The position numbers were made by a program, and so were the translations under genes. Positions 1 through 64,000 of a stretch of DNA of 64,000 bases are shown here, piece after piece. The stretch spans positions 63,691,022 through 63,755,021 of the forward strand of contig OV121081.1 of assembly GCA_921293015.1 (NCBI GenBank), written 5' to 3'. Numbering within the stretch: position 1 is the first letter of the stretch; each line of letters begins with the position of its first letter. The notes beneath the pieces are model-generated. The model searched no databases. It saw only the letters and a program-made list of their open reading frames with translations, and had not been told where the DNA came from. Origin of the DNA: Phorcus lineatus. Lineage: Eukaryota; Mollusca; Gastropoda; Trochida; Trochidae.

Positions 1-485
1 AAGGATAGTCCATAGGGAACAACGCTTAATAAATATAGTCCATTGGGAGAAGCACTTAACGAATAATGTTGTTCCTATGTCCAGCAAACGGGAACAGCGC
101 TCAATGAAGGATGGTCCAAAACCCAGCCAACGGGAGAAGCGCTAAAAAAAGATTTTTCCAATGTCCAGCCAACGGGAGAAGCGCTTAAAAATGATTTTTC
201 CAATGTCCAGCCAAAGGCATTAGCGCTTAACGAAGGAATTTGTTACAATGTCCAGGCAATAAGAGCAGCGCTTTAAGAAAGTTGATTAAATGTCCAACCA
301 GCAGAAGTACCGCCAAACGAATGATGTTGTTCCAATTTTTAGTCAACTGGAGGAGCGCTTAACCAAAGATGTTCCAATGTCCAGGCAACTGGAGGAGCGC
401 TTAACAAAGATGTTCCAAAGTCCAGCCAACTGGAGGAGCGCTTAACAAAGATGTTCCAAAGTCCAGGCAACTGGAGGAGCAATAA
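1..485. repeat. Minisatellite array, truncated by the window edge
   Basis: Degenerate tandem units of about 41 to 58 bases run from the first base to about 485. Each unit carries a core like gtccagccaactggaggagc followed by gcttaac and a variable spacer ending in ttcca. The last three units (about 361-480) are the most alike and have a 41-base period; earlier ones are longer and more diverged. The array continues to the left of the window. No coding frame is maintained. Confidence 0.85.
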
Positions 486-2522
486 AGGAAGTGTTGATGT
501 CGAGCTAGGTGGTTGGATGAATCATCTACTGGGACCGGTCATCTTGATTGCACTCGCTCTACGACGTCATCAACCCGGATCAACGGCAAACAACACTCCC
601 AAATAAATGGTACACTGGCCTGTGAATGAACTGATAATAAACCAATGAATAAAGGCAGGATTGGGAACCCCACCAGTCAGATTGAACCTTAATCAGTTAT
701 AACCATGACTACATCAACGTTAAGTGACACTCAATGTCTTCTCGAAGTAAAATATGCCAAAGAATTTCATTGATCTTAGTTCATCAAAAAAAACTGGCTG
801 AAAGTATTTTTCTAGTTCTTTTGTACCAATGACGATTCAAAGGTGAACGTATTTTTGTGTGAAGGAGAACCACAGTACCACATCTGGCACAAGAAAAATT
901 AATAAACGTAAAGATGGTTTTATCAAAAACAGGGAGTGTACCTTTAAATAATGATAGCTTTAACTTCTGAGAGTTTCTTCGGACCACGGCCCCCGTGTCA
1001 TTGCTATACAACCACATCCAGATGTGTTCATCTACTTGCGTTTCTTAGTGCAAATATCTTGTTGTGTTGTCTTTTTTAATATAAATAAAATATGATGCCT
1101 TGTTTGAACACCGAAAGTAATGCAACTGTCCCTAAAATGAAATAACAATGCAAGATATTTGCACTCAGAACCACGGGGTGAACATTCCTTTTGGATGCAT
1201 CTATACATGCACTACACATGTCTGGTGTCATTTACAACTTCAGTGAAACCTTTCGAGTCGGGACACCAGATAAATTGCTATTGCATAGCACTGGCACGGA
1301 GACCTGTAATTCGAAAAACCTCGATGTTTGATTCTACTAAGGGTTGTCTGGTCGATCTTACCGTCGTGAAGTGGCAAAGATGCATACTTAAATTTCAAGC
1401 TCAAAAGGTGAACATTAATCCACGCATGCTCCCTTGCTTTCATTCTGCTTTCAGCTTGACCTTTCAAAGTTCAGAGGATTCGAAAACCTTACCGTACATT
1501 CAGACTTGCCGTGTTTTTAACATATCGATGACGATACTACTGGAAATGAATGGTTATTCGATCCTCCCCACACAAGTATGCTCAAAGTAAAACAGAATAA
1601 TCTGAAAGGTAAGAATATTTAATGATCAACACAACCATTTCAATACACTCACGAATCTTGTTAGTAAAAATACAAAAGATGTTCACATGGTAACATGGTC
1701 ACATGTAGAAAGAACACGGCAAAATGATTCATTACATAAGTATTTACATGATAAGCCAAAAAGGTCTTCTTCATGAAATCAAAAGGGCATTATATCTTAT
1801 CAATCATATCATCATTCTTATACCGAGTAAAGCCGAGGGTCGGAGAGATTGTCAGGATTGTTGGCGTTTCCTCGTAACTAACAGTAGAACGGCATGATGA
1901 ATCCTCTGTGAATACACTGTGGAACCCTTTCTTCATGGAATCATTGAATCATGTTTGAGGACGAGTGAGATCTGCTTTCATCTTCTAGTAAAATAAAACT
2001 ATGATTTTGTAGAGGGACAGCATGGAGTTGCCTGTATCAATAAGGTCCTTATACATCTTCAATGTAACTTATCGCGGGAGAAATAACTGGAATATATAAT
2101 AATCTTATCGCTGTTTATGACAAGTTTCATAAAATACAATCGGATATAATTATGCAAAAAATATGTCGATAGCGAAATCAAAAGTACACGTATATGCAAC
2201 AAAATAGTAGAGGACATGCCCACAGATAAAGAAAAGATTCAATGAACTGATGTCTGTAATGAAGGGTCACAACGATTTGAGGTATTCATTACCTCAGAAT
2301 AAGCGGCTCCTTAAAGCACTTGAATGAACCAGATACACGACAATGTAACTGTTCGCATTCGTTTCAAATCAGCTGATCACTGAAATCGGGGCACAGTTGC
2401 TGCTGCTTAGAGTCATACCGAAGCTGTTGAGGTATAGACATGTTATAGTCACTTTGGCAACCATCATTAACAGTTGCAAAGCACCCATACCATTAAGTAA
2501 AATAGGCTTTTGGTGAGATTTT

Positions 2523-2612
2523 GGGCTTCAGTTCATCATCGCTATCATTAGTTATGGGCTTCAGTTCATCAACGCGATTATTAGTTTTGGGCTTCAGTTC
2601 ATCAACGCGAGA
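2523..2612. repeat. 33-34 bp tandem repeat, about 2.7 copies
   Basis: Three successive copies begin with gggcttcagttcatca and are spaced 33 to 34 bases apart. The third copy is cut short after the acgcga segment. It is a simple local tandem duplication with no coding potential. Confidence 0.8.
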
Positions 2613-3734
2613 GCAGTCCTGATTATAGTTCATCAAGAAAACGTAGGAGAGTTTTCAGTTGTAGATGCCCAATATGATTCTGAGAAGGTTTTGTAGTAGC
2701 AGACCTTGAATAGTAAAGTAGTTTTAAGTTGACATTGTTTGTTCTACTATTACAAAATCAAAGGCAATGTTCACGGAAAAGTACGGTGTTAATGAATGAG
2801 AGTTCTATCAACCCAAATGTCTGCTCCAACAAATGTTAAAGATGGTCACTAGCTTGATAGGAGGCCTTGGTCAGGATAAAATACGATTCCGTCAAGTGTA
2901 CTCACCAAGTTGACGCCGTTTCGTCTGTCACGTTCGAAGACACAGTGAACCTTCAATTGCTCTCTCAAGAGGGCGAGAGAAGATCCTGACTCTTAATTTC
3001 CTGCAGCCTGTTCTCAGTTTGGCGTCTCTTAATTTTCTGCGTGGTGTTCTCAGTTCGACGTCTCTTCAGATCCTCCAGCCTGTTCTCAGTTTGACGAGGA
3101 CGGAGGACAAGGCTTCAAGAACAGAATATTGTCAAGTCACGTTCACCGAATCAACCCTTAATCTCCCTGACCCCCAACTTACTCTACTCATTCATAATTT
3201 GCATTGGTCAAGGTACCTGTACACAAGATTCGGATTCTCAAGATCCTGTGGTTCTTGAGCACGCGCAGTTTGTAAATACAATGTGACATACAACAATAAT
3301 ACTGAACAAGCAGATATTTAAACAGTTCAATATATATAAGATTAATCTGAATCAAAGCCTCCTATGTGTAGGGGCTGTCCTCTGTAAACAAACATCGACA
3401 TCAGACCAGATGTCTTCAGGTCCACACAAACAGTGCGTAGTCAACTTGACAATCTGAAAGCAATACATAGATGATAATATAATGTATCTGAATAATGTAT
3501 ATTCCTTAATAAATCAAAGATAATTATCTGTAATTCCTTTACACTATATCATTATTAAGATCAAACATTTGTAACAACGCATCTATCAAACAAATCATGA
3601 GCATATCCTAATGAAGGAATACATTTCATGAAGTCGAGATATACCATATATAGACAATACGTATTTCAACCCTAGCTTGAATCAGTTGAACTTATTCATG
3701 GTATTAGTACCTCCATTGTATCCGCGTTTCCCCT

Positions 3735-4335
3735 GCTATACCCCGCTACACCTATACCCCGCTACACCTATACCCTGCTACACCTATAGCCTGCTACATC
3801 TATACCCTGCTACACCTATACCCTGGTATATCCTGCGATACCTATACCCTGCTACACCTATACCCCGCTACACCTATACCCTGCTACAGCTATACCCTGC
3901 TACACCTATATCCTGCTACACCTATACCCTGCTACATCAATGCCCTGCTACACCTATATCCTTCTACACCTATACCCTGCTACACCTATACCCTGCTACA
4001 GCTATACCCTGCTACACCTATATCCTGCTACAACTATACCCTGCTACACCAATGCCTTGCTACACCTATATCCTTCTACACCTATATCCTGCTACACCTA
4101 TACCCTGCTGTACCCTGCTAAACCTATACCCTGCTACACCTATACCATGCTGTACCCAGCTATACCCTGCTAAAGCTATATCCTGCTACACCTGTATCCT
4201 GCTATACTCTGCTATACCGTGCTGTACCCTGCTATACCCTGCTGTATATGTACCCTGCTTCACCCTGCTATAGCTATACCCTTCTGTACCCTGCTATACA
4301 CTTCTGTACCCTGCTATACACTGCTATAATCTGCT
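3735..4335. repeat. 15-bp minisatellite (ctataccctgctaca)
   Basis: About 600 bases are built from a 15-base unit, ctataccctgctaca, with single-base variants and occasional shortened units near the 3' side (ctgctgtac, ctgctatac). Because the period is a multiple of three, open frames reading Tyr-Pro-Ala-Thr-Pro-Ile-type repeats run through it. These are a consequence of periodicity, not evidence of a gene. Confidence 0.9.
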
Positions 4336-5998
4336 ATCTATGGTGAAGGCAAGTGCCTCGTGGTGCTGAAAGTTGTATACTCTCCATGGCTAATATAGCT
4401 TATAATATTTTAATCCCCTCATCCGGTTTCTTCGTATAAGTAATAAAATAAGTAATTTGGTTGGCTGGTTATATTCAATCATGTAGAGAGCAATATGAAA
4501 CAGGTGTCTTGTATCTTAAGATCTTCGTTCATACCAATACGCGAACGTGCAGAATGTGCAGAAAATATGATGATACGTACTTTAATATTCACTTCACCTC
4601 GGAGGTCAAGCGCATTGCCATGAACAATTACACTGTAACGTTCTGCTTCACGCATACTCTGACTCTGCAAAGAAGTGAAACCAATGTCCAAGCTGGAATG
4701 AAAAAAAAACGAAACTGTTGAGACATACAAAATGGAAAGTGGCAAAGCAAGCGTGTTGGGCGGGAAGGGTAAGTTGAGCCATTTTCAGTTGAAGTTTTAC
4801 TTCTTTTTGAAGACGCATAATTTTTATACAGATATGTAGACTTTCGGATATATACCTTTGAAAATTGCTTTTTATATTGTCAAATGCCTTTAAAATCATT
4901 CTGAAATGGTTCATCTTACACCATCTAAGTTGTAACTGCATTAAGTGAACAAAGTGAGTTGATCACCAAAGTGTAATATACACACCAACAACTTATGGTC
5001 TCATAACATCTCATCTTTCATTGTAATTGGCAATTGAGAACTGCTTGTGCATGCTTTTGCGCATATTCACCGTCAATATCTCTATAAAAAGTGTTTTCAT
5101 TAATCCCCCCGAAATAAGATGCATAATGTCACATGATAGTGTGTACTAAAGCACTTCATTGCGGCTCATCTAACTCAGCAGCTCAACTAACCCTTCCGAC
5201 TATTGCACACGACGAAAGTACATGGTTGTGCGACTTAGAATATAGCAACCGTCCAAAGTCTTATTGATTTATTCCTTCAAACGATAGCTGAAAAAACGGT
5301 AAATTTTGAGAAAAATCTTTTATGAAAGATAAGTCTTTTTCTTTTACAAAGTTTCTCTGCAGTGGTTAAGGACTGTGGGCTCCCAGTTCATACTTGATGA
5401 CTGTCGTTGCAGAGGAGTGGAATGTTTTCAGACAAAATGAGAGTTATTACTAAATGAGTCAAACGTCAGCATCAGTAGATCATTCCTCTTGAAGAAAAAA
5501 AGGAAAAGGAAACTCACCGTATGGTCACTTACCACTGCGTTCATGCCACGGAAAATGTTATCACTATATATATTGTCACGCTTGTGCTGTTAACATTAAA
5601 CGTTTAAAATTAATAGACAGCACAAGGTCCAAGTGGTCATTTGTCCACAACGCACGTGTTTGCAAAGCAATGTCTTTTCAAGATACAATATAAATAGAAT
5701 AATTTCTCGCACACAACAACAAACATAGTCTAAAATCTACGCATCAACCCTGACACTCTTTGAAAGAATCCAACAAATGTGTGGCAAACATTCATATAAA
5801 CTGAGACAATTGTTTTCATCAAGTTATTTCAACTAAGCCAAACGTATTTAACATATAACCCGGCGGTTTGAATAGGGCCCGCACTGCCATTATTTTACGC
5901 ATTACGGTGAAACACGAACCAATAACTATTAGGTGACTCTGTGCTGGAAAACCATCAATGCATGCTGTGCATTAAGTTCTCAACGCCAACATTACCTT

Positions 5999-6085
5999 AG
6001 CACCTTAGCCCCTGTCGGGATTTGATGTCAGGAGCCGTTGTTTAAAAACAATCGGGTTAACCATTGCGCTCAACCAACAAGGGAC
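5999..6085 (-). repeat. Possible tRNA-derived SINE head or tRNA pseudogene
   Basis: Read on the minus strand, this segment starts gtcccttgttggttgagcgc, which resembles an internal promoter A box (gagcgcaatggttaa). It later has a degenerate B-box-like stretch (atcaaatcccgac) and ends caggggc. The terminal arms can pair only partly and the anticodon arm is not convincing, so a functional tRNA is unlikely. A tRNA-derived retroposon head is the better reading, with low confidence. Confidence 0.3.
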
Positions 6086-6439
6086 AGGTAGAATCATGTG
6101 AAACTAAACTTGTTACTGCCGATAACTCTTTAAAGTTAAACGATTTCGAAATTTCAGATCTCACCTTTATAAAACCAATTGTCTCCCTTTACATTAAAAT
6201 TGCGCTTCAATTACTTTAAATTTGTGTCTATCAATCTATATACTCACTGACAGTAGATTGTTTTCATACACCTGGAAATCAATCACGCATATATCTATGA
6301 ACGTTTCATCTCGACTTCTTGAAAACATCACACGTCCGTGTTCCAAGAACAATTGTCCACAGGGAACCATATCTACAAGACAGCATCTCCCTTCCTATCG
6401 AGCCAAGTGTTGAACTTCTATTGGATGCATATGCCTTAC

Positions 6440-6537
6440 TTTGCGTAGAACCTGTCCACCATCTATCGTAGAACCTGTCCACCATCTACAGTAGAACCTG
6501 TCCACCATCTATCGTAGAACCTGTCCACCAACTATCG
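6440..6537. repeat. 23-bp tandem repeat, about 4 copies
   Basis: Four near-identical 23-base units contain cgtagaacctgtccacc. They are directly adjacent, so there are no unique spacers and the array is not CRISPR-like. The last copy decays into aactatcgg. Confidence 0.85.
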
Positions 6538-8223
6538 GACCCCTGTCTTCATTTACAAAAGAAGAAGCGTTCAAAGAATACTGCCAAAGGAAGGGTTGTT
6601 GACGCTATCCGGTTCGATCTGATGACTGTGCTCGGTGTTCGGATGAAACGAAAGCTGAAGTCTATTGGTACAGTCTTCTGTCACAGAAACCAGTATTCAC
6701 GGCCAGTTCCATAACCTTTCATTGTCTTGTCTTGCCAAGACGGCTTACCTGCTCGAATAGAATAGCTTATGCTGGACTCTACCCAAATGGTCCATCTTTT
6801 TTACTCGACTGTTAATAATAAATCATCTATTTGACTCGACTGTTATTGATAAATCATCTCTTTTCATCATCGTCTTGCCAAATTTTCATTGACCTCGTGA
6901 CTTGCTATCTTCATCTGATGCATATTAACGACGTCTCCCCGCACGAGATATCCTTCATGCCAACTCACAATCTATTTGCTGTAAATGTTAGACCATTGAA
7001 ATGTGAATGTTTACATATCAACAAGTTAAGAAAACCTGTGTCTGTTTTTGCTTTATGGACCAATGTGAAAGGAACCACATGACCAATGTTCCTAGTCTTT
7101 TTTCTTTTAATACTTCAGATACCAATCCGGTCGCCGGCCGCTCTTGCTGTAATAGTGCGTTATTTATTTCCAGATGTATCAGTAAATAATATTTATATAT
7201 TTGAAAACGCGTTTTACGAATACGAATATAAGAAATTCTTTATATCAAAAATCGTAATACTTACATTGTTTTCTTTTGCTTCATCACGGTTAGATTTTAC
7301 CTATGGATCTACAATGCGAGGCGTCAGAGTGTACAGAACATGGTCACTTGGGTATGTTATTGACCAGCTTGGTCTTTGACGAGAGACACTCTCCTGCTTT
7401 GTTCGCACTGCATGGTTCATTGAGGCTGAAATCGAACTCTCCTGAAGAATATGCTTCTCATGAACAGACATTGTTAACGTTTTCCTTGGAATGACGTTAT
7501 TCTTGCTGATAGTTTTAGGGTTGTCAGTTTTGTTCAATAAAGTGCAAAAGTGTTTTGTCCGGTTCCCCTAGGGTTCTACCCCTGAAAGAACCTCTGAAAT
7601 AAGGCGGCCGCTGGGCCGATTGAGCACCATGTCAGGTGACAAGTCTGGAACCATTGCATGCCGGCTCAAGACCGCACGCCTACAAGGATTAATGCACTTT
7701 GTGAAAAAAAATAATCGAGTTAATATAACGCGAATACTGAACCAGAAATGTTGTGTTTTGCCTTCATCGAAATCGATATTCAGCCTTTAAAAGCGCTGAA
7801 ATGTCACTCATTCTTACACATGATTCAACTTTACTAATCATTAATTATCAATAAGATATTTTGGACAATAAACAGTGTATTCAGTTTCGTTTTCTGAGTG
7901 ACAAGTTAGTTTCGATAGCTATGTTAACTATGCGTACACAACGTTTGCGGCTTAGTATAGAATGCGACAATTATGATAAGTCGGTATCATGTTAGTACAG
8001 CGATGGCAAAAGCGATTTACATAACTGAAAAAAGAAAAGCATTATTAAAGCGGTCGAACATACCTGGGATATCCTTCGAAATGTCAAACCAATTGGCTTC
8101 AAAAACTCAGTATTTTGCATTAATCAGCAACTTGAAGCGTTGAGACAACAAACCTTACTGTGCATTGTAAAAGAATCCTTGGTATTGCTTTGAATAGATG
8201 TCTGAAATATAAACTGTAATTGA

Positions 8224-9267
8224 TTAGAAAAACAGTTCAGTCTTTGGTAGTTTGAGTCGCGGAACGAGATCGGTGTCGATCTTGATGCTGATAGTGTCCA
8301 GATCAAGACCGTTGAATTCACCTTTCACTTTGGGGAAGTTCAATGAGTTCAACGGTTTCACTTTATTGCTTTCGACAGAACACAACTTTCCTTTCACCGC
8401 CTCCCACATTGGCCTGTAGAAGAAGAAATAAATGATAAGGCGTGAAATTTCATTAATATTGTTCAGGAGCCAAAACGCTGATGTGATCTTGTTGAGGATG
8501 AAATCCAAATCTTCCTTAGCAAACTCCGATGCGCAGTTGACGGTGACGAGGGGCACGAGGAGCACGGCGGACATGAAGGTTATCACGTACATCAGTTTCA
8601 CTTTCATCAGTTTCAATCTTCTGTCCTGGCCCATCTTAAAAGTTAAATTGGATGGCAGTGTCGAGAACCATTTTGAAACACGCCACAGGCATATGAAGTT
8701 ACATACCATAGGGATAACCGCGCATGCAACTGACACTAGCGGAATCCACTTTCCCTGTGTGCTGGACCCGATGGTTAAAACCCCATGGACGCAGCTGGAT
8801 GAGTAAAATCTGCCGGGAAGACCCATGAGCCAAAATATGACAATCGCTGACCAGGCAACCACGATCATGAGACTGCTGTTGCCCCTATGTAATGTTATCT
8901 GCACCTGACTGGAGCGACACACGGCAAGGTACATATTAATGTTCATCAGAGCGAGGAAGAGGGAGGAAGCGAATCGAACGCTCCTTGTCAAAGAAATGTT
9001 CACCAAACGCACCGGGACACTCACTGGACTGGCCAATGTGAACGCCGCGACTTGGAGCTGACCGATGAAACTGACAACTTGAGCGTTGAGGAGCAGGGAG
9101 CCGGTGGTCCCTTGTAGACTTGGTGTCCACAGGACCACTATGAACACCAACACACTTGCCACGGCACCAATAGTGTTGACACATATATCTAAGGCAAAGG
9201 ATGAGACTGTATCGTTGAGATTGTTTTCAAATGGAAAAGTTCCGTTACTGACGTCACACACGTTCAT
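8224..9267 (-). CDS. Intronless seven-transmembrane (rhodopsin-like) receptor
   Basis: A 347-residue protein on a single exon with seven hydrophobic segments at about residues 24-47, 57-79, 99-118, 132-151, 174-195, 223-243 and 257-284. The short N-terminus carries two N-glycosylation sequons (Asn8, Asn18), as expected for an outside N-terminus. Landmarks fit the rhodopsin-like class: Trp139 in helix 4, Pro186 in helix 5, and a helix 7 ending in IIY followed by FFFYRPMW. Several hallmarks are altered. The DRY position reads Cys117-Arg118-Ser119, helix 2 lacks the usual Asp, and the NPxxY position reads R-L-I-I-Y. The start was chosen as the first ATG of the frame, about 90 bases below a TATA box. 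The ligand is unknown. An intronless, diverged receptor of this kind would fit a lineage-expanded chemosensory or orphan family, which is inference. The tail after helix 7 is about 60 residues. Confidence 0.8.
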   Translation of the reverse strand: MNVCDVSNGTFPFENNLNDTVSSFALDICVNTIGAVASVLVFIVVLWTPSLQGTTGSLLLNAQVVSFIGQLQVAAFTLASPVSVPVRLVNISLTRSVRFASSLFLALMNINMYLAVCRSSQVQITLHRGNSSLMIVVAWSAIVIFWLMGLPGRFYSSSCVHGVLTIGSSTQGKWIPLVSVACAVIPMVCNFICLWRVSKWFSTLPSNLTFKMGQDRRLKLMKVKLMYVITFMSAVLLVPLVTVNCASEFAKEDLDFILNKITSAFWLLNNINEISRLIIYFFFYRPMWEAVKGKLCSVESNKVKPLNSLNFPKVKGEFNGLDLDTISIKIDTDLVPRLKLPKTELFF

Positions 9268-9349
9268 GATTAGCGAGCTTGAGGAAGGGACGGAAGATGC
9301 TGCTAGGGTGACGACTTTCTTCTCTCTGCTAGGCTCTGAGAAACTCCCG

Positions 9350-9357
9350 TATTTATA
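9350..9357 (-). promoter_or_regulatory. TATA box of the seven-transmembrane receptor gene
   Basis: On the minus strand the sequence ctataaatacggg gives a canonical TATAAATA about 83-90 bases upstream of the receptor ATG at 9267. A start site some 30 bases downstream would leave a 5' leader of about 55 bases, which suits an intronless gene with no upstream non-coding exon. Confidence 0.6.
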
Positions 9358-9360
9358 GAG

Positions 9361-12300
9361 CCGCTAATCGGAGTTTCAAAGGACAGCTGCGCAGGAAATC
9401 TAAATCAATAATTGTTTACAATAAGGGAAAGCGAGAAAAGAAAATACATTTGAAGGCCATTTGTCTGTAGCAAATGAGATCTCTTGCCCGTAATCTCTTT
9501 AACATTTTTTTCAGACACGAATGTATCATTTGTCGTTCTCATCAGTAAGATGTATTCTTCAATTCTCTTTAGAGAAGATCTTCGTGATGGAGTAACATGT
9601 GCTTCGTAAAGACACATCGCACTTCAAACTGAAATCAGGAAATATTTAGGATAATGACGTCAAGACCAAAAATAAATTCATAAGATATACAATAGTTAAC
9701 GTGAAAATAATAAATTTCCACTTCATAATTTTTCGACCGGTGCAATGATTCTGATGTACATGGACTAGTAGTTTCTGCTTCTATTCAACCATTTCAAACC
9801 ATTAAAAGCCACCTAGATATGCGGTTACTTCTGAAAATCTACAAGTTCGAAAGGCAGAGTTTGTCCCACTCCTCGGTATTTCGATCTTTCCACAGGGTTA
9901 TTCAAATGCGATTTTTGCCCTTCGGATTTATTTCAAAACTTTATTCTAAATAAAACCGATTTAGCAAATAAATGAGACTTCAAAACACTTGATCCGTTTC
10001 CATATACAATATTTGTTTTATCAAATTACAAATGCTGATTTATTTGATCTTTTACTCTCAAACACAACAGCGTGCCATGGCAGAAATATCTGATGGTTTA
10101 CCCCTACTGTGGCTTTGACAATGTGCTAATTTAATCATATCTATCTCTTTTCAAGCTTTCAAGCGACGACAATTTCCTGTCAAGCGCCAATATTAAGAAA
10201 TGATGCACATTTCTATGCTCTTTGTAATTCAAGCATAATGCTGACCTTCTTTTACCCTGCGTATTGATGGTCTTCCATGTCGACCTCTCATCAAACTACC
10301 TTGCATTTTGCCTCATAGCTGTGCATACACGGAGCGGTGGTATATCTCATGGTTTGGTTTGGAGAGAGCGGTTAACCTTAGGTCGATTGACAAGGGATTG
10401 GTGGAAAGGGGGCTGCGGTGAGGGCTCGGACCTTACTGGTCTTACTGTAATTGATAGAAGCATAATCCTTTATCCTTTATCCTTTCTAATAAGAACCTTT
10501 GTGTTTAGTTGCCTGAGGGAAGTGTGCTAGTTTGATCAACGATGTCCTGGCCTTAAAACCTAAATGTTTCTTCTGTATCTTTGACAGACATTTATAAGTT
10601 GGTAAGATGAAATAGAACAACTTACATTGACAAATAACTTCCTTGGCATAGTGCGATGTTTTGGTGTCCAGATCACAGGTCAGACAAACATTAGAGCGTC
10701 GATAGTAATATTTACAAACCACTTGATATAGAGGCCATTGGGAATGAAGCAAGTATTAAAAAACTTTTAAGTTGTCCAAAGGTTAAAGCGACACAATTAA
10801 CAATCCATTTACAATATGCAAAGTTAGTAAATATATGCGTTTTCTTTGTAAGGGATAGGCTGGACAATACCTTAACTATCAACCCAACCTTACCGAACCA
10901 TTTGGTAATTTCGTCCTTTTTTGCTCATTGCCTAAAAGATGTTTGGAATTGATTTATGAAATGTAATTATTCTTGTCATGATTCTGGATCGTTGATAATA
11001 ATGTGAAATATGCGTGACTTCCTAATGGCTCGGGATACATACTGAACAGGACCACGCCATTGTCTTCGTTCTAGGGAAAGTTTTCCTTTTAAATGTCAAA
11101 CATTAATCTATAATGTCCCTTTAAAAGTGTCAAAAAACTCATTTATGCATTTCCTTTTAGGGCAAGAAGATTCATTCGAATCTTGCCTGTAAGTGAAAGC
11201 TACGAATGAAGTCCCCATTTGCCATGTGCTTCTTGTACGCCTCCGAATGTTTTCCGGAGTCCCCAATGATACACAAGGGTAGACACCTGGAGATGTTGCA
11301 ATACAAGAGCCATCAGAACTAGGTATGTCATCATCGGAAATTTCCCTCTATCGACACCATGAACTTATATGTATGGCATGCACGTAATACAGAATTTTGA
11401 AAAAATATATCTAAAGAGACTCGAAATTAAAGCATTTCAGAGATGTCACATTGTCACTGGCACCGAATCCCTGTAAAGTATGTCGGTGTTTGTGCGTAAC
11501 AAATTTGTCATGCATCCTTGGTCATCGTTATGTAATCGAAAGCGATCTGTCAACATTCACAAGTATTACCAACTCGTTCAGCTATTAAAACCATTTTTGA
11601 CCATGAACTGTTTACGATTAGGTTACGAAACCTGCGAAACAACAAGCAGCAGGAACGGAGCTAGCACGATAGCGTACCAATGTAACATAAATTCATCGTC
11701 GAGCGTCAGAAATTAATCTAGAAAGTTTTTAAATACCATGTATGATCAATCCATTCATGGCTAACCTTGGGGTCTTGATCGTGCTTTGAGGAGGGGAGGG
11801 GGAGTGGGTTGCGATATTGGGGAAAGGGCAACTTTAACGATGATAGTATAAACACTCAACAACAACATCGCCACTCTTTAAAATCCATTCCAAACTGCTT
11901 GACAGGTCCATTTGTTTATTCTACGAATGACATGTATTTTCGACTGGAAAACTATTTAAGCCAAGGCCCTTCCACAACCGGAGAGAAACCTTGAACACCT
12001 TGTGACAGTGTATGTAGGTCCCATCGTGGGAAGAACTTCACTCCCTCCACTTATCCAATTTAGTATAAATTATTAAGAAGCAAACACTAATATCAGTTGT
12101 GTCATGTAGCCGACTAAACAGTCAGTTTGGTACTATATATCAATCGTTATTGACTGTCAAGAGAATACAGATGCACGGTTTTGCTAAATTTATATAACAA
12201 CAAGGTATTAAATGACTCTCACGGAAATGAACTGCAGAGGCTCTGGTTATCACCTGCTCATTGTGGAAGGAAGGATGGAAGGAAGTGAAGACAACATGTT

Positions 12301-12686
12301 GTTCACACGGAAGCTGGAATTGCATCTGCAACCTTCAAGTAGTACACAGGAAACGGTTCCACATCCCTGTTATGGCTTCCTTACACTGCTTACGTACAAG
12401 TGCTTCCAGTCTTAAACTTCAGCGTGAAATTACAAGGTTATTGGAAGGCGATATCTAGACTGGAAGGAATGTAAGGATGTGCGCTATTCCAAGGTCATTG
12501 AATGCTGATATCTAGATGGGAAGTAACTTAAGGATGTGTAATATTATATGTTTCAGTGCATACTGATTAAGAGCACAGATATTCAACTCTCTCACACTAA
12601 TGTTTCTTAACTTGTATTGTACAAGTAATTTTAATGCTTTTGGCAAATAGGGACAAACAAAATAATAATGATGCCGTTTATATATA
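9361..12686. other. Intergenic stretch, no supported gene
   Basis: No coding region is supported between the receptor promoter and the mariner remnant. A GC-richer patch sits at about 10320-10440. A two-copy, roughly 60-base imperfect duplication (shared core gatatctaga) lies at about 12430-12535. Short open frames here show no domain or codon signal that I can defend. Confidence 0.55.
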
Positions 12687-13931
12687 AGAGGGGAAGTCAA
12701 TAAGAAGTGGGTATTGATACACCCCTGAAGACATCATCGTTGATGTCATTATTGAGTTAGGCCATCTGACGACAGTTTACAAACCTAAACAACCTTTCCG
12801 ATCATTTACATGAGATTTACAGCCTGTATAACACAGGTACACCCTGTGGTCATGGAAAGTTCTAAAACTGATCATTTTGCGGTTATCAAATATCTTACGA
12901 AAGAAGGGGTGAATGCGACCGAAATACATAAACTCATTAACAATGTGGGAAAGAAGCACCTTAATATTGTACTGTTGCGAAATGGTCAACTGAGTATGAG
13001 CGGGGTTGCAGCTCCTTGGACGATGACCCACAGTCAGGAAGGCCTGTTGAAGCAATTACAGATGATATGGTTACCACGCCTTAATCATGTCCCATCGTAG
13101 AATAAAGGTTGACAGGATTTCATCAGAGTATGGCATTTCCATGCAAGTGTTTGCACCATAACTCGTGAGCACTTGCACATATCCAAGGTGTCTGCAAGAT
13201 GGGTGTCACGACATAAATGCGCAAGGTCGACACCAGAGATGAGCATTTCAATATCTTCAATACTGATACCGATAACGGCATGCCCGTCTGGTTACCATGA
13301 ATGAAACGTGGATTCATCATTAAGATCCTGACATCAAGTAAGAATTCATGCAATGGAAGCATAAGCAGTTTCCTGCACCAAAGGAAGTTTAGATTTCAAC
13401 CTTCTGCTGGCAGGATCATGGAGACCATTTTCTTGGATTCAAGGGATATATTACTTATAGACTATAACCACTTAAAACTACAATAACAGGAGCCTTTTGT
13501 GCTGACTGATTGAAGCAACTGAGAGCGGCGATCAAGAAGAGGTGCGACATGTTGACTGCTGGAGTGATGCTTCTTCATGACAACACTCAAAGAGTAGTTA
13601 GCACAGGCTGCACTTCACCAATGTGACTTTGAACAACTTAATCCTCCCCCTACAGTCCTGATCTGGCCCTAAGCGACTTGTATCTGTTTCGTAATTTGAA
13701 ATCACACTTGCGTGGTACATGATTTGGCTAAGATGATGAACTCAAGGCAGCTACTGGGGCATGGCTGAGGGGTCATTCAGAAGACTTCTACCGCAGGTGC
13801 ATAGACAATCTCAATGACAAATGGGCAATGTGCATGGAAGTTCAATGACATTATACTGAAAAATAAATCAATATCACAACAATTGGTTTCTGTTTTATAT
13901 CCAATCCTATGAACTCATTGACTTTCCCTTG
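12687..13931 (+). mobile_element. Decayed mariner-like DNA transposon
   Basis: About 1,245 bases, the usual length of a mariner. Imperfect inverted ends are present: gaggggaagtcaataag at the left and, reverse-complemented, caagggaaagtcaatgag at the right. Both are flanked by TA, the expected target duplication. Inside, on the plus strand, lies a broken transposase frame beginning at an ATG at 12852. The helix-turn-helix start is recognisable (KEGVNATEIHK). Catalytic-core remnants follow near 13570 (LLHDN) and 13640-13690 (PYSPDLALSDLYLF), matching the second and third acidic positions of the DD34D triad. Several stops and frameshifts interrupt the frame, so the copy is inactive. Confidence 0.9.
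12852..13855 (+). pseudogene. Mariner transposase pseudogene
   Basis: This is the transposase remnant inside the element at 12687-13931. The N-terminal 60 or so codons read in one frame with the IHK helix-turn-helix motif. The frame then shifts, and the central part (about 13390-13465, containing WIQGI and LLIDY-type residues) and the C-terminal part (about 13560-13855) read in other frames with in-frame stops. The C-terminal DLALSD and NDKWA segments are still clear. It would not make a working enzyme. Confidence 0.85.
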
Positions 13932-15111
13932 TATGTGTGATGGGATATGAATTTAATTATATGTATGTCCATATCGTTTTTCACGTACAAACTGCATGAA
14001 TAACAAGTACCTAATTCACTAAATCACTGATACCCATTTGTACTAACAACAGCTAATACACAATGTTCAGACGTTACCTGTATCGACTAATCAGTTACTT
14101 AAACACTTTAATTTGTTTCATATGTTCAGGAAATGTAAGCAAATCAATACATCACTGACCACTTTTCGCCTTATATCTAAGTAGAAAGAATATATGTGAA
14201 GTCACAAAATACTTATATCAGCCCTTGGCGGTTAACATGTTAGTGTTGTTGGTGGTTATCATGGTAGTGTTGTTGGTGGTTATCATGTTAGTGTTGTTGG
14301 TGATTACCATGTTAGTGTTGTTGGTGATTACCATGTTAGTGTTGTTGGTGATTGTCATGTTAGTGTTGTTGGTGGTTATTGTAATAATCAAAATTATGGT
14401 ATCGTTGTTGTTCATGTTCATGTTAGTGATGATGATGCTGATGATGATGATTAGGGGGAGGAGAAGGGGGAGGAGTGTAATAAAATAGTGGTATCATATG
14501 ATAGATAAAAGTTCAGAGTAGAAGCGTTTTTCAGCCACCTCCTCCTAGATGTATCCCCATACAGCCACAATGATGCTTGTGTACATTCATGATCGAACAT
14601 ACTCCCAGTTTATTCTAAAGAATTGACATTCAATATTGATTCAAGATTATGTTTTTTAAAACGCTTAATTGCTTTTTCTTAAAATAAATTATTCTTGCTA
14701 CTTGTACATAGTTCTCTGTGATTAGGCTAACAAGAACGTGACTGCTTTCAGGAATTTTACGTGCGCTTTACACATTTATTACCCTTTTACACATTTGAAG
14801 TCACTGTGCATGATTATCTCTCATGGACATTCTACAACAAGCTTCGCGCCACTTCTTCGGTGTTTCCCTAACAAAGCAAACTTCATCAATGTTTTTTCAA
14901 ACGACGGTCAGACTATTTCTAAAAAATTTCTTTTTGGCGCTACGCAATTCAGTATATAAGTAAGCCTATGCACGACTTGGGTTTTGATGAAAAATTAATA
15001 TACCTAATACGCAATCGTAATCTTTAAAAAGCTGTTAGTTGTCCTTTGCTTGATTATAGATATAAACTGTCTTTTAAATTCAATACAATATGTCCCATCA
15101 ACAACACTCAA
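13932..15111. other. Intergenic stretch, minisatellite only
   Basis: Apart from the 24-base repeat at 14240-14385 and the adjoining gatgat-rich run (about 14425-14450), nothing coding or otherwise identifiable is seen here. Confidence 0.55.
14240..14385. repeat. 24-bp minisatellite (ttagtgttgttggtg core)
   Basis: About six units of 24 bases share the core ttagtgttgttggtg followed by rttaycatg. The array grades into a gatgat microsatellite. The period, a multiple of three, keeps frames open on both strands; no gene is implied. Confidence 0.85.
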
Positions 15112-15400
15112 CAGGGGATGAGATAGCGCAGTGGTAAACGCGTTTGGCTTCGGATCAAGAGGTTCTGGAATCGAATCAAGCCATGGACACGGCAGCTTTG
15201 TCTGCAGTAGAGCACTATTCATCATGCAGTAATGTTATGGTTCAATGCTATACTGAATTTCAGCGCAATACCACCCATGGTTCGCTAGTTCAGCCGATGC
15301 TGGCAGGTTTATAACCATGATGGTGTTGCGGGCTTTGTACCTGATACTTGCAGACGTACGTGATGTAAGTGAAATACTTTTGAAAGCGGCCTTAAAGCAC
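15112..15400 (+). mobile_element. tRNA-derived SINE
   Basis: The head matches a pol III internal promoter. An A box (tagcgcagtggtaa) lies at about 15125 and a B-box-like sequence (ggttctggaatcgaatc) about 45 bases later, the spacing found in a tRNA. The arms do not fold into a clean cloverleaf and the sequence continues into a non-tRNA body, so this is a SINE rather than a tRNA gene. The 3' limit is uncertain. It is followed by a ragged repeat of accacctcatt-type units (15395-15475). Confidence 0.6.
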
Positions 15401-15475
15401 CTCATTAAAGCACTTCATTAAAGCACCTCATTTTACCACCTCATTAAACCACCTCATTTTACCACCTCACCTCAC
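15395..15475. repeat. Short degenerate repeat of cacctcatt units
   Basis: Five to six copies of a 13-15 base motif (aaagcacctcatt, taccacctcatt) lie immediately after the SINE body. It may be the SINE's own 3' tail that expanded after insertion. Confidence 0.65.
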
Positions 15476-16888
15476 CCCATTGCTATCACGTGTTGCTCAT
15501 AGTCTTGTCATTAAAGAATAGCTTACTATAAGGTTGCATGGCGTTATTGTTAGTACTGTTATTTGTACGTCACTTACCGAAAACATTTCCTACATTTTCG
15601 TGACAAACATTTATTTTGCATTAAATAGAAAGATTATTAAAACAATGTTTGCTTCCTTTCTCTCCTTTATTCATTGTTTCATGTATTATATAATATTAAT
15701 AATTTTAAAGTTAATAATGTTCCGTTGAAAATAAAGTATGTATTACAAACTAGTCCAAGGTGATTTCTATTTAGAAGGATTAGAGAATCAAAACAACATT
15801 TAAAGTTTTAAATTATTGAAGTAGATGCTTTTAAAAGATACATTGACAAGGAAAGACAAGCTATGTCGTGAAGAAAATCTCATTTTAGTATTAACCGACA
15901 AACAAATCAGCTCATGTATGTTCAAACGCAGCCCAGCTAAAATGACTTTCTAATAATACGTGGAAGTCGTGAAAGGATAGCTTAAGATCATGACTGTCTC
16001 ACCCGTTCCTTGTTTACGTTTTGAACCGATCCATAGCTTCCTCCCGTCTTGTTTATCCTCTATTCCAATCCGCTTTACAAAAACAACTGTTAAGGATTTC
16101 CTACCCAGGTAAATCATTCACACGAATCACTCAAGAAGATTCATTGCCGTAGTGCCGTCCCTTGAGTTTATACCTGGATGTTTCCCCAGTGCCGCGTCAC
16201 AGAACTGTCGAACCTGTCTCAGTAAATATCCTATTACGCATTGTATAGTGAACTTACGATGAAGGGTTTAATTTTCTCCTTAAACGATTTGGTAAGACGT
16301 ATTGAAAACAACACAGATGAAAACATGACTCCTCATATCAGATGAACAAACTTTTAAGACGTACGTACTGCTATTGCTAGAATATAACATATAAAACAAA
16401 ACGGCTCTTTCAATAATTACCGGCACCAGATGCACAACTAAGTTTCCAAAGTCTTGCTGACGTCTAAATAATAGCTAAACTATTGATTCGTAGTTCCATG
16501 ATATAACTGTGGAATGAGTTGCTCCAAAACCTGCTCTTGCTTCTTTCATACCAATCATGAACGCGTTTGATAAAATTTTATTACATTTCGTACATTCAGT
16601 CACGGCAGAGGGATAGACAAGTGTTAATGAAGTGCGATTCTAAATACGACCGTTTCTAATATTTGTAAATATACTCCTACAAAACGGACATCGTGCTGAC
16701 AAGAGACGGCAATAATACATATAAGGGGGGCAACTCTTTCATGACTAAAATTGAATAATCATTGTCTCTAATTAACATATATGTAAGGGATCGAAACATA
16801 ATTTTCCATTTAAAATTTAAAATTTTCGGCCGATAAACAACTTACGACTTACAACAATACGACTTTTTCGAAACACCAGCTTATTAGC
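15476..16888. other. Intergenic stretch, nothing identifiable
   Basis: AT-rich sequence with no defensible coding region or structural element. Confidence 0.5.
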
Positions 16889-17438
16889 AGACAGACAGAC
16901 AGATGGTTTATTTCAGTACCGCCTCATAGTTTCACATTAAAATACAACGTCTTTGTAAAAATTTAGACACTCCATGCGGAGTTATGGGAGACTATAAAAT
17001 ATATTTACAAATATATAAAACACGCACTGGATTAAAGTCTTAGTCTCATTTTTGCAAGGCAAATTGTAATGCACGCCGGACAAATAGTTCATCACTCACA
17101 GAAATCTTTCCCCTGACGTTTGCAACAATTTTCAGAAATCTGCGTGTAGCCCTCAATAATGTGTAATGTACATTTTTTATGCATGACAATTTTAAGATTT
17201 TCACGTGTCACATAGGCCTTTTAAAGCTTTTATCATGTGTTGTGAGAAACTATATACCACGTGACACATAAATAAAATATATTTCTTCTTTTTCTTCTCA
17301 TTCTTCTTCTTCTCATTCTTCTTCTTCTCATTCTTCTTCTTCTTCTTCTTCTGTTTTAACAACCTTATGTAACTGCAATTGTACTTTGGGCCACTGGGCT
17401 TTCAATACTGAATAAACCTGTCTGTCTGTCTGTTTAAA
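16889..17438. mobile_element. 550-bp element with inverted (CAGA)n/TTTATT ends
   Basis: The left end reads cagacagacagacagatggtt then tatttcagta. The right end, reverse-complemented, reads cagacagacagacaggttta then ttcagtattg. About 32 bases therefore match in inverted orientation. Two explanations fit. It may be one TIR-bearing element. Alternatively it may be two retroposon 3' ends in opposite orientation, since AATAAA immediately before a (CTGT)n tail is typical of LINE/SINE 3' ends. The interior includes a (TTC)n microsatellite at 17281-17352. Confidence 0.55.
17281..17352. repeat. (TTC)n microsatellite
   Basis: About 70 bases of ttc triplets are interrupted at regular intervals by tcattc, giving a weak 18-base higher-order period. 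It lies inside the inverted-repeat element. Confidence 0.9.
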
Positions 17439-17779
17439 CAACCATTTATACATACAAAGTTAATTAAAAGAGAAAATGTTAAACTGACTATGAAGAATCG
17501 GTTGCACTTAGTTAGCTGATTGCGAACGAGGCGCGTCATGGAGACGTCACTCATTGACTATTTTCTTTTAGTAACACAGCATTCGTTAGATAACCTTCAA
17601 CTGGTTACTTGATACTTGTTTCAAATAAACATGATGTACTGAATAGGATTATCACCCGAGGCAGTGTGTCGTATTGAACTCGTTCACGAAACGAGTGTGG
17701 ATTTTTGTATTTCCTGAGGGACAGCGAGTTTCGTCAATTATTTCGCACACTTCCGAGTGTAATGATTTCCTTGTTTAAC

Positions 17780-19200
17780 AATCAATTCAATTTATTTCCC
17801 TCCTGAAAGGCCACAGGCATATGTTAAAATGTACACGCTTAGGTACTAAACATTAACTTGACAACAATTAAGTGTAACCTATATCATGTTTCTTGATAAA
17901 TTCTGATCTAAATAACATTGCATAGTAAACAAACATGGACAGATTTTGCAGCACTGTATGATTTGTGTTATTCAACAATTCAACGAACCTGAAAAGGTTT
18001 AGATGGACAAGGAAATATCTTTTTATGTATAACTTTCTTTGAAAATTGTAGATAGGGCGAATCAAAACAAAATGATATTCATCTTCTATTTCGATAAGAT
18101 TACAAAGTTTGCGAATTCTGTTTTCATTTTGGATTGATTTGAATCTTCCACTCTCGATGAATAAGTCATGTGAAGAACACCTAAGCCTACTTAAAGCTAT
18201 ACGAAACTTTTATACATTTACACATATGAGATAGATTTCTGACTTCAAGGTACATTTAAACATTCTATAATATAGACATTTACTGGAAAGTGATACCGTT
18301 TCAAGACATTCTTATAAATAATTATCTTTAAGTCTTCTTGTTAGTTGAAAGATCAATTTATCATTCGAGTCTACATGTTGATCTTAACATACGAAACCAA
18401 ACCCCTTTGAAAACAGGAAGCTTCTAACTGAAGTGACCCAATTGGTATGACCATTCTTATCATATAACATCATCATGTTGTAACACTTTTTAGGCAGACG
18501 ATATGAAGGCATATTCAGTAACTTTAACCAATACTTTATCGCTTTGATATTTGTAAATAGTTGCTACGGGTATCTACCACATTCTCCATACACCATTGTA
18601 TTCGTCGTACTCAATTTAACACTTAAAAACTTTTTACATGCTCTCAGATGGACTCTTTTAATATCGTTGTAATAATTCAAACCCCCGATGTCAGCTCCAT
18701 ATGTTAAAATCGGCTTAATTTTTGCATCAAATATTTTAAAATATGATTTTATATTTATATTTCCGAGGATATTAAGTTGTTTAAAGATACCGATCATCAC
18801 CTTTTGTGCTTGTAGACAAGCGTAACTAACATATGCATGGACCAAGATAAAGAATTACTAAAAATCAATGCCAAATATTTATATGAACTTATGCAGTCCA
18901 ATTCTTTATTTTTGTACACCATTTCTCCTTTTTGAATAAAATTCCTCCTTTCTTAAAAACTACGACTTTGTTTTTGTTTCTATTTACTTTCAACTTTAAA
19001 TTATCACAATTACCACAATAAGTTTCAAGTTCTTTAATTAGTTATTGTAAACCTGTTTCGGTGCTTGAGAACAGCACGATATCGTCTGCAAAAAGCAAAA
19101 GAAAAATCTGTACCCAATCTTGGTGTAACTGTGTTCCGTACTCACAATTGTTTTCAATTTGAATTGCTAATTTATTAATGAAAACAATCGCCCTCGCTCG
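17780..19200 (-). mobile_element. 5'-truncated non-LTR retrotransposon (LINE), 3' part
   Basis: Minus-strand remnants of a LINE reverse transcriptase appear in order: a FADDIVLF catalytic motif near 19080-19100, then the thumb and connection region (GIFKQLNILGN, then ILTYGAD) in the 93-codon open frame 18564-18845. The usual C-terminal tail follows near 17868-18065 (PIYNFQRKLYIK, MFVYYAMLFRSEF). The copy ends with AATAAATTGAATTGATTG at about 17780-17800, a polyadenylation-type signal with a short-repeat tail. Stops and a frame shift separate the blocks, so it is dead. The 5' part is missing beyond about 19200. Confidence 0.85.
18564..18845 (-). pseudogene. Reverse transcriptase C-terminal fragment (LINE)
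   Basis: A 93-codon uninterrupted remnant within the LINE. It contains KIFDAKIKPILTYGAD and VHLRACKKFL-type segments that follow the polymerase core in CR1-like and related animal LINEs. It is part of the dead copy and not a separate gene. Confidence 0.8.
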
Positions 19201-19218
19201 TGTATATAACAAAATTCA

Positions 19219-19276
19219 TGTGAGATAGATTTCTGACTCCAAGGTACATTTAAACATTCTATAATACAGGCATTTA
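19219..19276 (-). repeat. Second copy of the LINE C-terminal segment
   Basis: About 55 bases here repeat 18226-18280 almost exactly (shared gatagatttctgact and aaggtacatttaaacattct). The piece belongs near the 3' end of the LINE but lies upstream of its catalytic motif, so the copy has been rearranged or two truncated copies abut. Confidence 0.75.
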
Positions 19277-22250
19277 CATGCTCGTTTCATAAAGGTCAAA
19301 TGTCACATTTCTCAACGTACCATTCTAAATTGATTACCCAATAAATGAAAAAAAAGCTGGTGGTATTATGTAGAACAATCATCTAACAGTGTAGAAACAA
19401 ACAGCTATCACAATAGCTTGGCATTTTGCTGTCAAAGGCAAGTTAAATTGAAATGAAAAATAAAAATCAATTATTGTTGCTTAAGATGTTTGTGACAATG
19501 AAAGTGATTCAATTTAGGTACTGACAAAAGTTACCCTTTAAAACAGTGTGAACATCCAAAATGACAAAATTATGGGTCTGTCAAATTCAATCAAATTGCC
19601 TAATGATTATATCCGGCCGCTGTCAGTGGTAAAGCGAGGAAGTGTTTGATAGACAGGATGAACTACAAATTATGAGATTGAAGGCCTTAATTTTCTCATC
19701 TATAGTAAACTTGGTATAAACATTATCGTTAACGATAAGTACATTCAAAGCTTAATATTCAGTATTCCCAAAGGACAATAGTTAGTGTCGGTAAAAAATC
19801 AGTACCGTCAAAGTTTTCCTCATTTTGTTTCATGTGGTGTTTTTTATTCAACAAAATAATCACTGATTAAGCAATTGGTATATCTGGAGTAGTCAATTTC
19901 TTTATTTGTCATTCCCTGAGCGCTGTATGTCAGTTTGCTAAATTTGGAGTGTTTGATTAAATTCTTTGTGGTAATAAAAGAATGCTTTCAGAGACCCCAT
20001 GGGTTAATGATGAGATAATAGAATTTTTTGTATGGGTGTCAATTTTATCTGCGACTAAAAAGGAGACTTGCATAGATAGTGCTTGTTGATGTGGTATCGT
20101 AAACAGACGAGATTCAATCTACAAAATAATGAGCTTGGCAGAATCAAATTTGATTATACGATAAGTCTCCTTCAACACTTCAGATTAGCTTGTCCGAAAG
20201 CATCACCATCGTTCCCAATATCAATCTTTAATGAGTATTATATAATAAATGCAAATAAGTTTATGTATGCTATACAGGTAAAATACATTTATCATATCCA
20301 CCCCCTATGGTAAAAACGAGTGTGTTGTAAAAACATGCGCAAGCACTTAGGTTCAACTGAGAGCATCCCAGAGAGGTGTACTGATTCGTCGAATATATAA
20401 ATTAGAGTTGAGTTCTCTGTACATGCCTGGCACATGCTTGTAATGGACACACTGAAACTTCGACTTAATTATATTGCACTGATATCACATGCCGCTAGTG
20501 GTGAGATTCATGTTTATGTAGTTCTCCAGAACAGTTGTTTCCGTGGCTTTAAGTGCGAGGTTAATCTCTTAAATTGGATGGACCAAAGCCGGACGAAGGT
20601 CAGGTGAGCACTTGATATGGATTTATTTGCCGGAAATCAGAGATAGAGCCATCAAACAAACACACAAAGAACTGTCTCTCATCGACTAGTCTGTTGTTCT
20701 ACGGCTTTCTCTCTCTTGACTTGTTCTGACAATGTGTGAGGATTCTCCCAGCTAACCCAAATGCAAGCAGAATATCTGACAGTGTATAGTCCGGACCCCT
20801 ATTGACTCATATGCGGTCAGCGTGGTCAAGGATTAGAGTCCTGGTGTGAAGATTGCCACTGTATCCACTTGTCCGACCTTGAAGTTTCGTGTCGCTTAAT
20901 ACCACAATAAATCGTCCCGTGGATACCAAGGTCGAAATGTCATCAAACCTGACTCTGACAATGTTTTATAACAGAAATAGAAATACAATCGTTATAACGA
21001 AGATATATCTATCTTTTTTAACAAAATTGTGGTTTAAATGCTAAATATTGTTCTTGACAGAATCAATGTATCATAATTTCCCTTTTCATTGTGACTAAAA
21101 TATGCCTTGTTCGCATGACTCGCATTGAAAGATTTTACAAATATTCATTCAGTTACTGAAAAACTTCCTTTAGAAAATGAACGGTTACCAATTTTAAGGT
21201 AATTAAAAACAAATACCCCGATGATTATCATATATAGGCCGTACTCGATATCAAGCTTTGACACTTTGAAGTTGACCAATTTTCCTCTTCTACTTACTCT
21301 GTGTTGGTTCGAATCCAGGCTGTTCAGACAACTAAAGATAAATTGTATATTGGGTACGTGATGAAATGATACTACCTCTTTTCCACGTCTATTGTGCCTA
21401 TGTGGATGTCAGTCATGTACAATTATCTTATGAAATGTGTGACCATGTACTAGTCATTGTATGCATTTGGAAGGTAAATTTTAGATGGATATCTTTGTCT
21501 TTCTTTGTGATCCGAAAACAACAGTTATGCTCGTACCAATGACCTTGAAACAATTTAAATTTCACATTCCAGAACCAGATTGCAAACATATTGAAAATGT
21601 AGCAAACCATGTCTATCTCTCGATCCTTATAGACTCAACGTTTATCATTTACATTACAACTTGTGTAATCCCCGGCCACTTCATCCATGAGCATTTGACT
21701 AGGCTGTAGGTGGTTGTATAAAAGCTAACGCGGGGCTGACATCCCACAATATAATATGTCAGTGGGTCAGTAGTGCAATACAGAGTTTCTACAAATCACA
21801 TAACCAAATTATATATTTATTCAGATTGAAGCTTTATTTTCAAAAATACATTTTCAACAAATATTATATACATCTTGATGGACATTGTATATACATAATT
21901 ATTTATCAAGTCATAAGGCACGGGCTTATTTACTGCCCTATATGTGTTATCTTACATATCTACATTATCAATATACATGCTCTGCTTAAAGAGAGATCAG
22001 TGATCTATAGAAGCCGTATCTACGTAACCTGCTGATCATTATGTTTACAGAAGCTCATTTTATAATACTTTAACTGATGTACAGTGATCGTAGCATTCAT
22101 CCAATTATAATGTACACAGGAGTCTCATTTACATAATATACACTATAGCAAGAACTGCTACTGGTTTGAGCAAGGGTACAGATGCTTTCCATTCAGCATA
22201 GTCGATTTGATAACAGTTTGGTCTACATACACGTTCACTGGGTTCATTCG
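19277..22250. other. Intergenic stretch, no supported gene
   Basis: Downstream of the giant gene's 3' end. No coding region is supported. A B-box-like ggttcgaatcc at about 21305 hints at an old SINE, but no A box is visible in front of it. Confidence 0.5.
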
Positions 22251-22270
22251 CACACAATATACATTCACAC

Positions 22271-22276
22271 TTTATT
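22271..22276 (-). terminator. AATAAA polyadenylation signal of the giant gene
   Basis: On the minus strand AATAAA lies 13 bases beyond the TAG stop of the last exon. This supports 22290-22419 as the terminal coding exon and puts the mRNA end near 22240-22260. Confidence 0.65.
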
Positions 22277-22289
22277 TATATACGATACG

Positions 22290-22419
22290 CTACAAGCGTA
22301 TAGAGGAGCGGGTACCATCAGACACAAGCGAGGCGGCAGACGAGGAGTACTCGCTGGTGTCGGGAGGTTCCGTCAGGTGCTGGGGCTGATCGTTGTAGCG
22401 GTACCGCTGCACGTACAGT
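22290..22419 (-). CDS. Exon 6: cytoplasmic tail and stop
   Basis: The acceptor reads catgtttcag before the exon. The exon supplies one base that completes the Arg codon split with exon 5, then 42 residues and TAG. The tail begins LYVQRYRYND, continues with an acidic and Ser-rich part (TSEYSSSAASLVSDGT) and ends SSIRL. The last residues Ile-Arg-Leu fit the hydrophobic-x-hydrophobic pattern of class II PDZ ligands. The higher GC content than its surroundings, the matching phase, the pyrimidine-rich acceptor and an AATAAA 13 bases after the stop all support it as real. Confidence 0.85.
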
Positions 22420-25400
22420 CTGAAACATGAAGTTAACAAAGTATTAGAAGCAGCGTATACAGTCATATACATCAGAAGACTGTCATCGATGCATGCACGC
22501 CTCAGGTACGAGACGGATTACCTTTTTAGCAAGCAATTGTGTCGTATCAATCATACAAAACCGTGACTCGTTAGAAAGGTTTTTCAATAACTTGCACATA
22601 TCATTAATCGCATTTTGTAATGACGACGGCAAATAACGGTAGCTAAGAATGACGTCAACTCTCCATTAAAATTCTTTTATGACGTCTCTCACTATGAATA
22701 TTTATCGCTTAAATATAATTAGGAAAAATGACGTGCCTGCGTACACACGACAGATTTTATGTCTAGCAATGGATGATAACTCTTGATAACTACTGATAAC
22801 TACCGACAACTATAATTGTTTAACTAAGCTGGACTATATGTAGCAAAGGACAACTGAGGTGTTTCAGAAGGAAACTGGTTCCACTGAAGGCCGATTGACA
22901 AATCATTCGAAAACATCTTCTGATTGAGGTGAAAAACTCAGTTTGACATCTTCAGTGTGATATTTGAAGAGAATACTTACCCTGCTTGATTAAGTTTGAC
23001 GTTTACTAAATCTACAACCAGTTTGAAACTGTAGTTTCACTGGAGCAAGGTTAGCCTCCTGTTAACTGCATTGAGAGTCTTACTTAGATTTAGCTGTTAA
23101 CACAAGCAGGAGATTTGCAAAAGAAAAACACTTAAAAATATGTCTGTTATGTAAATCAACGTTTTAAAGACTTATCAACTCAAGCATTAGCTTCCCCATT
23201 TGGTTAAGCAATATTACCGTCAAATGTAAACCAGGACATCTATTCTTCCAGTCATTCTCACTCTGCTTTGCAACGTATTAGTATGTTTGCTACAGTTTTA
23301 CATCTATTTTCATTGCTCCTTTACATTCAAGTATGGTTACATGATATTTACTCGTACTCCCGTCAAAAAGGTAAGTAAATCAATTACTTATAACTCAGAT
23401 AGTAAGATTGTCACTTCCTTATCGAACTATTACAGCCGTATATAATAATAATTATAATAATTAGGGTATTTATATAGCGCACATATCCACACCGAATGCA
23501 TGCTCAAGGCGCCATATTTTGCTGCAAATAATTTATACTGACTGAATTTTGTTTGTCTATTATGTTTTCTTAAATGTTAAAAACATTATTCCATTATCAT
23601 ATGTGGAACGTAATTTGGATAGCGATTATTGCATATGACGTAAGTTCTTCAACTACTTACTTTAAATAGACAGTGGTGAGCGGAGCTCACATACCACCAT
23701 TAAAAGTTTTTCAGTAATGCTAGTTATATGCAGTTAGGATTATGAATGGTTTCAGCAATGTAACAATACTTTTGAACATTTCTTAAGATTACCTGTATTA
23801 TAAAGAGAATGGAGGACAATTCAAAATAATGAAGTGAAGAATAAGACGTAACACTCAACGCAATTCATTGTCCATACAGACCATGAGAACTGGATAAAAT
23901 TTCCAACAAAATTTCGATAGCAGCTACTATTTTATAAGTGAGTACATTTGATAATGACAAGAGCGTCTTACATAATGTCTTTCGGGTATGTAGGATGTAC
24001 GGTTCATTTGAACAAGACGTAAGAATATCAATATAGTATGAAAATTAAACCGTACCCAAACTTTTAGATATGTCGTGCATATATTGAAACAATGTTGTTT
24101 ATGGCAGTAAAGAAGTATTATTATTAGTGTTAAGAGCTGTGATAGGATATTTCAATTGCTATTTCTTTTCTAAAAAATGGTTGTTACTGAAATGTTGAAA
24201 ATATTACAAGTACAGTCGTTAAGTATAGACTAGATAAGTAAGAACATGGGTAAGTCATCACTCGATTCCGGTTCCGTCATTGCTTTTGTAACAGAATACA
24301 CGTTGGATAATTAATAACTTTTCATGGTCCCGGTGTGTATTTTTTAAAGATCTTTATAATTACATTAAACAATAATTACAAAACCAAGTTAAGACGTTAA
24401 ACTAATTACGTTTATATGCATATATCTTCTCTGACTGTTGATTTGCTAATATTTCATATGCATATTTTATGAAGACTTACATTAGAAAGGCAATGTTGAG
24501 TTAAATGATATAATTTTTACATTGAGAACAACATATTTTTGGATAGATTTTGAGTTGTAAATAAATGAGATAATTAATTAATGAAACTAAAATTGAATTT
24601 TCTGTAGATATTAATAGGTAAATAATTTATGTTTAAATGTAATCTTTTGGCCGGTTATTCGATAACTTACACAAAACTGAGGACAGCATATGACCTAAAT
24701 ATACCTTTGGTAGGAAATTACACTTTCTGATATCTGAATCAACATAAATCAAATGCTTGTTATATATTTGACTAATTATGTTCAATAGTAATTTAATGAT
24801 ATTTTGTAAGTTTCCCTTAAATCTTTATTTATTATCACACTTTCAAGCCAACGCGAACCTGTATCAAAAAAAAATAAAAATATAACATGTGTTTTAACTA
24901 ATGTCGACTAATGTTTTCCATTAAATTCTTTTCAAATCTGACATTCCGGAAATGTTTATTTTAAGTGCTTATCCCCGTGTGATCCCATCTCACTTGTTGA
25001 CAACACAGACAGTACTAAGGACTATTGTCAAGGGTATTTACTGGAATGTAGAAGAAATCTATCTTTTTTTAAAACATGTTTACGAACAGAAATGCTTCCT
25101 GCTTTGTCGGTTGAAAATTGAAACCTGGTCTTTCTTATTTTCAAAGGTTGATTCAAGGTTACATTTTAGAAGGTAAATGTCTCCACATTTCCTCACGAAA
25201 ACAAAACAGTTGTCATAAACCTTTGTAACATTCGTGTAAGTCGTAATATAGATGATATCATAGCCTAAGAAGGCAAACGCAATATAGAAATAAATTGCAT
25301 TAATTTTCAGCACCTCATCAAAATTATTTTCTACTCTTTATGTAAATATGTTTACATTTCTCGGAGCTTGTCAAATCAGGAGGGTATTTATAGCCGCGGT

Positions 25401-28400
25401 AAACACTTGTTAATATTGATATTCCTGGAAGAGGTCAACTAATTATTTGCAGTACTCCATTTGGCCCAGGCCGAGTCAACACATCAGATTGCACGAACCA
25501 CAGTTAACCGAAGCGAGCACTGGATCATCCTCTAATCTATTCTAATCGTTTCTGCTTAACAAACGTTTGCTTTTGGGAAAACACTACCTTATAAAAAGTG
25601 AATGAAATTAAAGTAACAGATTTTACATTTGATTATATTTCCACACATCCTTGTGTTTTCCTGTTTACAATGTTTTCAACACCTCTTTCTCAAGAACAGA
25701 TACTTGTGCAGCTGCATTCCAATACGTGTGGAACATTGTGCAATAATGTGTAATGTTGCTGTCTTTAACACATCTCTGTACAGCCATAACAAAACAGATC
25801 GTTTTCAGGTTTTGCATCAAATAAACGATTTAAGGTGCTATGACATAATCCCATTTAAGACATCCGAGTGCATTGTATGGGTTTTGGCAACTTGTGGAGA
25901 TGATCTGATGTCAAAAACTCCAGTTTCAATTTTCCTTTGTAATGATCAATGAGTTATCAACCTATGTCAAATATACGCCGTTTCATTCTTTCTTACAATG
26001 ATCCTATGTTCCTATGATGAATGAAATCACATTGAGTCATTATAGAAGATCTTATCCTCAAAGTAAAGACATTTCTAAAAACTGATTCTACCTGACTAAT
26101 AGTGCCAAAATTCATAAACTGGCACCACGGATTACAGGGACATGGGATTATCATTTGTCAGTTCTAGTTATGTGATAGCAATTGATGTCATACACAATTT
26201 ATTTTAATGATATTAGCACTGAGAAAAACAAGCCGTTTTTGTGGTATCCTAGATATCACCTGTGGGTTAAACTATCTTTCATTTTTACTGGTGATGTTTC
26301 TTTTGCTCACGATTCAAAATTGAAATTAAGAAACTTAATCAGATATTTTGTTAACATTTTCTCTTGGACACACATGTTGGAACACATATTCCTATTCCTC
26401 ATATCTTAGTTAATTATATTGACCGATTCACTCCATATCAAATTGTTTTAATCAAAGTTACTGACACAGACCAAAACTAAAGACGCAACTTTTTGGGAGT
26501 TAGTTTTTAAATCTGGTGGGATAATGCATTTATCAGAGGTGCACTGACTTATACTGATGTACAAAACAACTTCACCACAGCTTGGTTTCCAGTTATTCAA
26601 TTCTAAATGACATGTGACGTATTTGATAATGGCACGTTTAGAATAACAAATTTTTGCAATAGTTTGAATGAATGAATTGGAGCCTGGTTAACGCTTTGTT
26701 AAAATATGTTTGTTTAATGCAGCCAGGGTGAGAAATAAAATTTACACTAATATGACCTCTAACATGTTTAACATTGTGTAATTGTGGGACGAATGAGGCA
26801 CATTGATTTTCACATGGAATGACGCTTAAAAGGACAGTAGCACGTTTTTTTGAAATTTTATATTTTGATATTTTCTCAAATAAACAAATCTCTTAACATC
26901 TCTTAACTCAACCCGTTCAACCATAGTAGTAAATGAACTTTTGAAGTATCAAGCAAAAACCACTGTAGGCAATGTTTTGTGTGAAAACATTTTCACCATT
27001 TGTGGTAGGGAAATGGATTCGCAAAGTTTAGCTGAATATGTTACATTTGTTTCAGAACTTTTACTTTTGAAAAACAATGACTGTCTTGCAATTGGTTTCA
27101 TTAATATTCATTTTTGAGAAATCACGTTATCTACAAACATTGCGGCTACTGACCCTTTAAATGTCAATGAATAGTGTTTTACTCAATTCAATTTTGAAAA
27201 TAATTATTTATTTAAAATTTCAAATTTTTAAAACGAAATGAAAACATTTATAAGTATTCTTCTCGTTTTTAGTGTTAGTATCATACATATGATAAAACAA
27301 ACTTAACTCTTTTACAGCTCGGTTTATTTAAACATCTCCGGGTTGTTGCAAAAACCTTTTTGGGTAAATGTTTGGGAAATCAACGGACAAATGAGTCTCC
27401 CCTGATTTCAAACATCACTATTCAGACAAAAGATTTAACTTACATATTTAAAACGAGAGAAAGACTACGACCAAGAAAATCGTTTCAAAATACTTTCAGC
27501 GAGTATTTCTTATTACTCAAGTAAGCTTTGTATAATAATGATACACATATCAGACTATGTTCTCACGCACATTCTCTCTTTCGCTTAAAAATTAGGAATA
27601 TACACAACACACCTCATTCTCTCCCCATAGAGGTAGCTCCGTCATAAATTCCTATACAACCTCTGTCTTAATAGTAGTTCCCCCTACTGGCGCAATATTC
27701 CAACTTAAACGACCTGGCATTATTTCAGCCAATAAAAACACTGAATGCATGAATAACATATGTTGTTGTGACATAGGCCTATGCAATGATGCAGTCGCTA
27801 ACTGAGGCGTATATGTACTGTAAAGACGACTCAAAGTGCAAGGTGCATATTTGAATAAAGTTTAGCTTTTTGGAAGCTTACGGAAATAACTTTTGAAACG
27901 GCATCGCTAATTGCATTGCGTTCTACATTTCGTGCCCGAGAAACCTTCGTATTAAGACAGAGGATGTATAGGAATGTATGACGGAGCTACCTCTGTTGGG
28001 AGAGAATAAACACACCTTTGCAATTGAAAGCCTGATATAGTACGTCATTATTCGGTCATGGCGACGGCAACCTGTATGGAGATCATTTCTACGTGTTTTG
28101 CTATAGACTCTTAAACGTCAAAGTTATGCACGAGATAAACATGTAGAAATACTTCAACATCGATAGAAGGTTAAGTCCCCTTTCAAAAAAAATAATCATT
28201 TAGGTAGAACCAAGTGTCTGAAATAGTGTAATTTTTTTAATGGAATGGTATTTTTTAAATAGACCCATCTGTAACTCATCAGGCTTTTTATAATACATCT
28301 TATGATATATGTTAAGTCAGGCACATTTTCTGGAAGCAGTCACCGTGGACAAATCGTTACTTAATTATCCTCATCGGCCTTAAAGTTTGCACACAGATAC

Positions 28401-31400
28401 AAAGCACAGTATTTCTTTTTATTATTTCTGAAGAAGACAAATATAGTCTAGGAACTTTGTTGCTTGAAATCGTAGTTCGGGCCATAGTGTTACCAAATTT
28501 ACAACCTGCTATACCCATTTGAATCTACAGAGTCCATAAATCTACAATGTGTGTGCATAACGGTCGGTATACAAGATTACGCCTTCTATGATTTTTTATT
28601 CTTGGGGAAAAAATGAAAATAGGTTTTTAGGGCATGGCCCCGAGACGCTCATTAGAGGCCAAGGTCACCAAATCTACAAACTGTAACCTTTATAAGCGAA
28701 TATGTCTGCACACATTATTTCAGACTTCTAGTGCTTTTTTTCACGAGAAGAAGATGGGAGTTAAGGGCGTGCCTCAAGACTTCATTAGGGGCCACAGGGC
28801 ACCCATCTACAAATTATCATCCTAACAATGTGTTTGAACATTAGATTTCAACCTTCTGGAGTTTTCTATTCTGGAGAAGATGATGAAAATAGTTTCTATT
28901 CCTTGAAGTTATTTGTTGATCATGCTTAGATGTATATCATTCATCAAAAGCTGTTCTTGAAATACATTAATGCACTTTTATGTTTCATAGAGCAATGAGC
29001 AATTTTATTAATGTCATCGTCTCTCACATCAATCTTAACGTGCAGCCTATAAATAGAAATGCAATAACAGGTTCCTGATTAGGATTCTCACTGGTGTATT
29101 TTACGTAATACAAAGTAATCACTATTTATCTTACTGACTCTAGTCCTAACAACACAATAACATCCTAATGGACCAAACCTTGTTTATATAAATATTTGTA
29201 ATATATCATTTAAACAAAAAGCATTTCAGACATACGGGAAGGCCAGATTGTTTGTCAATACTTTCTAAACTTCCATTCAAAACTTATTCTTGAAGTAAGA
29301 GATTTATAGAGGTGTACTCCTTATCAAGAGGCCGTGAACACATGTCGCACTTTGCACTTAAGCCAACGAAACGCCACCATTTGATAACATTAGATCCATG
29401 CTTAGAAAAAGAGCAACAACTTTTAAGATATTCCGAGACAAATAAAGTTGAAAATTGGAGAAAGATTCCCCCAAACTTTGATGTTAACAGATGGATCCAA
29501 AAACGAAAAGAAGGCAATTTCTTAGGAGGCTGAACTTTGAAAATTTGAATTTGATTTTGAATTCAAAAGTATGCGCCGCGATAGTGATGCCCTCCAAACA
29601 GACAGACATTAAACATACTAGTTTATACATCTTTTAGGAAATCTAGTAGATTAATTCCATTTTATTCTATATTAGTGAACAGGAGATATCTATGATAACT
29701 GTAACATTTGGACACTTAATGAGTCAATCGGGAAATAATTTTCAGCCCATTTAAGGAGAATTTATGCTGTTTTAAGTTAGTCGAATGACATCTTTTCGAG
29801 TTTGAACTATATTTCAACTTTCTACGTGAATGATATGGCGCTTTAGTAGCTCCACATTACATCACATGCGACAACATAAAGAAATAAGATGGTGACTACG
29901 TGAAACTTAACTTTACACACGATATTTATGAGACGAGCTATTGCTTTCACCGAACTGTTTGGCAAAACGCGCCATTGCCCCTTTTAAAGAAAGATGTTTG
30001 AAACAGTCAGAGGCAATTACCTAAGCCACATTTAAAGTAGACATAATGCATGATATAATTCATAATATTGATATCCATATTTCTTTCGTCATTCCTGTGA
30101 GTGATACATTTTATGAATTTAAAGCCTAAAGTTTGGTTTGGTCAACAAGCACATTAACGAGCCACTCCGTGAGTTGTTGGAGTCTTATATGCAAAACTTA
30201 ATCAATGGTGTCATTTGATCGCGAAGTATCGACTGTTACCAAAAAGACACATTTTAAAGCTTGTTGGCTTTTTACAGTGACAATATAAAGGTAGAAAGTC
30301 GCAATTATGATCAAAAACCGGACAGTGGCGCGCGTCAAATAGTCAAACGTAATTTTGGAGACTTATCTAAAACAGCCAGGAGGGCAGTTAGGAGTTGTTA
30401 GTGTTTGTTAGGTAAGATAACTAGTATCCATGTATATTGGACGTGATATCTACATCTCTGTGCATTTATAAGGCTGTTTTTAGATTTTCATGGAAAAACA
30501 GTATTTGTCATGTATATGTCTTTTGGACATGAATAGTTAAGATGTTTTGATTTTATATCACCACATATGACATTTAGGTTCGTATCAAAGGTAAATAATA
30601 TGTTATGAAAATCACGGAGTGGCTCTTTAACTGTTTCAGGTTATTCATTCTAAATTGTTAAAACTTGTACAGATGTTGCATATTTCTTACCCTACCAGTA
30701 GCTCCTGAAATCACGTGTTGTACTTTATGATGAAGAAAAACAAATTATTGTCTATTGTTAAACGTAGGAACGGATGAAATCAATTTATCAAAATTGAAAA
30801 GTTGGTAAGTTGATAAGAATAATAAATAAATGTGAAAGTTATGAAACATGACAATAAGTTCCTGACTGATCGATATATAATAAACAGACTAAAGAGACAC
30901 AATAAGTAGCGTTTAAAGATTACAAATCCCATTCTACAATCAAACCGTTTATTTGACAGTTTCGACAGTTTTTAAATGGGGAAGTAGTATGGTCTTTTGA
31001 AAATTTCTTCGAATTGTCACCAATGATTATTAATTTAATATGCATCATCACCAAAATTAAAGATAGCTTAACCCACAAGTAATAAGTAATACTAAAACTT
31101 TGTTGCATCAGGGCTTCAGAAGATTAAGATTTTAAAAGTAATATCTGTTTACGTATCTTTAAAGGCATCTAACAGGAGATAGCAGAGTCAAATGTGCTTC
31201 TGACACGTTTCATGATGTCGTACTATTTTATTTCGTGTGTATTTTGTATATTTCTTTACAACATCGGATGTGCAGCTGAGACAATACACTATTATTTGAT
31301 ACCACATTATTTTACAGTACGAACGTGCGATGTGCGTGGTGTTTTTGTATCTTTATATAATATTCTATTATGTTGTGAAATAAACATTATTCAGAGAAAA

Positions 31401-34400
31401 AGCTAAATATAGATTAAAAACGGATTGATGTGAAGAATAGTAGCCTGCCGTTATTGAAATCGCATGCTTTTATAACTGACTACATGACATGTGAGAGTGT
31501 AAGATAAACAAGAACGTAAAAAGACATAAATACATCTACAGACATGTCTTTTTCATCCTTTTAGAGTCTTTCATAGATAGAAATGTGTTTAAAGATACAT
31601 TAATATTTTAGGTTTAAGAAAGTAAAAACTTGTTCGGGTGAATGGTTTTATTACGAATGCCTACGAGGTTTGTAAAGATGTTCATTTCTCATCATATCAA
31701 TAGTACCGATGAAACCATATCGTTATAGTGATATATTTGATACTGGGACAGTTACGACCTCTTCTCATTACTTGCAACACGCCGACGATAAATAATGGAG
31801 AAGGGTAGAGTGTAGAAGAGCAGAGCAAGGAAGAGTAAACCAGAGTTAAAAGAAGTTGAGGGTCAGGGTAGGGGAGAGGAGGGTAGGGTAGAGGAAGGTA
31901 GGGGGAGGAGGGTATGGGAGAGGAGGGTAGGGAGGAGGAGGGTAGGGGAGAGGAGGGTAGGGGGGAGGAGGGTAGGGGAGAGGAAGGTAGGGGAGGAGGG
32001 TAGGGGGAGGAGGGTAGGGTAGAGGGAAGGCTAGTGAAGAGAGGAAAAATTAGAGTAGAGTATAGATGAGTAGAGTAGAGTATAGAAGAGTAGAGTAGAG
32101 TATAGAAGAGTAGAGTATAGAAGAGTAGAGTATAGATGAGTAGAGTAGAGTATAGAAGAGTAGAGTAGAGTATGGAAGAGTAGAGTAGAGGATACCATAA
32201 TATAGATGAGTTGTGTAGAGTATAAAAGATTAGAGTAGATGATATCATAGTATAAATGAGTATAGTATAGACGAGTAGAGTAGAGTATAGAAGAGTAGAG
32301 TACAGTATAGAAGAGTAGAGTAGAATATAGAAGTGTAGAGTATAGAAGAGTAGAGTAGAGTAGAGTATGGAAGAGTAGAGTAGAGGATACCATAATATAG
32401 ATGAGTTGTGTAGAGTATAAAAGATTAGAGTAGATGATATCATAGTATAAATGAGTAGAGTAAAGAAGAGTAGAGTAGAATATAGAAGAGTAGAGTACAG
32501 TATAGAAGAGTAGAGTACAGTATAGAAGAGTAGAGTACAGTATAGAAGAGTAGAGTAGAGTAGAGTAGAGGATACCATAACATAGATGAGTTGTGTAGAG
32601 TATAAAAGATTAGAGTAGATTATATCATAGTATAAATGAGTAGAGTATAGATGAGTGCAGTAGAGTATAGATGAGTAGAGTAGAGGATATTAGAGTAAAG
32701 ATGATTCGAGTATAGAAGAGTAGAGTTTAGTATAGAAGAGTAGAGAGAAGACTAGAAGACATTAGAGTATGGAAGAGTAGAGAATACTTATGTAAAGTAG
32801 AGAAGATTATAGAAGTTAAGTGTAGTTGCGGACAGTTGTTCATGTATAGATGTCATAGGAGAAGATGTGAGAATACACTAAGTATCTGAAAATAGCCCCG
32901 GCATTGCATATCGCCTGCGTAGGACAAATTGTGGTGTCTACATTATTAATAAGTATAACCGAATCGTCGTAACGTTATTATGTCATCACAGTTAACTATC
33001 TTGAAATCATCTGGTGATATCATAAGGCTGGATGGCTTCGTGTAATGCAATAATTTTGATAGATAGCTGTATACGGTATAATATAATTTTAAATCAAACA
33101 TGGCAAAACTCTTTCATGATAGTAAAAGTATGATCGGAAAAGGTAGAGTAGTTGTAACTTGAATCAATACGTATATCATTACTAGGATTCTCGTACAGTG
33201 ACACAATATATATCTCTCAAAAGATCTGGAAATCTATTTTAGCACTACAGCTCATGTGCTGTATTGCGTAAAAGTATTGAGAGGCAATGTACACGCAGTG
33301 TGAAATATGCTTTAACTGATGTTTTGGAGAGATTATGATTTACATTATATTTGAACACTACCCTTTTCTCGACAATGCATAGTTATTGAATGATAATATA
33401 ATAGCAGTGTCAGAGGCCTTAAAACTTTTATCTAGATGAAAACAAGATTGTTCTCGATAAATTCACTATACATATTTTCATCTTGATTAATATAATCGCC
33501 TTATAACTATAAGAGACGACGGCCTTAATTATTTCGTTGGTACCGAAGACCTTGACAAATTAATTATTTGTTAATTGATGCTGTTATTCTACAATTATAC
33601 ACAACAGAGAGAGATCAATGTTAAAATGATAAGGTGATCGGTGATGTGATTTCTGCGGGCTACAGAAATAAAAGCCATACCATTTATACCAATTTCATGT
33701 TTTCACCGTACTCAAAATAGTGCACTTTACGTACCTTTGCGCTCTACATGCCACTGACGTCAGGACGGCTGCGACTAAGAAGGCTGTACCGATCGTCAGA
33801 CCTAGAATTGCTGGCCAGTATCTGTTAAATACGGTCTGTATGTTAAGTCTCTTCACCTGCAGACCAATATGTTGAGCTTCTGAATTGCTCGGAATGGCCA
33901 CAAAAACTTCTTCTTCGTGCACAGTACCATTTTCGTCCTTTTGCGATTTCAAAATTTTCACAATCTTTGTCCGCCCTGGTCCTGGGACGAATAGCCCAGC
34001 ATTAGGAACATTCACCCTTGGTCTCCCGTCCGAGCTGGAATTAACTGTTAGAACAGTTGGGTTAAGTTCAAACATTTTTACAGTCTTGGTATTCTCTTTC
34101 TTATCAGAGTTCACTTTCTTATCAGAGTTCACTTTCTTATCAGATGTGACTTTCTTATCAGAGTTCACTTTCTTCTCAGAGGTCACTTTCTTCTCAGAAT
34201 TCCCTTTCTTCTTAGGTTCAGTGTTCACTTTCTTGACTGTCTTCTTGACGGCTTTCTTGAAGTCTATATTAATACCACCTTTTTTCAAATCCATGTTGGT
34301 CTTCGATTTACCGTTACCTTTCTTCTTGGTAGGTTTCTTGTCATTTGTGCCAATCTTTAGAGCATTTTTCTTCTTATTTTTTTCAAAATCTGCAAGGATC

Positions 34401-37400
34401 TTCTTCAGGTTGACCCCCTTCTTCTTACCGCTTTTTGACTTGATGCTTGGCTTTTCCGCTTTAGATTTAGATGAAGGGTTGTTATTCTTCTTCTTTGGTG
34501 TGGTCGTTGTTGCTGCTGTTGTGGTGGTTGTAGTTTTACCCTTCTTCTTGTTTGTTTTTGAACGGTTTTCTTTCTTCTTACTTTTTTCTCTCTTAGGTTT
34601 AGAAGTCGTTGAACTTTGTTTTGTTTTTGGTTTGTGCTTGGAACCCGATGTTGTTGTTAGAATAGTAGTTAGCTTCGTTGTCACTTTTGGCGCTTTCGTT
34701 GTGGTGGTTTTACGTGACAATTTAGTTTTTTGAGTTGTTATAGTTGTAGTTCTTGCTTTTGTTTGCATTCGGGTTGGTCTTCTTGTCCTAGTAGATTGTT
34801 TGACCGTTGTTGTTTTCCTAGATGCTGAAGTCTTCCTCCATGCTGGCTTTGCTGTAGGTTTCCTCTTACCAATCGTGGTTCCCCTCCTCTCTTCAGACAC
34901 CTTTCTTGAATTGAGCGATGGTCTTACGCTTCTAGAGGTTGTAATGCTGTATCGGGGTTTGGAGGTGGCAGTTTGCTCATTCCGTCCAGATGATGTAACA
35001 TGGCTAGCTGAAAACGTTCTACTTCTTTCTATGGACGTTTTCTGTGTTTTCTTGGTTGCTACGGTGGTGCTGGAATGTAATCCATTTTTGTTGACTGTCG
35101 ACTTTAGTCCCTCAGTTGCATAATTGAACCGTGGACTGGGCGATCTTCCAGCAGCTGCTGAAGTCAAACGAATGCCTTCTTTGTTGTTATCGTCTTCATT
35201 TATAGGTTTACCATTGTACATATTGCTAAGAACATCAGGCAGGAATTCGAAAATATTCCAGCCCTTCTTGCCACCAGTAGCAGACTTATCAGATATTTTG
35301 TTATGTTTTGTATCTGATGTAGAATCAGAAGTGGGATTGACTTTTGTTATGTCATGATTCTTTTGAAGTTTTGTTAAAATGGCAAGTGTTGTTTCACCAT
35401 GTTCCTTTGACGTTGGCATATCAGTTGTTGCTGCATGTTTACCATTTCGTCTTGGGTTTCCTCTGCCAGTTATTGGGCGACGATTCCAAATATTTCTCTT
35501 GATCGTCGTTGAGACTGTCTTTTCAGTTGTATAAGATGTTGATACACCCGTCGTTCTTCTTATCCATGGTCTGGTAGGAGTTGGGCGAGAAAGAGAAACA
35601 ACTTTCTTACTTGGCTTCCCTCTGTCAAGAATAGCAGATTTAGCGGTAGTAATTAAATTTGAAGGTCGAGTTCTACGCTGCCACCATTTGGTTGGCCGGC
35701 CATTGTTTACAACCTTGACATTATAGGGCGTCTGAAGGGTTCTACCGGTCACGTCAACTTCTTTAACAGATGGTGTTGTTTGCCTCCTCTGCCACCACTT
35801 AGTTGGTCGAACACTAAACGTCACAGGATTGATGGACGGCGCCAACTTTGAATATGCTTTTTGACTTTGCATTGTTGTTGAATGAAACCTTGGTCTCTGC
35901 CATGACTTCGTTTGGGCGATATTTCGGTTAAAAGGTATAATAGGCGATTTGGACACGCTATCAGTCTGTTTCATTAGGACCACAGGGGTTGTGCGATGTT
36001 TTCTTCGTTGCCATTTTTTCGTAGGTATTACATTAATAGTGACATGTTCTTGAGGTGTAGCTGTTGACTGTACAGGTCTTTCCTGGTACGATGTGGTTTG
36101 CTGATTTTTCCTCCGCTGCCACCACTTAGTTGGTCTGTTGTCGATCGTGGTAACTCTGGTCACCTTTCCGTTACCTTGATGAGTCACATGTTTAGGTGCT
36201 TGTTGAGTTGTGGTCATCTGGCCCTTTCTTCTGTTCCACCATTTTGTTTGTTTGTTGTTCAGGGAAGTGGCAGTTGTAAGTGGTGTAGTAGTCTGTTGAT
36301 TTCTAAAGCGTGCTGTCGTTTTATCAGCCTTTTTTCGATTCCACCATTTTGTTGGTTCATACTTAACGGTTACGTCTTTTGTCAAAATCTTGGTGGTCTG
36401 TTTAATGTGGTGTTTTGAGGCAACGGTTGTTGACTGAGATTTTCGTCGCTGCCACCATTTAGTTGGTCTCGCTTTGCTAGTGACAACTTTAGGAAGAACC
36501 GTTGTTTGAAACTTGGAATAAGTATTGCGTCTGACAGGAACTATTGCCTCCGTATTTTTTTCCCTCTGCCACGATTTTGTTGCTTTTGTATTGACATGAT
36601 TGATCTTTGAGTTGGTTTGAAGAGTTGTTACATGTTTTGTCATATGGTTAGGTCTAGCGGTGGTAACTTGAACTTTCTTCCTTTGCCAATAGCGTGTTGG
36701 CCTCAGTGTCGGTTTTGTTGCTGTTGTTGTTATCATTGGCAGAGGCGTTCTAGTCCGTTCAGTTGTCTTTTCCATCTGATCAGTGGAAAGCAATGTGACC
36801 TTCTTTCTCTGCCACCATCTAGTTGGTTTAATACGAAGAGGAACCAAGGTTGGGGATGATGTCGTCATTTGATTATCAGATTTTACCTTTGCAGAAGCTA
36901 CAGTCTTTATGGTTGATCGGAATGTCTTCCGTTGCCATGATCTTGTTGGTTTCAACGTCACAATAGCAGAGCTTAAAGCAGGAGTTGACGGAGTTGACTT
37001 CAAGTGGTTTTTGGCAGAACGACTTGTTGCAGGATTCTTCCGACGCTGCCAGCTTCTGGTTGTCCAAGTGTTTGACTTCCTTCTGGTCACATGACTGATA
37101 GTTGTGTGATCTTTGTTAGAGGGAGTACGTTGTATAGGCGCTGATGGTCTTTGCCAGGATCTCGTTGCTTTGTTGTTTATCATCGGTGTTATCTTACCAG
37201 TATCACCCCTGTTCTTACTCTTGGACCGTGTTCTTGTAAACGGAGTGTTCTTTGTAACTGTGTCAAACGATTCATCTTCCCTCTTATCTGGCGTATGAGT
37301 TGAAGAGATGGTTTTCTCCGTTTTCTGGTTTCTATTCCTATATTCAGGTGCTTTGGAGTTCTTTTGCAAAATTTCTTGTTTCATATCTCGATGGTCATTC

Positions 37401-40400
37401 CACTTCTTCAACTTTGGTACAACCTTCTTCTGAAATGGTGTTTGTACGGTAGTTTGAAATCCATAGTCAATCGTTCTACCTGTTGTTATGATTCGTGTAC
37501 TCATCAACCCTTGCCATATGTTAGTGGTCTGCATCCGATTAATATGTCTTCTGCCAGTTATACGCTTCCACTTTCTTGTTGTTCTTTGGCCTTGTGATAT
37601 AACTTGTGTTGTCGGTCTCAATGTTGTATGCAAGGCAGGTGTCTTCGAGGATTTTGGATATCTCCGTCCCCATCTGGGTTTCTGGGTAACTTTGGCAACA
37701 GGTCTTTGATATTTCTCATTACCAGGTTTCTGATGTTGCTTAGTAACCGGTCTTTGATGTTGCCCAGTAACAGGTCTCTGTCGATGTGTTAAAGATTGGT
37801 GACTTGTCGGTGCTGGCAGTGTGGTTCTTTTCCGTGTTTGTTCTTTATCAAGTGCAGGAGACTTCTGAGTGGTTTGCGTGGACAAAGGTGTAGTCCTTCT
37901 AGGTCTTCTCCAGCCCCTTGTTCTCTGCTCCGTTACCTTTTTAGTTGATCTCGTTGTATGTAATTTATTCACTGGTGAACTTTTGGTTCTGCTTGATTCT
38001 CTCGTAGATGTTAGGGTGATGTCTGGTTGCTTCTGACCATTTTTGTTGATAAGTAAACTATGTCCAGACTCTTGTGATTTTGTTGTAAGTATATCTTTAT
38101 TACGTTGTCTTAGAGTAGCCTTGGGAGTTGTTCCCTTTGTAGGTTTTGTATACGGCAACTTCCTCTGCTTTGGTTTCCAACTTTTCTGCTTTGTCTGGAT
38201 ATTCATTTTTGTTACAGGTGCATATGATGTCTGTTTTGTGGTTCTGATGGTTGCATGGGTAGGAAGTGTAACTGGGTTAGTTCTCCATTGACCAATCTCC
38301 TCATGACGTCTGGTAAAACCTACATTTCTGTTGGTCCATGTTTTCTGCACAGTCTTCGCATATGGAGAACGATGGTTTGTATTCTGTTTCCTTCTCTTGT
38401 AGCCGTCTATGATATTGTACACTTTTCCTTCATTGACCCCAGCAGGAATGACCTTTAAGGTAGGAAGAGCTGGAGTGGTCTGTGGCCTTTGCCACCAGCG
38501 TGTGAAGTGCGTCCAGCGAGGACCTGAAGGTGTGCTTTCTGTTGCTTGTTCTGCTGGGTCTGCCCTTTCTGGGTTGTGTTTGTGGTCATTGGAGATATCT
38601 TTAGGTTTTTGGTTTGGGAAATCTGTAGTTGACTTAGGTGTATGTATTACTGGTGAAGGAGTTGTAATATCCGAAACAAACTTTCTCATATTATCCCGGA
38701 TTGAAGTTTTAAGGTTCTTTATCATCTTATTTTGCAGGCTCAAGTCCTTTGTAGTTTTACCAGGATGAAATGGACTTTTTGGTGATGTTGGGTTTTCAGA
38801 AGAATATTGGGAATGGATTGTTGGTACCTTCTTAGCTATCGCTTGATTTTTTATGACCTTGCCTTCACCTGTTGTCTTTTCTTTTCTGACACTGATTTTC
38901 TCGCCGTCACCCTTGCCTGTCCCAAGTGTAGATTTCGAAGGTTTGAAGGGGCTCCTCTGGTTTTTGTTTTCCTTTGTAATCTCAGCTTCTACATATTTTG
39001 TTGAGTAACGTCCAGACATATGTGTCTTCGTTGGCTTCAGTTTCTCCCTGTACACCTTTGGCGTGTCAGTTACAGTTGATGCTTGTGAATTCATCTTCTT
39101 TGGTGCTGAAGTGCTAGAAGCCGAGTATGTCCTATATCCACGGCCCCGGGCAAATGGTGTTGCAGATGTTTGTTTTGGTTTTGACCATGACGGAAATGGC
39201 TGCATTTTCCCTCTTTGCTTCACTTCTGGGTTGGTTGCTGATGGTGTTTTTGGCGTTGTCAAACTGTGATTTTCCTCTTTTTTTCTCTGTGTAGACTCGC
39301 CTGTATCTGAATTAACCAACTGATATCGATTCTTCAGAGTTCCTCCATATTTCCCTCTTCTATGTCCATGTCTTCTACTTCCAACTGGAGGTCGAGTCGA
39401 GATGGTGCCTTTTTCTTCATTCATCATGGAATTGGTAACTCGAGTTGGCTGACGAAAGGACGCCAGTTTCGTCGTATCTATATTATCCTTCAAATACATA
39501 TGCGTTTTTCGAGTAGCAGGTGTATAGTTGTTATTATGACGTTGTAAAGAAGGGTTTGATGTGAAAGGTCCTGATCCCTTATGGTTTGACGTTTTTGACT
39601 TCGGTTTCTTGAAGGGATGCGTAACATCTTTTGAAGATAGTTTCTCCTCACCAGATTTGATTGGTGTAACTTTTGATTGATGGGATGATTTTGTCGTTCT
39701 TGTTCCTGCCATAGTCGAGGCTTGTTTTCTCTTCTGACCATTTGGTTGATGCGCTGTCGGCTTGTTTTGTGTATCATCTGCATTGCCACTGAAATACCGT
39801 AAACCAGAAGACGATTGTGAGTTCCCATTGCGCATCGAACTACTCCCATCGTGTTTAGAAAATGGCGACTTTCTATGGAAGTTGTTTTGAGATTTTACAT
39901 TTGTTGTCCTCACTTCACCCTCTTCGTGTTTCTGAAAGTGTGTTGATCCGCCAGCTACAGGTGCTATATCATTCTTGTGAAGAACGTCACGACCATCTGG
40001 GCGTCTATGTATTGATTTTGATTGGTTTGGCCGTCTCTTTGCGTAGGTGGGTTTACCATAGGGCGATAGAGACTTACGAGGTTTGTAATTATCTCTGTCA
40101 CGTGTGGATTTTGTTTTTGATTGGACGCTTATTCTATCACTGGAGTGGTCATTTCTGTCGAGTTTAGAAATAACTGCTGGTGTATCGTCATTGTTTCCTC
40201 TGTCCGGAGCCACTGATGACATCTGCCAGCCCTTCTCACTCCACTTGTGGGCGATAACGTCGGTAGACATGTCCATAGAGGTTGTTGGTGGACGATCTGA
40301 CGTCAGTTTGGGAGTTGACCAACCAGCATGTGTCTGATCTTCCTTTCGGTCCCAGGGCCAACTTTTCCATTCTGGGGGAGGTTTCAGACAATCATCAGCG

Positions 40401-43400
40401 GTGAAGCAGTGCACAGACCACTCGAACTCCAATCTGAAATATAATGTTTTAAATTTAAACAACGTTTACATATCCATCGTGATTCTCTGATATTTCATTA
40501 CACATAACAACGCATCAAGGAAAATAGTAATTTTCAATATTATAAATGTTTTGATTCAAAATATGATTCATAGAGTACTAACACATTTGTAACAGGTTTT
40601 GGCCTTGTTTTTTTATTGAATTGATATCGATGTTAATGAAATTTACATTATTGATGTAAACATATTTATTTCTTGGAAGAATTTGATTTGTAAACAAGCT
40701 GCATTAGTTTATCTGAATACGGTTAAATTTATATCATTGATAATATATTTCTTAAATTGTTGTATCACAATGTAAATCTGTTTTTGTAGTTTTACCTATG
40801 TAAAAAGAATCTTTCTAAACATAGTTTTGAAATTAATATAAGAAGTCATTGATAACAGAAAGTTATTCATACTTTGGTTACTCAATATAATTCTGCCTAC
40901 AAATCCTTAGACTTGTTTAGAAATTATCCCATTGCCTATGGAGATACATTTGAAACATGATAAACCTTTTATCTTTAAAAACTTTTCTGTTTGGAAAACG
41001 ACTTACGAAGTTTTATCAGACTGTCTGTTGCCATTGACGGTGCTGCGCTGGTAGTTGCCCTTGTTGACAGTTCTCGTCAGTTCGTTCTCAAACCAGTCCA
41101 CCAACAACGTCGTGTGATCGTAGTCGTCGTAATCGTAGAAAAACGCGTTCATTTTCACGTGGCCCTAGAAGATCAAACAAGTTAACTTTAGCATCAACAC
41201 AATCCTTGCTTATCACATGGCAGGAATAAATAAACTACATGTAAGCGAAACCAGTAACTTTCGGCTTCGACATTCTACAAGGTCGCTGCAGGAAAAATAA
41301 ATAAACTCAAGCATGGTGCCACGTGTTTAGCAAATCTATTCCAGGTTTAAGATGAGCACATTCAGTTTGTTTATGCTTTGTCCTATGTTTAACATGGTCT
41401 ATATTCATTATGAATGAATAAAAATGATCAAAGCTCACCATTTTTGGCCATTCGTCAAAGAGGATGGTGAGAACCATGTCGGTGGTCTCTTCTTGGAAGG
41501 AAATGTCATTGGCGTCATACTTGAGGGGGCGGTGGAATAGGAATACATGGTCGTTGGCTCTGCAATGTGAAAACACTCATAATATTAAAATAAGATGTAA
41601 AAACAGCTTTTTCGTCATGAGTTGAACATCAGAACTGTAAACATTTTGACAAATAAGACGTTATGATGTTGAGACGGCCCGGCCATTGGAATGTGTTTAA
41701 TTTAGCTTAGGCAGTTTTATTCTTAGTAATGACAATATATGAATGTATTTGCCTGTACTGAAATCATTTTTCAAGCGGTAAAGGTGTTGAAGAGATTCCA
41801 TGAAATGCTCACTACATATCTGAAGAAGGGAAAATAGTTCTTGTAATGACATGCATTCACTTCATTTTCTGTTAATTTTTTATTTGAATTTTAAATGAAA
41901 GAGTCTAGTAACAAGACGCTACTGTTTCATTTCACTAAACAAACTCAGTCGAGACAGATCCTCTACAGATGAAATGTCATCCTCACATTTGAGAAATGTA
42001 TTTGCTGACATCGTGACGGCTAGTATTTGCAATACCGATATGACTACGTTTGTAATAAAACCTATGGCGCAGCTGAACTAAATGTTATAGACCGTCAATA
42101 CAAATTGCTAAACCCATAATAATTATCTATAGCAGATGAAATTGCCAAACTCTCTCTACTTTGGTCCATAGTCAAACGATAAGTTGATTATCAAAAACGT
42201 GTAAATGAGCCAGGGATTTGTAAGACATAGACTAGACAATCACAATCATAACGATGTAACATGCAGTGACCATGTCTATGTAGGTGTATGTTAACTCACC
42301 TTCCTAAACCGGAAACAATTAATCTCATAACATAGTCGCACTGGTCAGGGCATGTGGCGCCATCTAGCGGAGTCTGATCGCAACAACTGCCGTCATACGT
42401 CCGACCTTTCTTGTTCTCGAAATTCAGGAGTCGGATGGTTAGCACACCTCGTGCCTGTACGTGTGTGATCTGGGTAAAGAGAGTAACATGATATAATAAG
42501 ATGAGAATAAGGGAGCAAGTTATATCATATGATACTCGCGGACAAGACTTTACTGTCTCATAAGGGGATAAGAATTATTTGAATATAACATTATGTTTCA
42601 AAGCAATGTAGATTTAAATCAACAACAAGACGTCGTTACGTGTTCAAAGGTTCCAATCACATGGTGTCTGTGGCCACTGCTAAATTATAGAAAACCAAAA
42701 GTCTTACATTGGTAAATAATCAATTCGAGTGAAATTTGTGTCATTCCATGAGAGAAACATAATGTGAACTACTAAGATTAAAATAAATCATGTATGACCA
42801 TTAATTCTGAATACAAATAAAAGTTCCTGAATTAAAACAATGATTCTGTCATTGCTAAATCCTTTTGACTTGATAGAGAAACGTTCGATAAATATGTACA
42901 CATCAGTGGTATTCTTCCTCGAGCTGATCAATGATATAACACACAGAAGAGCTCATCAACATTTAAAGTGTATCTTACTTTTTCAATGTCTATATAAAGA
43001 GTGAGTGAGTGAGTTATTGTTTAACGCCGCTTGGGCAATATTTCAGCCATTAGCGGCGTTCTATATAAAGATGTTTGATAAAAAAAAATCATAAAATATT
43101 TTTCGTGCAAATGATATTACTTTAGAAAAGGATTTGTTGTGTATCTTATAAACAGTTGTGACGTAGTTTGAAATTAAATAAATGCTGGAATAGAATACAA
43201 ATAAACTTTGAGAATGGACAACATGTCACTCACATTAAAACATTTGAAAAATATAAGATTAAGACCAGCTTAAATTGATTAAAATGATAATTCTAAAAGT
43301 AACAAAATTAATGAGCTATTAAGGTTTTAACCCATCTTGAACCTCGAATCTACATAATCTTAGGCTACGTTGTTTAGTAATTATAAACCTCCTTAAATAT

Positions 43401-46400
43401 TGATAGAGTACTAATTATATGCCTATAAACCTGCAGACGTGAAGGTGATTCATGAAATTCGGATTGGTTATGTAATTAAATACACCGAGTCAGAAACAAA
43501 TTACTCAAAGCAAGCCATTCAATTTCTCAAAAGTTACTTTGCACAACATGTTATTGTGGAATTGTAAATACATAAAGGCTCAAACACACCATGTTGACAC
43601 AAACTGGCTTAAAATCAATTAAGCGGTGAAAAGAACATTGTTTTATGGACAGATGTTAAGTCACATGTTTTCCGAACATAATCAATTCGCTTAATCGGTA
43701 AAAATTCGCTCCAACGCTAACATTTAATGTTTCTGTCTGCCAAACGTTCTGTTTACCAATTGCAGAATATAGATTTCACATCGCCTTATAAACTGTTTCT
43801 CTTTGCACGAAGCGTGAGTAATCTTACACGACAACGGAAAGGAATGTGCAGACCAGCTGCTTGCCTTAATTATTGATAGATCATCACGTAAACCACCGGA
43901 GACCTACGCATGTTGTCTGTTTGCGAGGTGACGAAGAACATTAATATCCGGTAGGAAGAGTGAGCGCTCTGAAGAATATGCAATATCAACTCGATAGTAA
44001 TGTGATGCATCCCACATGAAGTCGTATTGTATTTGTATTTGACACGTGATTGAGATTGACTTAAGACACTGACTAATTCATATGAAGGACAGTGGGCAAC
44101 TTGGAAAACATCTTCTGATGAAATTGCAGTAATTCTCACTATGTAACATGCAATGAACACTTGCTCTTAGGAAACTGCTGACCATTTCAAATATAAAATG
44201 AACAATGAAAGAAGAAATATAATCGGCGAGTTATGCAGAAATCACTTGCATTTTTGTCAATAATAATCGCATGTCGTTAGAATAGAACGCTGACAAAGCT
44301 GACCGATGTCAGTGTTCTGATAAACTACAGAATACTGAACTATGTCCCGTGGAATAAATATTTGTGAAAGAAAGACTTATTAAAAATCTAATGAAAGCGA
44401 GTAGGATACCAATACAATGGTTAAATAACTATTTTTTTATAACTTCATACTTTGCTAATTTTTCAAGAATTTTATACACATAACATCCCAATTTACATGT
44501 CAAGATCCTACATTGTCACATCTGAAACACTGGCAATTGTTCTCGTGTATCATAACAGTATCACGTTAATAGAACGAACGCCTGCACTGGCTATTGTGTT
44601 ACAATCAAACTGTTTCGAGACTTACCAAATTATATCTACAATCGGATAAACTTTCTTTCTGTATTTCAGGTTCGGTTTCCTGGCATCCGGATTGGGATAT
44701 ATACATTTCACACTGTACCTGCAGTGGCTGAAACACTTGCATCACGCGATGTTATTGCACTACGTCATCGTTTACAGCGATGTCTTCATCGCGTCATTTC
44801 ATAAGTGAACGACTGTCATTTCCGGTACAGAGAGATTACGGATTTATCATGCAGGTGTATTATCATTATATTATTAAGTATATATATTGTAATTATAAGC
44901 TACTCAACAAAGATTATCTAATGCATATATATCATTGTTCATAACGTTTTCTTGTCGGTGTGTAGTGGAACTGTATAACGTTAGTGTCATTGTTGGAGGA
45001 TCGTCACTGCTGCTGTTTTCTGGTTTTGTCATGATTAATTGAGATTAGATATATACTTGTTGTTATGATTAATTGAGATTAGATATAGACTTGTTGTTAT
45101 GATTGATTGAGATTAGATATAGACTTGTTGTTATGATTAATTGAGATTAGATATATACTTGTTGTTATGATTAATTGAGATTAGATATAGACGTGTTTCT
45201 TTTATAATTAATTGAGATTAGATATAGACTTGTTGTTATGATTAATTGAGATTAGATATAGACTTGTTGTTACAATTATTTGAGATTAGAGATAGACATG
45301 TTGCTTTTATGGTTAATTGAGATTAGATATAGACTTGTTGTTATGATTAATTGAGATTAGATATAGACTTGTTGTTATGATTAATTGAGATTAGATATAG
45401 ACTTGTTGTTACAATTATTTGAGATTAGAGATAGACATGTTGCTTTTATGGTTAATTGAGATTAGATATAGACTTGTTGTTATGATTAATTGAGATTAGA
45501 TATAGACTTGTTGTTATGATTAATTGAGATTAGATATAGACTTGTTGTTGTTATGATGATAATTAATCAAACATAACATTGGATTTAATAAAGAATCTGT
45601 ATTTATTGTTTAGAGTATTTTTAAAAAATTGGTTCTACAATTGCACCAATTTATAAGGATAAATTGGTTTTTAACCTCTATTTTCTGTAACGTTTAATTT
45701 GGTGAATTAACATGTTGTATTATCAACCGATGATATATGGACCCATTCATTAACATTTGTATGTTCTTGTGTGTCATCAAGTGAGTTTCTATAATTCTGC
45801 ATAGATATTTTAATCATCATAGAAATAGATTAACAATCATGTAATTGTTTCGTTTAAATGTACAAAATGTATATTTTGTGTTATGAGTGAAATGAGTGGT
45901 TGAACGTTATATCTTTATTTAACAACGGGAGACTATCACTATCAAATAATGTGTAATATCAAAAGCAACATTAAATTTTTATACCAAATGAGCAATTAAT
46001 TAAGATTGAAAAGAAGTTAAGCTCAGCGACATTAACCGGATCCCTATTGTGATCTCCTGAATAACATCTAATACATTTGCTCTGTAAATACTGGTGAACG
46101 CGTTTCACAAGCACCCCTCGACCGTTGTTTTAAACTGCATCTACCGTTGATCGATGAGTCGGGAATGCAAATGGACATTGTCCTCTCGTTCTATTGATAT
46201 TCATCACTGTCCTGAGACACTCGACCATTGGTCACACAACCAAAACTATTTGTTTAAACCAAGTGTCTTGCTAATCCTTAGAACAGGAGATTTTAATTCG
46301 TTTATGGCAAAAGACGTACCCTTAACCTTAGAGAATCTTTATCAAGAACATATTACGGAGACCGATCTTCATGTCCAATGGGTTTTTTGTTTTATCGCTT

Positions 46401-49400
46401 TGAACGACTTCAGTCAACATTGTAATTTATGAAAATTCATTAAAATTCTTTTCATGTAAATATTTAAATATCTTTAATTCTATAGGAATGAAGCGTAGTT
46501 TAGTTTATGGTAAGTTAATAACTTAAATTATAATTTGAAGCAATGTAATTTCTTCAATTAATGTGTTAATCGTGATATTTGTTTCTTTAACTGTTGCCTA
46601 CTGAGAGTCCGATTGCAAATGTAATTATTTCCTAATTGTTACAACCAAATATACTGCTCTCTACAGATCTACATTAACAGATAGGACATGTAAAAAAGGC
46701 AAAGTTTTTTTTTGGGAGACTGAATAACTAAAAAGGTTAGAGACATGTGATGGAGACAATTTGACCTGAGAGAAGACGTTTTTCAAAGATAGATGTGCCG
46801 CATTCTGAAGATTCTAAAATGTTCAAATTCCCGTTCCACTATGAACCTCCCTTTAAGAGGCAGTATTTGATTAGCCAAATAAATATTACAAACTGTAAAT
46901 TACTATGAACAAGTGACGACCTATGATCGACTAGCTAGATAAGCGACTTCAGCAGTTCCTATCTATCAGCAGAATCTGATGATAATCTTTCGAATGTTAG
47001 GTAAAATGTGGAAGATTTTCAATTGGTGACCATTGGTTTGTTCCCGTTTCCATCGTAAGAAAATGATAATTGGCAATCGTGCGGTTAATAAAAATCAAGA
47101 GGACAAGGTACGGTTACATATATAAACTTGTCATTCGAAATAAAACATTTGTTTGTCCACTCAGTTTAAGTTTGACAGCATGACTCAGTTGCAAACAATG
47201 TCCCACAAAATCTATACAATACGTGTGGCCACAAACCCGAGACTAAATTGTGTTAGTAAAGTATACCGTATGAAGAAGTAGACAAAGGACAATTTTTTGT
47301 TGGTAAATCTGAGATGTTAGTCCGCTTCAAAGGCATTGGTATTTCATCATCGATAGTCCTTGTCCCTAGTTAAAAAATAAGTATACACTTGTTTCATAGA
47401 CAGTTTGTTTCGGCGGCGGCTGCTTGTTGAAGTTTTAAGACTCTAAATCCTCCACTATCACATTGCGCGTTAGTGAAGAATACGCTAAGGCTCTTGCAAA
47501 CACATATGATGTCATCAAAACCTAAGTACACGTTGGAGGGGAATAGAACAAATATGTCTTTGGATTTCGACTGATCGATTATTTTTCAACATTGAAGGGG
47601 AGAAGAAGATGTGTTGACTCTGGTAACTGACTCGGATACCTGGAAGAGTCATGTCAGCAGGAATTCGCCTCACATGGCCTATCGTCTACTAGGGAACATT
47701 TATGCTATTTTTGAGATAAATATGTAATAGGAGACAAAGAGGGTCCCGATGGTTCGTGAAATAACATTAATCTTGAGGTTAAATACGGCTTAGAATAAGG
47801 CATGCTGCAACAAAACATTCCGGATCAATTTGCCCAGTTGATAGAAAAATATACCTTGTGATCCTAAAATGTTTCCCCTGGAAAATGCAAGGTTAGTTTG
47901 CGTTCTTAATATTCAGTCTACAGCTTTAAACCACAGCTCGATAAAAACATAGATCTAGCTGTTCAAAAGAGATCTTTCCTGGTGCGAGTGTCCAGCATTG
48001 TCATCTTTGTTATGGTACTTTCGTCTAAATTCAGCTTGCAACTTTTTGTTTTGGTATTGTTATATAACTGTTTGGGAATGCATGTTTATGGATAAAATCC
48101 TTTTGAAACTACTTTGATATAAAGTGAGTACTAGAGTTTTCATTGAACCTATTCAACACAACCGTCATTGAAACTTACTGAAATTAATTCAATCTCAAAA
48201 TTAATAACCTAAAATGAAACGGGTAAACTTTGCACTGTTTGTATGTATACATACACGACTATATGTACTCATATGAGAAACCATTAAACTTTATCATAAT
48301 TCTAGCTTAAAATGTGACAATTACAGAAAAAAACTTTGTCAAAAAATCTGAAAGTCATGCATTCTAGAAAGCTGAAACAAAGTTCCATTTGATAGCTTTT
48401 TACTGTGTAAGTTTTACTTTATGAACAAGTCTGCTTCAACGTTCTATGAAACAAAGTTCCATTTTATAGCTTTTAACTGTGTATGTTTTACTTTATGAAC
48501 AAGTCTGCTTCATTGTCGTATGTTGTACTCATATATTCTAATAACGGTCGGTTTTGGAGCCACAATTATCATTTACGACCAGTTGATATCGAAACTGTTT
48601 CTAGCGTAAAATCATTTATTGAATATGTTATAGTTCAAATTCATTAGCATCACACTTTAAAATAGTTATGAACACGTCCCAAGTAATAATTTTCCTTTTA
48701 ATTAGTCTCAAACATATACTGTTTATGTATCCTTTGTGATTGGTTCAGTTAATGCCTCCTTAAATTCACAACCCTCCCCCATGTGAGCGTAAAGGTGCTG
48801 GGGATGGCATGTGTGCACTAATTCTACTGTCTACATACCTACTTTTGTTCGACAAAGAGACTTAATTATGTCACAAACGTGTATAGTGTTGTTCTCGGAG
48901 TCAGTCTCATTTCGTCTCGAGTCCGTACTTCAAACATTCAAACTTAATCTGAATCATTTGAAAACCGAATGAAATGTTCCTCTTTAGACCAAGTTGTGCC
49001 ATATGAGAATGACCTGCCAGCATTAATAACAATCTTGCAAGGTTTAGAATGGCGAGATATCACTACATCAAAAGATATGTTCTCAATCGCTATTCCGTCA
49101 GGTTTTAAAGATTATCCAAGCGGCTTGAGGATTAGGCGCAAATCTTCCCATAGACAGGTTAAACCTTCTGATCATCGTTTCTCTATGACATACGTCAACA
49201 CAGGATAAATCATATTTAATGTCTCCTCGCAACGTGAGATTTTATAATCGACCGACGGGCGATGCACTTGCTGCGATTTGTTGTGTAAATATGATAGCGT
49301 TTGATATACAATCGCTAGTGACATTTTTTTCGGATTTCGCCACGTGAATCCAAAGTGTTTGCTTAGATGACCCTTACTGCGCATGCGTGGAGCGAATGTT

Positions 49401-52400
49401 AGCACCTCGTTACGATGTGCACAGTGGCTGTGTAAACAAAGATGTTCATTTCAACAAGCAGAAAACAGAAAAGTACATAAATTCAAATAATTCAAACCAA
49501 GTGAATGAATGATTGCCATGCAAATGTTTTTTAAAAGAAGATTTAATTTCCTGTTGACAATGGGTAATTTTTTTTTTCCATTTCAGTTATTCTCATTTTC
49601 ATTTTTTTTTATTCTTTGGACTTTATAAGTTGGTCCTCGGGGGTGTAGTAAAGGCAACATTACGCTGTTGGTGGAAGAACGTAACATATATAATAATCAA
49701 GAATTTCTAGTTTTATATTTTACGACTTTACGTATCTAGTATCCAACCAATTGATCAACGATTTAATGCATACACGTATATGGTCCCATAATTTCCAGTG
49801 TGAAGATGCATGCCTATCCTACAAATATGTTTGATAAAAAAAATAAAGAATTAAAGAATTGTAAGATAATTGATTTTTTCCATGTATATTTTTGTCTTTG
49901 CATGGTAAACAAACCCGAAGAGGTGAGTGAATTTACGTTTAAACTTTCTTTGTTTAAATCAAGAAATATTTCAATCATTCACTTTGCAGCCGGGACATAT
50001 CACCGCTCACATAAAAATAATGTTTTGAATAATAGTATAATAAGTACTGTAATCGAAAGAGACTGCACGCACGTTTAAATGAAATTTGCATTAAATGTTT
50101 TAGAATAGAAATATTGAGTTAAATTTTTTAAACAGAAATTACATTTAATTCAATTTAACTTAAAGACACATTCTGCAAGGTGTTATACTAAATCGTATTG
50201 ACGCAATGTTGTTCTCTTTATCAACTTAAGGCTGATTATTAAGTCTAAATAATCAAGCGCCGAAGCTCGAATCCTTTCGCTAACACACTAACTACATAAA
50301 AACCAACCAGAAGCGGAGGGCCAGAGGCTGTCCATACACAGAGATCTAGGGGGCAGTTTATAAAACAACACCTCCAGCCCCCAAATCCGCTTTGCTTGTT
50401 TGGGCAATGGGGATGTGACGCTACTTCGGGCCGGATTCACCTTTCACAACACCAACACCCCCTCCCCCAATGTTACTTGTCTTGATCTAGATCATGACGT
50501 TTCGTCTCAGTTTGTAGGTCATTGGTCCATGTACAAACAATTATATATATGAAATAAATGACAATATGTAGACATTTAACTCTCAGTTTATGGCAGATCG
50601 ACATTTAAGAACTAATTTGATAACTTCTGCTCAATTCATGAAACTACAACATCATACGATGATGAGATTAAGATAGAAACTATGTATCAACCGATACGTC
50701 TGTGGAGGATACATGAGACTGGGTAGGAAGATTCTGGATAATATTCTCACGACGCTGGTAACACGTACTTACACGATGTGTCTTAACAGTCGAGTTGTTT
50801 TCCAAACATTCTTTATTTCATTACTGTTTGTGACATTTTGAAATTGAATTTGGAAATATGTTGGAGGTTTTTTTTATCAGTAAGGTAACATTGCCTATTG
50901 GCTGCGAATCATGTTAATAATGTACCCGAAAAACTTGTAAACAAGGAATATTCGCATACTATAGCTAAGAATATAGAATTGCTATGAAACATAACAAATT
51001 ATCACCCAAGAAGGCAAATAAATGCTGAGGCAATTCAAGACTGAACTTCACCATCATGTATAGCATGTTCACCATCATGTATAGCATGTTCACCATCATG
51101 TATAGCATGTTCACCATCATGTATAGCATGTTCACCATCATGTATAGCATATTGACCATCATGTATAGCATGTTCACCATCATGTATAGCATGTTCACCA
51201 TCATATATAGCATGTTCACCATCATGTATAGCATGTTCACCATCATGTATAGCATGTTGACCATCATGTATAGCATGTTCACCATCATGTATAGCATGTT
51301 CACCATCATGTATAGCATATTGACCATCATGTATAGCATGTTCATCATGTATAGCATATTGACCATCATGTATAGCATGTTCACCATCATGTATAGCATA
51401 TTGACCATCATGTATAGCATGTTTACCATCGTGTATAGCATGTTCAAGTTTACATTTAGAGTGTGCTTCCTGATATTCATAACGATATATTTATTTTTTC
51501 CGATTCCAATAACTGAATGGCATTAATGTACCTTGTAAATATTACCTCTGGCATAACTAAGATAAACCAAGCGCCCTATCCATATTTTAGCCAGGTATTT
51601 GCAGTTCATTAGTTCCAAAATAGACCTTTATTAAACTCGGATCACCTTGAGATGGCGAATGGTTATGTCAACTCTTCATGTTTTATGAATCCATGTTTAT
51701 TCAGTCCCTTCAGATATCCAGCCGGACGAAACATGTGAATACCTTGCAAGGTTAATATTTCAACCCTGACGGTGATATCCTCATTGTCAACAACACATCG
51801 AGCACTTCATATTTTGCTTCCACATCAAGGCTTTTTCATAAATGTTTCACTTTGTCGATAACATTGTCATTATATCTCTTTATACCGGAGATAGGCTGGT
51901 GGAGATCTCCTGGAATGCCGAAAGGCCAAATTGATAATCAGGTGGAAAGAGCGACGTGTTCAAGTTCTTTACTTGAAGCATTAGCCTGTGGTTGAATTAT
52001 GTTTCCATGGCATCAGAATGCGTCATGTCCATACAATGCACCTACCGACAATCAAACTGCCCGAAAATTTAGATTAACAAGATCCCATGATGTTTTGCAT
52101 TGTCAGCAAGAATACAATGTTTGTCTCCCATAATGAGAATGTCGAATCAAAGATACATTGAATATAGTTTCCAATTCTATTGTAATATGAATTAAATTAT
52201 GATATTCTTTATTCTAGTTATGTCATTATTCCTTATTCCATTGTTAATTAATCCAAAGTAAATAAACCACAACGAATGGTATAAACGTTTGTCACTTTAT
52301 ATTGTTTTTGCAATATCATGAATTCAGTTGCTGCCAGTCGAGTACTGTATGTGAATATCAAATATCGAATATATTTTTCAAAGTGTGCTGTATTTCTACT

Positions 52401-55400
52401 TGTACCCTCTTTCAAAGTTACTTTAAATAGTTGGAAAGTAAATGATTCCTAAGGCACGTCATTATTTCCTGAAGTGGAACGTGAACACTTGTTCCCTTGT
52501 TCTGCGTTAAGGATGTAAAACACAGAAATGTCGATTAAATTTAAACGTCGGGAGAGAAACTTCACGGAATGGTTGGTTACAGGAAACCCTGACAGCCATT
52601 GAGTTCCCCGGCAGTGTTACTTCTAGCAGGTTTCTACTTCTCTGATTGTGCAAATGAGTGCCGCGAGGTTGAGGACATTCTCAAGATGTACCACAAACAG
52701 ACAAGGAGCAAGTACGTTTCCTTGCCCTTATCAACCGCACTCGTTTCCTTCCTCGCTGCCATTTACAGGATTTGTGTCATTAGTACCTGACGTTATTCAC
52801 GCTTTTATTCTCGATGAGGAGTTTTTTTTCAAACACTTTCTATGGGAAATTAAGTTGGCGCACTAAGTTCAAATATGTCATTTTTATATGCTTTAAAAAC
52901 CTCTAACCTCATACCTGATGATTGTTAAATATCAATGGACCCTTCTTTCTGCCTGATCTTTGAGTAAGATAAACAATACAAAAACTCAAATTGAACTTTT
53001 TTGAATTTTCAATTAAATTTTTCCTGTCTCATTAACTTACTTTTGATTTGATTTGGCGTTCAACTTTCAAATGATGTTCAGCTCATCATTTGAATACTGT
53101 TCTTGAACTTGAAGAACGTTTTGTCTATCATTGAATGTTTTCATAATGATCAGTATAGAAATTAAAACTAATAATCTTTCAATCTGTGTTGTTTGACAGG
53201 AGTCTCCTCCCAACAAGAAAACTAAGGTTGAGGGACTTCCGCTGCTCATCCTTTAATGAACAGCAATTATTTACTCTAAGGGATGCATGTAATTTGAGAA
53301 CAAACCTTGTCAGTATGACAACAGATAGCAAAAAGCATTGCGTTGATAGATTCATATTGACAAATGACTGAAATGGGTCAAAAGATGTATTCACCATTAT
53401 ACCATTACACGCGGACCATTGATCAAATTATAGTGATCTTGAAGGATCAACATATTGGGAATGATTAATTATTCAAGTATAATATTCATATTCACTATTG
53501 TAGCCTACGATACCTTTACCAGAATCAGGCCTTTAATGAAGGCTAAAGTCATTATTATTTACAATGATGTCGATAGTTTGTAATATGAGATAAATTGTTC
53601 TGTTATAATGCTTTGCTGCTACGGTGTACTGGTGTCACAGACGAAATATATAGCAATTGCGTCGGGTTGACACATTATGGACTCACGTAATTGTCAACCA
53701 TTCATAGCATTGCTCCAGGAACAAACTTATTCAATCATTATATAGACTAAACATCGCCAATGTTGATTTCTCAATATAAAAACCGTTATCAGTAGGACAA
53801 TCAACGCTTTGTTGATGGTAAATTGATAAATTAATGATATTAAATAAAAATGAATATTAAAAAACATAACTGGTATAAGTGTGAACGATTGCTATAGAGA
53901 GTTCCTATGTATGACAAACATTATACTGTAAAACCATTGCTCAGCTTATAGTAGATGAGGTTATGTGGTAAAGCATATTAGTTATTTAGATTTGGATTTT
54001 AAGGATAATGAACGTTTTTGCTTAGTTAACATGTTGACAATGATGGATTCAGGATATTTTCTGAAGATTTACTTTGAATATCTTTTAGGTCCATTCTGTG
54101 TTTGACATATCAGAGAGGGTATTTGTTCGGGAATTTTCGGATACTAATGTATGAGAATGCTAATTGATTTAGCTTATACATTGTAAGTCACATGACTAGC
54201 TTGAATAGCCTGCCCCTTCACATACAGATACATACAAAGAGTGAAAAGAATCTGATAATATCTAACCCATACATTCTAACAAATCTGGAAATTCTTAACG
54301 AGTAAAGGGAATGATTACTTATAATGTAAATGATTCATAATAACATTACGTACGCTAGACTTACATTTTAAAAAAAAATCGTTTTAGCAAACACACCCCG
54401 AAAAAACCTACTTGATTGCAAATCTATGTAAATGTACCTATCAGCGCCTTTTTGTTATATTACAGTTGTGATGAAATAGGTTATCCGGTTGTTGGGTTGT
54501 AATAATGAACATTATAATTTCGAATGTCACGTTCTCACGAGGTTAAATTTCAAGGGACAGCAGCGCGTCTCATAAGTAAACAAAGTGATCTCAAGAAAAT
54601 GTAAAGATAGTTGTCAATCGCGAGGCAATCTGGTATGATCAAAAGAACTGCTTCTCAAACGATCCTCACATGTTCGGTTAAGCTTTGCGAATCCATTTCC
54701 CTGCCTTAAATTATTAAAAGGTCTTCACACTAAAATGACTGGCAGTAGTTTTTCTTGATACTTGATTCTTTCATCTAAAACTACGGATAATCGGGTTGAG
54801 TCATGAGGTATTTGACCCTCTGAAGATAATGCCTTTGCCATAAACATAAATGTATCGGCGAAAATTTGAAGAAATATTTTTTTTTAAAAACGTGCTACTG
54901 TCCCTTTTAGTTTAGAGTACGATGGACCAAATTATTGTTGTAATGAGAAATTGGGAATACGTTCGACGCCGTGCTCCAGATTCCACTCTACCACGGAAGA
55001 AGTGATCATTGTGTACTTCAGATGATTATCAAACTGAATGAGTGAGTGACTTATGTACGTCAGGTGATTATCAAACTGAATGAGTGAGTGAGTTATTGTT
55101 TGGCGCCGCTTCAGCAATATTTCAGCCATTAGCGGCGTTATCAAACTCGAACTCTGTTTCTGCGATGCGCAAAATAAAGTTCAGGTTCCGATAGTAAACG
55201 TAAACTCTAAAGACAGTGGAACGTGTAATCCTAACTCTAGCTTATCAGTTCAAAAGTATGACCAGTTATTGAGAATACGTGATATGTTGTTGGCAATCTT
55301 TCCTTTGAGATACTGACATTTGCACACGCATTACCGTTACGACTCTGAAACAAGTAGTTCGTACGTCATGTTGACAGCTGTTGCATAGTCATGCAAAACA

Positions 55401-56903
55401 GAACTATGAAATTCTCGGCATATAATGCGTAAGGGATAAACATTGTATTATAACTTTCTTTCTCAAATAGTACTTTAAATGTGTGGATTGGTAAATAGAG
55501 GTACAAATTTTGAAATGATAAGCACTTTGATCGGCGTTTTTCTGGTGAAGTTTAGTGACCTAGGCACAAGGACATAAATCTGTTTAAGAGTATTGAGCAA
55601 AATAATAGCGTGCATCTTATTTTGGTTTACTGATACTATAACTATCATCTGAAGTTGTTATCTATATATTCCTTGTCATTATGACCTGATGTAATGAATA
55701 AAGAAGTTGTTATCTATATATTCCTTATCATTATCTCCTGATATAATGAATAAAGAAGTTGTTATCTATATATTCCTTGTCATTATCACCTGATATAATG
55801 AATAAAGAAGTTGTTTTCCATATATTCCTTATCATTGTCACCTGATATGTGTAATGTACTTCTTTTCCTATTTCTTCCTCTCACTTGCTAGGAAAGTATT
55901 TTTCATCGACTGTGTGAAACGATTTTGAAAATGATAAGAGTGGTGTGTGTTAAATATGCATTATAGTGTAAATTAAGAATTAGATGGAAAACCATGTTGA
56001 ATCTATCTCTCTCTAACAAATATTGTTATCAATATATTCATACACATGTGAATCAGTGGTTGATTCGGTCTTCACATCATGATATTTAAATCATTTAAGT
56101 GATTTCACCTATGCCAATTCTGGTTCCGTTTGATAAAGATGCTTCTATCTTCTCAGAGTTAAATTACAGAAGAACTTTTGATTTCACAAATATTAATGTC
56201 AGAAATATGAATTTTGTTTTCCCTCACTAAAACCAAAGAACATTGCCTAATGAAGATTGGATGAAACTAAATTCGAATTAAGATGCAATTTTTCCTAAAT
56301 CTTTCTTCTAGTTAATCATTTGATATGAACAGTGTCTGGTTCATTTTATGACAACTTAACTAAATTCGAAACACACATATAGGACGCTCTCTTGGTGTAC
56401 ATTAAATGAAAAACTTAGTTTCAAATACGCTTAAAGCGATAGATGCAATGTAACAATTCATCTGGAATCCTATTTGACAAGGCGATGTTCCTAAAACATC
56501 AAAACTGTTGAATGGATACTGGTGAGTTCAAGACGATCTAGTAATCTGCTATTGAAGCAAAGTGTTATAACTGATATTTGATTTCACTGATGCTAGTGTT
56601 ACAATAGACCACTTGTCTATTCTATCGTGATCAAATTTGAATCAACCTGTAATCATGTAAACAAACACCAAAGTACTGGCAACCCTCGACAATCAGAAAA
56701 TTAAATTCGAGTTATCAGAGAAATTAATTCACTCATTTAGAGAAATGAAGTTCACGAAAATACTCACAGTGATGATTATGTGAATGAAATGAAACCTTGA
56801 AGCAATGAAATCCAAATAAATCCTTTAAAATGGTAAGTCCAAATTGGATACTCACCTTTGATCCAAGGAATATCACACAACAGACGAAAGTCCGTAACAA
56901 CAT
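22290..56903 (-). CDS. Giant type I membrane protein with MNNL-like head and WW-box repeats (6 exons)
   Basis: Join of exons 56856-56903, 42300-42469, 41439-41559, 41007-41164, 33735-40433 and 22290-22419 on the minus strand. All introns are GT-AG and all phases match, giving 7,326 coding bases and 2,441 residues. Order: signal peptide (about 1-16); MNNL-like domain (about 20-181) with cysteines 45, 46, 56, 60, 175 and 181; Thr/Lys/Arg-rich region (182 to about 2285) with 15 WW-box motifs at about 1254-1793; a more ordinary juxtamembrane segment (about 2285-2370); a transmembrane helix (about 2371-2395); and a 46-residue cytoplasmic tail. The MNNL module is known as the N-terminal C2-like domain of Delta and Jagged, which bind Notch. 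Here no DSL domain or EGF repeat follows, so a Notch role is only a hypothesis. I do not recognise a named orthologue. Extra small in-phase exons inside the long introns cannot be excluded. Confidence 0.85.
23435..23525 (-). mobile_element. Retroposon 3' end with (TTA)n tail
   Basis: On the minus strand a segment gcgccttgagcatgcattcg leads to gcgctatataaataccc and then an att/tta repeat. The combination of a GCGCC-rich stretch, TATATAAAT and a (TTA)n tail is a common animal LINE/SINE 3' end. Only the tail end is present, consistent with strong 5' truncation. Confidence 0.5.
26827..27160 (-). mobile_element. TTAA-flanked MITE, family 1, copy A
   Basis: The left end is TTAA then aaggacagtagcacg; the right end is gcggctactgaccct then TTAA. 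The ends are inverted repeats and TTAA is the target signature of piggyBac-type elements. An internal segment (ggaaatggattcgcaaag at about 27010) recurs reverse-complemented in copy B at 54691, so the two are the same family in opposite orientation. No transposase is present; it is non-autonomous. Confidence 0.75.
27615..28009. mobile_element. 395-bp MITE with 55-bp inverted ends and 8-bp target duplication
   Basis: The left arm (27616-27670) and right arm (27951-28007) are long inverted repeats; both contain gaggtagctccgtcat on the same reading after inversion. The direct repeat acacacct lies exactly at both edges (27607-27614 and 28010-28017). An 8-bp duplication fits hAT-type insertion. 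The interior of about 280 bases encodes nothing. Confidence 0.85.
28500..28880. repeat. Degenerate long-period tandem repeat
   Basis: Two to three diverged blocks recur, each with an atctacaaa-type start, a gaccaa/ggccac motif with cattagggg-like text, and an ending such as ttttctattctgg followed by gatgaaaatag. The blocks are about 130-150 bases apart. Divergence is high, so the period is approximate. Confidence 0.35.
29968..29986. mobile_element. Solo end of MITE family 1
   Basis: The sequence gcgccattgccccttttaaa matches the right end of the family-1 MITE copies, including the TTAA-like edge. I did not find a matching left end nearby, so this is a relic. Confidence 0.35.
30152..30632. mobile_element. 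TTAA-flanked MITE, family 2
   Basis: The left end is TTAA then cgagccactccgtgag; the right end, reverse-complemented, is agagccactccgtgat preceded by TTAA. The element is about 480 bases and encodes no protein. An internal segment around 30310 (aaaaccggacagtggcgcgc) recurs at 61931, showing that the family is repeated in this genome. Confidence 0.75.
31855..32040 (+). repeat. G-rich minisatellite (gggtaggggagaggag type)
   Basis: About 180 bases composed of gaggagggtagggg-type units, with runs of three to five G separated by one to four bases. The plus strand meets the simple G-quadruplex pattern many times over; the transcribed minus-strand RNA of the giant gene would be the C/U-rich complement. 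Confidence 0.9.
32041..32780 (+). repeat. Purine-rich minisatellite (agagtagagtatagaag units)
   Basis: About 740 bases of agtagagtatagaag units, with a longer block containing gaggataccataatatagat repeated three times at about 190-base spacing (near 32190, 32390 and 32570). Open frames of Ser-Thr-Leu-Leu-Tyr type on the minus strand arise from the repeat and are not genes. Confidence 0.9.
33735..40433 (-). CDS. Exon 5: giant exon with basic stalk, WW-box repeats and transmembrane helix
   Basis: A 6,699-base exon contributing 2,232 full codons. The acceptor is tatatttcag and the first base completes a Ser codon with exon 4. It begins LEFEWSVHCFTADDC, the end of the MNNL-like domain. A long Lys/Thr/Ser/Arg/Pro/Gln-rich stalk follows, with local repeats: an 8-residue QRPVTxQH set near 37690-37790, the WW-box array at 35555-37170, Thr runs near 34500-34720, and a VNSDKK hexad set near 34085-34200. 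One RGD lies near 37205. The juxtamembrane part contains two sequons (Asn-Ser-Ser, Asn-Gly-Thr), and the helix is WPAILGLTIGTAFLVAAVL. The donor is CAAAG|gtacgt. Without splicing, the frame would run 12 residues further to a stop at 33695. Confidence 0.9.
34085..34200 (-). repeat. 18-bp (6-residue) coding repeat, VNSDKK type
   Basis: Six consecutive hexapeptides of the form V-[NT]-S-[DE]-K-K are encoded in exon 5. They alternate N and T and grade from E to D. The regular 18-base period suggests recent tandem expansion or contraction within the lysine-rich membrane-proximal stalk. Confidence 0.85.
35555..37170 (-). repeat. WW-box array: 15 copies of [KR]PT[KR]xWQRRK
   Basis: Fifteen cores lie about 25-45 residues apart, each a small hydrophobic/basic island in Thr-rich sequence. 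Examples are KPTRWWQRKK, RPTKWWQRRK, EPTKWWNRKK and IPTKKWQRRK. The Trp at the second W position is kept in every copy; the first W varies (S, Y, K, P). Spacers are unrelated in sequence. Two outlying relatives occur upstream: FTRWWQRPQ near 38490 and TRGWRRPRR near 37900. Confidence 0.9.
37690..37790 (-). repeat. 24-bp (8-residue) coding repeat, QRPVTxQH type
   Basis: Four to five consecutive octapeptides in exon 5 follow the pattern QRPV-[TA]-x-x-[HT], with the middle one degraded to QKPGNEKY. It is a second, independent short tandem expansion within the stalk, upstream of the WW-box array. Confidence 0.8.
40434..41006 (-). other. Intron 4 of the giant gene (573 bp)
   Basis: GT-AG intron with donor gtaagt after ACTTC and acceptor tatatttcag. 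AT-rich with nothing else visible. Confidence 0.85.
41007..41164 (-). CDS. Exon 4: MNNL-like domain, second half
   Basis: 158 bases, 52 full codons plus two bases. It starts GHVKMNAFFYDYDDYD and ends NRQSDKT plus a split Ser. In Notch ligands the corresponding position holds the WP-x-x-[FY]-x-L-x-[IV]-E-A-W-D strand; here WPKM at the end of exon 3 followed by HVKMNAFFYD aligns with it. A run of acidic and aromatic residues (DYDDYD) replaces the AWD turn. The acceptor is gatcttctag and the donor TTC|gtaagt. Confidence 0.9.
41165..41438 (-). other. Intron 3 of the giant gene (274 bp)
   Basis: The shortest intron of the gene, with donor ATG|gtgagc and acceptor cttctag. Phase 0. No other content. 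Confidence 0.85.
41439..41559 (-). CDS. Exon 3: MNNL-like domain, central part
   Basis: 121 bases. The first base completes Arg73, then 40 residues beginning ANDHVFLFHRPLKYDAND and ending ILFDEWPKM. It corresponds to the central beta strands of the C2-like fold, ending at the Trp-Pro pair that is characteristic of MNNL domains. The acceptor is acattgcag and the donor gtgagc. Phase 2 in, phase 0 out. Confidence 0.9.
41560..42299 (-). other. Intron 2 of the giant gene (740 bp)
   Basis: GT-AG intron, donor GGAAG|gtgagt, acceptor attgcag, with no further features. Confidence 0.85.
42300..42469 (-). CDS. Exon 2: start of MNNL-like domain with Cys-Cys motif
   Basis: 170 bases, 56 full codons plus two bases. 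The key stretch GVLTIRLLNFENKKGRTYDG is followed at once by SCCD, then C-x3-C eleven residues later (ATCPDQCDYVM). This is the Notch-ligand N-terminus pattern: a strand ending in a-x-N-x-x-g, a double cysteine, then C-x3-C and an aromatic/hydrophobic strand. The acceptor tctttacccag and donor gtgagt are good. It is the strongest single piece of homology evidence in the gene. Confidence 0.9.
43001..43059 (-). mobile_element. 60-bp retroposed hairpin, copy 1, with 12-bp target duplication
   Basis: A 59-base insertion flanked by perfect direct repeats tctatataaaga (42989-43000 and 43060-43071). Read on the minus strand it folds on itself (acgccgct paired with agcggcgt) and ends in ACTCACTCAC. 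This is the pattern of a severely 5'-truncated SINE/LINE 3' end with an (ACTC)n tail, a type common in gastropod genomes. Confidence 0.85.
45020..45550. repeat. 34-bp minisatellite with 139-bp higher-order unit
   Basis: About 15 units of 34 bases share the core gattaattgagattagatat plus agacttgttgttat. Two diagnostic variants, acaattatttgag and cttttatggttaattg, recur together 139 bases apart (45272 and 45411). A block of four units has therefore been duplicated as one. Confidence 0.9.
48374..48520. repeat. 74-bp tandem duplication
   Basis: Two copies start gaaacaaagttccattt and end near aagtctgcttca, exactly 74 bases apart with few substitutions, so the duplication is recent. Confidence 0.85.
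50255..50470. other. GC-rich island within intron 1
   Basis: About 215 bases stand out from the AT-rich surroundings, with C-runs (acaccccctcccccaatg) at the right edge. On the minus strand, which is the transcribed strand, this gives GGGGGAGGGGG. It has no open frame of note. It could be an unrecognised repeat or a regulatory element; nothing in the sequence decides. Confidence 0.35.
51050..51445. repeat. 21-bp minisatellite, about 18 copies
   Basis: Unit atgtatagcatgttcaccat plus c, highly uniform, with a gac variant (catattgaccat) scattered through and one 15-base short unit. The seven-codon period carries no stop in one frame of each strand, so frames of MYSMFTI (plus) and MLYMMVN (minus) run the length of the array. 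It lies in an intron and has no start or splice context; I do not call a gene. Confidence 0.95.
54552..54908 (+). mobile_element. MITE family 1, copy B
   Basis: The left end is aagggacagcagcgcg; the right end, reverse-complemented, is aagggacagtagcacg. The flanking TTAA has decayed to tttc and ttta. It shares gaatccatttccctgcc (inverted) with copy A and a ttgaccctctgaagat block with copy C, which establishes the family. Non-coding. Confidence 0.75.
55078..55137 (-). mobile_element. 60-bp retroposed hairpin, copy 2, with 10-bp target duplication
   Basis: A 60-base insertion, about 90% like copy 1 (43001), flanked by perfect direct repeats ttatcaaact (55068-55077 and 55138-55147). The same hairpin and (ACTC)n tail are present. 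Just upstream, 55021-55050 carries a partial duplicate of the flank and tail, so the locus also underwent a local tandem duplication. Confidence 0.85.
55651..55850. repeat. 52-bp tandem repeat, about 4 copies
   Basis: Each unit begins gaagttgttatctatatatt and ends taatgaataaa; four copies are directly adjacent, the last diverged and truncated. Intronic. Confidence 0.9.
56856..56903 (-). CDS. Exon 1: signal peptide
   Basis: 48 bases encode MLLRTFVCCVIFLGSK, a short basic-then-hydrophobic leader, with donor TCAAAG|gtgagt and phase 0. The ATG has a favourable context (A at -3). No earlier ATG lies in the same frame in the bases checked upstream. Cleavage may fall at GS-K or slightly later, after the VQA of exon 2. 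This exon is the least secure because it is short and 14.4 kb from the next. The phase match, leader character and position still make it the best candidate. Confidence 0.7.
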
Positions 56904-59096
56904 GGTATACACTCTCTGAAACTCTTCTATGTAGAAGGCACAGAGTGGGGAAGTTTCCAGGAAAGTTTCTGTGTAAGTGACTCTTTCCCACCACCTCTCT
57001 GCCTCTGTCTTGCACTGGGGCTTGTCAGCAAGTGACCATCATACAGGTCCCAACGTTATGCAATGTGTGGTCCCAGTGCCTCTTCTCTTTACAATGAAGA
57101 GTATGAATCTGTGCCGCTCAGAGATTAATAGACAGTTTTAACACACCGGACACTTTCGATTCGAATGCTCTCTCAGGCTAGATTCCCACACGCGATCGAG
57201 CCTTGATCCAACGTGAAATATGCTAATATTGTATCAGCCGATCAATGGGGGTTCTACTGGCCCTCATGTGCTTACTCTGTTTACATCCTTTAAAGATTCC
57301 CCTCTGAGCATGCGCACAAATGAAGCTGTTCGAATGGTAAGGGTCCTATGATGGCCTAAGTCGATTGCCTTGCACCTGTGTTACCCCCCACAGAAGACAG
57401 ACGGCAAATCTATAGGCATTGCCTCTGTATATAAATTCACGTTTCATTCTAGTATTTATTCAGGATTAAGCATATTTAATAACCCCCGCCGATCTTGTTA
57501 TTCCGTATCCTAAGTTCTTGCTTACAGATGTAATCTATCTATTCAAAAATGCTGGCGCTTGTTTCATGGGCACTTAGATTAGAGGTAGGAGGACATTGAC
57601 ATGGAAACAAACAATACACTCAATTTGACAAACTTACATGTGAATTATGGTCATATCTCTTCGTTTGAAGATTACAAGAATAACTTAAACTGAAAACGTT
57701 TCAAATACTTGAAAATCTATATGGATATATACATGCACAGAAATTAAGAAAGTTAAAAACGATAGTGGTTTCTTATCTGAATAATGCGCCCTCACGTTGC
57801 TGTTTAGGATTGCATATTGTTTTGGGATTTAAAGAAATATATTTTATTATGTTTTGCAAAACAAACCTTTTTGTAACTGAAAGTGCCAATAGCTTAATTT
57901 CAAGTCAAAATAAGTTGGATAAAGCGAGCAAATTCAATTCACAATTTTGAATAACCGTATACTGTTGAAACCAAATAACATAAAATAATCACTTGGTAAT
58001 GACCACTAATCAAGAGTGCTTAAAATTAAAAAAAAACCGATTTGGACCTGGTTGTAGACCTACCTAGTAAAGCACCTGCCATGGTACACCTACCAATAAA
58101 GCACTAGCGATGGTAAGTAAATGAATCAATTTCATGTTCTTTCATCTTAGTTCGTGTCAACTTGTTGAATTTGCACAAGGCTTATGATTTGTAAGTGAAG
58201 GAGGTAGAAAGATGTAGCGACAATTCGATGTAAAGGTCAAGTGGAATATATTTAGTTATTTGGAGATGTGGGATAACAATGCACGTTGGTTGAAGGCTTT
58301 TATACAAAGCCATTCCAATAGATATGAATTAAAAAGACTGAAACGAATAAAAGAATACAAGTAAAAGGTACTTTTGCAGTCATTTACTCTATAGAGAATT
58401 AATATATTGGACATTAGTAAAATACCAAAATAGAAATATAGCTGTAACCAGTTAACTTAGTATGCTCGCCATCAAGAATACTACATACTTATGGACACAG
58501 TAATGTATTTACAATATGACAAACACATAATAATCGTTTATACAAACACATGAGGTTAAAAATATTGCTATTGTATTTCAACAGAGCGTCAGGGCTATTG
58601 AGCCTTGATGATGAGCACATTGTCTTCATAGCCGAGCTAAAAAACCAAGCTGAATCATATCATAGCATCGTCAAAATCAATGGAGCCGGATCGCAATGTT
58701 CAAAATAGATAAGATTATTGCAACCGAAATTCCAAATTACCTAAAAATAAATTTGAATTTGACATGAGAGTGATGAAATGTGCAAGAATGTGTCCATCTG
58801 GAACTTTGATGATCTCGACCCTGTATTTTTTTTATAGATATTGACCGGTCCGAATGTTGACAAGTAACAACTGAGCACTAACACGTGAACTCATATCTCA
58901 CAGCCAATGGAATCTCTGTGAAGAAACATCTTCATTATGGATTGGGTATAACTTGTTGGAATTCTTCTCTCCAGACTTACTCATGTTTGAGTATCAGTCT
59001 GCTTCCCGGGGCCATTTGTAAGTCTAAAGAATGTCCGACATGGTTATATCAGTTATATTAAGTATTCTAAAGAATGCAAGTTGTAGTATATTAATT
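56904..59096. other. Upstream region of the giant gene
   Basis: The 5' leader and promoter must lie here. The first 500 bases are GC-richer than the surrounding DNA. A tatataaat at about 57429 is the only TATA-like sequence noted and is over 500 bases from the ATG, so I do not assign a start site. Nothing else is identifiable to 59096. Confidence 0.4.
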
Positions 59097-59428
59097 CGGC
59101 AATAGCACGTTTTATGAAAATGAATCAAGTGATCTCACGAAAACGAAAATTAATGTTTCAATTTTATAAGAAAATGTTTTAATGAAAAAAGTAGTTTTAA
59201 AACAAACGTTTCATGCTTGGTCATATGATTAAAAGGTGTCGACAAAAAGTGGCCGCCGGTGATTTTTTTTTATGCTTGAGTATTTCCTCTGCGACTGCGC
59301 ATGATCGCGTCGAGTTGTTTTGAGAGGTTTTGACCCTCTGAAGATGATACATTTAGCATAACCTAATGTTTATTGAGAACAGTTTGAGAAATAAATCTCT
59401 CAGAAACCCCGTGCTATTGCCCCTTTAG
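59097..59428 (+). mobile_element. MITE family 1, copy C
   Basis: The left end is TTAA-ttc-ggcaatagcacg and the right end cgtgctattgcccc followed by ttta. The interior shares ttttgaccctctgaagat and gtgatctcacgaaaa-type segments with copy B in the same orientation. It is about 330 bases and non-coding. Confidence 0.75.
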
Positions 59429-59871
59429 ACATAGGAATTTGAAAGGTTGATGACATGACCTCAGACATATCGCGAGATCTCTTCTTGAAGACGGCAGTAG
59501 ATGTCATTCACACACGCCGTTATTATCAAGCTGTATTCAAAGTCGACTAATTTGTTTCAGAACTGATGTCCACATCAATTTTGTTTTTGAAAGCTATAAA
59601 TATAAAACTAACGCCTCTATCTAATAAGATATTAGACCTTACAAAATTTCGATGATTTAGAAAACAATTGAATCACAAAGAAAAGTTTCAAATTAAATAT
59701 AAACCTTTCCTAACATTTATTGAAGTTGTTTTACGGAAAACATCTTGTGGTCGTTTCATATTTGATATACGTTGCAGGAGAATAAAATTTGAACAAATAG
59801 TTAATACATTAACCAAAGTCATAGGTATTGTTGAGTGCAACAATAGATGAAGAAATTACCAAAACCCTGTT

Positions 59872-60342
59872 TCAGAAATGAACTGAAATTGAAATTTCAT
59901 TCCAATTTAACTGTCCTCTTTCCTGATACATTTTCCAACAAACTCCCGGCTCAAAAGCGCTAAAGACAAAATGCTTCTCATAGAATGTGGACCTATTAAG
60001 CAATAGTAAATGAACATTGCTTTTATTCAAATCAAGGAAATTCAAAGCTTCCAGGACAATGTTACAATTTCGTGTCAAATGAAAGCTATCACAATAAAGA
60101 GTATATTCATTAGCGTGTTTCCAAAATTGATTACTATATTTGACAGCTTGTTGAAATCGTTCATGACCGTGTTCAACGTGTTGTATGTGCAGTTTCCAGG
60201 CGCCATTTCCTCCGAGAAAAAGAGCGTTCGAGGAAGAAGAAAAAAGCATGTCCTCGTTTGATTGCACCTCAACACCAGCTATACAGGCGTATTTAAACAC
60301 ATCATTAAGATTACAGCGTGAAGGTGCTTGTAGAAATCTCAC
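59872..60342 (-). pseudogene. Unassigned 156-codon open frame, possible exon or gene relic
   Basis: An uninterrupted frame of about 156 codons with normal-looking amino-acid composition (SNEDMLFSSSSNALFLGGNG, FWKHANEYTLYCDSFHLTRN), unlike the low-complexity frames elsewhere. It opens with GTG rather than ATG and a stop lies five codons upstream; the first internal ATG is about 30 codons in. No good splice acceptor is visible at its start. I do not recognise a domain. It could be a retroposed gene fragment, a transposon-derived piece or chance. Confidence 0.3.
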
Positions 60343-61900
60343 ACGTTGTTTTTGTTATACAAGCTAAATCAATCCCGATTAAAAGGAAATTCTAAATTCA
60401 AATTTAAAAACATTATTTGAAGGTTCAAACTGGAACTGTTGTGAAAGAAAAATTTCGCGTCTTTCTCCGACGTTCTGCAATTATCAGACTATCAACTCTT
60501 GATTATAATTAGTAAAATACTATAAAGTTTTGGAATAATATATTCACCATTTGACAAGTTGTAGATATCCGTTTTTTGTGACAGCTTGATATAATGACAA
60601 TTTATTCAGTAGAAACACTTATGAGAACGTCCACAGTAGCAGGAAGGTTCACTGAATCATTAGTTATTAACTAAGATTACTTTGAAATGAGAAGATTTCA
60701 TTTGCCTTGTCAATTAGAAATATAGCCAAGATGTGGATATGAGGTTAGAGGAAAGAAATTATCACTTTTTGAGATATCTCATTACGATTTATCATCTTTT
60801 TAATAATGATTTTGTTTCTAATACGCTTTACCACTTTTTATATGTCAAAATATATCAATGAATAAAATTGATGTTACAGCAACTTGGGTAAAAAAGGGCT
60901 AAAACATTAAAGGCAAGTTCGTCACGGCAATTTTCAGAATATGTTCATATCAGTTGATAAGGTCAACAGCTTTGCCAGTAAAGTTAGAATAACTTGTGTG
61001 TTCATTATTCTGTAGACAGATTAAGTATAACCTTCATCAACACGCTCTCTGCTTAAGCATTGACGTAACGTGATGTTGGCCTAACTCAAGTAGGAGTGAA
61101 TCAGTTCACAAATCAAGTTTTTATTTAAAAATCTGCTGATTAACCAGTAGGAATAGGACGCTTGTATACAAACCCAGTCACAGTCCGCAATTGATTTTGC
61201 GTTATCTGTTCATTCTGACTTCCTGATATTTGCAGCAAAAACCGAAATGTTTAATTCCTCTTCTTCAGGATTCTGACTTCAATTGTTGAGAGCTGTTCCT
61301 GTAAACACCGCCTTCTTTTCTATATACTTCTGCGTGCTTCCCTCTTCCTACAATTTCACCTGTACCAGATGATTGCCATTCTGTCTACATGACATACCTG
61401 TGTTGTTGGTATGTACCGATAACCATTGAGGCGACAAGGCCACTCTATCGTTCATAGGACAATAGGTAGCACAGTATTTACACCTGGTAAAGGTAGTATC
61501 TAGTGTAAACTCGTTATTTTTTCTTAAATGATATCAAAATTCCAAGGTTTTGGCATTGAGTTGTTTGCAATTCTTTTTATCTTTGGTCAGTCATGGAAAG
61601 GATATGATTTTTTTTCTTATTTAAGTATTAATGATATAGCATGTCGTCTTATAGATATTATCATAAAACAACTGGATTCCATAACGAGAAAAACCAAGAA
61701 AAACAGTATAATAATATATAGTTTTAGCACTATAATATGACATATTTAGTAAAAATGGACACTAATGATATTGAAGTACACAGAGTACTGTATGTTGTTA
61801 TAGTCAGATATGAAAAGTTTTGTAAATAGTGTTATTTGATGGAAACAATTTGCTGTTTCTGGAAATAACCATCGTAATTCTTATCAGTTTATTATAGAAA
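60343..61900. other. Intergenic stretch, nothing identifiable
   Basis: AT-rich sequence upstream of the giant gene with no supported coding region or structural element. Confidence 0.5.
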
Positions 61901-61904
61901 CAAT

Positions 61905-62000
61905 TAATATGTAAAAGTTGCATTTTTGAAATCGAAAACCGGACAGAAGCGCGCGCCAATTAATCCTAACTTTGGAAAACTATTTAGAGTAGATACAAGA
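61905..62000 (+). repeat. Fragment of MITE family 2
   Basis: About 95 bases align with 30290-30375 inside the family-2 MITE, including aaaaccggacag followed by gcgcgc and a tttggaaaact-like segment. The family's inverted ends were not found around it, so it is a partial or diverged copy. Confidence 0.6.
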
Positions 62001-64000
62001 CAAATATGGAATGGAAGTGGTGGGTTGGTAATTTTACTAGTAATAATGTATATCGATTCTAGAATTTCGACTTCTTCACATTCATATATCTGGTTTTCTA
62101 TTATCATCGACAAAGAGAATCTGCAATAATCTTGGCAATTTAAAGATAAGATGCAAATTTGTTAAGGTGATTTGATTACGCGATAATTATCGGAATATCA
62201 TCCTGGGTATAACATGCTTTGTTAAAGACGCTCGTGCCTACATATATGTACATAAGTACATTCCTCGCTCTTGCTATGTACGACAAACCCCTTTCAACTG
62301 TCACGTCTCATTCAGAGGTTTGATCACATCCCTCAACCAACAAGATGGTGAAAGGAGGAAAAATCGTTATAATGAGACGCCGAAACCAGTGGATATCCAG
62401 AAATCATTTTAACTTCTCAAACTTCTACTACCTAACTGCACGGTCACGATTAGCTTGATCTTGTTTTGCAACTTCACATCCAAACGAATTTGTATACTTG
62501 AGACATCGAGCTCCGGATAATGTTTTATAACTGGATCTTGAAATCAATTAAACTATAAAATTAAATTTTCATTAATATTATATTTCCAACTATTCTGTTC
62601 AAAGACTATCAATCACAAAGCCGACAGATAGGACCTTTCCCTTTCCAAAGTTATTCTTCCCTTTTCACCTTAACGATACACTTTGTCGATAGATAGAACC
62701 TTGCCATTACTACACCCTGCTGCAACATGTCGTAAGTTCTTTGTGCATAAGATCTTGTGACATATTAACTGATCAACACAATGCTGGTTGTGCTGAAATC
62801 TGTGCACATTAAAAACTTACATTCCTTACTTTCTACCATCAGGGATCCTGAGAATGATTGACATCCATATAACACTTTTGTGGATAATTTCCTTTAAAGC
62901 GAGTTTTGAATATATGTTTCAAGAAAATGTTATCTGCATTTCAAATTATGGTTTAACGCTTTATTTCCTTTAAAATTGGATGAAAATATATCACAGACTT
63001 GACTAAATGTCAAATCTTTCTAAAATTCAACAATTATTGTTGTCTACGTTATGGTTGACGTAAGAGACATAGTGAGATTTCATTGATATATGTGCTCACA
63101 ATTACGTTTACTGTCAACTTCACAAAGGTCGAAGATTCCAAAAAATAAAACTAACCAACGTACGCCAAAAATGTAGAAATCATTATTCTCTCATCTATAA
63201 AACTTGTGCATAATCCTCTTCTAAACAAATGAATCCCCTGAGTATTGAGCGTGCATTTTGCGGCCAGATAGAATGTGGAGGACTGTGTAGAGGCAGATGA
63301 CAGGCACATCGATTAACCAAACCACGTTTCTTGCTTTAAACTCTCTGTTTACTATTTGACACAAACGCTAACAATTATCTTCAGCGCATGTTTTCTCCTG
63401 AGTAAATATCACAGAAATCTTCATCAGCATGATTCATGACTTACCGAGGCCTTAAATAAATTGTTGTCTTTTTAAATCTGAATTATTGATGAACTTAAAT
63501 CCTAAGAAGTATAGTCAAGCACAATTAAAAACTCATCCCTTTTTATTTATTTGATTTATTGATGAACTTAAATCCTGAAATGTCTTTGTCAGGAGACCTA
63601 TAGCTATTTCTTTGAAACGTTTTTCGGCAGCATTCTCTATCTCAATGGTCATGGTCATGGTCATGGTCAGTAGGTTTTTAGAGTTAGATTAGAGAATAGA
63701 TTTTTATTGACATGTTTGGTTTCCATCCACAGACATGTACTTGAAGAACAAAAAGAACATAAGAATAAAAGAATATGTTGTAGATACACTGTAATGTGTA
63801 TGACAATAAGGTTCTTATTTCAAATAGAAAGTGCATTTTCTATGGCAATCCAAAGTTGATGTGAGACTACCTGCGGTATTTGCTGAGAGAGAGGATTGCA
63901 TCTGAATAAAATGGCCTCTGGCTTTAGCATATTTGGGTTTGTTAAATACAAAGTAATCTTAAACGTGTTCTTATGGGGAGTAAATAGCAAATGAGACTCT
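62001..64000. other. Right flank, no supported gene
   Basis: No coding region is supported. A short (atggtc)n run lies at 63642-63668, and a 17-base duplication (tgatgaacttaaatcct) occurs at about 63488 and 63561. Confidence 0.5.

Follow-up and report, generated by a model that had tools for sequence, protein, structure and literature searches.

An MNNL head of the Notch-ligand family on a giant basic stalk, with no DSL or EGF modules found, in the gastropod Phorcus lineatus

Background

A gene on the minus strand of a 64,000-nt stretch of the Phorcus lineatus genome (hereafter the window) carries an apparent MNNL domain followed directly by a giant stalk, which raises the questions of whether it belongs to the Notch-ligand family at all and, if it does, what its head might bind. 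In the accessible portions of the literature, MNNL figures as a component of DSL-bearing Notch ligands and is sometimes absent from them, while the available text of Richter et al. 2018 describes four choanoflagellates with either domain (MNNL or DSL), not both. According to the accessible text of PMC5538765, the C2 domain supplies contact site 1 in known Notch ligands, the DSL domain and a disulphide-held loop are linked to Notch binding, and Arg55 and His123 of DLL4 take the place of two Jagged calcium aspartates. No mollusc protein with MNNL and without DSL was found among the literature matches listed for MNNL, DSL, and DSL-lacking ligands, as far as their available text goes; in the available text of two shell-matrix papers, "DSL" denotes the Datura lectin and not the Notch-ligand domain.

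Gene model

The spliced model encodes 2,411 aa in five exons (Table 1), with canonical AG/GT splice borders on the MNNL exons. The first-pass annotation had proposed a six-exon join within 33735..42469, and exons 2 to 5 were recovered with their AG/GT borders, the MNNL exons and the stalk lying inside that interval, but only five exons could be placed and the exon of the predicted signal peptide falls outside it, at 56903-56856. This exon 1 was the sole candidate in 42470-64000 to pass the filters (ATG, hydrophobic core, and phase-0 donor); a signal peptide in frame immediately 5' of exon 2 was ruled out, as no Met is present there. Exon 5 measures 6.7 kb and contains an open frame of 2,256 codons, which at the 3' end of the gene either terminates at the stop at 33697 or is spliced at a candidate donor at 33734.

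Table 1 Features of the gene (positions in the window)
Feature	Positions	Strand	Basis or remark
Exon 1, predicted signal peptide MLLRTFVCCVIFLGSK	56856..56903	-	phase-0 donor AAG/GTGAGT
Exon 2, N-terminal part of the MNNL/C2 domain (strand 1, CC, C-x3-C)	42300..42469	-	Pfam MNNL and genome search above cut-off; entered in phase 0, left in phase 2
Exon 3, loop between strands 2 and 3, then strand ending in WP	41439..41559	-	paralog profile and alignment
Exon 4, strand carrying the D-x-D (YDYDDYD)	41007..41164	-	phase 0 in, phase 2 out
Exon 5, last MNNL strand, stalk, transmembrane helix, tail	33695..40433	-	open frame; stop codon 33697-33695
C-x5-C (residues 175-181), remnant of the first disulphide loop of DSL	40388..40408	-	alignment; phase-2 acceptor common to paralog DSL exons
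Stalk, residues 182-2370 (2,189 aa)	33821..40387	-	no Cys, net charge +328
T[KR]xW[QNI]R motifs, 15 of 16 in a regular array at intervals of 35-42 aa	35558..37165	-	sixteenth at residue 810
Short tandem array, SDKKVN/T-type hexapeptides	34092..34210	-	18-bp period, 6.6 copies
Single transmembrane helix, about residues 2371-2397	33740..33820	-	hydropathy peak; AF2 helix blocks pLDDT 84-93
Possible alternative donor AAAG/GTACGT, score 5.7	33733..33734	-	would replace last tail residues

Homology of the head

Exons 2 to 5 do encode, as had been proposed, the MNNL/C2 domain of the Notch-ligand family, on the evidence of profile scores, the cysteine pattern, and intron phases. All the landmarks named for it are present on the minus strand (GVLTIRLLNFENKKG, CC, C-x3-C, a central WP, and a closing EFEWSVHC-x5-C), and the head retains four MNNL cysteines together with the C-x5-C pair. 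A check against the Pfam MNNL model (PF07657), suggested at the outset, gave a significant match in exon 2 (30.6 bits against a cut-off of 22.5, E 2.8e-7), which spans only positions 2-45 of the 157 in the model; for the remainder of the domain, homology rests on a profile built from four paralogs. This paralog profile scored 49.0 bits on the whole head (at most 10.8 in 1000 shuffles) and 15.3 bits on exons 3-5 alone (at most 8.8 in 1000 shuffles), and HHalign of the head reached an E value of 5e-11 over 148 columns, but a probability of only 47 percent for exons 3-5 alone. A profile of canonical sequences only gave a background-level score of -0.7 bits on exons 3-5. In phmmer searches of PDB sequences, canonical MNNL sequences from the same genome readily match Delta and Jagged chains, and the head returned chance matches only (glutarate hydroxylases, E 0.41 and worse); by this measure, it is too diverged for single-sequence search. 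We infer that it folds as a C2 domain.

Paralogs and descent

Nine MNNL loci were found in the genome, eight of them with a same-strand DSL exon within 54 kb (the distance at C7b from the MNNL exon to the nearest DSL exon) and the present gene with none found. Five of the paralogs (C5a, C5b, C11a, C11b, and C37) are divergent; in contrast to the present gene, all five retain the DSL exon, and EGF repeats were identified at C5a, C11a, and C37 by Pfam and at C11b by reading. They resemble it in their intron phases where these were read and, in the four in which exon 4 was read (all but C11b), in the D-x-D of that exon. The junction phases of this gene (0, 2, 0, 2) are those of C5a, C5b, and C11a at all four junctions and of C37 at the three read, exon 3 of C37 not having been found in a search of that locus, with the splice sites of the paralogs chosen by eye among candidates. 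In addition, the stalk exon starts where the DSL exon starts in the three fully read paralogs (C5a, C5b, and C11a), and its phase-2 acceptor is in register with four paralogs. At the level of sequence, these comparisons establish homology to the DSL (Delta/Jagged-type) ligand family and its gene structure.

In a tree from which C11b was left out, the split that unites this gene with four other divergent rows received 98/100; only one of the eight inner branches is well supported, and the branch of the present gene is very long (3.99), its junction with C37 being flagged as possible attraction. The closest paralog, C37:42030870 (40 percent identity over 47 residues of exon 2), likewise has an MNNL head and, in a single exon, a vast low-complexity stalk, but has kept DSL and EGF, and its stalk is acidic (net -2657, or -0.154 per residue, versus +0.150 here). 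Its reading frame of 17,591 aa is mostly this acidic stalk, with 128-aa repeats, and no TM-like segment was seen in it beyond its first, probably intronic, residues. The first-pass annotation had called the architecture not a known one, which is true of the literature examined, in the parts available, but the same genome holds close relatives, namely divergent genes of the MNNL-DSL-EGF type, of which one carries a much larger stalk.

Loss of DSL, EGF, and Notch contact sites

The absence of DSL and EGF repeats was borne out by three lines of search. Exon 5 had no Pfam matches at E values up to 1. A DSL family profile scan of the genome, in which 150 of 264 candidates were scored and the C11b DSL exon was missed, gave at least 20 matches, none of them on the contig of this gene (C1). 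Neither EGF nor DSL cysteine patterns were present on either strand of the 64-kb window; the same scan on paralog loci recovered DSL at six of seven (the DSL of the remaining one, C7b, lies outside the stretch scanned) and EGF arrays at three. Some of its EGF matches, in low-complexity stretches of C5b and C7b, were false.

The C-x5-C aligns at the place of Jagged1 Cys187/Cys196. The columns of Jagged1 Cys78/Cys92, by position the pair that would hold the EGF12-binding loop, contain Ile/Leu here and Cys in all the other rows that have a residue there in the MAFFT alignment (C37 has a gap at the Cys92 column), the missing Cys92 equivalent falling in exon 3. With DSL gone and this aligned pair gone as well, the earlier suggestion of a Notch ligand or antagonist is weakened and finds no support. 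Of the options then offered, the best fit is an MNNL domain taken up for a different binding role.

Calcium-face residues

The D-x-D-x5-D motif is characteristic of classical C2 domains. The D-x-D stands at exon 4 positions 11 and 13 here, as in the four other divergent genes read, and the third D is a T in this gene. The columns of Jagged1 D72 and D140, where DLL4 has Arg55 and His123, are D and D in all four other divergent rows; the Delta-type rows have R or K in the first and H in the second. The present gene has D in the D72 column, and its residues in the Jagged1 D140/D144 columns are F/D by MAFFT or D/Y if anchored on the exon-4 start. On these alignments, calcium-face aspartates seem to be kept in the head.

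Stalk, transmembrane helix, and tail

The stalk, first put at about 2,190 residues directly after MNNL, measures 2,189, and its description as Thr/Lys/Arg-rich agrees with its composition (T 14.9, K 13.2, S 9.5, and R 8.2 percent; K+R 21.4 and S+T+P 31.4 percent; charge density +0.150 per residue). It contains 16 T[KR]xW[QNI]R motifs, a pattern picked after reading the sequence, versus a mean of 0.02 and a maximum of 1 in 2000 shuffles. As the Thr uses all four of its codons across the copies, the likeness of the motifs does not stem from recent copying. A 533-aa piece of the stalk had no other match in the genome, and the stalk exon had no relative in IMG/VR contigs. A prohormone reading was rejected, as the stalk has two RX[KR]R sites only. 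The transmembrane helix also found support, its hydrophobic peak lying inside a modelled helix (pLDDT 84-93) of an AF2 prediction of the last 141 residues that is, these blocks excepted, poor overall (mean pLDDT 59, pTM 0.28).

Discussion

DLK1, DNER, and the C. elegans DOS proteins are DSL-lacking non-canonical Notch ligands that keep EGF or DOS parts and are not known to carry MNNL; like the present gene they are ligand-related without DSL, but the domains retained are the reverse. With Delta and Jagged it shares an N-terminal MNNL/C2 domain with CC, C-x3-C, and WP, a last strand that ends in the first DSL cysteine, and a single transmembrane segment, while differing in that only the C-x5-C stump of DSL is left, no EGF was found, the site-1 Cys pair is lost, and a giant basic stalk is present. 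It combines the gene structure of descent from DSL ligands (intron phases 0-2-0-2) with the lack of the DSL domain, EGF, and the EGF12-loop disulphide. Membrane mucins have a signal peptide, a Ser/Thr/Pro-rich repetitive stalk, one transmembrane segment, and a short tail; this plan recurs here, except that the stalk is strongly basic and that no SEA domain was found by Pfam in exon 5.

Since the parts that grip Notch are apparently lost and the head is kept on a charged stalk, the head probably has another job. The reading we favour, with about even confidence, is that of a DSL-family descendant in which the C2 head has been repurposed for calcium-dependent binding of phospholipid or a non-Notch partner, on a polycationic tether. 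Exon 5, whose counterpart in the sister genes opens the DSL domain, here passes from the last C2 strand through the stump of the first DSL loop directly into the polycationic stalk and the transmembrane helix. The head may have kept its calcium and membrane face and lost both Notch contact sites, and would therefore no longer bind Notch well, docking instead, in a calcium-dependent manner, to phospholipid, another non-Notch partner, membrane, or matrix. The long basic, Trp-dotted stalk would project it from the cell and may bind anionic surfaces (mucus, sulphated glycans, shell/cuticle matrix, or microbes).

It is unlikely that the stalk is itself the working part, a surface polycation for binding anionic polymers or the surfaces of microbes, with a vestigial head: the net charge of +328, the 16 motifs (15 of them spaced at 35-42 aa), and their likeness without recent copying speak for such a role, but the head has four MNNL cysteines, the C-x5-C, and a frame that is intact across its four exons, more than a vestige would be expected to keep. 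Less probable again is a Notch decoy or cis-inhibitor, in which the head would weakly touch Notch EGF12 and the tether would block productive ligand in cis or trans. Such a role is compatible with C2 being contact site 1 in known ligands (PMC5538765, in its accessible text) and with the core strands kept in the head by profile, while the loss of the Cys pair at the place of the EGF12-loop disulphide argues against it, as does the failure to find site 2 (DSL) on C1 among the 150 of 264 candidates scored or by cysteine patterns in the window.

Two further readings concern the gene model itself. A conventional ligand, with DSL/EGF exons in another splice form or beyond the assembled stretch, appears very improbable: the 54 kb at C7b mean that distance alone excludes little, and the DSL scan was not exhaustive (150 of 264 scored, C11b exon missed), but the last MNNL strand lies in frame in the stalk exon, behind the acceptor that in paralogs leads into DSL, with no DSL match on C1 among the candidates scored and no cysteine pattern in the window. 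We regard as equally doubtful that two genes were wrongly joined or that the locus is a decaying pseudogene, given a phase-2 acceptor that falls in the same register in four paralogs, the 2,256-codon open frame, and the intact signal peptide candidate and transmembrane helix, even though this is a single-genome case. A long shot, if less remote than these two, is that a duplicated Notch-ligand gene split into a matched polyelectrolyte pair, C37 being presumably a secreted acidic mega-mucin (about 18,000 residues, -0.154 per residue) and the present protein its membrane-anchored polycation (+0.150 per residue). Both would be topped by sister MNNL heads, and charge together with contact between the heads would join anchor and mucin in a surface gel, a glue, or a shell matrix. 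In that case the heads of Notch ligands would have become structural components of an extracellular material.

For the redirected C2 head that we favour, the gene would be a natural experiment on a C2 domain acting alone. An animal case in which MNNL was kept while DSL and EGF were lost, with intron phases recording how, would separate the membrane role of C2 from its Notch role in evolution, and the sister giant-stalk gene C37 suggests that this ligand lineage moved into extracellular material.

MNNL head and its relatives

The Pfam MNNL model matched the window gene at 30.6 bits (E 2.8e-7; cut-off 22.5 bits) over model positions 2-45 only, and a Pfam MNNL scan of the whole genome (958 Mb, 74 contigs; 19 of 19 candidates scored) recovered seven MNNL loci including this one. 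Two further loci, named here by contig and position, were found by protein search and reading: C37:42030870 (C37) and C11:49747350 (C11b). A search with the latter returned itself and the window gene alone (E 0.028). C11b is a further divergent MNNL-DSL-EGF gene that neither of the two Pfam genome scans (MNNL, DSL) picked up, and carries a 963-aa Cys-rich frame with EGF recognised by eye.

A profile of four divergent paralogs, with the window gene left out, gave 49.0 bits for the whole head, 37.7 for exon 2 alone and 15.3 for exons 3-5 alone, compared with 10.8 (whole head) and 8.8 bits (exons 3-5) for the best of 1000 shuffles, so that the MNNL head proposed for exons 2-5 in the first-pass annotation held up under the profile check. 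HHalign yielded E 5e-11 for the whole head, but its probability was no more than 47 percent when exons 3-5 were compared by themselves. As a profile from two canonical sequences only scored 20.3 bits against the head and -0.7 against exons 3-5, the second half is recognisable only via divergent relatives. In the midpoint-rooted tree, five divergent and six canonical rows were split with 98/100 support, the sole well-supported inner branch of eight; the window row had a branch length of 3.99, and its join to C37 was flagged as possible attraction.

Gene model and junction phases

Exons 2-5 share a single open frame as far as the stop, exon 5 lying within a 2,256-codon stop-to-stop frame. The start-exon search of 42470-64000 gave a single candidate, coding MLLRTFVCCVIFLGSK. 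The protein model has 2,411 residues; an alternative donor at 33734 could swap the last of them, and no later exon was found.

Coding blocks of the window gene and other features of the window
Feature	Position	Strand	Remarks
Exon 2	42469-42300	minus	AG/GT borders
Exon 3	41559-41439	minus	AG/GT borders
Exon 4	41164-41007	minus	AG/GT borders
Exon 5	from 40433, stop at 33697	minus	AG/GT border
Candidate start exon	56903-56856		phase-0 donor, score 8.0
Long minisatellite arrays	32051-32815, 45026-45549, 51047-51446		just 3' of the gene and in predicted intron 1
379-aa stop-to-stop frame	8227-9363	minus	weak 7tm_1 match
Repeat	42999-43060		

The phases of the four junctions are 0, 2, 0, 2. With paralog splice sites chosen by eye from printed candidates, the divergent genes C5a, C5b and C11a showed identical phases at all four corresponding places, and C37 agreed at all three junctions that could be read. 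The canonical C7a and C12 lack the second of these introns, their MNNL exon continuing to the WP, and C12 seemingly enters its DSL exon at phase 1. The giant exon of the window gene begins at the acceptor with which the DSL exon starts in divergent genes. It retains the last strand, the first DSL cysteine and a second (C-x5-C versus C-x8-C) and then runs into the stalk (residues 182-2370), in line with the first-pass annotation that the stalk directly follows the MNNL domain.

Search for DSL and EGF modules

None of the 20 matches listed in the Pfam DSL genome scan (150 of 264 candidates scored) lay on C1, the contig of the window. Each of the eight other MNNL loci had a same-strand DSL exon, seven by family match (C7a, C7b, C12, C5a, C5b, C11a, C37) and C11b by reading, that of C7b being 54 kb off and tied to its MNNL by position only; since C11b was missed, the family scan does not capture every DSL exon. 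When both window strands were scanned for cysteine patterns, no DSL or EGF pattern was found, in agreement with the earlier claim that neither follows the MNNL head. The same scan detected DSL at six of the seven paralog loci given (C11b not among them), the DSL of the seventh, C7b, lying outside the scanned stretch. It also recovered EGF arrays at three loci (C5a, C11a, C37), and gave some false EGF matches where the DNA of C5b and C7b is of low complexity. In the C5a gene (C5:59359-59340 kb, minus), MNNL is followed by four DSL patterns interspersed with EGF; several later frames have a repeated-looking domain of ~100 aa, and three are without a Pfam match.

Composition of the stalk

The stalk lacks Cys, has a net charge of +328 and consists of 14.9 percent T, 13.2 K, 9.5 S, 8.2 R and 7.0 P. 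There are 16 copies of the motif T[KR]xW[QNI]R, 15 of which are spaced 35-42 residues apart, against a mean of 0.02 and a maximum of 1 in 2000 shuffles, a figure that somewhat overstates the surprise because the motif was picked after the sequence was seen. All four Thr codons are used across the copies, and therefore the likeness is maintained at the protein level. A 533-aa stalk piece had no match in the whole genome apart from the stalk itself.

In C37, the closest paralog, MNNL, DSL and EGF are followed by a single open frame 17,591 residues long (42025072-41972300, minus, 52.8 kb), which may rank with the longest exons of animals. Within this frame an acidic Ser/Thr repeat of 128 aa recurs about 124 times, the copies being 97-98 percent alike in DNA, and the frame ends in a basic Tyr-rich tail with no TM-like segment. 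Its last 17,211 residues have a net charge of -2657, i.e., -0.154 per residue versus +0.150 in the window stalk.

Notch-contact and calcium sites

Notch ligands are described as contacting Notch by DSL (site 2, EGF11) and by the long loop that joins strands 2 and 3 of the C2 domain (site 1, EGF12) and that a disulphide anchors to strand 2, while loops at the C2 apex form a putative lipid-binding site; calcium is bound there by Jagged1 and Jagged2 and not by DLL1 or DLL4, two Jagged calcium Asps being replaced in DLL4 by Arg55 and His123 (PMC5538765). In our alignment of 11 sequences, the window protein has I and L at the columns of Jagged1 Cys78 and Cys92, by position the putative strand-2 and loop disulphide pair; all other rows with a letter have C (C37, whose exon 3 was not found, is gapped at Cys92). 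At D72 the window protein shares D with the four other divergent rows, and Delta-type rows carry R or K. The D140 column holds D in those four rows and H in the Delta type, but F in the window row, which counts against the calcium reading. If positions are counted instead from the start of exon 4, where the intron is homologous, D stands at positions 11 and 13 in all five divergent genes that were read (C11b is not among them), and position 11 is H in two canonical genes from this genome, with exon starts placed by eye; this register puts Y at the D144 place of the window protein. Given these column states, the receptor side of the head looks broken and the calcium side is probably, not certainly, intact.

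Other observations

The 379-aa frame, with 17.9 bits against a 7tm_1 cut-off of 30.5, is perhaps a divergent GPCR-like gene. The repeat, gagtgagtgagtt...aacgccgc...gcaatat, looks like a SINE known in abalones and other vetigastropods. COX1 marks contig C74 as mitochondrial; it has cox3-nad3-nad2-cox1-cox2-atp6 on one strand and nad1, nad6, cob, nad4L, nad4 and nad5 on the other (names by reading), which we take to be the ancestral molluscan order retained in vetigastropods and chitons; nearly 3 kb of simple repeat at about 6298-9200 reads as (MY)n.

Discussion

The window gene is a ligand-family gene in which DSL and EGF were not found and a giant basic stalk stands in their place. Its likeliest working, to which we give roughly an even chance, is that the C2 head would be calcium-dependent and would touch Notch little or not at all, and that the polycationic stalk would hold it far away from the cell and could itself bind anionic material. 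That function lies in the stalk only seems unlikely.

In the literature consulted, MNNL accompanies DSL or is absent from DSL-bearing ligands, and four choanoflagellates were reported with one of the two domains (Richter et al. 2018). Among the papers listed on MNNL and on DSL-lacking or molluscan Notch ligands, there was no animal MNNL-without-DSL protein. The first-pass annotation had suggested a Notch ligand or antagonist: the descent from the ligand family stands, on the MNNL domain and the junction phases, but the ligand role is not supported, and a decoy seems unlikely. We class the window gene as derived from the DSL ligand family by domain loss and, by the family's own defining features, as not a Notch ligand.
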